Shown in pieces: positions 1 through 64,000 of a stretch of DNA of 64,000 nucleotides. The notes under the pieces were generated by a model that had not been told where the DNA came from, did no database searches, and was given only the letters and a program-made list of their open reading frames with translations. The stretch's first letter is position 1, and each line of letters starts with the position of its first letter. The stretch is from positions 1 through 64,000 of the forward strand of contig JAPLFG010000001.1 of the NCBI GenBank assembly GCA_026390795.1, given 5' to 3'. Source of the DNA: Ignavibacteriales bacterium. Lineage in GTDB: Bacteria > Bacteroidota > Ignavibacteria > Ignavibacteriales > Melioribacteraceae. A program made the translations under genes and the position numbers.

Positions 1-26
1 TATTCTCATAATTATCTCAATTCTTT

Positions 27-341
27 CTTGACCTCGACTCCGCTCGGTCTGACATCTTTTCTTCTTTCCATCATTTTTTTTTACTTCAATTCTGTTTCTA
101 CCATTTGGGGGAAGCCCACTTAACTTCCGTTTCACTTTTCACGATTCACGTTCACATGTTATTTACTCATCTATAATAATATTACGACTTTAGTTTTTAT
201 TCTCAAAGTTATCCCGCATCTTTATCTCCGGCATGTGAGCAGCCTACTTGACCTCGACTCCGCCCGGTCTGACATCTTTTCTTCTTTCCATCATTTTTTT
301 TTACTTCAATTCTGTTTCTACCATTTGGGGAAGCCCACTTA
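27..341. repeat. 95-bp direct repeat, two copies
   Basis: Two near-identical copies of about 95 bp lie at 27-121 and 247-340. Both run from a CTTGACCTCGACTCCG start to GAAGCCCACTT. I see only one substitution (cgctcgg versus cgcccgg) and one G insertion in the GGGG run. The spacer holds no gene. No terminal inverted repeats or coding content are visible, so this is not an insertion sequence. It may be a duplicated leader or terminator, or a dispersed non-coding repeat. Confidence 0.85.
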
Positions 342-660
342 ATTCTTAATTTGCCATTCTCAATTCTTAATTCTCAATTGATTTTTCTCCCCACTTGCAC
401 AATATTGACCAAAAAAATATTTTTTATTGTCGATCCCTTGCATTAACTATTAATAAAATAGACGGAGTCAGCTCTAATTTTATACTTGTATCCCGCCCTT
501 CGAATCCCGCGGATAACAGTAATTACATGTATTTGTTACATTTTTGAAGGAGAATCAATGGATTAAACTATTTCCTTTTCCTTTCGATAATTGACTTGTC
601 AAGCTATATCCCTTGTAATTTTAATGATCTGGCTGGCAGATCGTAAAAAAACTCTCTGGC
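342..660. other. Intergenic, no gene recognised
   Basis: The stretch is AT-rich and starts with repeated variants of the phrase AATTCTTAATT (about 340-380). A good Shine-Dalgarno (AAGGAG at 547-552) precedes an ATG at 558 that meets a stop after two codons. That may be a relic start or a chance match. Nothing else can be supported. Confidence 0.5.
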
Positions 661-858
661 TTGAAAATTGATAATAGTATAGAGGCAACAATAGTGAGAG
701 ATATCATGTTTCTATCGGGATTATTTATTTACGTCAGTTTGTTTATTGTATTAATGGCAATACTGATGAAGTCGGCGCCGGTCGGTTTTGAGAACGATTT
801 AGGTTTTCATTACGGAAATAAGCTAAACGGTGAACCTGAGGAGAAAAAAGCGGCATAA
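661..858 (+). CDS. Doubtful small membrane protein, 65 aa
   Basis: The frame would start at TTG 661, or at ATG 706 giving 50 residues. It contains one hydrophobic helix (IMFLSGLFIYVSLFIVLMAI, residues 15-34) followed by a polar, charged tail ending EEKKAA. That is the layout of a single-span small membrane protein. Neither start has a convincing ribosome site, no family is recognised, and the surrounding DNA is non-coding in character. It could be a real small gene or a chance frame. Confidence 0.3.
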   Translation: MKIDNSIEATIVRDIMFLSGLFIYVSLFIVLMAILMKSAPVGFENDLGFHYGNKLNGEPEEKKAA

Positions 859-1180
859 GGAGAATTGACCAGCCGTTTCCCGTTTCCGGATTATAAAGCC
901 GCAACTTTCAGGATGCATTCCTATTACCGTTCTACCTGAAGATGCAATTTAGTCATCCCTCGTAACCCATACTTAAATCTGTCCTCCTCAATTTTATTCA
1001 TTTATTTTGAGCAAATCTGATTTATAAAATCAATTTTCAATATATTCCATTTGAATAAATGAATGAACTATATTCTTAGTGGTTGATTCTGAATACTGAT
1101 TGACGAAGTTTTATCATTCCGTATCGATGATTAAGATTTTTTTCATTTTTTACTTTTCACTTATTACTTTATAATTGCTC
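859..1180. other. Upstream region of fcl; source of a dispersed repeat
   Basis: No gene is seen. From about 1008 to the fcl start, the sequence is matched with scattered changes by 19846-20046. The match covers the phrases TTTATAAAATCA, ATATTCCATTTGAATAAA and ACTTTTCACTTATTA. This stretch probably holds the fcl promoter, but no specific box is called. Confidence 0.6.
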
Positions 1181-2134
1181 ATGGATAATAATAAAAAGAT
1201 CTACATTGCGGGTCACAAAGGGATGGTTGGTTCTTCAATTCACAGGCGCTTGCAAAGTACCGGACATAAAAATTTTCTCATGCGTACAATCGATGAACTG
1301 GATCTCAAAAATCAATCGAAGGTTGAAGATTTATTTCAAAAAGAAAAACCGGATTACGTTATTCTCGCCGCGGCAAAGGTCGGAGGCATATTAGCAAATA
1401 ATAAATACCGCGCTGAATTTCTTTACGACAATTTGATGATCGAGTCGAATATTATTAATTCAGCGTATCAAAACGGGGTTGAGAAATTAATTTTTCTCGG
1501 CAGTTCCTGTATTTACCCTAAGTTAGCTCCGCAGCCGTTAAAAGAGGAATATCTTCTTTCCGATTATCTTGAATACACAAACGAACCATACGCCATTGCC
1601 AAGATTGCCGGAATTAAACTTTGTGAAAGTTATTATAAACAATACGGCTCCAATTTTATCTCCGTCATGCCGACAAATCTTTACGGTTATTACGATAATT
1701 TTAATTTAGAGACCTCTCACGTACTTCCCGCGCTGATGCGGAAGTTTCATGAGGCGAAATTGAATAATTCAGATTCAGTTGAGATCTGGGGAACCGGGAA
1801 ACCTTACCGTGAATTTCTATTTGTGGATGATCTCGCCTGTGCGGTGTTATTTCTTATGGATAAAATTAACGCTAGCGATTTGTATGACAATAATCTAACA
1901 CATATAAACGTAGGTACCGGTGAAGACCTGACCATTTCTGATCTCGCCGGACTGATCCAAAAAATAGTCGGGTATAAAGGCGAGATAAAATATGACTCCT
2001 CTAAACCGGATGGGACTCCAAAAAAACTTCTCGATGTAACGCGTCTGCATAACTTCGGATGGAAACATTCGACCTCACTCGAAGAGGGCTTGAAAAAAAC
2101 ATACGAATGGTTTGTAAATAATTATAAATTATAA
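1181..2134 (+). CDS. fcl: GDP-L-fucose synthase (317 aa)
   Basis: This is an NADPH-dependent epimerase/reductase of the extended SDR family. It converts GDP-4-keto-6-deoxy-D-mannose to GDP-L-fucose in the cytoplasm, the step after Gmd. Visible features are the Rossmann loop GHKGMVGS (11-18), the SSC motif (108-110), and the catalytic pair in YAIAK (Tyr137, Lys141), spaced as in the Escherichia coli enzyme. The length is normal for the family. ATG 1181 is preferred over an upstream TTG at 1175 because the family begins just before the Rossmann strand. There is no clear Shine-Dalgarno. gmd lies 0.5 kb downstream on the same strand with a small four-helix-bundle gene between. The first codons and upstream DNA are echoed in a decayed copy near 19846-20046. 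Confidence 0.95.
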
Positions 2135-2216
2135 ATTGTTAATTGGAAATTGTGTGGTCCTATTAAAAATATAAAAAATAATTTATCATTTATCATTGTA
2201 AATTTACCATTGACTC
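2135..2216. repeat. AT-rich phrase repeat upstream of the S23-like gene
   Basis: This short spacer is built from variants of AATTTATCATTTATCATTG. A closely related phrase fills the spacer before gmd (2583-2619). Both end in CATTGA plus 3-4 bases immediately before an ATG. Such phrase repeats flanking the small gene suggest duplication at its insertion, but this is inference. Confidence 0.5.
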
Positions 2217-2564
2217 ATGGATACAGGATTAGGTCAAAGATTATTTGATTTTGCTGTGAACGTTATAGAATATTGTAGAAAATTACCAAAAGCAAAAGAA
2301 TATGAGATTATAAAATACCAACTTATAAAATCAGCTACATCGACTAGCGCCAACTATGAAGAAGCTCAGGGAGCCGTTTCAAAACCGGATTTCATCAATA
2401 AAATAAATATTGCATTAAAAGAGATCAGAGAAACAAATTACTGGATAAGAATTATTGAAAAAATTGGTTATAATTCAAGTGAATCAAAAGTAATATTACT
2501 GGAATCTGAAGAATTAAAAAAAATATTGGGATCGATATATTCAAAATCTTCCCAAAATAAATAA
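2217..2564 (+). CDS. Four-helix-bundle protein, S23/IVP type (115 aa)
   Basis: The sequence matches the four helix bundle / 23S rRNA intervening-sequence protein family. It has an N-terminal helix with DFAVNVIEYCRKLPK and the conserved SATSTSANYEEAQGA segment (residues 39-53). A helix with NIALKEIRETNYWI follows. The length is typical. The family is all-helical and forms oligomers, and its biochemical role is not firmly known. Some members sit inside insertions in 23S rRNA genes, others stand alone. Here it lies between fcl and gmd, with AT-rich phrase repeats on both sides, so it was probably inserted into an fcl-gmd pair. A role in sugar metabolism should not be assumed. Confidence 0.88.
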   Translation: MDTGLGQRLFDFAVNVIEYCRKLPKAKEYEIIKYQLIKSATSTSANYEEAQGAVSKPDFINKINIALKEIRETNYWIRIIEKIGYNSSESKVILLESEELKKILGSIYSKSSQNK

Positions 2565-2619
2565 TTTATACCATTCAAAATTAATTTATAATTTATCATT
2601 TAACATTTCTCATTGAACT

Positions 2620-3720
2620 ATGAAAAAAGCATTAATCACAGGTATTACGGGACAGGACGGAAGTTATTTGACTGAAATTCTGCTTGAAAAGGGTTACGAG
2701 GTCCATGGTATTATTAGAAGAAGCAGTTCTTTTAATACTGGAAGAATTGATCATCTCTATAATAATCCAGAGATACTCGATAAAAAACTATTTCTTCACC
2801 ATGGAGATCTGGTTGACACCAGCAATTTGAACCGCCTCCTAAATTTTGTCGAACCGGATGAGATCTATAACCTTGCCGCGCAAAGTCATGTAAAAGTTTC
2901 GTTTGAGATTCCGGACTATACAGCCCAGGTTGACGCCCTTGGTACATTAAGATTTTTAGACGCAATCCGGGAGGTCGGTTTAGGAAAGCAGACAAAATTT
3001 TACCAGGCTTCAACCTCCGAGTTATACGGTAAAGTACAGGAGATTCCCCAAAAGGAAACAACTCCATTTTATCCGCGTTCTCCATATGGTGTCGCAAAGT
3101 TATACGGCTACTGGATAGTTAAGAATTATAGAGAGGCATATAATTTATTCGCATGCAACGGTATTTTATTTAATCATGAATCACCGCGCCGGGGCGAGAC
3201 ATTTGTAACTCGGAAAATTACACGTGCCGCTTCAAGAATATTTCTTGGTTATCAGAAAAGTGTAAGTTTGGGAAATTTGGACTCAAAAAGAGATTGGGGT
3301 TACGCTCCGGAATATTGTGAGGGGATGTGGAGAATTCTACAGCAAAACATCGCTGAAGATTTTGTTCTCGCAACCGGAGAGACTCATACAATACGTGAAT
3401 TCTGCGAGTTGACATTCAGAGAAATTGGGATTGAGATAGTATGGAAAGGGAGCGGAGAAAAAGAATCCGGAATTATTGGATCAATTAGTGAAAGTAATAT
3501 AAGCAGTAAAGTAAAGATGGAACAATGTAAAGTGAAAACCGGGGATGTTATCATTGAGATTGATCCGAAGTATTACAGACCTACAGAAGTTGATCTGCTG
3601 ATAGGTGATGCTTCGAAAGCAAAGAAAGAATTGGGATGGGAGTCCAAAGTTAAATTTGAAGAATTGGTAAAATTAATGATCAAGGCGGATTTGGAAAAGG
3701 TTGCTGTGAGAGGGTATTAG
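2620..3720 (+). CDS. gmd: GDP-mannose 4,6-dehydratase (366 aa)
   Basis: The enzyme converts GDP-D-mannose to GDP-4-keto-6-deoxymannose, the committed step to GDP-fucose and related deoxysugars. Visible motifs are the nucleotide loop GITGQDG (8-14) and the catalytic Thr132 and Glu134 in STSELYG. Tyr156 and Lys160 lie in YGVAK, and the family signature [16 protein letters not shown] is present. The C-terminal substrate segment carries [13 protein letters not shown]. Start ATG 2620 gives the canonical MKKALITG beginning. With fcl it supplies GDP-fucose, probably for surface glycans. The last about 115 codons are the source of a decayed copy at 28884-29109, and the sequence following the stop recurs at 20049-20112. 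Confidence 0.96.
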
Positions 3721-3767
3721 AATATCTAAACTTGTTGTGAGAACTATTTATTATAAAAAAAGATTAT

Positions 3768-3830
3768 ATGGAAAGTGCTACTAACAATTCCAAGAATAAT
3801 TTTCTATTAACTCCAATCAAAAATAATTAA
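3768..3830 (+). pseudogene. 5' stub of a gene homologous to the one at 20105
   Basis: The stretch ATATGGAAAGTGCTACTAAC and what follows lines up with the beginning of the 63-aa gene at 20105. Shared blocks include ATAATTTT, AACTCC and AAAAAT. The translated start (MESATNNSKNN) resembles MKTAFMKTENN but soon reaches a stop. The DNA before it also matches the leader of the 20105 gene. I read it as the remains of a lost copy of that gene next to gmd. Confidence 0.5.
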
Positions 3831-3989
3831 GAAATTAAATTGCATTTTCTGCTTTATTATCCCGTCCATATTTTACGGATCAACCAAGATTTATTAAATC
3901 ATTTTCGGTATATTGTAATCAAATAAAAATCCACTTTTTTACCTTTATTAATACAGAATAATTTCTTGTTCTATTTTACTTGATGGTTA

Positions 3990-4006
3990 TTAGCATGATA
4001 TGCTAA
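3990..4006. promoter_or_regulatory. Perfect 7-3-7 palindrome
   Basis: TTAGCAT-GAT-ATGCTAA is a perfect inverted repeat with a 3-base spacer, 74 bp before the start of the propeller lipoprotein gene. It could be an operator. No cognate regulator is identifiable. Confidence 0.3.
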
Positions 4007-4079
4007 GACTCTTACTGCGTTTCAATTTTTCGATAATCCTTTTTAGAAAATTTATTCATTTCTATATAAAAGGAGTTAT

Positions 4080-7052
4080 ATGAAAAACTATCAAATCTTT
4101 TTAATCCCGCTTTTTGTTTTGACTCTCATAGCATGTTCACCGGTTCATGAAACAATTCAAAGAAGCACTTACTCTCTCGATAGAGTGACTGAGATACAGC
4201 CGGGAATTGATTGTCACGGACGAGTTACTTCTCTAACTGTTAGTACTTTTAATAACAAAAAAATAATCGCCGCGTCGGAATCGGGAGGATTATTTAAGAC
4301 AAATGACGGAGGTATAAGTTGGTGGCACTTAGATGGATTACCGACAATTTACGTGATGGATGTTAAATATTTACCATATGATTCAACTATAGTAATTGCA
4401 ACTGCACGAGCTGATACAAAGATTGAAAATGGAGGAGGAATTTGGATTAGTAACAACGGTGGTAATTCTTGGCGCAAGTCAACTTTGAATATTCCAATAA
4501 ATGATGTACGGTTTAATTCTCCCAATCCCTACGAGAAATATAGCGCTTATGGGATCTCTTTTGATTCAAGTAATAATATTTACGTGGGAACATTTTGCGG
4601 AATAGCCAAAAGTATTGATAAGGGAGAATCTTGGGAATTAATTATTCCCAGATTTGATGTAATGAATGTCGAAAGATCCCAGGATCGTATCTGGTCGGTT
4701 CTACCATTGCCGAATAATCGATTACTTGCTGCTTCAGATGTATGGATTATTCGTTCTAGTGATGGCGGTCGTAATTGGGAGCGTAAAGTGTCTTGCAGCC
4801 ATAGTCGTAATGTATGGGTAACACATGGATTTACTCATTCTCCTTACAATCCGGAATATATATTTTATACGGAGTACGTAGGTCGTTTACATTACTCTTT
4901 GAATAGTGGAATAGATTGGTCTCAAATGGAGATTCCGGAAATCCCGCGAGCATGCCGGCCATCTTTTATTAAATCAGCAATAGAATCGTATGAGAATAAT
5001 GAAGTTTTTAACTTATACTATAGTAATGGTACAAGTCTATACTCAAAAATGTGTTTTGTTTACAACCAGGATTCGTTTAATTTTTCTTCGCCATGGCAGC
5101 CGGTTTCTGTTGATCATCCCGATCCAAGTGAATTAATTACCGATCCTCAATTAGGATTCCCATTGATGTTGGCATCGGACGGAGGTGTTCATCTCACAAC
5201 TAATAATGGTGTATCATGGAAACTCGCCAGCACATTTACCAAAAATTCCACCGGTAGTTTTGTCAATGGTTTAAACGCACTTCAAATCTACGATCTTACC
5301 GGGCAGTTTGTTCAGCAAGAACCTTACCCGCATATGGATTTATATTTCGGCACACAGGACAATTATATTTGGGCATCAGCCGATTCAGGCAGAACGTGGC
5401 CGTTCCATGATTGTTGCGAAGGATTTTTAATGAATGTATCAAGATATATTGATAATGAAGAGGGTACTATCGTAACCTATGTAGCATGTGGAGAATGTTT
5501 CAATATAGAAAGTGAAAGACATCTTCAAAATTCTTACGAATTTTATAATTGCCCTGCTGAAACACTCGGAGCTCCTTTTTTGTGTGATAATTATAAATAC
5601 ATACAGTATGGAGATAGAAATCTTTTCTTCACCAATAATTACTCAAGGCAATACCTAACTACATGGAGCAACATAGCGCGTATTGAAAATGATTTAAATG
5701 GTATTCCTAAAATTGCGAAGAGCGGCGATGCGTTTGTTGTTTACCAGGGGATAAAAAAATCTGATATCCTCCCTGATGGAGAGACGAAAAGGGGACTAAT
5801 TAAAATTGATGGAGTAAATACCGAAAACCCTGCTATAGTTGACGCGGATGTAAATGGTTTTGGATCTTTGGGTTACTATGGTGAAGGTTTTGTCTGCGGC
5901 TTAAATACTCTTGGGGTTAATCCGGCTGATCCGTATCATCTTATTATGGCTGATATAAGTGATAATAAAATGAAGTATACTTCTGACGGCGGACTCAATT
6001 GGCTGGTTGATGAAAATTTGACAACTGCAATTACGGATGCTGATAAATTTGTCTTTAGAAAAACGAATGGAAGTACTCAGGCCAGGATAATTGAATTCAA
6101 CCCTTTCAATCCGCAAAAGATATTTGTTGGTACAGAACAGAACGGAATAATTTACACGATTGATAACGGGTTAAACTGGCAAAGGTTTCCTGGAAGCGAA
6201 AGAATTCCAAATATTACTTCTATCTTTTTTAGAAATGAACATGAGGCGTATGTTTCTTCATATGGAAGAGGTTTGTGGAAAATGAAATTCTGGAATCCGC
6301 CGCGGGCAATTGATACTCTTCCTACAAGATTTGCCGGTCCAATTGATTTACCGGAGATGTATTCGCTTTCAACCGGAAAACAAAAATCTTTAGATCGGAA
6401 GTCAATTGATTCTTTAAACAAATGTGATGATTGCTGGACATTAACTGTTAAAGGTGGTGTCATAACTAATATTGACTATGATGAGGAGAATAATCTTAAA
6501 AGTCTAAAAATATCGGGTGGAGAAATAGTTTATCGTAATCTGAAAAAAGACCGTGAGAAACCGAACGTTATCGTTTCAATTGATAAGGGCTACGGCGATT
6601 TTAATAAGAATACTCTGATTACCCGCTTGATTGCAGAGAAAAAAACGATTGAGGGAATCGTACTCAAAAATAAAAAAATTACTGACATCATTTGTTATGG
6701 AAAAGATATTAGTAGTTCATTGAAAAAGATCAAACCAGTATATTACAATAGTTTAAAAGAACCCTATTTCAGAATTTCACATCAATCTTCCTCCTCCGGT
6801 CTAACATATCTATTTAATGGTGGAAAAATTAATGTTGAGGGGAGAGGATTTAAAAGTGATCAAAGTTTTCAAGTGCTGTTGAATGACAAAGTAGTTCTTG
6901 AAAAAATTATTCCTAATGAAAAAGGAATTATTGAATCGAATTTTAATATCAATGAAATTCCGGGTGAATATAATCTGAAGATTATTTCATTATCGGATAA
7001 AAAAGTGAAATACATAAATACAATAACTGTCGTCCCAAAAGATATTAGATAA
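4080..7052 (+). CDS. VPS10/sialidase-like beta-propeller lipoprotein (990 aa)
   Basis: The protein is secreted and lipid-anchored. A hydrophobic signal ends in the lipobox LIAC with Cys19. The body is rich in Asp-box turns of the S-x-D/N-x-G-x-x-W kind. Nine are visible, including KTNDGGISW, SNNGGNSW, SSDGGRNW, SADSGRTW, TSDGGLNW and TIDNGLNW, spread over about residues 75-700. This predicts one or two large beta-propellers like those of sortilin/VPS10 and BNR-repeat glycosidases. The C-terminal 100 residues look like an Ig-type (IPT-like) domain. A strong Shine-Dalgarno (AAAGGAG) precedes ATG 4080 and a hairpin terminator follows. No catalytic residues can be assigned, so enzyme activity is not claimed. 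The last 52 codons recur almost unchanged at 19634-19791. Confidence 0.8.
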   Translation: MKNYQIFLIPLFVLTLIACSPVHETIQRSTYSLDRVTEIQPGIDCHGRVTSLTVSTFNNKKIIAASESGGLFKTNDGGISWWHLDGLPTIYVMDVKYLPYDSTIVIATARADTKIENGGGIWISNNGGNSWRKSTLNIPINDVRFNSPNPYEKYSAYGISFDSSNNIYVGTFCGIAKSIDKGESWELIIPRFDVMNVERSQDRIWSVLPLPNNRLLAASDVWIIRSSDGGRNWERKVSCSHSRNVWVTHGFTHSPYNPEYIFYTEYVGRLHYSLNSGIDWSQMEIPEIPRACRPSFIKSAIESYENNEVFNLYYSNGTSLYSKMCFVYNQDSFNFSSPWQPVSVDHPDPSELITDPQLGFPLMLASDGGVHLTTNNGVSWKLASTFTKNSTGSFVNGLNALQIYDLTGQFVQQEPYPHMDLYFGTQDNYIWASADSGRTWPFHDCCEGFLMNVSRYIDNEEGTIVTYVACGECFNIESERHLQNSYEFYNCPAETLGAPFLCDNYKYIQYGDRNLFFTNNYSRQYLTTWSNIARIENDLNGIPKIAKSGDAFVVYQGIKKSDILPDGETKRGLIKIDGVNTENPAIVDADVNGFGSLGYYGEGFVCGLNTLGVNPADPYHLIMADISDNKMKYTSDGGLNWLVDENLTTAITDADKFVFRKTNGSTQARIIEFNPFNPQKIFVGTEQNGIIYTIDNGLNWQRFPGSERIPNITSIFFRNEHEAYVSSYGRGLWKMKFWNPPRAIDTLPTRFAGPIDLPEMYSLSTGKQKSLDRKSIDSLNKCDDCWTLTVKGGVITNIDYDEENNLKSLKISGGEIVYRNLKKDREKPNVIVSIDKGYGDFNKNTLITRLIAEKKTIEGIVLKNKKITDIICYGKDISSSLKKIKPVYYNSLKEPYFRISHQSSSSGLTYLFNGGKINVEGRGFKSDQSFQVLLNDKVVLEKIIPNEKGIIESNFNINEIPGEYNLKIISLSDKKVKYINTITVVPKDIR

Positions 7053-7417
7053 AGATAAATATCAACAAAGTATATACTCTACTTTTTTGTTTTATCCAAA
7101 ATTTCACAAGTCGCTTTTCGGAGCGACTTTTTTTTTACTTATCCGTTCATCCTTAGTTGTCGGTTCCTTCAGTATGAACGGTCTTCCTCTTCAACTTTTA
7201 CACTTTCAACTTGAGTATAATCAGAATCCTTTGTGATGCCATTTAATTATTGCTTCTGAACTAATAATAATTAAATTTTATTTCCAATTGGTTAAGATGT
7301 TTTTAGAATTACAAAATCAATACGACCTCGATTCTTTACTCGGAATTTATTATATGATCTGCCTTTGGTATTAGTTAGTAGAATAATTAGGTTTGTATTG
7401 TATTCCTGGAATTCAAA
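7053..7417. other. Intergenic with terminator; otherwise nothing recognised
   Basis: Apart from the terminator at 7108-7137, no gene or repeat is seen. It presumably carries the promoter of the downstream regulator. Confidence 0.5.
7108..7137 (+). terminator. Rho-independent terminator after the propeller gene
   Basis: AAGTCGCT and AGCGACTT form an 8-bp stem around a 6-base loop, followed directly by eight T residues. It lies 56 bp after the stop of the propeller lipoprotein gene. Confidence 0.9.
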
Positions 7418-10240
7418 TTGAATCTTAATTCATCGAAGAAAAATAGATTTCTCACCAATATTTTAATGAAACCATTCAATTCAGGCTTCAGTATTTTTAA
7501 AGTAATGCTTGTAGTTCTTGCCTCATTTTCATTAATACCGATAATAATCCTAATATTTCAGTCGATCTCCAGTCTAAATACATCAAAAGAACTATCTAAT
7601 AAATCAATTGAATCTACTTTTAAAGAGCAAACAACTCAAATTTATAAGTCCTATGCACAAAATTTATCTAAAAGAGTCTCAGACTTTTTATACTCATGTG
7701 AATCGGATCTGCAAGATCTTTCAAGTGTAGCCTTTACCCCTAGATCTTTTCAACTCTTCGATAATAATAATTTACGATGGGTTAATCATTTGGACAAGAG
7801 CATACCTCTTTATAAAGAAATTGTGCTGATTGATCAAAACGGGAATGAAAAAATTAAGATTTCCCAAAATGAAATTGTGCCGGATTATTTGCTAAAAAAT
7901 GTACGAGATAAAAATAACACAACTTATTTATCTGAGACATATTTCGATGATGCTAAAAATTTCGCCGGTGATATTTATGTAACTCATCTGACAAGTTGGT
8001 ATATAAGCAGATACGAACAACTTGTGCAAAAAAAATCATTTGATGGAGTTATTAGATTTTGTAAAAAATTAAAAGATAAAGACGGAAAATTTAAGGGAAT
8101 CCTAATGCTGGCATTGAACTATGTTCATATGCTAGACTTTGTTGATTACAACGCAATTTCTGAAGATTCTTTAGTAAAAAGATATAAAATTGGCAGTTAC
8201 AATTATCTTGTTGATGATGAAGGTTGGATTATTGCACATCAAAAATTATGGGATATTAAAGGGCTTAATAAAGATGGCCAGGAAGTAGAAAAATTATCGC
8301 AGTCTACGCCAAGTTGGAAATATGAAATGGGAATTATTCCGATAAATCTATTGCATATGGATTGGAAATTAAGAGATATTAATAATAATGAACCGATGAG
8401 TTCAATACTTGAGCGGGTTCGAAGAGGGGAAACTGCAATCACAACAATGAAGTCCATGGGGGTTTATAATGAGAACGAGGGGATAATCCGAACACGGACG
8501 TACGCACCAATATTTTATTCAAGCGGCCCATATTCAAAATATGGAATTTTTGGAGCAGTTTCTGTCGGAACATCTCTTAAAAAATTTCTTGATAACTCTC
8601 AAACCCTCGCTAAGAATTTAGATGAAATAAATACCAAAACAAAAAAGGAGATGATCTTCATCGCAATCGGTATTTCTATTGGGGTTGTATTTTTTTCCTT
8701 TTTTATAGCAAGATGGATAGCTAAACCATTGACAGCCTTGAGTGTTGCACTTTTAAAAATTGGCAAGGCTGATTATTCTGTTGGCAATATTAATAGTTCC
8801 ATAGAAGAAATAAACATTCTATCGTATGGTGTTAAAAATCTTGCCGATGAATTGGATGTAAAAGATAAAAAAATAAACCAAACTGTAATAGAATTAGAAT
8901 CTGTCAATGCAAAGTTGGCCGAAACAAAAAAAGAACTTTCAGCATATTTGCACCACGAGTTTGAAATTGAAACTGATGTGATATTAGAAGAGAAAATAAA
9001 ATCGTATGAAAAAGAATATCCAATCCTGAAGAAGATTCGAAACGAAAAATTAATAGGAAATAGTCCTCAGTTTTTAAGAGTTCTTAGACAGATTGTCCCA
9101 CAAAGTCAGATGAACCTTCCGATTTGTATTTATGGAGAATCGGGAGTTGGTAAAAGTGCTTTAGCTTTCGTTTTGCATTCTCTCAGTTCTCGTTCTGAAA
9201 AACCATTTCTGACATTTGAAGCTGCTGAATTTTCTGCTGCCGACCCTATGATTGTAATGGGAAAATTATTCGGTTATGGATTTGGGCATGGAATCGCTGG
9301 AATAGATAAAGAAGGTCAAAATGGGATTTTAGAGTCTTGTGAAGGCGGAACATTGTTAATTGATGACGTTGAGGCTTTGCCGCTTGAAACACAAGCTCAA
9401 ATCCTTCGAGTTGTTGACGGATTAAGTTTTCATCCAGCAGCTGGAAAGTCAAGAGAAATCCATTCAGATTTACGATTTTTGTTTGCGACACATATTAATT
9501 TGGAACAATATGTAAAGGAAGGATTATTCAGAAAAGATCTTTTTAGAAGAATTGGCGGTAGTTTCAATAGAATTGAGATTCCTCCTTTGAGGGATCGAAA
9601 GAGTGATATATTGATGATTGCCGAATATTTTCTAAATAGATTTAATCAAAAGAATAATACAGCAATAAATCTTACACAAGTTGTTAAAAACCATCTTTTG
9701 GACCTTGATTATAAGGAAGGCAATATTGGGGAATTAAAAATTCTGATTGAAGTCTCATATGAAAATGCCCGTGTTGAAGGTAATGAATTTATTACAGAAA
9801 AATATTTTCCGATACTTAAGAAGGAAGAAAAAAAAGTTCAGATCGATCGGGTACAACAGATTAACAATGGACTATTCAATCAAGATGAGTTGAGGAAATT
9901 GGAAATTTTGCGAAATAATTTTTTCAGAATGGACATAAGCGAAGAAGAACTGGGATTTAAAAAAGGTTCTCACACTTTATCTCATCATTTGAAAGGAATG
10001 TGCCTTAAAGCATTATGTTCCGCAACATTCGATGTAGGTAATGCAGCACAACTTATTATTGGACCCAATAATAATAATAAGCAGAAACCTGCAATAATTC
10101 AGAAGATCGAAGGATATATCTTAAACGTACGAGAAAAATTTCAAACGGAAAATGAAGCCGCACTCCAAAAAAATCTACCTAAGGAATACCATTCGTATAT
10201 AAAAGAAACCGCACTCCATTTCAAAAACACTACTAGGTGA
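7418..10240 (+). CDS. Membrane Cache-HAMP-AAA+ regulator with altered GAFTGA (940 aa)
   Basis: Domains in order: an N-terminal membrane helix (about 29-50), then an extracytoplasmic Cache-like sensor region (about 50-405). A second membrane helix (410-435) is followed by HAMP and a coiled coil (to about 540). An AAA+ module of the sigma-54 activator type comes next, with Walker A GESGVGKS (573-580), Walker B GGTLLIDDVE (about 642-651) and the arginine-finger segment FRKDLFRR. A Fis-like helix-turn-helix lies at about 840-865 (EEELGFKKG...LSHHLKG). The GAFTGA loop that contacts sigma-54 reads GHGIAG (623-628). Genuine sigma-54 activation is therefore doubtful. The TTG start at 7418 has no good ribosome site, and ATG 7466 (924 aa) is an alternative. 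It lies just before the organophosphate locus on the same strand and may regulate it; that is inference. Confidence 0.8.
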   Translation: MNLNSSKKNRFLTNILMKPFNSGFSIFKVMLVVLASFSLIPIIILIFQSISSLNTSKELSNKSIESTFKEQTTQIYKSYAQNLSKRVSDFLYSCESDLQDLSSVAFTPRSFQLFDNNNLRWVNHLDKSIPLYKEIVLIDQNGNEKIKISQNEIVPDYLLKNVRDKNNTTYLSETYFDDAKNFAGDIYVTHLTSWYISRYEQLVQKKSFDGVIRFCKKLKDKDGKFKGILMLALNYVHMLDFVDYNAISEDSLVKRYKIGSYNYLVDDEGWIIAHQKLWDIKGLNKDGQEVEKLSQSTPSWKYEMGIIPINLLHMDWKLRDINNNEPMSSILERVRRGETAITTMKSMGVYNENEGIIRTRTYAPIFYSSGPYSKYGIFGAVSVGTSLKKFLDNSQTLAKNLDEINTKTKKEMIFIAIGISIGVVFFSFFIARWIAKPLTALSVALLKIGKADYSVGNINSSIEEINILSYGVKNLADELDVKDKKINQTVIELESVNAKLAETKKELSAYLHHEFEIETDVILEEKIKSYEKEYPILKKIRNEKLIGNSPQFLRVLRQIVPQSQMNLPICIYGESGVGKSALAFVLHSLSSRSEKPFLTFEAAEFSAADPMIVMGKLFGYGFGHGIAGIDKEGQNGILESCEGGTLLIDDVEALPLETQAQILRVVDGLSFHPAAGKSREIHSDLRFLFATHINLEQYVKEGLFRKDLFRRIGGSFNRIEIPPLRDRKSDILMIAEYFLNRFNQKNNTAINLTQVVKNHLLDLDYKEGNIGELKILIEVSYENARVEGNEFITEKYFPILKKEEKKVQIDRVQQINNGLFNQDELRKLEILRNNFFRMDISEEELGFKKGSHTLSHHLKGMCLKALCSATFDVGNAAQLIIGPNNNNKQKPAIIQKIEGYILNVREKFQTENEAALQKNLPKEYHSYIKETALHFKNTTR

Positions 10241-10253
10241 GCATCAATTATTC

Positions 10254-10296
10254 CCACTCAACTCCCACAACGCCGTGGGATTCCCCATAATGTGGG
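10254..10296 (+). other. Paired GC-rich mini-hairpins
   Basis: CCCAC...GTGGG (10264-10279) and CCCCATAATGTGGG (10283-10296) form two adjacent short hairpins just after the regulator stop. An unpaired CCCACT sits before them. There is no T-run, so this is not a classic terminator. It could be a leader structure for the phosphoesterase operon. Confidence 0.3.
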
Positions 10297-10508
10297 CATT
10301 GTAAAAAATGAATAGCTTGAAAAATAAACGATTTCAAAGAAATACTTAAAATCTTTTTGGGTATAGTATTTGTTACATATGAAGATAATTACTCTACATT
10401 TTCTGAAGAAATACGGCTATGCAGTTGTTACTATTAAAAGTTTTCGGCTGCTTAGAAAAATAATTTTTCGAACAGGATCTCGTCAAAGACCTAAGGGAAG
10501 CTCAATTT

Positions 10509-12260
10509 ATGGGATTAATGATGTATCTGAAAGTGTTGAGAACTTTACTATTGGTCAGCATTATTTTTACATGTTATTCACAATCTGCCGCTTACGTTTT
10601 ACAAAGAGATAATCAACAACAAGTTCAAAGTGACTCAATCTCCAATCAAATAGTTTGGCAAGATAGATTCGACTCTAATAACCTTTCAGAATGGGAAATT
10701 GTAGATGATATTCCAGGGGCTAATTCAAATTGGCGTATTGAAAAAGGATTTCTAAGTCAAACAACTGAAATAGGATCGAAAAATGAATTATTGGGTACTC
10801 ATATAGTAAACGGTGATAGTAATTGGAAAGACTATATAGTTAGAACAAACTTCATTAATACAGATGACGATTATGTAGGAATTCTCTTCCGGTATCAAAA
10901 CGCAGAAAATTATTACCGCTTCATTTTGTCGTTCAAACAGCAATCGTTACTACTTGATAAACGAGTATCTGGGAAAAATATTGAGATAGAAAAAATAACG
11001 GGGTATGAATTACAATCCTGTAAATATTCTGTAATAATCTGTGCAGAAGAAGACTCTATAAAAGTTTATTTAAATGATCAGTTAGTGTTCCAGGTAAAAG
11101 ATAACCAGTTTGAGAAAGGGAAAATCGGCTTCACTACTATTGCCAATCTTAGTGCATTTTTCGATGATATAATTGTATTTAATCGTTATAATATCGAACC
11201 GCAAAAAAATGAACCGGCAATTATTCGTGGACCTTATTTACAGAGTGTTCTCGCTGATAGTGCGGTTATAAGATGGAATACTAGTTCCAACAATATTTCG
11301 AAAGTGGAATATGGAATAAATCAAGAAGCACAATGGACGGTTAAAGACACCGTGTTAAGAAGTATTCATGAATTAACTCTAAAGAATTTGAATTCGGGGG
11401 CTAAGTACTACTATCGAGTTTTATCAGGTAATTCCAGTACGGATTGGTATTCTTTCAAAACAGCTCCGCTTAAAAACACACCATTCAACTTTATTGTTTA
11501 TGGAGATAATCAACTAAATTTCTTACGCCACAAAGAAATAATTAATCAATTTACGAAGCACGACTTTGATTTTATCGTAAGCTGCGGAGATGTTGTTCAA
11601 CGAGGTCTGCGTAAAGATTGGGACACAGAATTTTTTGAACCCCTTTCGGGAATATTAAAAGAGAAATCATTTTATTCCGCTATTGGTAATCATGAAATGA
11701 ATTCACCGTATTTTTATGAAAATTTCTCATACCCGAATTCTGATCACGAAAACTACTACTCATTCAAATATTCAAATTGCTTTTTCATTTTTATTGATAA
11801 TCCGCGTGCCGCCTATCCTGATAAAACAGTATATACCGATTTTAAAGAGGGGAGCGGACAATTAAAATGGATTGAAGAACAACTCGCTTCAAAAGAAGCA
11901 CAAGAAGCAACCTGGTTATTCGTGGTTGCTCATGTACCCAGTTATGTGTTAGGCTCTCAAGATAGATCTATTGATTGTAAAGAAAATCTTGTTCCGCTGT
12001 TTGAGAAATATAATGTGGATTTCAATTTTGCCGGTCATACTCATGGTTACGAAAGAGGTCTTGTGAATGATGTCAATTACATTGTTACCGCGGGCGGCGG
12101 AGGTGTGATGAGCAAAAAGGAAAAAACTGTACCCAAAAAAATAGACGGTCTTCTGAAAGACTATAATTATTGTTTTGTTTCCGTCAATGGCAATAAGCTC
12201 ACATTTACAGCGTTTGATATTGATGATAATATTCTTGATCAGCTGACGCTGATAAAGTAA
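10509..12260 (+). CDS. Secreted calcineurin-like metallophosphoesterase (583 aa)
   Basis: A signal peptide (about 1-27) is followed by a concanavalin/LamG-type beta-sandwich (about 47-235). A purple-acid-phosphatase N-terminal fibronectin-like domain (about 238-320) precedes the metallophosphoesterase domain. Its metal motifs are visible in order: GDNQ (about 331), GDVVQRG, GNHEMN, AHVPSY and GHTHGYER. The predicted activity is hydrolysis of phosphate mono- or diesters outside the cytoplasm. The sandwich domain may bind a glycan or lipid substrate. An AAGGGAAG ribosome site 8 bases before ATG 10509 fixes the start. It is the first gene of a same-strand run including a TonB receptor, an OPA transporter and a glycerophosphodiesterase. 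The exact substrate is unknown. Confidence 0.85.
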   Translation: MGLMMYLKVLRTLLLVSIIFTCYSQSAAYVLQRDNQQQVQSDSISNQIVWQDRFDSNNLSEWEIVDDIPGANSNWRIEKGFLSQTTEIGSKNELLGTHIVNGDSNWKDYIVRTNFINTDDDYVGILFRYQNAENYYRFILSFKQQSLLLDKRVSGKNIEIEKITGYELQSCKYSVIICAEEDSIKVYLNDQLVFQVKDNQFEKGKIGFTTIANLSAFFDDIIVFNRYNIEPQKNEPAIIRGPYLQSVLADSAVIRWNTSSNNISKVEYGINQEAQWTVKDTVLRSIHELTLKNLNSGAKYYYRVLSGNSSTDWYSFKTAPLKNTPFNFIVYGDNQLNFLRHKEIINQFTKHDFDFIVSCGDVVQRGLRKDWDTEFFEPLSGILKEKSFYSAIGNHEMNSPYFYENFSYPNSDHENYYSFKYSNCFFIFIDNPRAAYPDKTVYTDFKEGSGQLKWIEEQLASKEAQEATWLFVVAHVPSYVLGSQDRSIDCKENLVPLFEKYNVDFNFAGHTHGYERGLVNDVNYIVTAGGGGVMSKKEKTVPKKIDGLLKDYNYCFVSVNGNKLTFTAFDIDDNILDQLTLIK

Positions 12261-12346
12261 TTATTGTGCATTAATAGATTCTAAATACTATAGCAATTAA
12301 TAATCAATGGTGTAATTAAATAATTAACACAAACGAGGAGGAACGG

Positions 12347-15031
12347 ATGTATTCAAATTTTACTTTTAACAAGAAGTGGAATTATTTGAAGGGATTGTGG
12401 ATAGCATTTCTACTGGTCCTAATAATAATTCCTGAAAATCAATTCGCACAAGGAACGGGAAAGATTATGGGCCGTGTAATTGAATCTACTTCAAAATCTT
12501 CATTGCCCAGTGCAAATATTCGTATTGAAGGAACTCAAATTGGAACAGCTGCGGACAAAGAGGGTAGATTTGTTATTTCTGGTGTCCCCGTAGGTCAATA
12601 CAAAATTATTGCGTCGTTTTTAGGCTATGAGAAACAAATAATAAGTGTTAATGTGATTTCTGCCAAGAGTGTGACCGTAGAATTTGAATTGAAAGAGAGT
12701 ATGCAAGAAATGCAGGAAATTTCAGTATATGGGACTTTGACCCGCGGACAGGCAAAATCACTTAATGAACAAAAAGAATCGGTGAATATTAAAAATGTTG
12801 TGTCATCCGAGCAGATCAGCAAGTTTCCGGATAGAAACGCAGCCGAAGCATTGCAGAGAATACCGAGTATTTCAATAACCCATGATCAGGGCGAAGGAGA
12901 AATGGTCCAGATACGTGGAATTCCACAGCAATACAATTCTGTTACACTCAATGGTGTTAGAATTCCGGCACCGACGGGTGCTGCGAGTGATGGAGCCGGA
13001 CGTGGGGTTGGTCTCGATCTTGTCTCTGCAAATATGATGGAACAAATAGTAGTTACTAAAGCATTAACGCCCGAAATCGATGGTGATGCCATTGGCGGAT
13101 CTATTGATTTTATTCTAAAAGATGCTCCTGAAAAACCATTCTATAAATTTGTTTTAAGCGGGGGTCTAAACCAGCAAAAATCAGAATTCAATGCTTGGGG
13201 GCGAAAAGATATTCAAAATTATTCTGCCATATATGGCCAAAGATTTTTTGATAACAAATTTGGTCTTTTAGCTGCTGCAAACTACTATGTCACCAATATA
13301 GGTTCTATACTAAGAGAGTATCGGTTTCTAAACGATCAAACGACTCTTTTACAATATAGTAAATGGACTGATTATGATGTAAAGAGAGACAGATATGGTG
13401 TTAATGTTGCAACAGATTACCAGTTTGACCAAGATAACAGACTGAGATTATCATTTAATTATAACGGGTACGTTGATCAAGAAGTCCGCAGACAAAACGT
13501 AAACAATATTCCTACAAAATCAGAAGAAAGAGAAACAAGAAACAGGACTGAAGATCAGAGGCTTGCCTCTGTTCAACTCGGAGGAGAGCATAATATTGGT
13601 AATATTAAACTTGATTATACGGGATTCTGGATACAATCAAGAGAAAGACTTCCCGATAGAACATATTGGACTTATAATAGAACTAATCCATATACCGGTT
13701 GGTCGAATGATCAATTGATGTTTATCACCGGCTTGGAATCATATCCGGGTTTAGCTCCTGCGAAGGTAACAAGATTACGTCATGATGATTTTCTAACAGT
13801 TGACGGAGATAAAGGTGGAAAATTTAATGTTCAAATTCCATATACATTTCTTGATAAATCCAATATTCTAAAATTGGGTGGCAAAGTAACCGCCAAGACA
13901 AGAAGTATGGAGAGACACAGAGCTAATTTTTCAGTTTTATCAGGACAAACAATTCCAGTTGTCGGCGGGACATTCCCATACGTAAATATAAAGTGGAATG
14001 ATCCCATTGTAAGCACTTTACCTTTTAAACCGGCTGTCGAGGATCCAACATACCCGGCTAATGATTATGATGCAACTGAAACAATAATTGCCGGTTTCGC
14101 TATGTCGAATGTTAAATGGACGGATCAATTATCATCGTTGATTGGTTTCAGATTTGAGAATACAAATACGGGCTACACTTCATATTCAAAACTAAATCAA
14201 GAAAGTTCCTATTCTGATGTTTTACCGTCATTACATTTTACTTATCGTTTTACCGATAATATGAATTTACGGTTAGCCCTAACAACGGGATTAAGCCGAC
14301 CGAATTATACCAATCTTGTTCCGCAATTCATTGTTGATGACAACGCAAAAACGATTTCCAAAAGTAACCCTGAATTAAAACCGGCTCACTCAAAAAGTGT
14401 GGATTTATTATTTGAAAGTTATACAAATAATCTTGGATTGTTAAGTGCCGGTATTTTCTATAAGAGGATTGAGGACTTATTGACTAGTTCAACTACGTCG
14501 GAAACTTATAATGCTGACCTGTATAAAGTAACCCAGCCGATGAACGGCGGTAATGCTGATGTGTACGGTTTTGAGGTTGCATTCAACCAAAGGTTCAGCT
14601 TCATTGATATCGATTTTTTAAAACCATTCGGTATTTATTTCAATTTTACATACACACACTCAAAGGCTAATTTTGAATCAAGAGAAATGCCTTTAACCGG
14701 AAATCCGAAATACATAACAAATCTTGCGCTTTTTTACGATAATCCGGAAATCGGTCTATCGGTTACTGTTACAACTATTGCCCGCGCTCCTCTTCTCAAT
14801 TCTGTTGGGACTAATGAATTAAACGATTTTTGGTTTGCTGAAGAGTTCAGGTTAGATATTTCTGCAAGTCAGAGAATTTTCTCCAACCTCAATTTCTTTG
14901 TTCAGCTAAATAATCTTACAAACCAAAAAGAAGTAGAAAGATATGGAGACCCGACAAAGGATTTCTCCAGATTGGAACAGACATATGAATTTGGTATAAG
15001 TGGAATTGCTGGCTTCCGTTTTGAATTATAA
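12347..15031 (+). CDS. TonB-dependent outer-membrane receptor (894 aa)
   Basis: After a signal peptide ending near residue 35 comes a carboxypeptidase-regulatory-like beta-sandwich (39-120, with GRVIEST...GYEKQ). The plug follows (about 145-265), with FPDRNAAEALQRIPSIS, IRGIPQQYNSVTLNGVRIP and GGSIDF. A 22-strand-type barrel ends in the aromatic-terminal motif GFRFEL. This is the form used by Bacteroidota-like bacteria for energised uptake of large or scarce nutrients. An exceptionally good ribosome site (GAGGAGG) precedes ATG 12347. Its position between a phosphoesterase and organophosphate transporters suggests a phosphorylated or phosphodiester substrate; this is inference. No SusD-like partner is present. 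Confidence 0.93.
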   Translation: MYSNFTFNKKWNYLKGLWIAFLLVLIIIPENQFAQGTGKIMGRVIESTSKSSLPSANIRIEGTQIGTAADKEGRFVISGVPVGQYKIIASFLGYEKQIISVNVISAKSVTVEFELKESMQEMQEISVYGTLTRGQAKSLNEQKESVNIKNVVSSEQISKFPDRNAAEALQRIPSISITHDQGEGEMVQIRGIPQQYNSVTLNGVRIPAPTGAASDGAGRGVGLDLVSANMMEQIVVTKALTPEIDGDAIGGSIDFILKDAPEKPFYKFVLSGGLNQQKSEFNAWGRKDIQNYSAIYGQRFFDNKFGLLAAANYYVTNIGSILREYRFLNDQTTLLQYSKWTDYDVKRDRYGVNVATDYQFDQDNRLRLSFNYNGYVDQEVRRQNVNNIPTKSEERETRNRTEDQRLASVQLGGEHNIGNIKLDYTGFWIQSRERLPDRTYWTYNRTNPYTGWSNDQLMFITGLESYPGLAPAKVTRLRHDDFLTVDGDKGGKFNVQIPYTFLDKSNILKLGGKVTAKTRSMERHRANFSVLSGQTIPVVGGTFPYVNIKWNDPIVSTLPFKPAVEDPTYPANDYDATETIIAGFAMSNVKWTDQLSSLIGFRFENTNTGYTSYSKLNQESSYSDVLPSLHFTYRFTDNMNLRLALTTGLSRPNYTNLVPQFIVDDNAKTISKSNPELKPAHSKSVDLLFESYTNNLGLLSAGIFYKRIEDLLTSSTTSETYNADLYKVTQPMNGGNADVYGFEVAFNQRFSFIDIDFLKPFGIYFNFTYTHSKANFESREMPLTGNPKYITNLALFYDNPEIGLSVTVTTIARAPLLNSVGTNELNDFWFAEEFRLDISASQRIFSNLNFFVQLNNLTNQKEVERYGDPTKDFSRLEQTYEFGISGIAGFRFEL

Positions 15032-15057
15032 TTTTCCTCTCCTCGTACTCTACTCCA

Positions 15058-15085
15058 ATGCAAGAGGCAGAAATGCCTCTTGCAT
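15058..15085 (+). terminator. Perfect 12-bp hairpin with GAAA loop
   Basis: ATGCAAGAGGCA and TGCCTCTTGCAT pair perfectly around a GAAA tetraloop, between the TonB receptor and the OPA transporter. The T-tract after it is weak. It may be a partial terminator or an mRNA-stability hairpin that separates the very highly translated receptor from the downstream genes. Confidence 0.7.
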
Positions 15086-15187
15086 ATTTAAGTGTGTGAG
15101 TGAACGGGTACAAACAGAACTACGAGAGTCATTTTATCTCTAAATAAAGTGTTCAACAATTATATTGTAATTATGCAGAGGTTCGTG

Positions 15188-16531
15188 ATGTTGAATAGAA
15201 TCATTTCGTTCTTTAAAACTGGTCAAGATAAACCTTTACTTGATGATGAAAATCAGATAAAAAAGATATATGAATCAAAGCGATGGAGTGTTTTCATTTC
15301 ATTAATACTTGGTTATGGATTCTTCTATACATGCAGGCTTGGTCTTTCAGTAGCAAAAAAACCGATTTTAGATGCTGGTGTTCTTAATATTTCTGAGATG
15401 GGTATTATAGGTTCAGTGCTATTATATGTCTATGCAGTTGGAAAGTTTGCTAATGGAATGCTGTCTGATCGGGCGAATATAAAACGTTTTATGTCTTTCT
15501 CTCTTTTTATTTCGGCAATTGTGAATATAGTTTTTGGTTTTACAAATCTTTTTGTCGGGTTCGTAATACTATGGGGCATAAATGGATGGTTTCAGTCAAT
15601 CGGCTCGGCGCCAAGTGTTGTTTCAATTTGTCAATGGTATAGTAATAAAGAGAGAGGCACAAGATATGGTATATGGGCGGGTGCTCACAATATCGGCGAG
15701 GGCTTGACGTTTGTTGGTACCGCGTTTTTGGTCAGTACTTTTGGATGGAGAGCCGGGTTCGTTGGTCCCGGCATCATATGTCTTTTTGTTGCTTTTGTTC
15801 TTTATCATACCTTGGCAGATAGACCTCAGACATACGGCTTGCCCCATGTTGCGGATTATAAACAAGATTATTCTGCGGGAAAGCCGATACAAGAAAATGT
15901 CGGAAAACTTCAGAGGATGGTGCTGAAAAATCCTTATGTATGGATTCTCGGATTAAGCAGCGCACTCATGTATGTTACAAGATATGCGATAAATAACTGG
16001 GCAATATTATATTTACAAGAATCAAAAAATTATGAGCTAATGAATTCTAGCTTTATCATGGGTGCATACCCAATCATGGGTTTTATAGGTGCATCATTTT
16101 CTGGTTTTCTTTCTGATAAGCTATTTAACTCTAGAAGAAATATCCCTACGCTATTTTATGGAATTATTCAAACCAGCGGTGTGGTGATGCTTTTTATGGT
16201 TCCACCCGGACATGTCTGGCTCGATACAATAGCTATGGGAATGTTTGGCTTTGGTGTCGGCGGATTAATTGTATTTCTTTCCGGGTTAATAGCTATCGAT
16301 ATTACTCCAAAAGCTACTGCCGGAACAGTAAAAGGTCTTATCGGAATGTTCAGCTACATCGGGGCAGCTACCCAAGATTGGATTAGTGGTTTTCTAATTG
16401 ACAGCACTAAAGTAATGGTGAATAACAAAGCCGTTTACAGTTTTGATAATGCTTTTTACTTTTGGATTGGCGCCTCTGTTGTATCTATGATACTGGCTTT
16501 ATTTGTATGGAATGTAAAACCTCAAGAATAA
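15188..16531 (+). CDS. OPA-family MFS transporter, GlpT/UhpT-like (447 aa)
   Basis: This is a twelve-helix major facilitator of the organophosphate:phosphate antiporter family. The first helix has GYGFFYTCRLGLSVAKKP, which matches the family's N-terminal signature and carries a conserved substrate Arg. The later segment MLSDRANIKRF is the loop 2-3 motif. Such proteins exchange glycerol-3-phosphate, hexose phosphates or phosphoglycerate for inorganic phosphate across the inner membrane. ATG 15188 is chosen because AGAGG sits 6 bases before it. Longer starts exist at 15149 (GTG) and 15173 (ATG). A glycerophosphodiesterase follows 10 bases after the stop, which points to glycerol-3-phosphate as substrate. 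Substrate specificity is inferred from context only. Confidence 0.9.
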   Translation: MLNRIISFFKTGQDKPLLDDENQIKKIYESKRWSVFISLILGYGFFYTCRLGLSVAKKPILDAGVLNISEMGIIGSVLLYVYAVGKFANGMLSDRANIKRFMSFSLFISAIVNIVFGFTNLFVGFVILWGINGWFQSIGSAPSVVSICQWYSNKERGTRYGIWAGAHNIGEGLTFVGTAFLVSTFGWRAGFVGPGIICLFVAFVLYHTLADRPQTYGLPHVADYKQDYSAGKPIQENVGKLQRMVLKNPYVWILGLSSALMYVTRYAINNWAILYLQESKNYELMNSSFIMGAYPIMGFIGASFSGFLSDKLFNSRRNIPTLFYGIIQTSGVVMLFMVPPGHVWLDTIAMGMFGFGVGGLIVFLSGLIAIDITPKATAGTVKGLIGMFSYIGAATQDWISGFLIDSTKVMVNNKAVYSFDNAFYFWIGASVVSMILALFVWNVKPQE

Positions 16532-16541
16532 AGGAATGTAA

Positions 16542-17351
16542 ATGAAAAAGATTATCCAGTTCTTTATTTGCTTTATACTTTTTACCTCAATTGTTAAATC
16601 GCAAGAATTACCCTTAAGAGGAATTTGTGCGCACCGCGGTGCTTCCGAAACTCATCCTGAAAATACGCTTGCCGCAATTACTGAAGCTGTAAATCTAGGT
16701 GCGCATATGATTGAATTCGATGTACGAGCAACTAAAGACAATGAATTAGTAATTATCCACGATGCGACAGTTGATAGAACAACAAATGGAAAGGGGAAAA
16801 TTGATCAGCTAACATTGGCAGAAATTAAATTGCTCGATGCCGGAGGTTGGAAAGACGTTAAATTTAAAGGTGAAAAAATTCCTACTTTCGAAGAAGTATT
16901 ACAAATCATCCCTAAAAATATTTGGATGAATATTCATATAAAGGGGGGTGTCTTAGCGGCAGAGAAAGTTGCACGCATTATTACGGAATCAGGTTGCATC
17001 TTCAATTCTATTATTGCTTGTGGCGATGAAGAAATGAAAGCCGTAAAAATGATTAATCCGAAGATAAAAATATGTTATATGGAAAGAGGAAACTCTACGG
17101 ATGATTATGTGAAAGGGGCGATTGAAGTAAAAGCCAATTCTATTCAGCTTACTGCTGAAGCATTTTCTGATATCACTAATTATGTTAGTACATTAAAAAA
17201 ACACGGAATAAGTGTAAATTATTATTACGCGAAATCTAAAGATGAATTGAAAACATTACTGGAAGCAGGTGTAGATTTCCCTCTAGTTAACGATGTAAAA
17301 GACATGCTTCAAGAGGCGGCCATTTTTGGAATTGAATTGAACAAAAAATGA
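16542..17351 (+). CDS. Secreted glycerophosphodiester phosphodiesterase (269 aa)
   Basis: The protein has an N-terminal signal (to about residue 20) and a GDPD TIM barrel. The diagnostic HRG (His31), HPENT (Glu40), EFDV (58-61) and IHDATVDRTT (catalytic His73) motifs are all present. The enzyme cleaves glycerophosphodiesters such as deacylated phospholipids to glycerol-3-phosphate and an alcohol. The signal peptide places it in the periplasm, where its product could be imported by the OPA transporter encoded just upstream. An AAGGA ribosome site precedes ATG 16542. The length is normal and no key residue is missing. UgpQ/GlpQ-like naming is avoided because orthology cannot be shown here. Confidence 0.93.
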   Translation: MKKIIQFFICFILFTSIVKSQELPLRGICAHRGASETHPENTLAAITEAVNLGAHMIEFDVRATKDNELVIIHDATVDRTTNGKGKIDQLTLAEIKLLDAGGWKDVKFKGEKIPTFEEVLQIIPKNIWMNIHIKGGVLAAEKVARIITESGCIFNSIIACGDEEMKAVKMINPKIKICYMERGNSTDDYVKGAIEVKANSIQLTAEAFSDITNYVSTLKKHGISVNYYYAKSKDELKTLLEAGVDFPLVNDVKDMLQEAAIFGIELNKK

Positions 17352-17368
17352 ATCATTGAGGAAAAACC

Positions 17369-18181
17369 ATGAAGAAAATAGTTTTTATTTCATTTGTAAT
17401 TATATCATTTGGTCTATTTACTGGGTACTTATTGCTAAGTGAAGGAAGAAAATTTACAGAGGTAAGGAAATTTGATTTTGCCGAAGCACGGCAGGCCGTG
17501 GCAGTTGATCATAATAATATTTATGTGATCGGTACTCAAGAAATTGCAAAGTATGATAAGAAAACCGGAAAGAATATTAATAAATGGCAGCAAAATGAAA
17601 AGGGTAAGATTATTCATCTTGATAGCGGTGTGATCTATAAGGACAAATTATATTGTGCTCATTCTAATTATCCGGCAATTCCAATGACAAGCTCGGTGGA
17701 AATTTGGGATGCGAAAACTCTTAAACATATTAATTCACACAGCTTTGGAATTAATTGGGGTTCATGTACCTGGATAGATAGATATCAAAATTATTGGTGG
17801 GTAGTTTTCTCTCATTACAACAAATGGAAAGAAGAAACAAAGACAGATGTAAGATGGACAACACTTATTAAATTTGATGATAATTGGCAACCATTGGAGT
17901 CATGGGTTTTCCCAGATGAAGTGCTGAAAAAATTCGGTGTGATGAGTAACTCTGGTGGTTCATGGGGACCGGATGGTTATCTATACTGTACAGGCCATGA
18001 TGCACCGGAACTCTATGTGTTAAAACTTCCGGAAGTTGGGTCTGTTTTGGAATTGGTTGATACTGTCCCGATTAATAACACCGGACAAGGAATAGCTTGG
18101 GATAGATCCGATCCAAAATCAATTTATACAATTAAGAAGGATATTAAACAAGTCGTTCATTCCAAATTAGAAACCAAATAG
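17369..18181 (+). CDS. Exported small beta-propeller-like protein (270 aa)
   Basis: An N-terminal hydrophobic segment (3-25) is a signal peptide or membrane anchor. The remainder has propeller-like strands with repeating VDHNNIYVIGTQ..., KDKLYCAHSNYP and GPDGYLYCTGHDAPELYVL blocks. No enzymatic motif is recognised. It is 17 bp after the glycerophosphodiesterase gene with a GAGG ribosome site, and 11 bp before the GntP permease gene, so it is surely part of this operon. It may act as a periplasmic sugar- or organophosphate-binding or processing protein; this is inference. Confidence 0.7.
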   Translation: MKKIVFISFVIISFGLFTGYLLLSEGRKFTEVRKFDFAEARQAVAVDHNNIYVIGTQEIAKYDKKTGKNINKWQQNEKGKIIHLDSGVIYKDKLYCAHSNYPAIPMTSSVEIWDAKTLKHINSHSFGINWGSCTWIDRYQNYWWVVFSHYNKWKEETKTDVRWTTLIKFDDNWQPLESWVFPDEVLKKFGVMSNSGGSWGPDGYLYCTGHDAPELYVLKLPEVGSVLELVDTVPINNTGQGIAWDRSDPKSIYTIKKDIKQVVHSKLETK

Positions 18182-18192
18182 GATTTCTCTTT

Positions 18193-19536
18193 ATGTCTCA
18201 CGAATCGATCCTTCTTTTTGCATTTCTAATGAGTATTGTTTTTATCATTTACTTTACGGCAAAAGTTAAACTCAATGCATTCTATGTTTTGATTGCAGCA
18301 AGTATCGGCGTTGGAATTGTTGCAAGTATTCCGCTTGATAAAATTGTTGTAATAATGAAAGAAGGATTTGGAAACACTCTGGCTTCAATTGGATTAGTAA
18401 TAGTTTTTGGTACAACACTTGGCGCTGTGTTAGAGAAAAACGGTGCGGCTTATAGCCTTGCAGGATACATCCTAAAGATTGTAGGTGATAAAAGAGCTCC
18501 TCTTGCTATGGCGATAACCGGATTTATTTTCGGCATACCGATTTTTTGCGATTCCGGATTTGTAGTTTTAAGCCCATTAAATAAATCTATTGCCAAGCGA
18601 ACATTTTCACCAATGTCGGTAATGGGTGCTGTTCTTGGAGTTAGCTTGTTCTCAGTTCATTGTTTAATTCCTCCGCATCCCGGTGCAACAGCAGCATCCG
18701 GGATAATTGGAGTTAATCTTGGAAAAGTTATTCTATTTGGATTATTGATAGCATTAGTTTCAGCAGCATCCGGCTATTTTTGGGTAAAATTTATTGGTAA
18801 AAAATATCAGTCACGTTCTGTTGACACAATGGAGGACACTTTTCAAGAGGATATAATTGTAAATCTACCAAGTCCTTTGATTTCATTTATACCAATATTT
18901 CTTCCGATTTTACTAATCTCCGCTAAATCAATTTTAGTTCTTTTCCCAGGCATGGTCCCAAGCGGAATATTTTTTGACCTAATTTCATTTATTGGTGATC
19001 CGGTAATTGCCTTACTTTTAGGATTGATCTCAAGCTTAATTTTATTCCCAAAGTTTACACGGGAAACCCTTGATCACATTTTTAATGAAGGAATTAAAAA
19101 TGCCGGTGTCATATTGCTAATAACTGCAGCGGGTGGAACATTTGGCGCTGTTCTTAAAGCCTCCGGAATCGGAAATGTAATCGGCAGTTCACTTTCATCG
19201 GCGGGACTAGGATTGCTATTACCATTTTTTGTTGCAGCGGCATTAAAGACTGCACAAGGCTCTTCTACAGTCGCGATTGTAACAGCGGCTTCATTAATTT
19301 CACCGTTATTAATGGAATTAAATTTATCTGCCGGTAATAGCCCGTTATATACCGTTCTATCAATGGGAGCTGGGTCTATGATAGCGTCTCACGCTAATGA
19401 TAGCTATTTCTGGGTTGTTACAAAATTTTCCGATCTAGAAGTTGATGTTAGTTTGAAAGTATTTTCGACTGCAACAATTATTATGGGAATTACAGCAGAA
19501 CTTTCAGTACTAATTGTTTCGAGAATTTTTCAATAG
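18193..19536 (+). CDS. GntP-family permease (447 aa)
   Basis: This is a polytopic transporter of the gluconate:proton symporter (GntP) family. Diagnostic segments are GIPIFCDSGFVVLSPL, CLIPPHPGATAASGIIGVNLG, TAQGSSTVAIVTAAS and SHANDSYFWVV, all at the expected spacing over 447 residues. The family imports gluconate, other aldonates, or glycerate-type acids. Its place at the end of the phosphoesterase operon suggests import of the acid part released from an organophosphate, for example a glycerate-type product. That assignment is inference. It is the last gene of the run; the following DNA is decayed duplicate sequence. Confidence 0.92.
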   Translation: MSHESILLFAFLMSIVFIIYFTAKVKLNAFYVLIAASIGVGIVASIPLDKIVVIMKEGFGNTLASIGLVIVFGTTLGAVLEKNGAAYSLAGYILKIVGDKRAPLAMAITGFIFGIPIFCDSGFVVLSPLNKSIAKRTFSPMSVMGAVLGVSLFSVHCLIPPHPGATAASGIIGVNLGKVILFGLLIALVSAASGYFWVKFIGKKYQSRSVDTMEDTFQEDIIVNLPSPLISFIPIFLPILLISAKSILVLFPGMVPSGIFFDLISFIGDPVIALLLGLISSLILFPKFTRETLDHIFNEGIKNAGVILLITAAGGTFGAVLKASGIGNVIGSSLSSAGLGLLLPFFVAAALKTAQGSSTVAIVTAASLISPLLMELNLSAGNSPLYTVLSMGAGSMIASHANDSYFWVVTKFSDLEVDVSLKVFSTATIIMGITAELSVLIVSRIFQ

Positions 19537-19554
19537 AATTATTTTAGCTTCATA

Positions 19555-20104
19555 AAGTACATTACATTTTCTGCTTTATTCTTCCGTCCAAATTTTATGG
19601 ATCAACAAGATTTATAAAACTAATTTCCTATCTATTCTTGAAAAAATTATTTCTGATGAAAAAGGAATTATTGAATCGAATTTTAATATCAATGAAATTC
19701 CGGGTGAATATAATCTGAAGATTATTTCATTATCGGATAAAAAAGTGAAATACATAAATACAATCACTGTTGTTCCAAAAGATATTAGATGAGGATAAAT
19801 ATCGGTAAAATATATACGCTAATTCTTATTCTACTGATTTTTTCAAATTTGGCATGATTTATAAAATCATTTTTCGATATATTCCATTTGAATAAAAAAA
19901 ATGAACTAGATTCTAAGTGGTTGTTTCTGAATGCAGAATGACGGAGTCTTTATCATTCCGTATATATGATTAAGTATTTTTTTACTTTTCACTTATTATT
20001 TTATACTTACTCATGGGAAAGAATAAAAAATATACATTGTCGTAAACAGGGTATTAGAATAATTAAAAATGTAATGTGATTATCTATTTTTTCTATAGGA
20101 TTAT
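19555..20104 (+). pseudogene. Fossil duplicate of the fcl-gmd-propeller block
   Basis: This gene-free stretch is a mosaic of four pieces of the region 1008-7085, in the order expected across a tandem junction. 19558-19630 resembles 3838-3912. 19634-19825 resembles 6893-7085 (the end of the propeller lipoprotein gene, frame kept to a TGA). 19846-20046 resembles 1008-1215 (upstream and first codons of fcl). 20049-20104 resembles 3712-3767 (end of gmd and its leader to the next gene). The bodies of fcl, the S23-like gene, gmd and most of the propeller gene are absent. Confidence 0.85.
19634..19791 (+). pseudogene. 3' end of the propeller lipoprotein gene, second copy
   Basis: The reading frame keeps 51 codons identical or nearly identical to the end of the protein at 4080-7052. 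The visible change is IISDEKG for IIPNEKG, plus a few synonymous bases, and the frame ends in TGA at 19789-19791. It has no start of its own. It is the best preserved piece of the fossil block, so the duplication is not very old. Confidence 0.85.
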
Positions 20105-20296
20105 ATGAAAACTGCTTTCATGAAAACAGAAAATAATTTTAACACCAACTCCGAACAAAAATTAATCGAGTCTTTAAAATTATATTTTCTCGCTAGAGAA
20201 TTAAAAATCATCGGTTTAAAAATGGTAAATCCCAATCTGACTGAGCAACAAATTCAAGAGAAAGTAAAGGAAATATTTTTAAATGCAAGATCTTAA
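20105..20296 (+). CDS. Small protein paired with a nucleotidyltransferase (63 aa)
   Basis: This is a short, charged, helical protein of 63 residues (a second Met at residue 6 is possible). ATG 20105 has AGGA 6 bases before it. Its end overlaps the following nucleotidyltransferase gene by 14 bases, so the two are co-translated. Size and arrangement resemble the small partner gene often found before AbiEii/MNT-like nucleotidyltransferases. No domain is recognised. Its 5' region is homologous to the stub after gmd at 3768. It may act as antitoxin or co-factor; this is inference. Confidence 0.65.
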   Translation: MKTAFMKTENNFNTNSEQKLIESLKLYFLARELKIIGLKMVNPNLTEQQIQEKVKEIFLNARS

Positions 20297-20843
20297 TCTA
20301 TTCGGTCTCTTTACTGAAAAATTACTGGACAATAATATAGATTTTTTCATTACGGGATCAGTGGCATCTATTGTTTATGGTGATCCAAGATTAACACATG
20401 ATATTGATTTAGTAATATCATTGAGCCAAGCGCAAGTAGATAACTTTATTAAAGCATTTCCTATCGGCGAATTCTATTGCCCACCAGTTACCGTAATCAA
20501 AGCTGAGTTGGTACGTCCTGCAAATGGACATTTTAATTTAATTCATCATGAAACCGGTTTTAAGGCAGATATTTATTTAATTGGGAATGATGAGTTCCAG
20601 ATTTGGGCGATGAATAATAAAAAAGAAATAATATTATTAGGTAAAAAATTATTTATTGCCCCACCCGAATATGTTATAATTAAGAAGATTGAATTTTATG
20701 ATGAAGGTAAGAGCCAAAAACATTTGTATGATATTGCGGCGATGATAAAGAATTCAAAGGATATAATTGACTTCGCTTTTATTATTGACCGATTAAGTAA
20801 ATCTGGGTTATTAAAAATCTGGGAAAAAATAAAGCTATTGTAA
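20283..20843 (+). CDS. Nucleotidyltransferase-fold protein (186 aa)
   Basis: The N-terminal half shows the minimal nucleotidyltransferase signature GSVASIVYGDPRLTHDIDLVI (residues about 25-45). It has the G-S start and the paired Asp of HDIDL that bind metal, and a third acidic residue is likely in FKADIYL. The C-terminal half is helical. This layout is like the AbiEii/MenT/DUF6036-type stand-alone nucleotidyltransferases, which modify tRNA or proteins in toxin-antitoxin or defence settings. It overlaps the upstream small gene. The target is unknown, and a housekeeping role is also possible. It lies next to eroded duplicated DNA, consistent with an accessory region. Confidence 0.75.
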   Translation: MQDLNLFGLFTEKLLDNNIDFFITGSVASIVYGDPRLTHDIDLVISLSQAQVDNFIKAFPIGEFYCPPVTVIKAELVRPANGHFNLIHHETGFKADIYLIGNDEFQIWAMNNKKEIILLGKKLFIAPPEYVIIKKIEFYDEGKSQKHLYDIAAMIKNSKDIIDFAFIIDRLSKSGLLKIWEKIKLL

Positions 20844-21186
20844 TAAATAAAGTTAAAAACTTCACTTTATCGGACACTTTTAAATGATGGATAATATTGC
20901 CCAAATAATAACCAAATCTCAAATAATTTTGCAGAGATATATTCAGACATAAGGTGTGAATGATTAATCTTTTAATAATATTTTCTTGACTATTCAAATT
21001 TAGATTTATATGTTCACATCGGTTCCAGCCGAACTAACTTAATTTTATCTTTTTAACAAATGATCGGAAAACTGAAAAGTTATTTCCAGGCATTTGTTTT
21101 CATCACGACCAGCCATTTATTTCCAGCCATCAAGTAACAAAACAGCCGAGCTTTAAATATTTCTTAACAGCATAAGAGGGTGCTTA
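20844..21186. other. Intergenic; promoter region of the T9SS cargo gene
   Basis: No gene is seen. Three CCAGCC copies lie at 21025-21030, 21109-21114 and 21123-21128, upstream of the secreted protein gene. I compared the leader with known riboswitch consensus patterns by eye and saw no match. Confidence 0.4.
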
Positions 21187-24100
21187 ATGAAAAACAAATT
21201 AACTGTTTTAGCATTTCTCATGTTCGTAATAACGAGTGTGAGTTTTGCGCAAACTACTAGAAACGTACCTAGCAGTTACGCAACAATTCAAGCTGCAATT
21301 ACTGCAGCTGTGGATGGTGATATCATCCAGATCGCGGCTGGAACATACAACAATGGCGCTTCGACGCTGACTGTTGACAAATCACTTACCTTTATTGGAG
21401 CGGGACCATCTTCAAACCCAACAACAATTATTACATCAACTGCATCAAGGATAATAACCTTATCAGCGACTGGAAAAAGTTTCAGCTTTCAGGACTTGAT
21501 AATTGAGGGTAACGACGCAAATAACGGTATCTATGCAGGAAGTGCAATTAATATCAATTCACTTTCAATGCAGAATGTCATCGCTAGAAACTGTCAAGTG
21601 GCTCTTTATTTATCTGAAAATTGGCCTGGTGCTGATCCATTAACCACAACTGTTAACAACTTAAATTTGGATAATGTTACTCTGACAAACAACAAATTTA
21701 TTGGTGCTTACATCGGAAAAACAGTTCTTTCAGGAACAGTGATAAATTCAACCTTCACAGATAATGGTTATTCAAACGAATCACCGGACGCTTGGCAAAA
21801 AGTCGGATTGCAATTTGTGAATTTTGATGATGCCACCGTACCATATGTACAGGTTACAAACTCCACTTTCACCAATAACGGATCCGGTGCCTCCAATATT
21901 GAACGTACCGGACTCTCAATGTACACAGCATATAATTTGAAAAGTGCAAATGAGCTTCTGACTGTAACTGGCTGTAGTTTTTCAGATCACTATTGGGCAG
22001 TAAGATTAAAAAACGAATATAGTGTAGAAAATACGGCTACCGTGAATGGAACTTTCACCAATAACCTTTTGGATATTTGGTTCAATCGTGTTGTTGGATC
22101 TACAAGTTCAACTTTACTTGTAAGGCGAACTTTTCCGGGCATCAGGACGGTTGGGACAGGTCCAATCTACGATTATAATACCATACAAGCGGCTATTAAT
22201 GCGGCCAATTCTGGTGATGTGATACAAGTTGCTACAGGAGCTTACGCTGAAGCAGTAACAATAAACAAATCTCTAACACTCATTGGTACCGGCAATCCTA
22301 CAGCAACAAGTTTTACTCTTACAAACGGGGCGGTACTTGGTGTTACATCAGGCGGAATAACAGCTCCAACAACCTATGTTAATCAAACTACTTCCGCCGG
22401 TTCAAAAATTCAGGATGGAATATTATTAGCTTCAACCTCTGGCGCAGTTAACGTTGCTGCAGGAACATATACCGAAACAGTAACTGTAAATAAATCACCT
22501 CTAACCATCACAGGTACTGGAACCCCTACTGTAACTAAATTTATCTTAATAGCTAACCCCGTTACGATAACCGGATTTAATGCTGCAACAATTATTGAAC
22601 TTAACAGCGGAGGTTCGCTTTCAGATGCTCTAGACGCAGCACCAATCGGTGGAACAGTTAATCTTAGCGGTGGAAGTTTTTCGAACTTTACCATTGATAA
22701 ACCGTTAACTATAAATGGAAACGGGGCAATTGTTAATCCTGGTTCTCCGGGAATAATAATTAGCTCTAGTAACGTAACGATTACGGGATTTACATTTAAT
22801 GATGTTTTCGGGAGCTTTTACGCTATAAGAATTCTTACAGGTCTTTCGAATATTGCTATCCATTCATGTGATCTACTTGCTACTCTTGCACTTGAAATCC
22901 AGGGTACCACCACTGGTGTGAACGCTGAAGATAATTACTGGGGTACTGTTACTTTAATTCAAATTCAAGCAAAAATTAATGATCCTTCAAAAGTAGATTT
23001 TGACCCATGGTTTGGTAAAAATTTAATTCCGGGGATTTACGCAGTTGGGGTAAGTGTTCTTCCTAATTTTACATTTACATCGAGTGTCACCGGGAATATA
23101 GAAATTTCAACCGATGCTAGTTTTTCGGACATTATTTTGAGTAAATCTTTGACTGCAGTTACAAGCTACAATTTTTCAATTGCTGATTTGACAGGAACTC
23201 TATCGGGGAAAGACCAACTTGCAAATGGTACTCAATATTATTGGAGGACTAAAAACGGGTCTGTTATCTATCCGACACCACCTCTCGAAAAATATTATAT
23301 ATTTACTACTGTTAATAAGGTTGTGCCGACACTAAATGCAATAACTCCGGGTGCAACTTCAGCATATATCTCATGGTATCCTTTACCTTATTCTTCAGGT
23401 TTGAAATATGATCTTTATATATCTGATGATAACGGAACTTCTTGGGCTAGTCCAATTAACACGGATAAAACGTATTACACTTTACCGTTAGTTCAGGGTA
23501 AGACTTATAAAGTTCAGGTTAGATCCACTAATTCTAATGGCAGTGTAATAATTTCTTACTCCGCAAGATCTGCTGGTTTTACTGCAGTGGGTCCACCAAC
23601 TCCTACTCCATCTTATCCAACAGACCCGGCTGAAGACGGATTAGTTTATGCAAATCCTCCAACACTCTTTTGGTTCATTGAAGGAAACGAACCAACAATA
23701 ACTTATGAAATAGAAGTGAAACCATCAGCTGTATCTTTTGACGAATCAAATCTCGTAGCAGTAGCAGCAGGAAAAACATTTAAAAAACTTGGATCTTCTT
23801 TAACGGCTGGATCTACATATCATTGGAGGGTGAGATCAGTATCAGGTTCCTCATACTCAAATTGGTCAACTGCCGCTACTTTTGAAATGTATACCAGAAC
23901 AGCAACTGTAGCTATAATACCTACTCCATCGTGGCCCGTTAATAATGCAACTGTATATTCAAATCCACCGACTTTATATTGGTATTTAGGTGAAGATAAA
24001 ACCGGATTATTCTTTAATGTAAAAATAACCCGGGTAAGCACCAACACTACAACAACGCTTACCGATTGGTCTCAAGATTTATTTAAGGAATTGCCTGCTT

Positions 24101-25167
24101 CATTAATTCCTGGTGAAAGTTATACTTGGAATGTTCGGTCAAGCGTAAATTCTGATGGGGCTTCACCATCGGGTTGGTCTTCAAACGGAAGTTTTATAAT
24201 TGCATCGACTGCAAGTGGAGCCGCAACAACACCAATACCTTCATGGCCGGTTGGCGGCGCTATTGTTGATGGGACAATGGCGGCTATTACTTTAAACTGG
24301 ACAGCTTATTCAAATCAGCCATTAGACTTTATGGTTAAAATAGCAACCAGCTCAAGCGTGGATGGAACCGGTATGTTGAATCATGGTTCACATGCGGAAG
24401 GAAGCTGGGTCTCGGCAACTACTTCAGCGATAGCAAATAATATTAAAACATTGACAGCCGGTGCTACTTATTACTGGCAAGTTAAATCGAGATTAACTGG
24501 AAATATTTCAGTTGAATCACCCTGGTCAATGGTCGCCAATTTTTCAACCGCCGCCGGATCTTCATCAGTAGTTCCTCTTGTTATCAGTCCTAACTACTTA
24601 CAGCCGATTAATAAAACCACTGCATTTTTAACATGGAATATTCCTGTTCAGAGCGAATCACATTTGAAATACGATCTGCAATATTCCAAGAATGCGGATT
24701 TTAGCAGTACAGTCAGTAAAACAAATTTAAATGAGACCGCTATACAGATAACCGGATTAGAATCAAACGCTACATATTATTGGAGAGTATTATCGAAGAC
24801 AGATAACGGTTCAATTTCCAGTTATTCTACACCGGGGTCATTTAAGACAAGCGGTGCTACGGCTGTAGAGGATCAAGAAGTTATCCCAACTCAATTTGAG
24901 TTATCTCAGAATTATCCGAATCCGTTTAATCCATCAACAAGAATTACCTATTCACTTCCACAAAATTCATTCGTGAGCATAAAAGTTTACGATATGCTTG
25001 GACGTGAGGTAAGATCATTAGTAAATACAGAAATGTTGTCAGGTAATCATTCGGTGGAATGGAGTGGGATAGATAATGCTGGAAGCAAAGTATCAAGCGG
25101 AACTTATATTTATAGAATAACCGCGGGCAATTTTGTCGCGATAAAGAAAATGATACTAGTTAAATAA
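21187..25167 (+). CDS. Giant T9SS cargo: beta-helix plus Fn3-like repeats (1326 aa)
   Basis: A signal peptide (MKNKL...SFAQ, cut near residue 22) leads into a right-handed beta-helix region. Two pectin-lyase-like starts are visible: VPSSYATIQAAITAAVDGD (about 28) and YNTIQAAINAANSGDVIQVA (about 330), each followed by TLTVDKSLTFIGAG-type turns. From about 620 to 1230 come several fibronectin-III-like units with YYWRVRS-type ends. The last 85 residues form a type A T9SS sorting domain (FELSQNYPNPFNPST..., VYDMLGREVRSL, SGTYIYRI). It is predicted to be exported through the outer membrane and attached or released. No catalytic residues are evident. A small lipopeptide ORF follows after 39 bases. 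Confidence 0.9.
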   Translation: MKNKLTVLAFLMFVITSVSFAQTTRNVPSSYATIQAAITAAVDGDIIQIAAGTYNNGASTLTVDKSLTFIGAGPSSNPTTIITSTASRIITLSATGKSFSFQDLIIEGNDANNGIYAGSAININSLSMQNVIARNCQVALYLSENWPGADPLTTTVNNLNLDNVTLTNNKFIGAYIGKTVLSGTVINSTFTDNGYSNESPDAWQKVGLQFVNFDDATVPYVQVTNSTFTNNGSGASNIERTGLSMYTAYNLKSANELLTVTGCSFSDHYWAVRLKNEYSVENTATVNGTFTNNLLDIWFNRVVGSTSSTLLVRRTFPGIRTVGTGPIYDYNTIQAAINAANSGDVIQVATGAYAEAVTINKSLTLIGTGNPTATSFTLTNGAVLGVTSGGITAPTTYVNQTTSAGSKIQDGILLASTSGAVNVAAGTYTETVTVNKSPLTITGTGTPTVTKFILIANPVTITGFNAATIIELNSGGSLSDALDAAPIGGTVNLSGGSFSNFTIDKPLTINGNGAIVNPGSPGIIISSSNVTITGFTFNDVFGSFYAIRILTGLSNIAIHSCDLLATLALEIQGTTTGVNAEDNYWGTVTLIQIQAKINDPSKVDFDPWFGKNLIPGIYAVGVSVLPNFTFTSSVTGNIEISTDASFSDIILSKSLTAVTSYNFSIADLTGTLSGKDQLANGTQYYWRTKNGSVIYPTPPLEKYYIFTTVNKVVPTLNAITPGATSAYISWYPLPYSSGLKYDLYISDDNGTSWASPINTDKTYYTLPLVQGKTYKVQVRSTNSNGSVIISYSARSAGFTAVGPPTPTPSYPTDPAEDGLVYANPPTLFWFIEGNEPTITYEIEVKPSAVSFDESNLVAVAAGKTFKKLGSSLTAGSTYHWRVRSVSGSSYSNWSTAATFEMYTRTATVAIIPTPSWPVNNATVYSNPPTLYWYLGEDKTGLFFNVKITRVSTNTTTTLTDWSQDLFKELPASLIPGESYTWNVRSSVNSDGASPSGWSSNGSFIIASTASGAATTPIPSWPVGGAIVDGTMAAITLNWTAYSNQPLDFMVKIATSSSVDGTGMLNHGSHAEGSWVSATTSAIANNIKTLTAGATYYWQVKSRLTGNISVESPWSMVANFSTAAGSSSVVPLVISPNYLQPINKTTAFLTWNIPVQSESHLKYDLQYSKNADFSSTVSKTNLNETAIQITGLESNATYYWRVLSKTDNGSISSYSTPGSFKTSGATAVEDQEVIPTQFELSQNYPNPFNPSTRITYSLPQNSFVSIKVYDMLGREVRSLVNTEMLSGNHSVEWSGIDNAGSKVSSGTYIYRITAGNFVAIKKMILVK

Positions 25168-25206
25168 TTCAAAATATTAGATAACTCAAAGGGAAGAGAT
25201 GATAAA

Positions 25207-25299
25207 ATGAAAAAGATAAGCGCATCAATCTTTTTGTTCTTCATATTGGCGGTTATTGGTCTTGCTCTTTACGCATGTCATCAAGCATATTTTGTATAG
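25207..25299 (+). CDS. 30-residue lipopeptide-like protein
   Basis: ATG 25207 opens a 30-codon frame: MKKISASIFLFFILAVIGL, then ALYACHQAYFV. It has a positively charged start, a hydrophobic core and a lipobox-like LYAC (Cys24), leaving a seven-residue tail. A ribosome-site-like GGGAAG lies 14-19 bases before the ATG, a long spacing. It lies between the T9SS cargo gene and a very strong terminator, which supports real transcription. It resembles an entericidin-like or signal-peptide-only lipoprotein; function unknown. Confidence 0.55.
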   Translation: MKKISASIFLFFILAVIGLALYACHQAYFV

Positions 25300-25332
25300 A
25301 TCAAATCAGCTTAATACATGTTGAATAAATCT

Positions 25333-25363
25333 AAAAAGGTCACCCGTTCCGGTGACCTTTTTT
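25333..25363 (+). terminator. Strong rho-independent terminator
   Basis: AAAAAGGTCACC and GGTGACCTTTTT form a perfect 12-bp stem with a 6-base loop and end in T residues. The A- and T-runs make it active in both directions. It follows the 30-residue ORF by 33 bp. Confidence 0.93.
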
Positions 25364-25575
25364 CTTTATAAAAGGATTCAGTTCTTTTAGTTTCTCATTA
25401 TTTTCCGCAATACTTAAAATAGATCGACTATCAGAATTTATCTATTTAGTTCCTAAGCAGAATGTTTTACGGTTCTCAATTCCGTCCAAGTGAAGATCCC
25501 GTCATTTTTAGGACGCTTCATCATCTTAATCAATATATATAATTGATTTAAATAAAATTTATAAAGATCGAACGT

Positions 25576-25616
25576 ACCGGTTCAGCGGCGGTGTTTTACA
25601 GTCCGCTGATACCGGT
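25576..25616 (-). terminator. Hairpin downstream of katG
   Basis: ACCGGTTCAGCGG (25576-25588) pairs with CCGCTGATACCGGT (25603-25616), with a single-base bulge. It lies 60 bp past the katG stop on the minus strand. No immediate T-run is present, so termination is probable but not certain. Confidence 0.5.
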
Positions 25617-25675
25617 TGTTAGTTCAATGTTTTTTTAAGTCAAGCCAAAAATTGATATTGACATGTTTGTTACAC

Positions 25676-27883
<2,208 letters not shown>

Positions 27884-28059
27884 CTAACTTATTCGTTTAT
27901 TGATCTAATGTTTTTTTGTTATCACCGCCCATTGATTGCGGACGGCGCGTTGGTTTAATTTCAGCGAATAGTTTTGTAGGATCAACTTTCTCAATCACAC
28001 ATTTATTAATGACTTTAATATATTTACACAATACCTACGAATTCAAAAAACTTGTTCGA

Positions 28060-28485
28060 TTACATTTTATTGTTCTTAAAAGTGCCAATGATCTGAAGCT
28101 TTATATCCTTTACTTTGAAGTTGGGTATCTTCTTCTTCGAAAAATATTTTTCAAGCAAACTAATCAGCTCATCATCAAAAAAATCTTCGATACGTTCTGT
28201 GTTTTCGCAATATAAATGATGATGTTTTTCAAGTACCGCATCATAACGCATTACATCTTTTTCAGTCTTTACTTTTTTGACCAATCCTTTCTCAACAAAT
28301 GTTTCCAATGTTTTATAGATTGTTCCAACAGCGATATTAGGATGATGTTTAAGCACGTACTCTGTGATTTTATCTGCAGCAGGATGATTCTGTAAATCGT
28401 TCAGAGCATCAAGTACTGCCATTCTCTGAGGCGTAACCTTTAGTTGGCTATTTTTTAAGTCAATTTTGTGTTTTTCTTTATTCAT
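28060..28485 (-). CDS. perR: PerR-type Fur-family peroxide regulator (141 aa)
   Basis: This is a Fur-family winged-helix repressor. The DNA-binding half has VTPQRMAVLDALND and NIAVGTIYKTLETFVEKGLV. All five regulatory metal ligands of Bacillus subtilis PerR are matched at a constant offset of three: His34, Asp82, His88, His90 and Asp101. The Asp in the last position favours PerR over Fur. Of the four structural zinc cysteines only Cys93 remains (CENT instead of CxxC, and the C-terminal pair is absent). It probably senses peroxide by metal-catalysed His oxidation and represses katG and itself; that role is inferred. A PerR-box-like palindrome lies 18 bp before the start. Confidence 0.88.
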   Translation of the reverse strand: MNKEKHKIDLKNSQLKVTPQRMAVLDALNDLQNHPAADKITEYVLKHHPNIAVGTIYKTLETFVEKGLVKKVKTEKDVMRYDAVLEKHHHLYCENTERIEDFFDDELISLLEKYFSKKKIPNFKVKDIKLQIIGTFKNNKM

Positions 28486-28502
28486 AGATAATTATTATTA
28501 AA

Positions 28503-28517
28503 TAGGAATCATTCTTA
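28503..28517 (-). promoter_or_regulatory. PerR/Fur-box-like operator
   Basis: TAGGAATCATTCTTA is a 7-1-7 inverted repeat with six of seven pairs matched. It resembles the Per box consensus TTAGAATNATTCTAA. Its position just upstream of perR suggests autoregulation. I saw no equally good box in the 188 bp between perR and katG, so katG may be read through from perR. Confidence 0.6.
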
Positions 28518-28658
28518 ACTACAATACATAATAATTTATAAAATATCAAGCTAGACGATATAAAATGAGGATATCGAATGAGTTGTTAACAAGGTTTCAC
28601 ATTATTAGAAAATCTACGACTTTTCTAGGACGTCTCGTTCAAAAAGTTTCGATCTTGA

Positions 28659-28736
28659 TTCATTAGCTAATAAAAAAACCGACTGCAACGAATCCTTGAT
28701 TCTCACTGTAGAAAAAAATCGGTATTAGCGAATGAA
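28659..28736. repeat. 78-bp extended hairpin element
   Basis: The outer arms TTCATTAGCTAAT...CCGA (28659-28682) and TCGGTATTAGCGAATGAA (28719-28736) are inverted repeats, apart from an A-run bulge and one mismatch. Inside, CTGCA pairs with TGTAG and GAATC with GATTC around CTT. The whole element can therefore fold on itself. It could be a small non-coding RNA, a MITE or REP-like element, or an attenuator. No transposase is nearby. Confidence 0.55.
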
Positions 28737-28883
28737 TTATATTTCACGATCTACAGTATTTAAGTGCAGTTTGTATGTACGAATTATTGTGGGGTTCCTC
28801 AAGTTTGAAGAGGGACTAATCATTTATAAGGAGTAGTAAAACTTAGTTCTAAGCAAGGTAATTCCGAAGGTTATTTCTAAGCT

Positions 28884-29160
28884 ATGGGCGAAACTCATAC
28901 AATACCGATGGAAAAATGTAAAGTTAAACTCGGCGATATTATAATAGAGATTAATCTGAATTACTGTAAACTGCAGAGATTGATTTATTGATCGGAGATG
29001 CTTCAAAAGCAAAAAGAGAATTAGGACGAGAGTCTAAAAATCAATTTGAAGAATTGATTAGATAATGATCAAGGCGGATTTGGAGAAGGTCGCTGTGAGA
29101 GGGTATTAGAATGATTAAACCTGTCATACTAACTATTGTTTTACATCGAATTAAATGGAA
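28884..29160 (+). pseudogene. Decayed gmd 3' fragment
   Basis: GAAACTCATACAATACC (28890-28906) matches gmd near 3380. The sequence then jumps to the equivalent of 3515 and follows gmd to its stop (GAGAGGGTATTAG, 29097-29109) and about 50 bp beyond. There is an internal deletion of about 115 bp relative to gmd, a frame disruption near the RPTEVD segment, and many silent-type changes. No start exists. It is more diverged than the fossil at 19634, suggesting an older event. Confidence 0.85.
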
Positions 29161-29365
29161 CCTTGCCCATCTTCAGAACCCCATCTCAAACTACGAGTGA
29201 TTGAAAGTCCTAATGGATGAATAAAGAGTTCTACATTTTTAGTCTACTCCTTGGTATTGGATGAGGTTTAGAAAATCCTCTTATTGAATATGTTAGCTAT
29301 TGTGAATTCATATATTAGTAAGTAGATTCCATTTGGCGGTTAATTAATAATATTCAAGATTTGTT

Positions 29366-29635
29366 ATGAAAATTATAAAAATATTCGGTATAGAGTTATC
29401 GGATAAAATAAAAATTTGTGGTGAATGTGAGCGGATTAAAAAACGTAAATTCAGAAAAACATCACTCAGTCTGAGGCAAAATAAAGAACGTAATTGTTTC
29501 TGTGTATATAAAAAGTATTTTCTATTTAATTATCAAGTCATACACACCAAGAAGACTTTCAGCAATATTGAAAAAGCTGAAGATGAGTATTTAGAAATGT
29601 GTAATCAAATCATGCCAAAGATGAAAAAATTTTAG
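29366..29635 (+). CDS. Hypothetical basic protein with Cys pairs (89 aa)
   Basis: This is a lysine-rich protein of 89 residues with CGEC (18-21) and CFC (44-46), which might bind a metal. It has no membrane segment and no recognised family. The ribosome site before ATG 29366 is weak. It lies isolated after decayed DNA and could be a short accessory gene or a spurious frame. Confidence 0.45.
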   Translation: MKIIKIFGIELSDKIKICGECERIKKRKFRKTSLSLRQNKERNCFCVYKKYFLFNYQVIHTKKTFSNIEKAEDEYLEMCNQIMPKMKKF

Positions 29636-29717
29636 TGCAAATTCTTCTCCATTTTCAAAACTCAAGCCTTAATTAACAGATGCAGAAAAATCGATAAGAA
29701 TTTAGTAAGTCTGATTA

Positions 29718-30938
29718 TTATTTTTTTTCAGATTCATCTGTTTTCTTTTCTTTTCCTTCACGAATTATCTTTTTATCATCTCTCCGGTTCAACTTATTTT
29801 CATCTTGTTTTTGCTTTTTCAAATCATTTTTCTCAATCTGTTTCTTCTCCGTCTTTATAACAGGCTCTTTAATTTTTCTTGCCTCGTCATTTATCATAAC
29901 CGGTCTTGTGGTTCTCACCGTATCCTCTTTCAAAATAACCCGTGTCTTGGTTCGTACGGCATCGTTATTTATAATCACGGGTGGACGCGATTCCGGAATC
30001 ACTACTTTTTTACGGTCTACCGGTTTTCTCTCCTGTTCATTCGGATTTAATATTGGTTTTTCGTCCTGGTGTTTTGGTTCAACCTTATCGTCTTTTGATT
30101 TGGTTGGAGGAACATTTTGAGGCGGGTTATTCCTATTTCTTTCGCCATCATTAGACCTGTTGGATGGTGGTACGGGTTGTTGCGGATAATTCTTCTCTAC
30201 AGACGGAGGAGGAACATTAATTTGATTATCCCTTGGTTTTGTAGGAGTGTCGTTCTGGTGATTACGTTCTATTATTTTCACTCTAGTTAAATCTCGCTTG
30301 CCTCCCCGAACATTTTCGGTCTGGGTATTAACCGGAGCAATATTTCTTCCGGTTGCATGTCTAATATTATCCGGATTAGGTGAGTTGTTCATTTTCCAAT
30401 CACGTCTATTCTTGAGTGTGCTGTTTGAAACACGGTATTTATTTATCTCACGATTATCAAAATCCTTAGTATGAACAATCCTCCAAACCCTGCTTCCGTT
30501 ATTATCGTATGCTGTGGGAAGATTCCAGCCATTCGGCGGAATCGGTGCCCATCCAATGTAATCGTCCTGAGTAATCCAGTTCACTCGCGAAGGGGACCAT
30601 TCATATCCTGGTGACCAAACCCAGCCGTCGAAATCGGTGAATGCCCACGATCCGTAATGATATACTATCCAGCCGTAAGGTTCATCCGAAAACCACATCC
30701 AACCTCTATCGGTTAATTCCCACTGACCGTTATCGTATGGACTCCAGTCGTTTCCCACATTTGGTCGCCAAACATTCCCCAGTTCCGGTACATTGATCCA
30801 TTGACCGTATATGTCCAATTCCGAAAATGAATTTCTCGGCTCATCGTAATTGGAAACCGAATACATCATTGTCCCGCAACCGGTATTTAAAATAAGAAGA
30901 AGAGAAAATACCGCGATTAATATCGTTATCTTTTTCAT
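29718..30938 (-). CDS. DUF6600-like Trp/Tyr-rich lipoprotein (406 aa)
   Basis: A lipoprotein signal ends in NTGC (Cys about 20). Residues about 45-160 carry repeated aromatic units of the WxPxxxxxWSPYxxGxWxxT type (WRPNVGNDWSPYDNGQWELT, YGWIVYHYGSWAF, WVWSPGYEWSP), as in the DUF6600/YXWGXW family. The rest is a long disordered region rich in Pro, Asn, Lys, Glu and Arg. It is probably anchored in the outer membrane or periplasm; function unknown. The start at 30938 is chosen because GGAGGATC lies just before it; a longer frame begins at 30956. It is transcribed opposite to its neighbours. Confidence 0.75.
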   Translation of the reverse strand: MKKITILIAVFSLLLILNTGCGTMMYSVSNYDEPRNSFSELDIYGQWINVPELGNVWRPNVGNDWSPYDNGQWELTDRGWMWFSDEPYGWIVYHYGSWAFTDFDGWVWSPGYEWSPSRVNWITQDDYIGWAPIPPNGWNLPTAYDNNGSRVWRIVHTKDFDNREINKYRVSNSTLKNRRDWKMNNSPNPDNIRHATGRNIAPVNTQTENVRGGKRDLTRVKIIERNHQNDTPTKPRDNQINVPPPSVEKNYPQQPVPPSNRSNDGERNRNNPPQNVPPTKSKDDKVEPKHQDEKPILNPNEQERKPVDRKKVVIPESRPPVIINNDAVRTKTRVILKEDTVRTTRPVMINDEARKIKEPVIKTEKKQIEKNDLKKQKQDENKLNRRDDKKIIREGKEKKTDESEKK

Positions 30939-31452
30939 TTTGATCCTCCGTTCCAATCTTTTGTTTTTACATCATGCTCACTGCGCAACTAAATCAATCT
31001 TTTTTTAGTTATGTAATACATTTTCAAAATATTTATAATACTTTTCTAATAAAACGCTCGTTTAATAATTGCAGCAAAAACTTTATGAAGAAAACCGCAT
31101 TTTTATTGAGAAATAGTACGAATAAATGATCTCACTTTTAATAGAGCAAAAGAACGAAAAAAGAACTACATCTTTTGTTGAGTAAAGGAGATAGAAAGAC
31201 TAACTGATTTTTGTAGCCTTATCATTTTCGGTCTGATATGAATTGACCGCCATTCTCTCAATCAGATCGAACTTCCCTTAAAAAAACTTTGGCCGATCTT
31301 CTCTATTTTTATTTATTCACGGAATATTTGAAAAAATTTGATCATCAAAATTTTTTCCATTTAATAATGGCAGAGTAAAGTTGCGGTTTATTGATTTAGT
31401 TTTATAATTTACTTCGGAATTTTAATCGGTATAACAGTTCAAGCCAAGAACT
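30939..31452. other. Divergent intergenic region, nothing recognised
   Basis: This is 514 bp between divergently read lipoprotein genes. It is AT-rich and must hold both promoters. No repeat, RNA or gene can be supported. Confidence 0.5.
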
Positions 31453-31911
31453 ATGAAAACAAAAAATTTAAGACGTAAATTAATAGGAAAAAAACCGATC
31501 AATTTTATTTGCATTGTTGGAATCGCGTTATTATGCCTATCATGTAAATTAACAGATAGTAAAAATAATCCAGCCGCACCAACAAATTTTAAAAATGTCC
31601 GTTACGTAGTCAATATGATAAGTTCCTCAACTTTTGCAAATCCAATAATCAGTTATACAAATGCAAATGGAGGAACTTCACAATTACAGGGGATGAATCT
31701 TGATGCCTCGGTGCAGGTGGAAGTAGGATTAAGCGCGACATTATCGGCAAGTTGTACCGGAAGTTACAACCCGGCAAATTTAAATGCGTCGGCAGCAATA
31801 AATTTAAAATTGTACGTCAATGATTCTCTTAAAGCCGAGGCAAATGATTTCCAAACAGATCCGTTATCAAGTGTTACCGCATCCGCGACACGCAGTTACA
31901 AAATCAAGTAA
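31453..31911 (+). CDS. Hypothetical lipoprotein (152 aa)
   Basis: The N-terminus is basic and hydrophobic and ends in the lipobox CLSC (Cys about 31). The mature part is rich in Ala, Ser, Thr and Asn, with short beta-strand-like blocks (VQVEVGLSATLSASC, AAINLKLYVND), which suggests a small beta-sandwich. No family is recognised. An imperfect hairpin (ATGGGAGAG/CTCTTCCCAT) overlaps the stop region. Confidence 0.7.
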   Translation: MKTKNLRRKLIGKKPINFICIVGIALLCLSCKLTDSKNNPAAPTNFKNVRYVVNMISSSTFANPIISYTNANGGTSQLQGMNLDASVQVEVGLSATLSASCTGSYNPANLNASAAINLKLYVNDSLKAEANDFQTDPLSSVTASATRSYKIK

Positions 31912-31939
31912 TGGGAGAGGTTAAAAATTCTCTTCCCAT
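31911..31939 (+). terminator. Hairpin at the end of the lipoprotein gene
   Basis: ATGGGAGAG and CTCTTCCCAT pair around a 10-base loop right at the stop codon, with one unpaired base. There is no strong T-run. Probable terminator. Confidence 0.45.
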
Positions 31940-32260
31940 CAAATATCAATCCACAATATTATCGCCATTGATTTAATAAATAGAGTATTGAGTCTAATTG
32001 TTTATGAAGTGCGATTAGTAAATACAACGATAATTCTTAACTTAAAAATTAAATCTCATCTGAAATAACATCATCGCTCATATCAAATTGATTAAACAAG
32101 CTGTCTTGTATCTCGATAATAAAAACAGATAGAAGGTCAAATGATTCGGAAATTTTGTTAGACACCTTATAAACATTAAAGGACGAATAAATAACCCAGT
32201 CATCTCATGTGGATCTGTTTCGAAAGATCAAGTAATCATTCCTATAATAGATTGTAGATT
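31940..32260. other. Intergenic, nothing recognised
   Basis: No gene, repeat or RNA structure could be supported in this 321-bp stretch upstream of the GH130 gene. Confidence 0.5.
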
Positions 32261-33733
32261 ATGAATATTTCAGTAACAAGAAAAAATATAAAAATTATTC
32301 CAGATCCAAGCCGGGTGATTGCCCGCTTTCTTGATATTAGTGACGAAAGGAAAATAGATGTAATCAGAAAAGTTCTGGCTATGCCTGAATACGAAGTAGA
32401 CCTTGCAATAGGTCAACTGCTGAAAGGATATTCGAATCGACACAGAAATATTTCGGCGATATTTGAAAAACATTTTAACAGACTGAACCATTTGTTGGAA
32501 TATTTAGGAATAATAACGGACGATGTTAATCAATCGAGAAAATTACTTATTGGTTCCTATTTCACTATGGAATATTCAATTGAATCGGCTGCTTTTTTTA
32601 ATCCGTCCATTGTTGAAGCTCCCGATCAGTCCGGATTAGAACAGCATGAGAAAAGAGTTATTTTTAGTTTCAGGGCAACCGGCGAAGGACATGTTTCTTC
32701 TATTGTTTTTCGTTCTGCCATTATTGACCGGTATGATAATCTGGTTATCGAACCAGTCGGTAGAATGTTATCGGAAGCGGATCAAATAAAAAATAATAAT
32801 TACGACAAAGAGCTTTTTATAAATAAGCTCGTTGAGATGGGGGATTTCAGAAATAATATTTTTGCGGTTTTGGTATTGGAAAAATTGGGAGAGAGTTTTA
32901 CCTACGACGAATTGAAAAGAGCTGTCGAAGAAATTAGAATTGCACATCAGCTTTCGGCAGATAAAGATTTAATTATTACTCAAATGATTTGGTTAGCAAA
33001 ATCTCATTACGAACTTGAATTCTCGGTAGATTCAGCTATTTCGGAGAGAGTTATTTTTCCGATCTCAGAAACTGAAAAGAAAGGGATCGAAGATGCACGT
33101 TTTGTTAAATTCACAGACGATAACGGCGATGTAATTTACTATGCGACCTACACCGCATATGATGGAATTTCCATTTTACCGAAGTTACTGGAGACCAAAG
33201 ATTTCTATTATTTCAAAGTATTACCAATTCATGGTGAAATTGCTCAGAACAAAGGGATGGCACTCTTTCCAAGAAAGATAAATGGTAAATATGCTATGCT
33301 TTGTAGGATTGATGGAATAAATAATTTTATAGCATTCTCGGATACTATAAATGTTTGGCGTGAAGCAAAAATTATTCAAGAACCAAAATATCCATGGGAA
33401 TTGGTTCAAGTCGGAAATTGCGGCTCACCGATCGAAACGGATGAAGGATGGTTGATAATTACTCATGGAGTGGGACCAATGAGGGAATACGTATTGGGAG
33501 CTTCATTGTACGAACTTGATAATCCTTCGAAAGAAATTGGCAGACTCAAAGCACCTTTGTTAACCCCTAATGAAGAAGAAAGGGAAGGATACGTTCCAAA
33601 TGTTGTCTACTCTTGCGGTTCCATGTTACACTTCGATAATCTGATAATTCCTTATGCCATGTCAGACTATGCTTCTACTTACGCTTCTATAAATGTAAAT
33701 GAACTTTTGAATGAACTTAAAAACTCAAATTAG
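32261..33733 (+). CDS. Glycoside hydrolase family 130 protein (490 aa)
   Basis: The protein matches the GH130 (DUF377) five-bladed propeller fold. It has the opening PDPSRVIARF (about 14-23), GIEDARFVKFTD, KGMALFPRKINGKYAMLCRID, NCGSPIETDEGWLIITHGVG and YSCGSMLHFDNLIIPYAMSD. Family members are phosphorylases or hydrolases acting on beta-mannosides. The extra helical N-terminal segment (about 30-130) fits the longer GH130 subfamilies. It has no signal peptide, so it is cytoplasmic. Phosphorolysis versus hydrolysis cannot be decided here. It stands alone, without other mannan genes nearby. Confidence 0.9.
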   Translation: MNISVTRKNIKIIPDPSRVIARFLDISDERKIDVIRKVLAMPEYEVDLAIGQLLKGYSNRHRNISAIFEKHFNRLNHLLEYLGIITDDVNQSRKLLIGSYFTMEYSIESAAFFNPSIVEAPDQSGLEQHEKRVIFSFRATGEGHVSSIVFRSAIIDRYDNLVIEPVGRMLSEADQIKNNNYDKELFINKLVEMGDFRNNIFAVLVLEKLGESFTYDELKRAVEEIRIAHQLSADKDLIITQMIWLAKSHYELEFSVDSAISERVIFPISETEKKGIEDARFVKFTDDNGDVIYYATYTAYDGISILPKLLETKDFYYFKVLPIHGEIAQNKGMALFPRKINGKYAMLCRIDGINNFIAFSDTINVWREAKIIQEPKYPWELVQVGNCGSPIETDEGWLIITHGVGPMREYVLGASLYELDNPSKEIGRLKAPLLTPNEEEREGYVPNVVYSCGSMLHFDNLIIPYAMSDYASTYASINVNELLNELKNSN

Positions 33734-34096
33734 CTGAACACTTCACTTCGGTAAATGGAAAGTAATTTCTTAATAGTAGCTAACACCAAAGAAGTAATCC
33801 TTTTTTCATCCCTTCGCTTGATTGAATTGAGATGGATTTATTTATATAATTATTACACACACAAAATATAAATAACCCAGCTGCAAATTAAGCAGTTTTT
33901 ACGGCTGGGTTTTTTTCTAAATATTTTTTGCACCTTTTAGGTATACGAAGTTTTTGATCAGTGCTTTTGAATCACTAAAAGATGTAGTCCCTTTTTCATC
34001 CCTATGGTGTATTGTAGAGTTGTTTAATTCTGGGTAACGTAGTGTGCTTAGAGAACCACTCAAGTTCAGGAGTCAATAAAAGCACAGGTTGTTACA
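33734..34096. other. Intergenic with terminator and a short direct repeat
   Basis: Two related 24-base phrases (33791-33814 and 33979-34002), both ending in TTTTTCATCCCT, flank the terminator at 33874-33917. The second lies 95 bp before the histidine kinase gene. The rest is AT-rich with no gene. Confidence 0.55.
33874..33917 (+). terminator. Rho-independent terminator after GH130
   Basis: AACCCAGC and GCTGGGTT form the basal stem, with an inner CTGC/GCAG stem, followed by a run of T residues. Confidence 0.88.
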
Positions 34097-36577
34097 ATGG
34101 AAAAGATTAATAATAAAAAAATAATTAAATCAGGTAGTAAGCCCGCTCTTTCAAAAATTAATTTGAATTCCGCTGACGAAGTAAGTGAATTCGCCGAAAA
34201 TTTAATCAATACTGTACGTGAACCTTTACTCGCATTGGATCAAGAATTAAGAGTAGTTAAAGCCAGCCGTTCATTCTATGATTTCTTCAAAGTAAATGCA
34301 GATGAAACTATCGGAACACTTATATATGATCTGGGAAATCAACAATGGAATATTCCGAAACTGAGAGAACTTCTGGAGACTATTCTTCCCGAAAAAACAA
34401 CATTCGATAATTATGAAGTTGAGCATGATTTTTCAACAATCGGCAAACGTATCATGTTATTGAATGCCAGGCAAATTGAAAGGGGACTTGGAGGAAAATC
34501 GAGAATAATTCTTCTTGCGATTGAAGATATCACCGAACGCAAGGGGATCGAATCCGGACTGGAAAAGACGCGCAAAGAACTAGAGGTGATTAAAATAACT
34601 GCTGATGAAGTGAGTGAATTTGCAGAAAACATAATCAACACAGTCCGCGAACCTTTGCTTTTGCTGGATAGAGAATTAAGAGTAGTAAAAGCCAGCCACT
34701 CGTTCTTTGATTTTTTCAAGGTAAGTACTGATGAAACAATCGGTACACTAATATATGATCTTGGAAATCGGCAATGGAATATACCTAAACTGAGAGAACT
34801 TCTGGAGACCATCCTTCCTGAAAAAACAACTTTTGATAACTATGAAGTTGAACATGATTTTTCTACAATTGGTAAACGAATTATGCTTCTGAATGCCCGG
34901 AAAATTCATAGAGGATCGGAGAAGGAGCAGATTATTCTTCTTGCCATTGAGGATATAACAGAGCGAAAAAGGATTGAAGCCGGATTAGAAAAAACCCGCA
35001 AAGAACTTGAGGTGATTAAAATATCCGCTGATGAAGTGAGTGAATTTGCCGAAAACTTAATCAACACTGTACGCGAACCTTTACTTGCATTGGATCATGA
35101 GTTAAGAGTAGTTAAAGCCAGCCGTTCATTCTATGATTTCTTCAAAGTAGATGCAGATGAAACAATTGGAACACTGATTTATGATCTTGGAAATCGTCAA
35201 TGGAATATTCCAAAACTGAGAGAACTTCTGGAGACCATCCTTCCGGAAAAAACAACATTCGATAATTATGAAGTTGAACATGATTTTTCAACAATCGGTA
35301 AACGCATCATGTTATTGAATGCCCGTCAAATTGAAAGAGGGCTTGGAGGAAAATCGAGAATAATCCTACTTGCCATTGAAGACATTACAGAACGGAAAAA
35401 AAATGAGAACGAACTTTCAAAGGCAAAAGCAGAAGCCGAACGGGCAAATGTTGCAAAGAGTGAATTCCTTTCGCGTATGAGTCACGAACTTAGAACACCA
35501 ATGAATTCGATTCTCGGTTTTGCACAATTGATGAATATGGGTGAACTCAACGCCGCCAATAAAAAAGGGGTTGACCACATAATGAAAAGCGGAAAGCATC
35601 TGCTCGATCTGATAAATGAAGTACTGGATCTCTCAAAAATTGAAGCGGGAAAGGTTACAGTTTCATTAGAACCAGTTCAATTGCGCGGAATAATTCTCGA
35701 AACAATGGACATTATCCGTCCGCTCGTCTTAAAAACTGATATTAAACTTGAATTGATTAATTCACAATGCAATGATCTCTTTGTTAAAGCAGACCGTCAA
35801 AAGTTAGGGCAGGTACTTCTTAACTTAGTTAACAACGCGGTAAAGTATAACAGGGTTGGAGGATCGGTAAAAGTAGAGTGCGCGGAAATCAACGGGAAAG
35901 AGGAAATTAGGATTAGTATAATAGATACCGGAAAAGGTATTCTACCCGAAGAGATTCATAAACTTTTTAATCCATTCCAAAGAATTGGATCTGAGATTTC
36001 GGAAATTGAAGGGACAGGACTTGGATTAGTAGTTGCTAAAAAATTGATGGAAGCTATGCATGGAAAGATTGGAGTTGAAAGTATAGTGGGGGAAGGAAGT
36101 ACATTTTGGATTGAATTGAAGCAAATTGAAGGCCAGATTGAACTGTATGAACAATCAGGGGCTCTAATTAAACCGGAATCCGAGAAAGCTGTTTTAGATG
36201 GAACGCTTTTATATATAGAAGATAATATTTCAAACATAGAACTTGTTGAGCAGATTATAGACACCCATCGCCCGGCTATCCGTTTGATAACAGAAATGTA
36301 TGGGAAAAATGCAGTACAATTGGCTAAGGAGTATAAACCGAATTTAATTCTTCTTGATCTGAATCTGCCAGATATTCACGGAAGTGAAGTATTAAAACTT
36401 TTGCAAGCCGAGCCGGATATTGCTGCGATACCGGTGATTATACTGAGCGCAGATGCAATGCCCAGGGAAATTAAAAAGTCGATAGAATCCGGAGCGAGAA
36501 AATATTTGACAAAACCATTAGAGGTTATTGAGTTTTTGAAAACAGTGGATGAAATCTTTAATGTAGTTAATAAGTAA
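34097..36577 (+). CDS. Hybrid histidine kinase with triplicated PAS domain (826 aa)
   Basis: This is a cytosolic kinase with no membrane segment. Three tandem PAS units of 142-143 residues (about 26-168, 169-310, 311-450) are almost identical. Each runs from ADEVSEFAEN to LLAIEDITERK. They are followed by HisKA with phospho-acceptor His463 in SRMSHELRTPMN. The ATPase domain comes next (NLVNNAVKYN, DTGKGI, GTGLGLVVAKKL), then a C-terminal receiver with phospho-acceptor Asp754 (LLDLNLPDIHGSE). Units 1 and 3 are closest at DNA level. Unit 2 has a two-residue deletion and more silent changes. The ligand or cofactor of the PAS units is unknown. A REC-REC protein gene follows 45 bp downstream, and its second receiver is a close relative of this one. 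Confidence 0.94.
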   Translation: MEKINNKKIIKSGSKPALSKINLNSADEVSEFAENLINTVREPLLALDQELRVVKASRSFYDFFKVNADETIGTLIYDLGNQQWNIPKLRELLETILPEKTTFDNYEVEHDFSTIGKRIMLLNARQIERGLGGKSRIILLAIEDITERKGIESGLEKTRKELEVIKITADEVSEFAENIINTVREPLLLLDRELRVVKASHSFFDFFKVSTDETIGTLIYDLGNRQWNIPKLRELLETILPEKTTFDNYEVEHDFSTIGKRIMLLNARKIHRGSEKEQIILLAIEDITERKRIEAGLEKTRKELEVIKISADEVSEFAENLINTVREPLLALDHELRVVKASRSFYDFFKVDADETIGTLIYDLGNRQWNIPKLRELLETILPEKTTFDNYEVEHDFSTIGKRIMLLNARQIERGLGGKSRIILLAIEDITERKKNENELSKAKAEAERANVAKSEFLSRMSHELRTPMNSILGFAQLMNMGELNAANKKGVDHIMKSGKHLLDLINEVLDLSKIEAGKVTVSLEPVQLRGIILETMDIIRPLVLKTDIKLELINSQCNDLFVKADRQKLGQVLLNLVNNAVKYNRVGGSVKVECAEINGKEEIRISIIDTGKGILPEEIHKLFNPFQRIGSEISEIEGTGLGLVVAKKLMEAMHGKIGVESIVGEGSTFWIELKQIEGQIELYEQSGALIKPESEKAVLDGTLLYIEDNISNIELVEQIIDTHRPAIRLITEMYGKNAVQLAKEYKPNLILLDLNLPDIHGSEVLKLLQAEPDIAAIPVIILSADAMPREIKKSIESGARKYLTKPLEVIEFLKTVDEIFNVVNK

Positions 36578-36622
36578 CGGTAAACAATTTATACCTATCG
36601 AAAATAAAATGGAGATAAATAT

Positions 36623-37630
36623 ATGATTGATTCAACGCTAAAGAATGCAAGCATACTAATTGTTGACGATCAACAGGATAATATTGATGTTCTAACCGGA
36701 CTGCTTGATGTGAAAGGTTTTACAAACTATACTACAACAAGTGACCCCAGACAAGTTTTTAAATTATTCGATGAATTAAAACCGGATTTACTATTGCTTG
36801 ATCTGAAGATGCCCAGCATTAGCGGTTATGAAGTAATGATGCAATTGAAAGCTCTTATTCCAGCCAATACTTACTTTCCAATATTAGTACTTACAGCCGA
36901 TATAACACCGGAGACTAAACAAAAAGCGCTTGCCGGAGGCGCAAGTGATTTTATCTCAAAACCGTTTGATTTGATAGAAATTGATCTTCGAATAAAAAAT
37001 TTACTTAGAGCCCGATATCTTCACCAGCAATTAGAAAATCAAAAACAGATTGTGGAAGAGAGGGTAAAAGAAAGAACTAAAGAACTTGAAAAGGCAAACA
37101 TAGAATTGAAAGTCGCTAAAGAAAAAGCCGAACACTCAGATAAAATGAAATCAGAATTAATTAGTACGATGTCGCTGAAAGAAAATCAAACTAATTACCC
37201 CGAACAAATAGGTGGATCAACAAAAGCTGATGTTGAGAGTAAGCGGAATGTCAAAACTATTTTGTATATCGAAGATGATCTTTCGGAAATAGAACTAGTT
37301 GTACAGATTTTAGAAACCCATCGTCCGGCGATTAAATTGATAACGAATACATTTGGTAAAAATGCGGTTCAATTTGCGATTGATTATTCACCTCACTTAA
37401 TACTGCTCGATCTCAATCTACAGGATCTGCACGGTAGTGAAGTAATCAAACTTTTACATTCAGAACCAAAGACAGCAGAAATACCGATTATTATTATCAG
37501 CGCATATGCTATGAGTCGGCAAATTGAAATATTACTTACTGACGGAGCCAAAGATTATTTAATGAAGCCGATTGATATAGAACATTTTTTGAGAATCATG
37601 GATGAGAAACTAAATAAAAGTGGAAGTTAG
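36623..37630 (+). CDS. REC-coil-REC response regulator, kinase core missing (335 aa)
   Basis: The N-terminal receiver (10-125) has phospho-acceptor Asp60 (LLDLKMPSISGYE) and Lys in FISKPFD. A coiled coil (about 130-190) leads to KMKSELISTMS, which resembles the start of a HisKA H-box helix but lacks the His. The second receiver (about 212-330) has Asp263 (LLDLNLQDLHGSE) and closely resembles the receiver of the upstream hybrid kinase. No output or DNA-binding domain is present. It looks like a REC-HisKA-HATPase-REC kinase from which the catalytic core was lost, leaving a phosphorelay adaptor. GGAG precedes ATG 36623. It is probably in one operon with the kinase. Confidence 0.88.
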   Translation: MIDSTLKNASILIVDDQQDNIDVLTGLLDVKGFTNYTTTSDPRQVFKLFDELKPDLLLLDLKMPSISGYEVMMQLKALIPANTYFPILVLTADITPETKQKALAGGASDFISKPFDLIEIDLRIKNLLRARYLHQQLENQKQIVEERVKERTKELEKANIELKVAKEKAEHSDKMKSELISTMSLKENQTNYPEQIGGSTKADVESKRNVKTILYIEDDLSEIELVVQILETHRPAIKLITNTFGKNAVQFAIDYSPHLILLDLNLQDLHGSEVIKLLHSEPKTAEIPIIIISAYAMSRQIEILLTDGAKDYLMKPIDIEHFLRIMDEKLNKSGS

Positions 37631-37940
37631 AATTATTTGTTCTTGTTTAAAACTCTTTCAGCGTTTAAATATGAAATCGTAGTAACATGATTATATTTTA
37701 AGAACGGGACTTTCAAATGTTTTTGATTACAAGGTAATAAACAATAGAAAACGGCAACAAAAACCAAACTAAATAAAAAAGCGGTGAACATGGGAGAAAA
37801 TTGTTACTTGGAAAATTTTCTAACTTTGAAAAAACTATTCTGTTTATGGAATTGTATCAAATCTATGGTTATTTTCATCACATCTGATAATTCAAAAGAC
37901 ACTATCAATAATATTTAATTGATTAATTAAGGAGACCAAA
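37631..37940. other. Intergenic, nothing recognised
   Basis: This is 310 bp of AT-rich DNA before the propeller gene. No element can be supported beyond the AAGGAG ribosome site of that gene. Confidence 0.5.
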
Positions 37941-38972
37941 ATGAAAAATTATTTATTTTTCATTTTTATTTTGCTGATCGGAACGATTATTACCGGCAGC
38001 ATTGATGCACAGAACTTTAAGGTAAAAAAATATAGTATCGGGGGTGAAGGGGGCACTGATTATCTTACTGCAGAACCGGGAACTGGTAGAATATTTGTTT
38101 CTCGCGGCACTCACGTCATGGTCCTAGATGGAAATAACGGGACTGTGATAGGAGATATTCCCGAGACCCCCCGCACTCATGGAATAGCCCTCGTACAAAA
38201 ATATAATCACGGCTTTACAACTAACAGCGGAGATTCAACAGTTTCAATGTTCAATCTCAAAACTCTTTCTGTAATTAAAAAGATAAAAATTCCCGCCGGA
38301 GGGTTAGACGGGATAATGTACGATGATTTTTCAGACCGGATAATTCTTACCAATCACAGTAAACCCGGAACTGCGACTGCTCTAGATCCGGAAACCGGGG
38401 CGATTACCGGACAAGCAGAATTAGAAGATAATGCACCGGAAGGAGCAGCGAGCAACGGTAAGGGAAAACTTTTTGTTAATAACGAAAGCAAAAATACAAT
38501 CCAGGTAATTGATGCAAAGAAAATGAAAGTTCTTACATCCTGGTCCCTTTCTCCATGCGAAGGACCGACCGGAATTGCATATGATCGCAAAACAAATCGG
38601 ATTTTTTCTGGATGCGGAAATTATTCTGCTGTAGTTAATGCCGAAACTGGTAAAATAGTTGCTACCATTCCTAACGGCGATGGTGTTGATGCACTAGGAT
38701 ATGATCCATCCGAGAAATTAATTTATATTCCGGCTGGACGAGACAGCAGCGTCACGATTGTTCATCAGGATTCACCCGATAAATATACTGTTGTTGCAAA
38801 GGTGACAACAATGACAGGAGCTAAAACAATTTCTGTGGATCCCTTAAAACATATTGCTTACTTATTCCAACCGCAATACGGACCTGCACCTGCAAACACA
38901 ACTCAAGGAGCAGGAGGACGCCGTCCTCGCGGACCGGTTATCGGGGCATATTTATTTGTGATTAGTCATTGA
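37941..38972 (+). CDS. Secreted YVTN/YncE-like beta-propeller protein (343 aa)
   Basis: A signal peptide (to about residue 23, ...IDAQ) is followed by a seven-bladed propeller of the YVTN/YncE type. Repeats include GRIFVSRGTHVMVLDGNNGTV, DSTVSMFNLKTLSVI, KGKLFVNNESKNTIQVIDAKK and EKLIYIPAGRDSSVTIVHQ. A short Pro/Gly/Arg-rich loop comes near the end. AAGGAG precedes ATG 37941. Related proteins are periplasmic and bind ligands or DNA, but the function is unknown. A perfect hairpin follows. Confidence 0.85.
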   Translation: MKNYLFFIFILLIGTIITGSIDAQNFKVKKYSIGGEGGTDYLTAEPGTGRIFVSRGTHVMVLDGNNGTVIGDIPETPRTHGIALVQKYNHGFTTNSGDSTVSMFNLKTLSVIKKIKIPAGGLDGIMYDDFSDRIILTNHSKPGTATALDPETGAITGQAELEDNAPEGAASNGKGKLFVNNESKNTIQVIDAKKMKVLTSWSLSPCEGPTGIAYDRKTNRIFSGCGNYSAVVNAETGKIVATIPNGDGVDALGYDPSEKLIYIPAGRDSSVTIVHQDSPDKYTVVAKVTTMTGAKTISVDPLKHIAYLFQPQYGPAPANTTQGAGGRRPRGPVIGAYLFVISH

Positions 38973-39013
38973 TTAAATCGTTTTATTTTTCAAGAAGCTC
39001 TTTGTAAAATGGA

Positions 39014-39038
39014 AAGAGTGAGAATAATTCTCACTCTT
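39014..39038 (+). terminator. Perfect 12-bp palindrome after the propeller gene
   Basis: AAGAGTGAGAAT and ATTCTCACTCTT are perfectly paired with a single base between them. It lies 42 bp after the stop. No T-run follows, so it is a hairpin of terminator or mRNA-end type. Confidence 0.6.
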
Positions 39039-39243
39039 CATAACATAGCACCAAGTTAATATTGAAAAAGTAACTAGTGAGGAATAAAATCTTATATTCT
39101 AACGTTAATGAAATTGTTGTAAAGCTCTGTGCGACAATTTTAATTTTTATCTGAGTATTTCCAAAATTATTTAATTCAATGTAAAAATTGTTGCAATAAT
39201 ATTTTCAAAAAGTAAAAGAAACAAAATTCAGTAGGATTTATCT

Positions 39244-39849
39244 CTATAACAGTTTATTAATGTAGTCCTCATAAACTGAAATCGAATTTAGTCCTTGAAA
39301 GCTTGCGACAATCATTCCATTCTTATCAATAATGAATGACGTTGGTATTGAGTTGATACCGCCGTACCTTTCAGTAACATCCGTATCGGCATAAACAACG
39401 GGGTAGTTAATCCAATTCTGCTGTACGAATGGAATTACATCTTCTTTTGTATCTGTATCAACAGAAACGCCGACAACTTCAAATCCTCTTGGCCCATACT
39501 TTCTTTTTAGCGAAATTAAATCGGGAATACCTCTTCTACACGGAGAGCACCAGGTAGCCCAAAAATCAACTATAACTACTTTCCCTTTGTAATCTGAGAG
39601 TTTAAGATGTTTACCATCGACTGTCGTTAAATTAAAATTAGGTGAAGCAACAGGTTTATTCCCAATCGAGCCTGCGTAATTAGAGGGGAGCGAACCATCA
39701 CTTTCTCCTTGACCAAATAACGATTTGCTATTATTTAATAAAAGAAGAAAAACTATAATTCCAAAAATTGAAACGGTGTAAATAAATTTCCTATTTCTTT
39801 GGAAAAATGATGGAGAATATTTCTTTTTTCCTAAAGTTTTTTTACTCAT
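39244..39849 (-). CDS. Membrane-anchored TlpA-like thioredoxin (201 aa)
   Basis: One N-terminal membrane helix (about 22-39) anchors a periplasmic thioredoxin-fold domain of the TlpA/ResA type. The redox pair Cys101-Cys104 lies in WATWCSPC. The usual cis-Pro region SIPTSFIID and the DGKHLKLSDYKGKVVIVDFW entry are present. It likely reduces disulphides, as in cytochrome c maturation or thiol homeostasis. No partner genes are adjacent. A polybasic N-terminus precedes the helix. Confidence 0.92.
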   Translation of the reverse strand: MSKKTLGKKKYSPSFFQRNRKFIYTVSIFGIIVFLLLLNNSKSLFGQGESDGSLPSNYAGSIGNKPVASPNFNLTTVDGKHLKLSDYKGKVVIVDFWATWCSPCRRGIPDLISLKRKYGPRGFEVVGVSVDTDTKEDVIPFVQQNWINYPVVYADTDVTERYGGINSIPTSFIIDKNGMIVASFQGLNSISVYEDYINKLL

Positions 39850-40088
39850 CTCTGCCTCACGTTTTATTTTTATGAAAAATTCACTCTTTCACTTATATAA
39901 AAGCTCATTTCAATAGAATACAAATAGCTGCTCTATTTCATCAATTTGATGCTTCATGGAGTAAAAGGATTCTAATATCCTCCGATTAAAGAAATTCGGA
40001 AAACGATAAATGAAGTAGGGAATAAATCCGGAATATCATGGGATACAATCAAAGGAGGAACTGAGTAATCAAATTAACCGAATTAAGC

Positions 40089-40118
40089 ATCGGCGCGGTT
40101 CATTTGAACCGCGCCGAT
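40089..40118 (-). terminator. Perfect 14-bp hairpin after the UPF0182 gene
   Basis: ATCGGCGCGGTTCA and TGAACCGCGCCGAT form a perfect GC-rich stem around a TT loop, just beyond the stop of the minus-strand UPF0182 gene. A strong hairpin; the T-run is modest on either strand. Confidence 0.75.
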
Positions 40119-40133
40119 TATTTTAATGGAGAA

Positions 40134-42983
40134 TCATTTTTTCTTTTCCGCGGATTGATTTGACAGAGTTTGAAGAGCTTGCTGTAATTTTTCAAGTTCT
40201 TTTGCAGCTTCAGAAAACTTTTTATCGGCATTCAGCTTTAAATAATTATTAAAAGCATCGTTTGCCGCTTTAATCTGTCCCGGAAGTTGAGACACCGTGA
40301 TTGGTGCACTGTTTTCCGTTTGGGATAAATTTTTGATAACCGGTGACTTAGAAAATAAACCATTGAGCGCTTCATCAAAAGTTTTTGCATAACTCATATT
40401 ATCTCCATGCATCACGACTACAATTCGAAGTTCGGGATAGGCGGCAGTTTCCGCTTGAAGATAGATTGGTTCGACATAAAAAAGTGTATTATTAACAGGT
40501 ATTGCAAGGACATTTCCTCTAATTACTTTAGAGCCATGCTGATCCCACAAAGTAAGTTGTCCGGATAGAAAACTGTCCTGATCAATTTTTGATTCAACCT
40601 GCTGGGGTCCGAGCACCATTTTATCTTTTGAGAATTGGTAAGCCACAAACTTTCCATAATTTTCCGCATCACACATACCGGCAATCCACCCTATAAGAAC
40701 CTGCCTGTTCTTGGGAGTAAAGGGGCACATTAATACAAATTGCTGCTTTGTTGTACCAGGCTGCTGCCACATTATATAATACGGTTCAACAGGCTGTACT
40801 TGACTGTAATATTTATCCGTCGCACGAATCCAAAGGTCTTCCTGATTATAGAAAACAGTTGGATCTGTCATATGATATTTTTCGTAGACAATTCCCTGTG
40901 TTAGAAGCATATCAATTGGATACCTTAGATGAGTCAAAAGGTCTTTCGGCATTTGATTTTTAGTCTTAAAAAGATCCGGGAAAATATTGTTCCAGACTTT
41001 TATGATGGGGTCTTCAGTATCCATAATATAAAAATTAACTTTACCGTCGTAAGCATTTATAACAGCTTTAACTGAATTGCGAATGTAATTCACTCCTTCA
41101 AGGTATTCACTCATTTGATTCGTGAGCACCCGTGTATTATTTCCTTCTTTATACTGAATATTTTCTGTTGTTGAGAACGGTTGGCTGTAAGGAAAATATT
41201 CGGAAGTGGTATAAGCGTCAATCATCCAATATAATTTTCCCTCTGAGAGTACTAGGTAAGGATCTTTGTCAAATTGGAGAAAAGGTGCCAGCAATTTAAC
41301 TCGCTCCGTAATTTGTCTATGAAACATAAATCGGCTTTTATTTGTCGGGTAATCGGAAAATAAAAAGTTTGTTCCGTCAAACTTCCAGCCGTACAAAAAT
41401 TTTCTCCAGAAGTTTGAAAGTTCTACGCCTCCGGTTCCTGCATAATTTGTATAAACGTTTTCTTCACCGCTTGGGTAATCAAATTCTTTTACTTTTGAAT
41501 TAGTAATAACCGGCGTAATAGTTCTTTCACCAAAATAAATTTGCGGTTGCTTAACTTCCAGAGATTTAGACTCCGTTACCGGGGGAATATCTTTTATTAG
41601 TAGATGCGGCAACCCTTCGGGAGTAAATTCGCTTACGCCTGCCATTGTTAAACCGTAACCATGTGTATATTGAAACCGTTTATTCACAAAGGTCTGACTT
41701 TGTTGGGGCAAGTTATCAAGATTAATCTCTCGTGCCGAAACCATAACCTGTCTATCTTTTCCATCAATATTATAACGGTCAACATCAACATCGGTAAATT
41801 CATAATAAAGACGCATCGTTTGGAATTGTCTATAAACAGCATCCAGCGCTTTCCAATCCCACAATCGTATATTTGAAAACAAATTTGGGTTTTCATTAAT
41901 TGTCCCTTGATTCAATGTCCCGTTCATGGGATATTCTTTTTCTTCAACTTTATTTAAGCCGAAACCGAAGCGGGTAAATTCAATATTATTTTGAATATAA
42001 GGGCGTTCATAAGTTATTTCGTTTGGTTTAACTACAAGCCAATTGAATGCTCTTGGTAAAATATCGAAGGCAAGGATCCAAATAATTAGAATCGAGATAC
42101 CGGTAACTACGAGAACTACAATATGAGATCGATCCTGTACGATGTGAAATTTTTTAAATAAATATTTTTGTAGCCTCATTCTTATATTCGGGACGATAAG
42201 AGCAATGCTGAATAAAATCATTATAATTATAACAACTGTAATAGCGGGAAGAAGAATATTTTCATCGGTCCAGCTCATACCGGAAGCAACACCGGTTGTA
42301 GAATACATTAAATGATATCTGCTTAAAAATCTCTCTGCAGCAATGATCAGAATAAAAACAAAAGAATTTAAGTAGAGAGGGAAGTAAAACCGTTTTGAAG
42401 TTATCTCACCTTCCTTAGGAATGTAAAACAATATATTATTCTCAGTTAAACGAACAAATGAAGCAATGAATAATGAAATGAGTGAAATTAGAGATAAAAG
42501 GAAAAAAAGCTCTATGAGAGAGTCATAAAAAGGTAACGAAAAAAGATAAAAACCAACATCTTTACCAAGAATTGGATCTTTTAAACCGGTATTGACCCCG
42601 TACCAATATTTTAGAATTATTTCCCAATGAGAATAGCCCCAATAACCGCCTATTACAATACCTAATAATCTTGAGAGTGTGCTGATTATTCGATGATTTT
42701 TCGAAATTCGCAACGTTAATAGAAATACTACAATTAACCCAATGAAAGCCCCGGCAATTGCAAGTAAACCATTTGAATTTACAACCGTCCAGAACGGAGT
42801 ACCGTAGCCGAGATTTTCGAACCAGAGAGCCTCGCCCCAAAAATCCATAAACCAAAAGAATAATAGAGTTAATACGGCGAGAACAACTCCAAAATATTTT
42901 TTTAATTTCTGTCCCTTTCGGACGCCTGTAACAAATAGAAATAGAGACAACCCCAATAAAATTAGTAACAATGCAATGTACAT
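40134..42983 (-). CDS. UPF0182-family membrane protein (949 aa)
   Basis: About seven membrane helices in the first 310 residues (WFENLGYGTPFWTVV, GYWGYSHWEIILKYWYG, LGKDVGFYLFSLPFYDSL) are followed by a large extracytoplasmic domain. Its conserved stretches include RPYIQNNIEFTRFGFGL and YTHGYGLTMAGVSEF. This is the layout and length of the UPF0182/COG1615 family, whose function is unknown. The C-terminus ends in a Lys/Gln-rich helix (AAKELEKLQQALQ). AAGGAG precedes ATG 42983. It is a single transcription unit with a strong hairpin at its end. Confidence 0.93.
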   Translation of the reverse strand: MYIALLLILLGLSLFLFVTGVRKGQKLKKYFGVVLAVLTLLFFWFMDFWGEALWFENLGYGTPFWTVVNSNGLLAIAGAFIGLIVVFLLTLRISKNHRIISTLSRLLGIVIGGYWGYSHWEIILKYWYGVNTGLKDPILGKDVGFYLFSLPFYDSLIELFFLLSLISLISLFIASFVRLTENNILFYIPKEGEITSKRFYFPLYLNSFVFILIIAAERFLSRYHLMYSTTGVASGMSWTDENILLPAITVVIIIMILFSIALIVPNIRMRLQKYLFKKFHIVQDRSHIVVLVVTGISILIIWILAFDILPRAFNWLVVKPNEITYERPYIQNNIEFTRFGFGLNKVEEKEYPMNGTLNQGTINENPNLFSNIRLWDWKALDAVYRQFQTMRLYYEFTDVDVDRYNIDGKDRQVMVSAREINLDNLPQQSQTFVNKRFQYTHGYGLTMAGVSEFTPEGLPHLLIKDIPPVTESKSLEVKQPQIYFGERTITPVITNSKVKEFDYPSGEENVYTNYAGTGGVELSNFWRKFLYGWKFDGTNFLFSDYPTNKSRFMFHRQITERVKLLAPFLQFDKDPYLVLSEGKLYWMIDAYTTSEYFPYSQPFSTTENIQYKEGNNTRVLTNQMSEYLEGVNYIRNSVKAVINAYDGKVNFYIMDTEDPIIKVWNNIFPDLFKTKNQMPKDLLTHLRYPIDMLLTQGIVYEKYHMTDPTVFYNQEDLWIRATDKYYSQVQPVEPYYIMWQQPGTTKQQFVLMCPFTPKNRQVLIGWIAGMCDAENYGKFVAYQFSKDKMVLGPQQVESKIDQDSFLSGQLTLWDQHGSKVIRGNVLAIPVNNTLFYVEPIYLQAETAAYPELRIVVVMHGDNMSYAKTFDEALNGLFSKSPVIKNLSQTENSAPITVSQLPGQIKAANDAFNNYLKLNADKKFSEAAKELEKLQQALQTLSNQSAEKKK

Positions 42984-43378
42984 TTGTAAATCTCCTTCTT
43001 TATAATCGACATCAAAACTTGCTTATATAAAATATTAAAATTATTCATTAGGTGTTCGATAGAAGAAAAAGAAAAAAAACGAATCCGTCTTATGCGTCAG
43101 ATTGGCGCAATGTTCTTGAGCAGGAATAAGTCTAACATTGAAAAATTTATAATGGATAATTATTATTTAAATGGTGCCAAAAATTTTATCTCTTTTCCAT
43201 GAAACCATTTTCATTTTGATTTTGTCCAAGTAATGAACTGAAGTTATAAAGTCTTTTGGGAAAATATTTAATTCTTTAGTGTTAGTTTAACAAACAGATC
43301 TAAAAATTAGCAGAGACGAGAGCGTATTTACATTTCTACTTTTTGAAACACTTTATTCATATTAAAAAGAGGTGTATT
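42984..43378. other. Divergent intergenic, nothing recognised
   Basis: This is 395 bp between divergent genes with presumably two promoters. No repeat or RNA is seen. Confidence 0.5.
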
Positions 43379-43813
43379 ATGATCTTAAATCCAATTGATA
43401 AGAGCAATTATTTGAGAGGTCTTCTCATTTTAATAAAGAGAGACAGAACTATAAATGAAATTGAGAAGGAAAGAATTAAAGAGTTATCTAAAGTGCTCGG
43501 TTTCAACGGAAGATTTGTTGAGAACGCCGTTAATGAACTTTTAGATAATGAATATCTTACTGAGAATCCTCCGAAATTTACAAATCATATTTTAGCCGAA
43601 GCGTTTATAAAGGACGCATTAAAAATTGCATTTATTGATAATGTCTTAAATATTTATAAACTAAACTGGCTTTCTTCTTTCGCAATTGATAACGATTTAT
43701 CAAAACAATGGCTCTTTATGGAATTGGAACAGTTTATTGATAATGCCGATCGGCATATTACAGATCGATTTGAAATACAGAATTATCTTAATTCGGAATT
43801 TGCCGCAGCTTAG
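43379..43813 (+). CDS. Small helical protein, possibly TerB-like (144 aa)
   Basis: The protein is all-helical. The pattern IKRDRTINEIEKERIKELSKVLG followed later by FIKDALKIAFIDNVLNIYKLNWLSSFAIDN resembles the paired helices of TerB-like tellurite-resistance domains, which carry acidic metal-binding residues. The match is by pattern only. ATG 43379 has AGAGG before it. A longer frame from TTG 43343 is less likely. No partner gene is nearby. Confidence 0.6.
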   Translation: MILNPIDKSNYLRGLLILIKRDRTINEIEKERIKELSKVLGFNGRFVENAVNELLDNEYLTENPPKFTNHILAEAFIKDALKIAFIDNVLNIYKLNWLSSFAIDNDLSKQWLFMELEQFIDNADRHITDRFEIQNYLNSEFAAA

Positions 43814-44378
43814 TAGATAGAGGAATTTAATAAACGCATTTAATTTACTCCCGATTTCAAAACTGGAGTTCAATTCTGATAGTAAGTACAGATGCCATTA
43901 GTAGCATGAGAATGAATTATAAGTATTGATTTAATCATGCCTCAAATATTTTCTGCAGTACTCACAACTCCAGTATATTCACTCCTCAATCTCAACGGAT
44001 TCAATCAAATCCTCGAAAATTTTTGTAAAAATTACTCTTGATTAGACTGGTATGTTTCACCGCAAGATTCATGCTTTCTGTTTGATGTAGAGAGAGATGT
44101 TGCTGAAATTAAATTAAGATTTTTGCTTCTCGCTCCGAAGTGGGGTTCCAAATAGAGGGATCTGTTTTACATTTCTGGTTTTTCATTTATCAATAAGAAA
44201 TGATGTTTATACAGAGTGGAATTGATGAAAAACTATCATTCAGCGGCACATCTAAATCAAATCCGGTTCAATTAATTGCACGAATCCCCGATAATAGAAT
44301 TAGAATTTATATGAAAAATTAAATTCAAGTCTTTTAAAGATTTGTTTTCGATAAATCATAAGTCACTAGAGGTGCAAA
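43814..44378. other. Intergenic with a possible short ORF
   Basis: This is 565 bp without a convincing gene. A 39-codon frame at 44203-44322 has coding-like composition and is listed separately. Nothing else was found. Confidence 0.45.
44203..44322 (+). CDS. Possible 39-residue ORF or gene remnant
   Basis: ATG 44203 opens MFIQSGIDEKLSFSG, continuing to RIRIYMKN and a stop. Codon choice looks protein-like, but there is no ribosome site and no signal peptide. It may be the 3' tail of a lost gene. Weak call. Confidence 0.25.
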   Translation: MFIQSGIDEKLSFSGTSKSNPVQLIARIPDNRIRIYMKN

Positions 44379-45677
44379 ATGAATAAATATAAATCTTCTT
44401 CGATTTTTACCGTTAGTTCATTTCTTTTTCTTTTCGGCTGCTCATTATTAATTTTGAGTTGTGAGAGTGCGAGAGTTGAACCGGATCTTCCCACACCAAA
44501 TCCACCGCCGGCTGCTCTACAGCCTCTTATTTTAAGTGGATATGTTAAAGATGCTTCTAGTGGAAGCACAATTGCTGCGGCAACTGTGAAAATCAAAAAA
44601 AACGACGGAACACTTTTATCAACTATCCTTTCCGACAATTCAGGAAAATATAGTTATGATGCTACTTCTAATATTGACCCATCGCTTGTTGTAGTGGCCG
44701 ATAAAGAAGGGTATGGATATGATTCAAAAGTAGCAGATATAAATAAAGTCGCTAACTTTGCAATTGTCGCTGATATATTATTGTCTAAATTACAAGTGGC
44801 CTCAGCCCCAATAACTGCCGCAACCGGAGGTCAGGCTAGCACTCCTAATACACAATCAGTATCATCACAACCATTAACTGTTTCAGTTCCGCCAAGTGCG
44901 GTATCTTCACCGGTGACAATAACTGCTGCATCAATACCGGCAGGTCAAATTCCTATTCCAACTACGAGCGCTTCTGCTGCAGTTCAATCAGCAGGTCAAT
45001 TTGGACCTTCCGGCACACAGTTCAGTCAGCCTGTAACAATAAGTTTTCCACTTCCTTCAACACAACCGGTTGGAAAAACATTTCCCCTTTTACAATTGAA
45101 TGAACAAACCGGCACATATACAAATTCAGGATTTACAGCTACTGTAAATGCAGGAGGAACGACAGCTTCGGCTCAGGTAACGCATTTTACGATCTATGCT
45201 CTATCGGAAGACGCAGCGCTCAATTTGACAGACGGGACACCAACGACCGGCTTATCAGATTATTTGGAATTGGCTTCAGGTTCAGCCACAAAAACATTTA
45301 CGGCAACGAACACATATTTATCAAGTGGAAGCGGAACGATAAGTGAGTCCTGGCTAAAGGATGTAGTAGCTTCGAAACTAAGTATTGATTTTTCGACAAC
45401 CACAACGGTAATCGGCGGAAATATGCCGCAATTACCAAACACACCGGACTACCAGCAAAACGGAGTGCAGGCAAATCCGAATGTAGCCGGAAAAGGAAAT
45501 TGGGTTTATAGATGGTTTGTTCTGAAACAAAGTACCAATACGACAGGCACAGCAAGCGGTACCGGTTGGACTAGAAACTTAACGATCGTAAAAGAGAAAT
45601 GGATTAACGATTCATCGAAGACAGGCTGGTATTGGATATCGCATGATCAGGGCGGAGCAGTTTCCGGTCCCTTTTAA
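44379..45677 (+). CDS. Lipoprotein with CarboxypepD-like and ZU5-like domains (432 aa)
   Basis: The lipobox ILSC (Cys about 28) ends the signal. A Pro-rich linker leads to a carboxypeptidase-regulatory-like sandwich (about 49-120: LSGYVKDASSGSTIAAATVKI). A ZU5-like region follows (about 150-270), with VPPSAVSSPVTITAASIP and FGPSGTQFSQPVTISFPLP. The C-terminal 150 residues are Ser/Thr/Gly-rich with an aromatic end (WYWISHDQGG). This is a surface or periplasmic structural protein by architecture; the role is unknown. AGAGG precedes ATG 44379. Confidence 0.8.
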   Translation: MNKYKSSSIFTVSSFLFLFGCSLLILSCESARVEPDLPTPNPPPAALQPLILSGYVKDASSGSTIAAATVKIKKNDGTLLSTILSDNSGKYSYDATSNIDPSLVVVADKEGYGYDSKVADINKVANFAIVADILLSKLQVASAPITAATGGQASTPNTQSVSSQPLTVSVPPSAVSSPVTITAASIPAGQIPIPTTSASAAVQSAGQFGPSGTQFSQPVTISFPLPSTQPVGKTFPLLQLNEQTGTYTNSGFTATVNAGGTTASAQVTHFTIYALSEDAALNLTDGTPTTGLSDYLELASGSATKTFTATNTYLSSGSGTISESWLKDVVASKLSIDFSTTTTVIGGNMPQLPNTPDYQQNGVQANPNVAGKGNWVYRWFVLKQSTNTTGTASGTGWTRNLTIVKEKWINDSSKTGWYWISHDQGGAVSGPF

Positions 45678-45698
45678 TAAAAATAGAAATGATCAAAG

Positions 45699-45773
45699 TC
45701 GGGGTGGGGAGATTCGAACTCCCGACCTCTTCGTCCCGAACGAAGCGCGCTAACCGGGCTGCGCTACACCCCG
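45699..45773 (-). tRNA. tRNA-Pro (anticodon CGG)
   Basis: Read on the minus strand, the full cloverleaf is present. The 7-bp acceptor stem is CGGGGTG/CACCCCG, with a D arm containing GGTTA. The anticodon stem CTTCG/CGAAG carries loop TTCGGGA (anticodon CGG), and the T arm is GGGAG-TTCGAAT-CTCCC. The discriminator is A and no CCA is encoded. It is 75 nt long. Confidence 0.97.
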
Positions 45774-46203
45774 AAAATTTAACGGGGCTAAGATAGAATT
45801 TTTAGCAGGCATATAAAAATCTATAATTGAATTGTTCCGTCAAAAATCTAATTTATTCTATTCTTCTATATAATTTTTCCGAAATAAAAATTCATCATGA
45901 AAATCTTGGTATAAACTCAAATTTAGTTGAGATTCGAGACTCACTTGAATGAAATAATTAAACACCTTCTATTCTTCATTGCCTTTTTGAAATAGTCATT
46001 ATTTTTGGCATGCGTAATTTATATGTGATTCAAACAAAGTTTAACCAAACTAATCTTGCATACAGAACCTGTGAAAGCGAATTATTTGTATTAAACCGGT
46101 TCCAACAATTCTAGTTTTATTAAAATGAAATTCGTCCTTGAGCTAAGTAACATCTACATTTATATTTCAATATCTTAATGTATTAAAATACTATAATTGC
46201 TTT
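45774..46203. other. Intergenic, promoter region of the polysaccharide operon
   Basis: This is 430 bp of AT-rich DNA between the tRNA start and the flippase gene. It must hold both promoters; no element is called. No attachment-site duplicate of the tRNA end was seen. Confidence 0.5.
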
Positions 46204-47451
46204 ATGGCGTTGACAGAGTTCAAAGTTAAGTCCGGATATTTTGTTTTTTTTAATCAGTTTCTGGAAAGAGTAACTTATTTAGTGTTCTATATAATTCTTG
46301 CGCGCATAGTATCAAAAAACGAGTACGGCGCTCTTATCACTATCTTTGCATTCAGCAATATCATTCAAATATTATTTGATTTTGGCATCCCATTCTATTT
46401 ACAAAGAGAAATTGCTTCCGGTAGAGATTACGTCGCAAAGTTGAATCCACTTCTTACCATAAAGTATCTTTCATTGCCGATGATCATATGTATCGAATTA
46501 ATTTATCTTTCATTGATTCAAAATATGAATCCCGTTTGGGTTATGATAATCAGTTCAGCTAATTATCTACAAAGCCTGAATCAAATATACAATTCAATTT
46601 TCTACGGTAAAGAACGCTATAAGGAATCTCTCACAGTAAATTTAATTTCAAAAATATTTTATTTTTTACTTGTCTTGATATTGATTTTTCTGAATAGTGG
46701 AGTTGTTTTTTTTCTTTCTTGTTTGATAATAAGTAACATATACCTTTTATATAAGCAAAGGACAATTTTATTATCAAAAATTTCTTTACAATATAAGTTC
46801 GTTTTCAAATTGGAAGGCCTGCGTGAAATATTGCCATCTTCTCTAAAGATTGGTGCCGGGCTTATTTTTGTTACAATTTATGACCGGGTGGATATTCTTA
46901 TTATACAAATGTTAATGAGTTATGAAAATGTCGCCGCGTATTCAGTAGCGTATTCTTTGTTCCGTTCGGTCCAGATATTTGGTACTGCAGTATTAATGCC
47001 CGCTTATACAAAGTATTCTGCTCTTTATAGTAAGAAGAACTTTCTAAATTTTTCGGATATTAAATTCGAATGTTATTCGTTAATTATGTTTAGTTTAGCT
47101 GTCATTTTTTTTTCCGGAGTTTTTGGAGAATTGATTATTAGATTAGTTTTTGGTGTTAATTATAGTTTTTCGGGAATGATTTTATTTATTCTAACTTTTG
47201 CTTTGCCCGGAGCATTCATGAATAATTTAACAGGTGTCATATCGAATTCTTCGCGAAAAGAAAAAATACCGCTAATTACTACAGGAGCTGGTGTATTGAT
47301 TGGGATAACATGCAACTTTATTCTGATTCCTCTTATTGGAATATACGGAGCTGTAACTGCGACCATTATTACCGAATATTCCGTTTTTCTTTTTCAATTG
47401 ATATTTCTCATTAAGAGTTCAAAAAATAAACCAAGAATTAATGGATACTAA
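46204..47451 (+). CDS. Wzx-type polysaccharide flippase (415 aa)
   Basis: This is a polytopic protein of about 12 helices of the MOP superfamily. The entry sequence is typical: SGYFVFFNQFLERVTYLVFYIILARIVSKNEYGAL, then LFDFGIPFYLQREIASG. The second half is GAGLIFVTIYDRVDILIIQ. Such proteins flip undecaprenyl-linked oligosaccharides across the inner membrane. Start ATG 46204 gives a normal length. It overlaps the next gene by 11 bases and opens an uninterrupted run of same-strand glycan genes. Confidence 0.9.
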   Translation: MALTEFKVKSGYFVFFNQFLERVTYLVFYIILARIVSKNEYGALITIFAFSNIIQILFDFGIPFYLQREIASGRDYVAKLNPLLTIKYLSLPMIICIELIYLSLIQNMNPVWVMIISSANYLQSLNQIYNSIFYGKERYKESLTVNLISKIFYFLLVLILIFLNSGVVFFLSCLIISNIYLLYKQRTILLSKISLQYKFVFKLEGLREILPSSLKIGAGLIFVTIYDRVDILIIQMLMSYENVAAYSVAYSLFRSVQIFGTAVLMPAYTKYSALYSKKNFLNFSDIKFECYSLIMFSLAVIFFSGVFGELIIRLVFGVNYSFSGMILFILTFALPGAFMNNLTGVISNSSRKEKIPLITTGAGVLIGITCNFILIPLIGIYGAVTATIITEYSVFLFQLIFLIKSSKNKPRINGY

Positions 47452-48649
47452 AAAATTGAACAAGGTTTTTAAAAACATCCTATCCCTCAATGAATACATT
47501 CTTGTTCTATTGATTTCTTCATTCTATCTTTTTTTTTCTGTTTTATGTTCAAAAATAATGTTTCCGGGACACTACGAATTTCAATTCTTCTGGGATCATC
47601 ATAAATACATGTATATGGCTGAACATCCCTTCCAATACCATTTAGCACCTTTTTGCTGGAGAATATTGAACCCATTCATAGCTTATATATTACCTTTCGG
47701 AACAACTATTAATTTTTTTATTCAAACTTTGATGACATTATTAGTTTCATCCATACTTGTATATCATTTACTGAGAATTCTACAATATGAAAAAAAATAT
47801 GCTCTGACTGGACTGATCTTTTTTTTAGGTATGGGATGGATCATTAAATATAATGTTTACGATTTTTGGCTCACGGATTCACTGTTGAATGTTTTCGTTC
47901 TATTGGTACTTGTCTCATTAGTGCGAAAAAAGGAAATCGCATTTGCATTACTTTTAGCAGCTGGTATTCTTGTTAAAGAGACGATATTATTTGTTGCACC
48001 TCTCTATTACACATTCAATTCAGAAAGAATCATCCATCTAAAGTTGCTCTCAAAAAATATATTGCTGGTTTTACCGTCTTTATCACTTCTGCTTATAGTC
48101 AGGTTACTAATCCCAGGATTAAACGGTGATTTAACCTATATTGCTTCACTACCGCCCGGTTTACAAAATGTTACTTATAACTCAAGCAACTACGATTTCG
48201 TAAAACTTGTTTTATCATTCCACATACAATATTCTTTTTTCGAGATCATAGCTATTGTAATCTCAGCTTATGGATTTATACCGGTGTTATTTTCGGTTCT
48301 TGGTATAAAAAAAAATAAAAAAATAGTTTTAATGTATTTTCCTTTGATTATTTTCTCGCTACTCCAGCTGTTTTATGCAATTAATATACCTCGTTTGCTT
48401 ACAATTGGTTTCTGGCCCGTTTTATTAATGGGAGTTAATGGAATAAAATATATCTCGACAAAATACAATATCTCGGTTTACTGGTTTATACTCACAGCTG
48501 TCACAATTCCCATAATGAATCTATCATCAAATAAAACTTTCATGATTCCCGATAGAATCCAAGTATATATTTTTATCTGTAGTGTTATGGTATTCACTTT
48601 CAAAAAACTTTATAAAAGAGTATTAAGTGAAAATAGTATTCCTCGGTAG
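47441..48649 (+). CDS. Multi-spanning membrane protein, polymerase/GT-C candidate (402 aa)
   Basis: About ten hydrophobic helices are visible. A conserved-looking first periplasmic loop (HYEFQFFWDHHKYMYMAEHPFQYHLAPFCWRILNPFIAYILP) with WRIL and a DHH pair lies in it. Its size and operon position fit a Wzy-type polymerase or a GT-C glycosyltransferase. No definitive family signature is seen. It overlaps both neighbours (11 bases and 23 bases), so translation is coupled. Confidence 0.65.
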   Translation: MDTKKLNKVFKNILSLNEYILVLLISSFYLFFSVLCSKIMFPGHYEFQFFWDHHKYMYMAEHPFQYHLAPFCWRILNPFIAYILPFGTTINFFIQTLMTLLVSSILVYHLLRILQYEKKYALTGLIFFLGMGWIIKYNVYDFWLTDSLLNVFVLLVLVSLVRKKEIAFALLLAAGILVKETILFVAPLYYTFNSERIIHLKLLSKNILLVLPSLSLLLIVRLLIPGLNGDLTYIASLPPGLQNVTYNSSNYDFVKLVLSFHIQYSFFEIIAIVISAYGFIPVLFSVLGIKKNKKIVLMYFPLIIFSLLQLFYAINIPRLLTIGFWPVLLMGVNGIKYISTKYNISVYWFILTAVTIPIMNLSSNKTFMIPDRIQVYIFICSVMVFTFKKLYKRVLSENSIPR

Positions 48650-49721
48650 ATACAACGAATCCGAAAAACTAAACGGCCCGGAGAAATTTGCCAAACGTTT
48701 ATTCGGAGAAATTGCTGCAAAAAATGCGGATAGTTTTTTTATTGGATATTTTTTTAAGGGAAGCCAAAGTTCTTTCATGAAAAGATTGATAGGGAAAAAA
48801 GAATTGAACACCGAGCAGCATATATTTCAACTTGGGATATTGAGAATTTTTTTATTTCTTATGAAAGAACAACCCGATATAATCCATATTGTTACTCATG
48901 AGAGATTTATTATCTCCCTTTTCATTTATAAATCATTTTTGAAAGGGAAAATTATAGTAACTCACCATTCGGTGGTGAAAGTAGAGCTAAATAATACTAT
49001 TCTAAAATTAAAAAAGTACGGACGATTTAAGGATGTTCTCTTCGAAAGACTGTCATTTAAATATGCTGATAGACATGTATTTGTATCTGAACTATTACTA
49101 GAAAGTAGCATTAAACATTATTCTTTCGATAAAAAGAAAGTGGTTATTATTCCAAATGGTGTTGATGGAATATTCTCATTCGCAGGAAAGACGATTGATG
49201 TAGAAAAAAAACTCAGAATTTTATTTTATAATGGATTCAACAATGTTTTCTCACGGGGATTGAACTTTGTAATTGATACGTTGAATCAACTTAGCAGTTA
49301 TTATCCTTTCGAACTTATTGTTCTAGGAGAGGACAATGCAAAAAATAAAATTAAACCGCTGTTTGGAATTACTTTTTTGGAACAACTGTCTACAAACGAA
49401 CTTTTTATTCTTATGAAAGAAACAAGTATTTTCATCAAATCAACCGAATTCGATTCATTTTCTTTCATGGTGGTTGAGGCCATGGCATCCGGCATGATTG
49501 TAATAATTTCTTCCAATGTGGGCGCCAAAGATTATATCCAACATGGAATTAATGGATTTATTTATGATAAAGATTCTCCTGAAGCGTTATACAAAGTGCT
49601 TAAAAAATTATTCGCTAATTATTATGACTTAAATTCAATTTCAAAGCAAGCCACATTTGTCTATAATATATTAAACTGGGATGCAATTAGTAGTCGGTAT
49701 TTGGAACTATATAACTCATGA
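48627..49721 (+). CDS. GT4-family glycosyltransferase (364 aa)
   Basis: The GT-B fold has an N-terminal KIVFLGRYNESEKLNGPEKFAKRL. The C-terminal donor-binding part has FDSFSFMVVEAMASGMIVIISSNVGAKDYIQHGINGFIYD, the E-x7-E-like region of GT4 enzymes. It is predicted to transfer a sugar from a nucleotide donor onto the lipid-linked repeat unit. The start is GTG 48627, inside the upstream gene, with AAGAG before it. The next gene starts in the ATGA overlap. Confidence 0.88.
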   Translation: MKIVFLGRYNESEKLNGPEKFAKRLFGEIAAKNADSFFIGYFFKGSQSSFMKRLIGKKELNTEQHIFQLGILRIFLFLMKEQPDIIHIVTHERFIISLFIYKSFLKGKIIVTHHSVVKVELNNTILKLKKYGRFKDVLFERLSFKYADRHVFVSELLLESSIKHYSFDKKKVVIIPNGVDGIFSFAGKTIDVEKKLRILFYNGFNNVFSRGLNFVIDTLNQLSSYYPFELIVLGEDNAKNKIKPLFGITFLEQLSTNELFILMKETSIFIKSTEFDSFSFMVVEAMASGMIVIISSNVGAKDYIQHGINGFIYDKDSPEALYKVLKKLFANYYDLNSISKQATFVYNILNWDAISSRYLELYNS

Positions 49722-50866
49722 CTGATTTACAAGAAAAAATAAAAGTCTGCCATATTTGCGACCGAATAACAGGTAAAGCTGATGGAGTGTTCAGTCACCT
49801 TCTAATGTTGCTAAATAATATTGATAAAAATAAATATGAGCAAATAGTAATTTACCAAGGGGGAGAGGTTGTTGAACAAGAATTAAATAAAATGGGGATT
49901 AAAGTATTTGTTGTTTCTGGGTTAAGAAATAGATTATCTATTGATGCCTTAGTCAAAATATATAAAATACTTCGGTCTGAAAATGTTGATATAATTCATG
50001 CTCACCTAATAAAGCCTTACATACTTGCAGGATTGATAAATATCTTTCTTAAGAAAAAATTTATATTTAATTATCATGGCTTATTTATCAATTCAGTTTA
50101 TCATAATAGGCTTGATAAATTGATCCTAAAAGTATTGCACCGCTTAATCTGTCTTTTTAGAGCGGTTGATATAGTTGTTGTCCCATCAAGAAAAAGCATG
50201 CAATTATTGGAGGATGAAACAAGATTATTTCCTAAGGTTGAAGTTTACTACAATGGTTATGATTGCCAAAAACAAGTTAGTCCCGATCCTGGAATCATTA
50301 AAGATCTAATAACTATGAAAGCCAAATTTTTTCTGATCGGGATAATTGCCAGACTTGAGGTACAAAAGAGAATAGATTTATCGTTATTAATGTTAAAAGA
50401 ATTAGTCCAAAAAGGTAACTCAGTATTCTTCATTTATTTTGGTGACGGTCCGTTGGAAGAAGACATAAAACTTTATGCAAAAGCTTTAGATGTAGATAAT
50501 AATTGTAAATTTTATGGATTTATTAAAAACGCAAAAAATTATTTTAAATATTTGGATACTATTCTGTTTACTTCGGACTGGGAGGGTTTACCGTTAACTT
50601 ATTGGGAGGCAATGGCTAATTCTGTCCCGGTTATCTCCACAGATGTTGGAGGAGCTAGAGAAATATTAATTGATAATAATTGCGGAATAGTATATCCTAG
50701 AGGAGATATCGAAGGAGGAGTAAAAGCCATTGAATTAGTTATCAAAAATGAAACGTTTAGGAGAGAATTAGGTGAAAATGGAAAACTTGCAACTCAATCC
50801 AAATATAATCTTCATGCATTTAAAACATTTTTTGAAAATTTATATAATCAGTTAATGATTCAATAG
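49718..50866 (+). CDS. GT4-family glycosyltransferase (382 aa)
   Basis: This is a GT-B fold enzyme with N-terminal KVCHICDRITGKADGVFSHLLMLLNNI and the DIIHAHLIKPYI helix. The donor-site segment reads GIIARLEVQKRIDLSLLMLKEL, then FTSDWEGLPLTYWEAMANSVPVISTDVGGAREIL. It starts in a 4-base ATGA overlap with the preceding gene. Sugar specificity cannot be told. Confidence 0.92.
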   Translation: MTDLQEKIKVCHICDRITGKADGVFSHLLMLLNNIDKNKYEQIVIYQGGEVVEQELNKMGIKVFVVSGLRNRLSIDALVKIYKILRSENVDIIHAHLIKPYILAGLINIFLKKKFIFNYHGLFINSVYHNRLDKLILKVLHRLICLFRAVDIVVVPSRKSMQLLEDETRLFPKVEVYYNGYDCQKQVSPDPGIIKDLITMKAKFFLIGIIARLEVQKRIDLSLLMLKELVQKGNSVFFIYFGDGPLEEDIKLYAKALDVDNNCKFYGFIKNAKNYFKYLDTILFTSDWEGLPLTYWEAMANSVPVISTDVGGAREILIDNNCGIVYPRGDIEGGVKAIELVIKNETFRRELGENGKLATQSKYNLHAFKTFFENLYNQLMIQ

Positions 50867-50875
50867 AAATTGACT

Positions 50876-51973
50876 ATGTATAAAATGAATGTGCTCCATA
50901 TTTCTCCCGACTTCAATTACTCATGCGGTGTCAGTAAATATGTTTTTCTTTTATTGGAAGAATTAAGTAAAAAAGAGAGCCTTCGTTTATTCTTTATTAC
51001 CAATAAAGGAGATTCACTTGAAAGACTTGACGGACTAAATGTGAAGGTTGATTTTCTAAATTTCGAAAGAGGAAACCGGAATCCATATAAATTTCTAGTC
51101 AATTATTTTTATCTTCTAAATTATTGCAAAGCTAACAAAATAGATCTTATTCATACACATCACCGTTATCCCGAACTAGTTTCATATCTGGTAGGTAAGC
51201 GTTTAGGAATTAAAACAATTACGACTGTCCACAGTTTAGTGAGCGGATGGAAATATCTAAGTTTTAGATCTGATAGAATCATTGCAGTTAGTAAAGCAGT
51301 AATGCACTTATTAATCGAGAAGTATAGAGTAAATAGTAGGAAGATTTCACAAATCTATAACTTTGTAAAACCGTTTAATTATCATAAAGCCAAAGAAGAA
51401 GATCGCTTAAAAGAGGAATTAGGAATAAAAGTAACAGACAGAGTTTTATTATTTGTTGGTAGAATTAGTTATACGAAAGGGTGTGATGTTCTGATATCCG
51501 CTTTTGAAAATTTATTAAATGAATTTCCATCCCTGAAGCTTATAATGATTGGCAGTTTTGAATCTGAAGAATTGATGCAATCAGTTCTAAGGAATAAAGC
51601 TATAATATACCTCGATCCGACGCCTGACATTGTGAATTATTATTCGATTTGCAATGTTGTTGTGATTCCTTCAATTATCGATTCTTTTCCATACGTAATG
51701 CTCGAAGCTGGTCTCACTGAAAAGCCTTTTATTGGAGGAAGAACTGGGGGGACAGCAGAGTTTATTGAGGATGGAATTGATGGTCTTTTAGTGAAAACCG
51801 GATGCATTGATGACTTGGTTATATCTATTAAACGAATACTCAACGATACAGATTTATCTGAAAAACTATCTCGAAATTTATCGTCAAAGGTCAATAATCT
51901 TACAAATGCAGAATCATATTCGGATAAGATAACAAAACTATATTCTGGCTTAATTCATGAAACCCATCGATAA
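50876..51973 (+). CDS. GT4-family glycosyltransferase (365 aa)
   Basis: This is another GT-B enzyme. It has HISPDFNYSCGVSKYVFLLLEEL near the start and DLIHTHHRYPELVSYL. Its central donor-domain entry is LLFVGRISYTKGCDVLISAFENL, followed by IDSFPYVMLEAGLTEKPFIGGRTGGTAEFIEDGIDGLLV. ATG 50876 is preferred to the TTG at 50870. It lies 9 bp after the previous gene and overlaps the next by 17 bases. Confidence 0.92.
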   Translation: MYKMNVLHISPDFNYSCGVSKYVFLLLEELSKKESLRLFFITNKGDSLERLDGLNVKVDFLNFERGNRNPYKFLVNYFYLLNYCKANKIDLIHTHHRYPELVSYLVGKRLGIKTITTVHSLVSGWKYLSFRSDRIIAVSKAVMHLLIEKYRVNSRKISQIYNFVKPFNYHKAKEEDRLKEELGIKVTDRVLLFVGRISYTKGCDVLISAFENLLNEFPSLKLIMIGSFESEELMQSVLRNKAIIYLDPTPDIVNYYSICNVVVIPSIIDSFPYVMLEAGLTEKPFIGGRTGGTAEFIEDGIDGLLVKTGCIDDLVISIKRILNDTDLSEKLSRNLSSKVNNLTNAESYSDKITKLYSGLIHETHR

Positions 51974-52721
51974 ATTACTTGTTTTGAATCGCATCAGAGT
52001 AGATGATGCTGATTTCAATCTGATATGTGATAGAATAAAGAGCGCTTTGGAGAATCGGAGCAGATTAGTAATTCTTTATGCTAATATTCAACTAATCAAT
52101 CTGGCAAAGAAAAATATAAATATTTCTCAAATTTTAAATTCTGCCGAAATTGTTTTCCCAGATGGGATTGGTATTTGGTTAGCATCTAGATTATTCGGGA
52201 GGAAAAAAAATACTAAATTTAATTGGACAGATTATGCTTGGAGTTTTTTATCTATTGTTGAACAAAATAATTGGAAAATATTTTTTTTAGGTTCAACCGA
52301 TGAAATTCTTGCACGAGGTAAAGCTAACATCTACAAAAAGTATCCTAATATAAACTTGGTCGGTTCATTAAATGGTTTTAATGATCTAGAAAATTCAGAA
52401 TTATTGCAATCAATAAATAACGTAAATCCTGATATTTTATGGGTTGGTTTAGGTTCTTTAAAACAAGAATATTGGATAAGTGAGAATAAGGACAAACTTA
52501 ATGTCAGAATAATTCAGGCTGTTGGAGATTTATTTGCTCTTTTTACAAATCAAAAAATTCGAGGTCCAAAATTATTTCAAAAACTTGGATTGGAGTGGGT
52601 TTTCAGACTGATCAATGAACCGAAAAGACTGTGGCGAAGATATTTACTTGGCATACCAAAATTTTTCATGTTAGTAATCCGTGAATTAATAAAAAAGAGG
52701 AGTGAGAAAAATAATTCTTAA
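51957..52721 (+). CDS. WecG/TagA/CpsF-family glycosyltransferase (254 aa)
   Basis: This is a GT26-family enzyme. It has VFPDGIGIWLASRLFG, WKIFFLGSTDE, DILWVGLGSLKQEYWISENK and the C-terminal KLGLEWVFRLINEPKRLWRRYL signature, at usual length. Such enzymes add N-acetylmannosamine-type residues, or related sugars, to lipid-linked intermediates early in glycan assembly. Some family members are membrane-associated through the basic C-terminal tail, which is present here (IRELIKKRSEKNNS). Its donor here is unknown. Confidence 0.94.
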   Translation: MKPIDKLLVLNRIRVDDADFNLICDRIKSALENRSRLVILYANIQLINLAKKNINISQILNSAEIVFPDGIGIWLASRLFGRKKNTKFNWTDYAWSFLSIVEQNNWKIFFLGSTDEILARGKANIYKKYPNINLVGSLNGFNDLENSELLQSINNVNPDILWVGLGSLKQEYWISENKDKLNVRIIQAVGDLFALFTNQKIRGPKLFQKLGLEWVFRLINEPKRLWRRYLLGIPKFFMLVIRELIKKRSEKNNS

Positions 52722-52740
52722 CAGATTATATGAAATAATT

Positions 52741-54174
52741 ATGATCAAAAAGCGAGAAGACAAATTAACTTTTTATGGATTGTTCGCTATATCGATCCTT
52801 GTTTTGTTCTTGCTTACTTATATAACTCTTATCAAAGAAAGAATCATTGAGTATATTTCATTTAATAATGATCCACTCGATGTTATATATTACAATAACA
52901 TTTTTACTAATATGCATTTCAGTATATCAATTACAATCGTACTTATCACGGTTATAATTATTTTCAAGAAAGAAGTAATTAATTCACTAAATCAAATATC
53001 CGATGAATACTTAGCATGGTTTTTTATTCTGATCAGTGTTATACTGCAAATTATTATTGCATTGTATGTAAAAACTGAACCGATAGCGGATAGTAAATTT
53101 TATCTAGATCATGCGAATCGGTTATTTACTACCGGTTACTATCTAAATGAGTATAATCATCCTACTGCTTTTTGGCCTATAGGGTTACCGGCTCTTATCT
53201 CATTGTTCCAGCATATCAATTCAGATCCAATTTTGTTAGTCAGATTTTCCAATATCATTGTGAGCTCAATTTATATTTATACAGTTGATTCATTTTTTAG
53301 GCAATCTTTATCTAAGAAACAAAGAATTATATTTTTGCTTTTATTCGTTCTTTATCCCAATCACCTTTTTAGCGTAAATGTTATTCTAACTGATTTTCCA
53401 TTTGCGGCATTATTATGGATCATTCTTAATCTAATCTCGAAAAAGAAATTAAAAATATTTCACTTTATTCTAATTGGAATATTGACTGCCTCAATGACAT
53501 ATCTCAGACCTCTTGGATTAGTTATGCCTTTTGTAATTTTTATCCTTCTATTCAATAATAACAAGCTGCGGTATGCAGTTAAAATGACTTCTGTAATTGT
53601 TCTGACATTATTTATCCTTTTATCTCCATGGATCTATAGAAACTATCTGGTTTTTGGAACACCGGTTATTGTCGCAACAAATGGTGGGTTCAATTTTTTA
53701 ATGGGGAATCATAAAAATTCTAACGGCGGTGTAAATTTTGATTTTAATTACAGTGTTGAGAATTCAAATGAACCGCAAGAAGAATTAAAAGCATATCAAA
53801 CGAGTTTTCATGATGTTATAGAGAATCCATTACAATCAATTTTGCGGTTACCTAAAAAAATATTCTATTCTTATTGGCGAGGAGATAGTTCAATTACATG
53901 GTCGCTAAAGAAAACCAGCAATACTATTTCCCCAATTTTCACTAGCTCCATATTCTTTATGACAAATTTTATTTTTTATGCTATTATATCACTTAGTATC
54001 GCTGGTTTTTATCATAAAGGATTTGGAGACTTAATCTTTATTAAAAAACGAATTATTATTTACAGCTTTCTTGTTTTTATATCATTAATCATTTTTTACG
54101 TAGGGGGTGAAAGATATATAATACCTATTATGCCGATTCATATTTATTACTTTGCTAAATATTTTGATAAATAA
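52741..54174 (+). CDS. GT-C membrane glycosyltransferase-like protein (477 aa)
   Basis: This is a polytopic protein of about 11-12 helices. The first large loop carries EPIADSKFYLDHANRLFTTGYYLNEYNHPTAFWPIGLPALIS, with the acidic residue pattern and PIG motif seen in GT39/ArnT-like dolichol- or undecaprenyl-phosphate sugar transferases. Later SPWIYRNYLVFGTPVIVATNGG is also typical. ATG 52741 is used; GTG 52702 (490 aa) overlaps the upstream gene and is possible. It resembles the next gene in overall plan. Confidence 0.75.
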   Translation: MIKKREDKLTFYGLFAISILVLFLLTYITLIKERIIEYISFNNDPLDVIYYNNIFTNMHFSISITIVLITVIIIFKKEVINSLNQISDEYLAWFFILISVILQIIIALYVKTEPIADSKFYLDHANRLFTTGYYLNEYNHPTAFWPIGLPALISLFQHINSDPILLVRFSNIIVSSIYIYTVDSFFRQSLSKKQRIIFLLLFVLYPNHLFSVNVILTDFPFAALLWIILNLISKKKLKIFHFILIGILTASMTYLRPLGLVMPFVIFILLFNNNKLRYAVKMTSVIVLTLFILLSPWIYRNYLVFGTPVIVATNGGFNFLMGNHKNSNGGVNFDFNYSVENSNEPQEELKAYQTSFHDVIENPLQSILRLPKKIFYSYWRGDSSITWSLKKTSNTISPIFTSSIFFMTNFIFYAIISLSIAGFYHKGFGDLIFIKKRIIIYSFLVFISLIIFYVGGERYIIPIMPIHIYYFAKYFDK

Positions 54175-54183
54175 ATTTGAAAA

Positions 54184-55506
54184 ATGAAATTCCTTACTTT
54201 AACAAAGGTTTTTTCTCTTTTATTCATTCTCTCGGTTATAGTCCAACTTCTTGGTTCAATAGTTTTAGTCAATTCATTCCCAAATGAGAAGAGAATCTAT
54301 GACCCTCGTTTTCAACAATTAGCGTATAATCTTAATACAGATCATTCCTTCGAAATAAAGTGGGGAACCGACAAAAACCCTGATCGCATAATGATCAATC
54401 CTTTTCAAATACAAAGAGGAATATATCAAAACTGGTTTCCAATTGGATATGCCCTTGTTATATATTCTGCAATGTTGATTGATAGCAATTATTCCAAAAT
54501 TTTAATGATTCTTCAACTTTTATTATACTCATTTATTCCGCCGCTCATTTTTTTGTTGAGTAATAGTTTTTATTTTCAAAACAATTATTCTAGAGCAGCT
54601 TTCCCGTCTCTATTGTTTCTATTAAATCCATATTATTCAATTGCTTCAATCTGGATAACCGATACATGGATGATTACACTAATTACTCTTTTATGTTTTT
54701 ATTTGTTGTTATGCACAATTAAAAAACGTTTGAAAATAAATATTGCCTTCGGTCTAGCTGTTGTTATGCTTTTTCTTTTACGTCCGATTGGAATATTCCC
54801 ATTAGTTGTTGTGTATATTATTTATGCTTGGAAAGAGTATAGAATATTCAAAATACATTTACCCTTGATAATAGTATTATTCGGAATTCTAACTTGGGGT
54901 TATCGAAATTATTTATTATTCCATCAATTTGATTTTACAAATTCCAGCGTTGGTTATAATTTGTGGCTTGGAAATAATTTCTATACAAATAATTTTTTAA
55001 AAAACCATCTGGGCGATTGTTCAACGATCGAAGATAAAATTATTCCCTATTTTGACACGAAGTGGTCATTTCTCAAAAACTATTCAGAATATCAAAAAGA
55101 TGAATTCTTTAAACAACAGGCTTGGAATTTCATTAAATCACATCCGCTTGAGACATTAGAAAATTCCTTTTGGAAAATGATCGGATTTTGGTCTCCATTG
55201 AGAGTTCGAACTGATCACTGGAGTGAATCCACGGTAAAAACCATAGTGATGATGATTTACTTTACCCCTTTACTTTTTCTTTCATTTCTTTCAGTCCTGA
55301 AATTCTTTTGGAAAAAGGAATATAAAATTAAAAGGGAAAAAGGAATATTAATCCTTTTCATGTTTTTATGGATGATACCTCATTTAGCTTTTTTTAGTAC
55401 TTCCAGATTTCGCGCGCCAATTGATTTTGGATTAATAATTTTATCATTTGATTTGATAATACCATATTTTACTAAAAATAGATTTCCTATTATATCAGAT
55501 AAATAA
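54184..55506 (+). CDS. GT-C membrane glycosyltransferase-like protein (440 aa)
   Basis: About ten helices are predicted. It shares with its upstream neighbour the loop motif NWFPIGYALVIYSAML and the later GYRNYLLFHQFDFTNSSVGYNLWLGNN, the same positions as PIGLPAL and YRNYLVFGTPV there. The two are probably paralogues acting on lipid-linked sugars. It begins 9 bp after the preceding stop and ends 11 bp before the C25 peptidase gene. The substrate is unknown. Confidence 0.72.
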   Translation: MKFLTLTKVFSLLFILSVIVQLLGSIVLVNSFPNEKRIYDPRFQQLAYNLNTDHSFEIKWGTDKNPDRIMINPFQIQRGIYQNWFPIGYALVIYSAMLIDSNYSKILMILQLLLYSFIPPLIFLLSNSFYFQNNYSRAAFPSLLFLLNPYYSIASIWITDTWMITLITLLCFYLLLCTIKKRLKINIAFGLAVVMLFLLRPIGIFPLVVVYIIYAWKEYRIFKIHLPLIIVLFGILTWGYRNYLLFHQFDFTNSSVGYNLWLGNNFYTNNFLKNHLGDCSTIEDKIIPYFDTKWSFLKNYSEYQKDEFFKQQAWNFIKSHPLETLENSFWKMIGFWSPLRVRTDHWSESTVKTIVMMIYFTPLLFLSFLSVLKFFWKKEYKIKREKGILILFMFLWMIPHLAFFSTSRFRAPIDFGLIILSFDLIIPYFTKNRFPIISDK

Positions 55507-55517
55507 AAGAACGGTTT

Positions 55518-58500
55518 ATGAGTATTTTAAGAAGGTTCTTTCTTATTTTTTCCATACTCTCGTTATCGTTGAATTTTTCTGTCGCACAGTACACGATTAA
55601 ATCCGTAAAAAATACTCCTACCGGTTTAGATATTTCGATAAGTTTTGTTGAATCTAAGAATGAAATCAAATTAACAGATGCTAAAAGGATTATAGATTAC
55701 TTCGAATCTACCGATCCCTCAAAACCAGGTTATCCAAAACTTCCCTCCAGTGTTGTTTACATAGCTATACCTCCAAATAGTAAATTGAACGCAGAAATAA
55801 TTAACTCCGATATTGATATTATTGCCGATGTTATACCGGAATCAAATCCTGAAGTTATAAAATCATCAGATTCAACTTATATATATAAAAGCACCCGACT
55901 TTTAGAAAAGCTCTTTCTAACAGAATACTATCCCGCGGAAGAATTGGAGATACTTGGCTATACATGGGTCAATAATCGTTATTGTGCTGTTCTAAAAATT
56001 AATACTCATAGATTCGGTTGGAAGAATAGAGAAATCAGAGTTTTAAAATCATTAGAGATAAAAACTTATTTTGACCAAAAAGTAATGTCAAAAGTAAACA
56101 CCACTTCACCATCAGGTTCTAACGAAATATTGTCGAAGTTGGTAGTTAATTATAATATGGTCTCTGAAGCCCGTCCTTCTGCAGTTGCCCCTGTGAAGAA
56201 TAGCTCCAATGACTGGATCGATTATTCAACTGAATATTTAAAGTTTGCTATTCCTAAGGACGGAATATATAGAATCACTTATGATGATTTTACCAATTAT
56301 GGTGTTAATCCTTCTGCCATAAATCCTAAAACATTCAAACTTTTCTTGAAAGGGAATCAAATCCCAATTTATGTAAATGGGGAAGATGATCTTACATTTG
56401 ATAAAGGGGATTATATTGAATTCTGGGGGGAGAAGAATTATGGCGATAAAGATTATAGGATGATAGTTAGCAAAGGAAACGATTATAAAAATTTTATGAA
56501 CAGATACTCTGATACTGCAGTCGTGTGGATAAATTGGGGCAAAGAAGAGGGACTAAGGATTTCGAAAAGCTCCTTGAATACTTCGGCAGTACTCGATACA
56601 ATTAAAAGTTCATTAGTAAAACTACATTTGGAGAGTGATCAAAGATTGTGGTTTTATGATCCTGTTGATCCGCGGGTTCAACTTCCGAACTGGCAAGAAA
56701 ATAAAGTCTGGACCTGGTTGGTGCTTGGAAGTTCAGGGAGCCAATCGATTAATTTTTCCGCAAAAAATATTTTGCCAAATTCTATCGTGAAAAGTTATAC
56801 CCGCTTAATAAGTAATGCATCTGATATTCAAATTAAAGCTCATAAAAACGGTGTGTCGATTAACTCGACAGTTTTTCAAGACACTCTTAGTTATGATTAC
56901 CGGTCAACTGTAAATATTGAAAGCAAGTATTCTTCTTCTGTTCTGAAAGAAGGAAATAATATATTCCGAGTATTTGGCCTTCCAACCAAAGCATCATTTC
57001 AGCAATCCTTGCTCGATTGGATCGATATCGACTACTTCCAAAGTAATATCGCGGTAAATGACAGTATTCAGATTACGATCCCGGACCCAGTAAAAACAAA
57101 TATACGTGCTATTAAAATCAGTAACGTTAAGCTTACTCAATCGAATATTGTCCTATATAAAATAAAGTCAAATTTTAAAATGTTCGAGAATTACAATTAC
57201 AACCTTTCGAAAGGAGAAATTGTTTTTATCGATACGGTCCAAGCGGGAGATAAATATTTCTTAGGAAGGAAAAGCAACTATGAAATTCCAAAATTTATAG
57301 AAAATAAATTATTTAAAAATATCTCATCTAAACAGAACAGTGCTCAATATGTGGTTATTACGCATAGATCATTAATTCAATCTGCCCAGGAATATCAAAA
57401 ATTTATTAGTTCGTCATATAACATAAAAACGGGTTTATTTCTTATGGATGATATTTATGATGAATTCTCTTATGGTACTAAAAGCGCCGAGTCAATCAAA
57501 GAATTTTTAATGAACGCAAACTACAATTGGACAGATATCAAACCTTTATATCTATTGTTAATTGGGGATGCAAATTACGATTATAAAGATGTTTATACTC
57601 CAGCACCTGCAATAAGAAAGAAAGATTTAGTTCCTTCATTCGGCAATCCGGTGAGTGATGTATGGTACACCATCTGGGATAATTCGAATCTTGCGGTTCC
57701 ACAAATGAGCGTTGGTAGAATACCTGCAAGTAATAATGACCAAGTGCTATTTTATCTTAATAAACATAAAAGTTATCTGAATAAACCTTATGATGAATGG
57801 AATAAAGACTATCTGCTTTTTAGCGGAGGAGATGCACAAAATCCATCTGAGTTAGCACAAATTAAAGCAGTAAATGATGCAGTTCTAAATAATATTATAA
57901 CTGTAAAACCTGTTGGCGGAAATGGGACACATTTTTATAAAACACTTTCTCCACCAACTAATCTTGGACCATATAGCAGTGATGTTATAAGCAGCAAAAT
58001 TGCAAATGGAGGTATTATTGTTTCATATGTTGGTCATAGCGGAACGCAGACATGGGATAATGGAATAACAAAGGTCGAAGATATCAAGAACAGTTATCAG
58101 GATAGATTCCCGCTGATTTCTGATTTTGGCTGTTCAACTGGAAAATTCGCTGAACCTGATGTAGATGCTTTTGGTGAGCTCTTTATATCTATCGACAATT
58201 CAGGACAGGCAATTAATTATCTGGGAAATTCAAGTTTCGGATATTTATCTACCTCAACAAAATTTCCAATTTTATTTTATGAGGAATTATTAAAAAACCA
58301 GACTCAGTCAGTAGGACAAATTCATAATATCGCAAAGTTAAAGTTAATTGAACAAACAGGGATATCGGATGTGAATAATGTTTTTATATATTGCAATTTA
58401 TTGTTTGGTGATCCAATTATTAAAATAAAAATTCCTCCCAAACCAAATTTCTTTATAGATAAAAACTCAATTGAGATTTTAAATAAAGATATTACCGATG

Positions 58501-60920
58501 GATTAGATTCCATTTCTATAAAAATTAAAGTAAATAATTATGGCTTGGTGACCGATGAAGCATTAAAAATTAGAATAACTGATACATTTAACTCGGTAAT
58601 AGTATTTGATATAAATAAAAATATTAATTCTCCATTATTCCAAGATTCTTTAACACTAAAAATACCAGTTAAAAAAAAACCGGGTTTACACAATCTGGAA
58701 GTTCAAATAGATCCTGATAATCTATTTGATGAAATAACTAAGACAGATAATTATGCTGAATTGGAATTCAATGTTTATTCCAGTTCAATAAAGTTTATAG
58801 TGAGCGATAAGTTTTATTTAACAAAACAAAACGGTATTACCGTTTTAAATCCTACAACTGCATTAGATATTAAAAATCCAATTATCCAAGTTTCCTATTC
58901 GGAAGATCCAGGTTTTGCTTCATCGCGCACCCTTGAGAAATCTGTGGATACGTTAGTTACTAAATTTACATTTGTTAATCTGATACCCGATAAGAGATAT
59001 TATTGGAGATCTAGAATCAATGGTAATAGCTTGGGCGACTGGTCGGATACATATTCCTTCTTGAATACCAATATACCATACAAATGGTATTATCAACCTT
59101 CATTTCTCAATGATGATGTAATATTCAAATCTATAATTTACGATTCGACTATGGGTGTATTAAAGCTTGAAAATAAAAGTAAAAATCTTAAACTAATTTC
59201 TGCTGGTTCGAACGAAGGCAAATTTGCCTCCTTAAAGATCAACTCGGAAGAGACTTTACCAAATTCATTTTTTTGGGGAATTGCCACCGCACTAATTGAT
59301 ACAGTTAGTCTAACTCCTCATTCGTTCCGGTATTTCCTTTATCCTTCCGCAACGTCAGGAACATTATTAAAACAATACATCGATTCATTGACAGTTGGTA
59401 CTGTACTTGCGTTAACTATATGCGATGATGGCGCACAATCTGTTCTTGGTTTTAGTACCGGTACACCGGTCAGAAAAGCAATTGAAACTCTTGGAAGCCA
59501 GTATATAAATAATGTTGGTTATCGTGAATCATGGTGTATGATTGGAATTAAAGGCGCGCCGAAGGGAAGTGTAGCGGAAGACTATAAAAAGATTTATGAA
59601 GGACAGGCAATTATCGAATTGAACAAAATGGTACATGCTGATTCCGGTACAGTTATTTTACCTGTTATTTCAAATTCGGTGAGATGGAAAGATTTTACAA
59701 TTTCAAGATCAATCCCAAATGGGAGTCAACTTTTGCTTTACCCAATTGGAGAAAAAAATGACGGCAAAACAGATACGTTGCAAGTAATGGATTTGAAGGA
59801 TAGTACAAAGAGTCTGAGCGGAATTAATGCGTCGATTTATCCCAAACTCAAGTTTATGGTAAAAATGTTTGCCAATAGTAAAAAAGAATCGCCTGAAATA
59901 AACACAGTTGGAGTCAATTATAATGGATCTTCGGAATTAGCTTTGAACTATCAGGTCGTTACTGTCGCCAAGGATTCTCTAGACCAAGGCGAGAATATCA
60001 ATCTCTCATTTTATGTTTATAATGTTGGTGAATCGAAAGCAGAAAATTTCAAAGTGAATGTGGAATTAATTAAAAAAGACAACTCGCATGAAAAAATATT
60101 TCAAACAATTGTAGATTCTCTTGGATCACAACAAAATAAATTTTTCAACGTTCTATATAATACGTCAGATATTAACGGCCCGGTTCAACTTAATATAAAT
60201 ATTGATCCGGAAAACAAAATCCTTGAGCTTTATAAGGATAACAATTTGTATCCTGTATCTATATATATAAAACCAAACACAATGCCGGCTTCATTGAAAT
60301 TAACTTTTGATGGCAACGATATTATCAACGGTGATTTTGTTTCTGCAAATCCAAATATAAGAATTGAGCTAAGCGATCAATCGCTTGTGCCTATTAGAGA
60401 CACAACGGCAGTTCAAATATATCTCAATAATAAGCAGATTTATTTCAATAATAATTCGAATCTCAGTTATTCGTTTTCGACTTCTAACCCTAAATTTACT
60501 GTGGACTATAAACCTATCCTCGAAAGCGGATTTTATTTTATGAAAATCATAGGAAGAAATGCAACCGGGGCGTTGATCGATTCTGCCGGTGTAACAAGAA
60601 AGTTTGAAGTCCAGAAAGATTTGCAGCTGCTTGATGTTTATAATTATCCTAATCCATTTAAGGACGAAACGTTTTTCACATTTAAGCTGACTCAATTACC
60701 TGATGAATTGAAAATAAAAATATTTACTATTGCCGGAAGAATGATAAAAGAGATTAACTTAACTTCTGCAGAATTAAAATATGATTTCAATAAAATATAT
60801 TGGGATGGAAGAGATACGGATGGAGAACTAATAGCAAACGGTGTTTATTTGTATAAAATTATTTCAAAGAAAGGAAATGAATCAGCTCAAACTATTCAAA
60901 AGTTAGCCATTGTTCGTTAA
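55518..60920 (+). CDS. C25 (gingipain-like) peptidase with ILEI-like domain and T9SS tail (1800 aa)
   Basis: A signal peptide (to about residue 24) and an N-terminal prodomain-like region precede a C25 caspase-like fold (about 640-970). It has LIGDANYDYKD, catalytic His840 in SYVGHSG, and Cys872 in SDFGCSTGKFAEPD. Then come a CARDB-like domain (970-1080), an Fn3-like unit (1090-1180) and an ILEI/FAM3-like domain (about 1190-1380). The last has PHSFRYFLYPSATSG, GTVLALTICDD and GYRESWCMIGIKGAP. A second CARDB-like domain (about 1475-1580) and a T9SS sorting domain (about 1703-1800, with YNYPNPFKDE) complete it. It is predicted to be a surface peptidase. It lies 11 bp after the last glycan gene and is probably co-transcribed with that operon. 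A PorU-like sortase role is possible but unproven. Confidence 0.9.
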   Translation: MSILRRFFLIFSILSLSLNFSVAQYTIKSVKNTPTGLDISISFVESKNEIKLTDAKRIIDYFESTDPSKPGYPKLPSSVVYIAIPPNSKLNAEIINSDIDIIADVIPESNPEVIKSSDSTYIYKSTRLLEKLFLTEYYPAEELEILGYTWVNNRYCAVLKINTHRFGWKNREIRVLKSLEIKTYFDQKVMSKVNTTSPSGSNEILSKLVVNYNMVSEARPSAVAPVKNSSNDWIDYSTEYLKFAIPKDGIYRITYDDFTNYGVNPSAINPKTFKLFLKGNQIPIYVNGEDDLTFDKGDYIEFWGEKNYGDKDYRMIVSKGNDYKNFMNRYSDTAVVWINWGKEEGLRISKSSLNTSAVLDTIKSSLVKLHLESDQRLWFYDPVDPRVQLPNWQENKVWTWLVLGSSGSQSINFSAKNILPNSIVKSYTRLISNASDIQIKAHKNGVSINSTVFQDTLSYDYRSTVNIESKYSSSVLKEGNNIFRVFGLPTKASFQQSLLDWIDIDYFQSNIAVNDSIQITIPDPVKTNIRAIKISNVKLTQSNIVLYKIKSNFKMFENYNYNLSKGEIVFIDTVQAGDKYFLGRKSNYEIPKFIENKLFKNISSKQNSAQYVVITHRSLIQSAQEYQKFISSSYNIKTGLFLMDDIYDEFSYGTKSAESIKEFLMNANYNWTDIKPLYLLLIGDANYDYKDVYTPAPAIRKKDLVPSFGNPVSDVWYTIWDNSNLAVPQMSVGRIPASNNDQVLFYLNKHKSYLNKPYDEWNKDYLLFSGGDAQNPSELAQIKAVNDAVLNNIITVKPVGGNGTHFYKTLSPPTNLGPYSSDVISSKIANGGIIVSYVGHSGTQTWDNGITKVEDIKNSYQDRFPLISDFGCSTGKFAEPDVDAFGELFISIDNSGQAINYLGNSSFGYLSTSTKFPILFYEELLKNQTQSVGQIHNIAKLKLIEQTGISDVNNVFIYCNLLFGDPIIKIKIPPKPNFFIDKNSIEILNKDITDGLDSISIKIKVNNYGLVTDEALKIRITDTFNSVIVFDINKNINSPLFQDSLTLKIPVKKKPGLHNLEVQIDPDNLFDEITKTDNYAELEFNVYSSSIKFIVSDKFYLTKQNGITVLNPTTALDIKNPIIQVSYSEDPGFASSRTLEKSVDTLVTKFTFVNLIPDKRYYWRSRINGNSLGDWSDTYSFLNTNIPYKWYYQPSFLNDDVIFKSIIYDSTMGVLKLENKSKNLKLISAGSNEGKFASLKINSEETLPNSFFWGIATALIDTVSLTPHSFRYFLYPSATSGTLLKQYIDSLTVGTVLALTICDDGAQSVLGFSTGTPVRKAIETLGSQYINNVGYRESWCMIGIKGAPKGSVAEDYKKIYEGQAIIELNKMVHADSGTVILPVISNSVRWKDFTISRSIPNGSQLLLYPIGEKNDGKTDTLQVMDLKDSTKSLSGINASIYPKLKFMVKMFANSKKESPEINTVGVNYNGSSELALNYQVVTVAKDSLDQGENINLSFYVYNVGESKAENFKVNVELIKKDNSHEKIFQTIVDSLGSQQNKFFNVLYNTSDINGPVQLNINIDPENKILELYKDNNLYPVSIYIKPNTMPASLKLTFDGNDIINGDFVSANPNIRIELSDQSLVPIRDTTAVQIYLNNKQIYFNNNSNLSYSFSTSNPKFTVDYKPILESGFYFMKIIGRNATGALIDSAGVTRKFEVQKDLQLLDVYNYPNPFKDETFFTFKLTQLPDELKIKIFTIAGRMIKEINLTSAELKYDFNKIYWDGRDTDGELIANGVYLYKIISKKGNESAQTIQKLAIVR

Positions 60921-61022
60921 TAAAATTGCTTTTCATCATTTCTAATTTTTAAATATGTTTGAATGAATCATTCAAAAAAATAATTGCATATTGGTTTTCT
61001 AAGAAACTTCACGGAGAATAAT

Positions 61023-62054
61023 TTGAAAAAAGTTGTAACATTTGGAGAAATAATGCTTCGGCTTTCAACACCAGGTTTTACACGTTTTGTTCAATCTCAA
61101 AATTTTGATGCTAATTACGGCGGCGGAGAAGCAAACGTTGCAGTTTCTCTTTCTAATTACGGATTGGATTCTTACTATGTTACAAAACTTCCAAATCACG
61201 AAATAGGGCAAGCGGCAGTAAACCATCTAAGAAGATTTGGTGTGAAAGACGATTTTATTGTAAGAGGCGGTGACAGAGTAGGAATTTATTTCTTAGAAAG
61301 CGGCGCAAGTCAGCGCGCCTCCAAAGTGATTTATGATCGGGCCGACTCATCTATTACGCATATGAAAAAAGAAGAAGTTGACTGGAAAAAAGTATTTGAA
61401 AACGCTGACTGGTTTCATTGGACTGGAATAACTCCCGCGCTTGGGAAATCTTCGCAAGATTGCCTTATAGCTGCCTGCACAGCGGCGAAGAAAGCCGGCG
61501 TTACAATAAGTTGTGATCTAAACTTTAGAGCAAAGATGTGGACAAAGCAGGAAGCACAATCCGTAATGAAACCGCTCATGGAATATGTTGATGTTTGTAT
61601 TGCCAATGAGGAAGATGCTGAAAAGAGTTTAGGACTTACCGCTCATGACACAAGCATTGAAGCAGGGAAGTTGAGCGAGGAAGGATATTTTAATGTCGCG
61701 GGTAAACTAAAAGAGATCTACAATTTCAAATCTGTGGCGATAACTTTACGAGAAAGTTTTTCTGCTTCTAAAAATGGCTGGAGCGCACTTCTACTAGATG
61801 ATAAAGATTGCAAGACTCCTTACCGTTCTTCACGTTATGAAATCGAAATAGTAGATCGTGTTGGAGGAGGGGATTCATTCGCGAGCGGATTGATCTTTGG
61901 TTTGCTAACAAAAAATAACACGAAAGATGCTCTTGAGTTTGCTGTAGCGGCTTCCTGCCTAAAGCATTCTATTCCCGGTGATTTTAATTTAGTATCGGTC
62001 GAAGAAGTAGAAAAATTACTTCAGAACGGCGGCTCGGGAAGAGTAGAAAGATAA
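61023..62054 (+). CDS. kdgK: 2-keto-3-deoxygluconate kinase, PfkB family (343 aa)
   Basis: This is a ribokinase-fold sugar kinase. It has FGEIMLRLSTPG (N-terminal), the GGGEANVAVSLSNYG substrate loop, DLNFRAKMW, NEEDAEKSLG and the C-terminal DRVGGGDSFASGLIFGLL ATP-site motif with catalytic Asp. It phosphorylates 2-keto-3-deoxygluconate to KDPG. TTG 61023 is chosen as start because GGAGA lies 6-7 bases before it and the protein then begins LKKVVTFGEIM, as family members do. An upstream ATG 60984 adds 13 residues. The neighbouring convergent gene, a tagaturonate epimerase, supports a role in hexuronate use. Confidence 0.9.
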   Translation: MKKVVTFGEIMLRLSTPGFTRFVQSQNFDANYGGGEANVAVSLSNYGLDSYYVTKLPNHEIGQAAVNHLRRFGVKDDFIVRGGDRVGIYFLESGASQRASKVIYDRADSSITHMKKEEVDWKKVFENADWFHWTGITPALGKSSQDCLIAACTAAKKAGVTISCDLNFRAKMWTKQEAQSVMKPLMEYVDVCIANEEDAEKSLGLTAHDTSIEAGKLSEEGYFNVAGKLKEIYNFKSVAITLRESFSASKNGWSALLLDDKDCKTPYRSSRYEIEIVDRVGGGDSFASGLIFGLLTKNNTKDALEFAVAASCLKHSIPGDFNLVSVEEVEKLLQNGGSGRVER

Positions 62055-62084
62055 ATAATATTGCAAGTAAGAAGTTGATAATAT

Positions 62085-62121
62085 AAAAGCTCGAGATCGG
62101 TAGATTGATTTCGAGCTTTTA
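62085..62121. terminator. Bidirectional terminator between kdgK and uxaE
   Basis: TAAAAGCTCGA and TCGAGCTTTTA pair perfectly over 11 bp with a 15-base loop. The A-run and T-run at either side allow action on both convergent genes. Confidence 0.85.
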
Positions 62122-62146
62122 GTTTTACTAAAAAGCAAAATAACTT

Positions 62147-63391
62147 TTATAAGAAAATCGGTTTAATGTGTCTTTCAAAAAGATTTTCAGTCACACATCT
62201 ATTTATTGATGTTCTTGCTTCATCCATTGCATCGTAATAAATGATTCCTTTCTCCGCTGCAATTCTGAATGAGATATGAAGAAGCTGACGTAAATTTACG
62301 TTTAATGTTTTACTCAATGGTTCGTGTCTTAATGCTGCAATTAGTTTTTCCTGGTCCCAGGTATTTACTTCAGCCGGTGTTGGCAGTTTGTACTTTTGAA
62401 TTTCAACCGAATGCAGATACGGCTGCAATAGTTCGTCGTATCTTTGATAGCCTTCAGTATAAATATCTTTTACGAGCGATAAACCTCTATCTCCGGATAA
62501 GGCAAGCCCGATCAATTCTTCCAGCCAGGTCGTTCCGGCGGTCTTTACATGAATTCCGGTATTATGTTTTTTAATGATCTTTTTTATTATTGGATAAATG
62601 GAAAATTTATCACTGCCGGAATGAACGCTTAATTTTAAATTTTGAGGTAGATCAAAAATCTTTTTACTCTGTTCAATAATTAAAATTATCTCTTTGAATT
62701 CATTTTCAAATTCGGTCAGATCTCCAATGTAGTCGATTCCTTTAAGAAACTTTCCCACAAATTTTGGCGCAATTGTCTGAATTGGTATTTTTTCCTGCGC
62801 TACAGCTGCAAGTATAAAGAAGAGATCAATCGGGGATTGCGCCTGATCGACCTCATCGAATGAAACTTCGACGACAAAATCTCCATCTGATTTCTTTGAA
62901 AGAATATGTCTATAAATTTTTCCTGCCTCTTTGATCGCCGCAAGATATTTCTCTGCAACCATTAACAAAAGAGAACCGTCTACATCATACATTTTTTCCA
63001 AACCGTCAATTTTAACTTTACCTTTAAATGAAGAGACTATTTTCAGAAAGGAATTGATCTCTTCATCACTCGCTCTTTTATTAATAAACTCTCCCACATC
63101 AAGAGTAAAGAAATTAGAATAATCGAGAAAATGATCGACAGACTTGAGAGTAATATGATCGGCGTCTAAGTAAAATGATTTATTCCATTTAAATTCTTTG
63201 ACCGCCGATTGAATTATCTTCTGAGTATTTGAAGGGTTGCTTCCTATGATTGAATGTTCTCGGTACGATTTATTCCATACGGGAACAAGGTCAATTCCAT
63301 TTTGGTTAGCAAGTTGAATCGCCTCTAGCTGGGGTATGCATTCCTTGCCAAACCTGTCACCGATTCCAATTGAATATTTTTCTAATTTCAC
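62147..63391 (-). CDS. uxaE: Tagaturonate epimerase UxaE (414 aa)
   Basis: The sequence fits the UxaE family: KYSIGIGDRFG at the start, SFYLDADHI, LSVHSGSDKFSIYPII (about 260-275), GIHVKTAGTTWLEELIGLA and LPTPAEVNTW. It interconverts D-tagaturonate and D-fructuronate. That lets galacturonate enter the glucuronate branch without a tagaturonate reductase. The GTG start at 63391 has GGAGA upstream; a TTG at 63412 would add 7 residues. It is convergent with kdgK, and divergent from an SDR gene that runs off the window. Confidence 0.88.
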   Translation of the reverse strand: MKLEKYSIGIGDRFGKECIPQLEAIQLANQNGIDLVPVWNKSYREHSIIGSNPSNTQKIIQSAVKEFKWNKSFYLDADHITLKSVDHFLDYSNFFTLDVGEFINKRASDEEINSFLKIVSSFKGKVKIDGLEKMYDVDGSLLLMVAEKYLAAIKEAGKIYRHILSKKSDGDFVVEVSFDEVDQAQSPIDLFFILAAVAQEKIPIQTIAPKFVGKFLKGIDYIGDLTEFENEFKEIILIIEQSKKIFDLPQNLKLSVHSGSDKFSIYPIIKKIIKKHNTGIHVKTAGTTWLEELIGLALSGDRGLSLVKDIYTEGYQRYDELLQPYLHSVEIQKYKLPTPAEVNTWDQEKLIAALRHEPLSKTLNVNLRQLLHISFRIAAEKGIIYYDAMDEARTSINRCVTENLFERHIKPIFL

Positions 63392-63716
63392 AGTTTCTCC
63401 AGTTATTAACAATCTTCCACCTAATTCAAGATTAAATTCATATTTATACTAAAAACTGATTGACAAAATTACTTTCTTTATTTAAGTTCGTTCATGAATT
63501 TTACTTTAACGATAACTTTAAGGATGAAAATAATTCAAATGCAACAAATTCACAAATTATTTTTAATACGGAGAGCCAGATATTGATATTATTAGCTTCA
63601 TTCAAAAACTAAAATCGATACGCTTTTTTATGATTGGATGAATCTTAAATTTGAATATTGGATATTTTTTGTCTGATGGAAGATCATTCTGAAAATAAAT
63701 AAATGGAGTAATTTTA
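63392..63716. other. Divergent promoter region of the hexuronate genes
   Basis: This is 325 bp between uxaE and the SDR gene, AT-rich. Both promoters should lie here. No clear operator palindrome was found by eye. Confidence 0.5.
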
Positions 63717-64000
63717 ATGGAATCAAATTCTTTTACGGATTTAAAAGAGAAAGTATGTGTAATTACGGGTGGCTGCGGTGTCTTTGGAAGTGTGTTTTCT
63801 ATGGCAATGGTTAATGCCGGGGCAACAGTTGTTATTCTGGATTATAAAAAAGGTAGATGTGAACAATGCGCACTTGGAATTGCAAAAGAAGCGGGTGCAA
63901 AAGTTCTTTGCGCTGTTGGTAATGTTTTAGATAAACAGAGTTTGAAAGATGCTAAGAAAGAGATTAACGATAAGTTTGGAAAAATTGACATCCTAATCAA
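63717..64000 (+). CDS. SDR oxidoreductase, probable fructuronate/mannonate reductase (partial)
   Basis: Only the first 94 codons are inside the window. The Rossmann motif TGGCGVFGSVFS (17-28) is followed by VVILDYKKGRCEQCA and an acidic residue typical for NAD binding. The frame is intact to the edge. GGAG precedes ATG 63717. Given UxaE and KdgK next door, it probably reduces D-fructuronate to D-mannonate, as the SDR-type mannonate oxidoreductases do. This role is inferred from context. Confidence 0.8.
   Translation, partial: MESNSFTDLKEKVCVITGGCGVFGSVFSMAMVNAGATVVILDYKKGRCEQCALGIAKEAGAKVLCAVGNVLDKQSLKDAKKEINDKFGKIDILI

Follow-up and report, generated by a model that had tools for sequence, protein, structure and literature searches.

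Cargo proteins of the type IX secretion system (T9SS) of Porphyromonas gingivalis have their C-terminal domain (CTD) removed and are joined through the new C-terminus to A-LPS, a sortase-like reaction that is assigned to PorU (PMC4560394). In wbaP mutants of this species, proteins are released with a C-terminus that is plain or capped by a peptide (PMC4560394). A-LPS is bound by PorZ, which hands it to PorU (PMC8545088). The linkage runs via a pentasaccharide linker, whose synthesis by four dedicated glycosyltransferases and attachment to the O-polysaccharide have been proposed (PMC13086638). In the literature covered, oral bacteria (P. gingivalis, Tannerella, and Prevotella intermedia) are the organisms in which the glycan anchor of T9SS cargo has been characterised. 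In the EpsH/PEP-CTERM system, 90% of EpsH homologs are encoded near exopolysaccharide (EPS) genes (PMC1569441).

Here, we describe a protein with a C25 peptidase domain and an ILEI-like domain (the C25-ILEI protein) that is encoded in the window, the whole 64,000-nucleotide stretch of Ignavibacteriales DNA that was analysed. A sortase-like enzyme with a sugar-binding-type domain inside a glycan cluster hints at a matched protein-to-glycan anchoring system. Our main reading, whose chances we consider evenly balanced, is that the C25-ILEI protein acts as an additional, PorU2-like sortase-type enzyme of the T9SS that is dedicated to the glycan of its own operon. Among the matches listed in the open-licence PMC literature, none was on PorU2 or C25-ILEI proteins by its title or the opening of its abstract, and none was found on C25 proteins in the T9SS of Ignavibacteria. 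Since NCBI has already named the N-terminal family "putative PorU2," the enzyme type has been flagged, though it is apparently undescribed in the literature. What is new here is the ILEI fusion, the PorU-type tail, the class-wide linkage to glycan loci, and the co-occurrence of ILEI with WecG.

RESULTS

A nine-gene glycan operon ends with the C25-ILEI gene

Nine genes on the same strand, starting at position 46204, overlap by up to 23 bases or are separated by gaps of 3 to 11 bases, with 11 bases between the C25-ILEI gene and the operon gene that precedes it. Their order is a Wzx flippase, a polytopic protein, three GT4 glycosyltransferases, WecG, two further polytopic proteins, and the C25-ILEI protein:

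46204 to 47451, + strand: Wzx-type flippase (Polysacc_synt; Pfam)
47441 to 48649, + strand: polytopic membrane protein (hydrophobic segments; NF046093 at 30.9 bits, under the cut-off of 150)
48627 to 49721, + strand: GT4 glycosyltransferase a (Pfam)
49718 to 50866, + strand: GT4 glycosyltransferase b (Pfam)
50870 to 51973, + strand: GT4 glycosyltransferase c (Pfam)
51957 to 52721, + strand: WecG/TagA/CpsF glycosyltransferase (Pfam, NCBIfam)
52702 to 54174, + strand: polytopic protein, possible GT-C (hydrophobic segments; weak PMT_2 match, 21.6 bits, under the cut-off of 26.1)
54184 to 55506, + strand: polytopic protein (hydrophobic segments)
55518 to 60920, + strand: C25-ILEI protein (PorU2-like), 1800 aa, final gene in the glycan operon

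NF046093, to which the polytopic protein at 47441 to 48649 has weak similarity only, is a family of cell-surface glycopolymer formation, and the polytopic protein at 54184 to 55506 has no Pfam or NCBIfam match at an E value of ≤0.01. In the largest GT4 cluster found near C25-ILEI genes, most members have GT4 c as their best seed. At an E value of ≤1e-15, the operon copy of WecG is the sole one in the window's genome, among the matches listed. We found no match to a Wzy_C ligase or polymerase within the operon, and the only such ORF in the genome is at C3:468 kb. A gene for a PfkB-type kinase, on a TTG start, lies 63 bases 3' of the C25-ILEI gene. By analogy, an operon with a flippase, few transferases, and no Wzy_C would fit the synthesis of a short lipid-linked glycan of the A-LPS-linker sort.

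The C25-ILEI protein has an intact dyad and a PorU-type tail

The ORF at 55518 to 60920 (+ strand) has an ATG start and encodes a protein of 1800 aa, in which the following features were placed:

55518 to 55589, + strand: probable Sec signal peptide, residues 1 to 24 (judged by eye from the sequence)
56196 to 57347, + strand: PorU-like N-terminal region, residues 227 to 610 (NF052324 at 227 to 1078, NF033707 at 238 to 1014)
57348 to 58424, + strand: peptidase family C25 domain, residues 611 to 969 (Pfam)
58035 to 58037, + strand: His840, presumed catalytic dyad, GH motif (invariant in the alignment, 35/35 including the window)
58131 to 58133, + strand: Cys872, presumed catalytic dyad (invariant in the alignment, 35/35 including the window)
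59076 to 59933, + strand: beta-sandwich (galactose-binding-like), apparent host of the ILEI insertion, residues ~1187 to 1472 (model, structural matches)
59277 to 59558, + strand: ILEI/FAM3/POMGnT1-stem-like domain, residues 1254 to 1347 (Pfam, fold, profile)
59958 to 60251, + strand: CARDB domain, residues 1481 to 1578 (Pfam)
60633 to 60917, + strand: PorU-type T9SS C-terminal tail, residues 1706 to 1800 (NCBIfam and tail comparison)

In Pfam, Peptidase_C25 (PF01364) matches residues 611 to 969 with an E value of 3.5e-58 (198.1 bits against a cut-off of 23), ILEI (PF15711) matches residues 1254 to 1347 with an E value of 3.9e-15 (56.6 bits against a cut-off of 27), and CARDB matches residues 1481 to 1578 with an E value of 1.6e-11. 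The Pfam and NCBIfam matches, with the 11-base spacing to the preceding gene, bear out the original prediction that a T9SS-tailed C25 protein with an ILEI-like domain stands at the end of a glycan operon, and the Pfam domain falls inside the segment, about residues 1190 to 1380, in which the ILEI-like part had been placed. The NCBIfam model NF052324, "putative type IX secretion system sortase PorU2," matches residues 227 to 1078 and is passed narrowly (456.1 bits against a cut-off of 450), a cut-off that none of the four relatives tested reached (scores of 348 to 400). The score to the PorU model NF033707, at residues 238 to 1014, is 280.6 bits and thus under its cut-off of 420.

We found that Gly839-His840 and Cys872 are invariant in all 35 aligned sequences, the window included, although the least similar share only 20% identity with the window protein, and we take His840 and Cys872 to be the catalytic dyad of the C25 domain. 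PorU (6za2; E value of 2.3e-10) is the sole C25 chain in the PDB that was matched at an E value of ≤0.01.

The C-terminal tail matches the T9SS sorting model TIGR04183 at residues 1710 to 1789 (32.2 bits against a cut-off of 23). To type it, the last 95 residues of C25-ILEI proteins were compared by pairwise BLAST with PorU tails (hits for 1583 of 1620 pairs) and with cargo tails of the window's genome (hits for 1179 of 1215 pairs; 15 usable tails out of 30 cargo loci). The median score was 77.4 bits to PorU tails versus 33.5 bits to the same-genome cargo tails, and the best scores of the window tail were 94.7 and 51.2 bits, respectively; the typing rests on these BLAST scores, and a tree of C25-ILEI, PorU, and cargo tails left the three classes unseparated. 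As a nuance to the original prediction of a T9SS-exported protein, the tail is of the PorU type instead of the ordinary cargo type. The reading of the C25-ILEI protein as ordinary T9SS cargo was rejected on this tail type, which suggests, at the level of sequence, that it is a resident component of the machinery.

The PorU-like homology at residues 238 to 1014, which reaches past the catalytic domain, the PorU-type tail, and the PorU match in the PDB each argue for a sortase-type enzyme, although all three are compatible with hydrolysis. The protein could instead be a surface C25 peptidase and no sortase, exported by the T9SS, held to a glycan coat by its ILEI domain, and trimming or maturing coat proteins by plain hydrolysis. 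We regard this as unlikely but as a serious contender, given that the dyad is intact, the added fold is lectin-like, the score lies under the PorU cut-off, and family C25 includes plain peptidases, such as gingipains.

The genome encodes a canonical PorU elsewhere

The window's genome (4.08 Mb, 5 contigs) contains two C25 matches, the C25-ILEI gene and a second gene at C2:41717. The latter is a canonical porU with a frame of 1328 aa (954 bits against the NF033707 cut-off of 420), which confirms a separate porU, a point that had been raised with the original prediction. Directly after porU, C2:44018 has a PorV-like match that scores 30.7 bits on the PorV2 model, and C2:84435 has a match to the PorZ propeller (53.1 bits against a cut-off of 27). 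Since porU, porV-like, and porZ-like genes are present elsewhere, the C25-ILEI protein is an extra enzyme beside the general T9SS attachment set.

The ILEI match of the C25-ILEI protein is the only one in this genome. T9SS tail matches number 66, of which 63 are over the cut-off, and no dedicated cargo set for the C25-ILEI protein was found. PorV2 (NF052325) was considered as a partner and rejected, which leaves the C25-ILEI protein with no nameable partner; the best PorV2 match in the genome is on a different contig and scores 203.8 bits, under the cut-off of 325.

C25-ILEI genes are linked to WecG and other glycan genes

We compared 81 C25-ILEI loci, consisting of the window and 80 stretches (10 kb upstream and ~4.5 kb downstream where the contig allowed) that were hand-picked from the listed matches to favour long contigs and family spread and are not random, with a control of 20 canonical porU loci from 20 of the same genomes, which cover five families only and include one locus (L089) shortened by a contig end. 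Two of the stretches (L066 and L067) are from one genome, and for six others (L064, L065, L074, L075, L076, and L078), whose ILEI position was not among the matches listed, an ILEI domain over the Pfam cut-off was confirmed in every case. ORFs were clustered without prior labels and then scored with profiles made from the clusters.

By ORF, WecG is present in 58 of the 81 C25-ILEI loci and in none of the 20 porU loci. At least eight more loci contain a WecG gene that ORF calling missed and the profile found (L016, L041, L048, L050, L055, L060, L061, and L071), which brings the counts to 66/81 versus 0/20. The other glycan families are distributed similarly, with GT4 in 58 of 81 versus 1 of 20 loci and Wzx in 49 of 81 versus 1 of 20, while the PorV cluster shows the reverse (20/20 porU loci versus 1/81 C25-ILEI loci). 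Three or more glycan-family genes are found in 63/81 C25-ILEI loci versus 0/20 porU loci, which upholds the proposal that C25-ILEI genes are conserved beside glycan operons.

The arrangement of the two genes is also recurrent. In the 58 loci with WecG called by ORF, it is on the same strand as the C25 gene in 50 and upstream of it in 57, and the gap between them is ≤300 bp in 46 (median, 10.5). Two of the WecG genes found by profile have other positions, about 7 kb away in L055 and downstream in L060. Counted from WecG, 76 of 150 places lie within 15 kb of C25 or ILEI among the matches listed, which is a lower bound, and the two lie within 15 kb in at least 55 of the 69 genomes for which both WecG and C25/ILEI are listed. 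In the named strain Stygiobacter electus 09-Me (L118), WecG adjoins the C25-ILEI gene.

The coupling to WecG and glycan genes is not universal among C25-ILEI genes. Fifteen C25-ILEI loci lack WecG both by ORF and by profile; five are from family f4, four are from families f16, f6, and f21, three are from f2 (L040, L042, and L043), and three have little upstream sequence (L052, L058, and L059). WecG is absent in all nine examined loci of families f4, f16, f6, and f21. Among 20 stretches from outside the class, one of which (L198) has no C25-ILEI frame, WecG was found in none, and GT4 was found somewhere in seven (L188, L189, L195, L196, L197, L200, and L201).

ILEI and WecG co-occur across genomes of the class

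With the window protein as the query (E value of ≤1e-20), a match was found in 271 of 294 genomes of the class Ignavibacteria, PorU-type matches included. In the same 294 genomes, canonical PorU is over its cut-off in 282, ILEI is present in 188, and WecG is present in 151. A draw of 296 genomes from the phylum, same-class genomes included, contained ILEI in 77, mostly in frames of 1500 to 2000 residues. In the class, 133 genomes have both ILEI and WecG, 55 have ILEI only, 18 have WecG only, and 88 have neither, a co-occurrence with a Fisher p value of 1.6e-19 that ignores phylogeny.

In the window's own order (59 genomes), both are present in 43 genomes, ILEI only in 3, WecG only in 2, and neither in 11, with ILEI as an imperfect marker because some of these genomes contain partial or ambiguous genes. 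Among them, the C25 match of WecG-only genome G222 begins at the end of a contig that also contains WecG, the C25 match of genome G266, counted under neither, is in a frame of 1022 residues that lacks ILEI, and ILEI-only genomes G140, G157, and G215 have partial genes. Of the seven genomes in the window's own genus, G145 and G191 lack both ILEI and WecG, and in G093, ILEI is absent and the sole WecG is a longer one. Genomes with neither marker are spread over several genera, and an artefact of large genomes was rejected, with several genomes of the order over 4 Mb (G066, G073, G245, and G269) lacking both markers.

These data bear on whether the linkage could be chance or neutral synteny, with a fixed hotspot for the recombination of glycan cassettes and a C25 gene that is no more than its conserved flank. 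Some loci do have recurrent flanks (TPR, DUF4292, and M23 upstream; barrel c10, HAD, and a PQQ propeller downstream), with both sides present in 18/81 loci and one side in 11, but all six flank families are unseen in 52/81 loci, and WecG by ORF is still present in 33 of those 52, which speaks against the C25 gene as a passive flank gene. In the order, ILEI and WecG also tend to be present or absent together (both in 43 of 59 genomes, neither in 11, and discordant in 5). Flank gene c10 behaves differently; it occurs in 122/294 genomes, many of which lack ILEI, and is missing from the window's genome. We consider this explanation improbable.

The c10 gene encodes a 450-aa barrel and is downstream of the C25-ILEI gene in 22/81 loci. 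It was considered as a dedicated PorV-like shuttle and rejected, both on this distribution and on its model (pLDDT, 76.8), which gave generic matches to porins, AlgE, and Wzi; PorV was not among the best 50 matches.

The ILEI domain has the predicted fold of the POMGnT1 stem

The POMGnT1 stem contacts beta-linked GlcNAc via Arg129, Asp179, and Arg207, three residues that are conserved in FAM3 proteins, and sugars are also bound by FAM3C and FAM3A (PMC9802357). A POMGnT1-stem-like module of streptococcal phages has been proposed as a carbohydrate-binding module (PMC9437275).

We modelled residues 1075 to 1478 of the C25-ILEI protein from 35 sequences (mean pLDDT, 90.8). Residues 146 to 298 of the model match the POMGnT1 stem (5ggf_B) with a Z score of 18.5 and an rmsd of 2.4 over 142 aligned residues and match FAM3A, FAM3B, and FAM3C with Z scores of 16 to 17, and Foldseek agrees. 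A profile of the modelled ILEI region also matches FAM3B (2.2e-24) and POMGnT1 (6e-19), and these matches, with the Pfam profile over its cut-off, establish the ILEI identity that had been proposed. Galactose-binding-like, MAM, and similar sandwiches give weaker structural matches (model residues 113 to 398; Z scores of ~9 to 12), and since these lie on both sides of the ILEI part, the ILEI domain appears in the model to be inserted into a beta-sandwich.

The positions that correspond to the POMGnT1 contacts were mapped through FAM3 motifs and the statement on FAM3 conservation in PMC9802357. On this mapping, the likely window equivalents of Arg129, Asp179, and Arg207 are Trp1253, Asp1303/1304, and Arg1336, with two of the three kept. 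Among the 35 aligned sequences, the first Arg is present in 11, Asp at 1303 is present in 21, and the third Arg is present in 22, and several relatives lack two or all three of the putative contact residues. A sugar-binding role of the ILEI domain is plausible, with a ligand or pocket that may vary between lineages.

That the protein is a glycan-binding scaffold or adhesin with a leftover peptidase domain would suit its big non-catalytic portion (ILEI, CARDB, and beta-sandwich) but is highly improbable, as His840 and Cys872 are invariant in 35/35 sequences down to 20% identity, which is unexpected for a dead enzyme.

DISCUSSION

The original interpretation, a dedicated system that processes surface proteins and attaches or recognises the glycan of this operon, is partly supported by our analysis. 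If the C25-ILEI protein is a second, PorU2-like sortase, the Wzx, GT4, and WecG proteins, whose gene families are seen in the operon, would assemble a short lipid-linked glycan and flip it, and its onward path to the cell surface would depend on functions outside the operon. The C25-ILEI protein would be exported by Sec and the T9SS, and its tail, of a type seen in PorU, would keep it on the surface as machinery, not cargo. The ILEI domain, with its predicted fold in the beta-sandwich, would recognise the glycan of the operon, and the Cys872/His840 site would, on the PorU analogy, cleave the CTD of some T9SS cargo, after which the new cargo C-terminus would be transferred to an amino sugar of the glycan.

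We propose more tentatively, as a possible but doubtful extension, that one polypeptide unites the transpeptidase role of PorU with the glycan recognition of PorZ and is co-inherited with the locus for its acceptor glycan. Many lineages of Ignavibacteria would then have, in addition to the general PorU/PorV/PorZ system, a sortase and a glycan that are matched to each other, as a T9SS counterpart of the exosortases in exopolysaccharide loci.

A second sortase-like enzyme accompanied by glycan genes of its own would be a genetic handle on which glycan the sortase uses, and this handle applies to free-living lineages, S. electus 09-Me included. With its few genes, the operon points to a glycan that is short and defined, and loss of this glycan should release or mislocalise particular surface proteins. 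For bacterial POMGnT1-stem-like domains, the locus points to a likely setting, namely, glycan recognition beside a protein-processing enzyme.

Among known systems, PorU (P. gingivalis; NF033707; 6za2) shares with the C25-ILEI protein the C25 Cys and His residues, the PorU-type N-terminal region, and the PorU-type tail. In contrast to PorU, the C25-ILEI protein is under the PorU model cut-off, has ILEI and CARDB domains, and is ~470 aa longer than the PorU frame of its own genome (1328 aa), and its gene belongs to a glycan operon instead of adjoining porV, in a genome that has its own PorU. The window protein is over the curated cut-off of NF052324 (PorU2); however, that model spans the N-terminal part only, and its name does not include the ILEI domain, the tail type, or the linkage to a glycan locus.

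PorZ is comparable in that sugar recognition beside a sortase at the surface is also what we infer for the C25-ILEI protein, but PorZ is a separate beta-propeller, whereas here a POMGnT1-stem-like domain is fused to the enzyme. Like the A-LPS linking-saccharide system of P. gingivalis, the operon has a flippase and glycosyltransferases, and it may have a similar linker-making role. The POMGnT1 stem and FAM3 (ILEI) proteins have the same predicted fold and clear profile similarity, and differ in that the Arg129 equivalent is probably a Trp in the window protein. To our knowledge, POMGnT1 and the FAM3 proteins are animal proteins without a C25 domain. EpsH is not known to be related to the C25-ILEI protein. 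The likeness of the EpsH/PEP-CTERM system is that a putative protein-sorting transpeptidase is encoded within exopolysaccharide loci, and the difference is that EpsH has at least eight membrane helices (PMC1569441), whereas the C25-ILEI protein is predicted to be a T9SS surface enzyme.

Variants of the C25-ILEI gene in relatives

Genes of the C25-ILEI type stand in tandem in families f8 and f14 (loci L068, L069, L070, L075, L076 and L079), and a single frame carries two ILEI matches in six genomes. These double-ILEI frames are 2076 to 2399 residues long in five of the six (G096, G192, G242, G293 and G270) and 1346 residues long in the sixth, G162. C25 relatives of reduced length, with frames of about 1000 residues, were found at G289:C95:110855-113761 and G266:C99:23-3064 (genome, contig and position), the former adjoining a second WecG glycosyltransferase gene of its genome (C95:110012). 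At G153:C1:2398816-2402123, two frames share one C25-ILEI gene, with C25 in a frame of 1188 residues and ILEI in one of 232 residues; this gene is broken or frameshifted.

In four loci of family f4 (L063, L064, L065 and L066), the C25-ILEI gene occurs without WecG and is followed by a gene for a 1028- to 1065-residue protein with a PHP-type start, which by eye resembles the DNA polymerase III alpha subunit. An asparagine-synthase-like gene, also recognized by eye, lies near C25-ILEI in three of these four.

Other genes in the window and its genome

Profile matches in the window's own genome place low-scoring T9SS sorting tails directly beside PorV2 or PorV-like matches at five sites, an adjacency that looks like several dedicated cargo-shuttle pairs.

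Sorting tails and their PorV2 or PorV-like neighbors
C3:2096128 and C3:2096509
C3:2162456 and C3:2162883
C5:282179 and C5:281519
C5:137087 and C5:136872
C3:1558149 and C3:1558430

Within the window, inspection by eye showed that the N-terminal part of one kinase holds a unit of about 150 residues three times over, in nearly identical copies.

34097-36577, sensor histidine kinase

A conserved downstream protein

Of the 81 loci, 22 have the flanking protein c10 on the downstream side of C25-ILEI, but c10 is also found independently of C25-ILEI.

L018:15178-16524 and relatives, c10, conserved outer-membrane-barrel-like protein of 450 residues

The predicted fold of c10 gave generic matches to porin, AlgE and Wzi.
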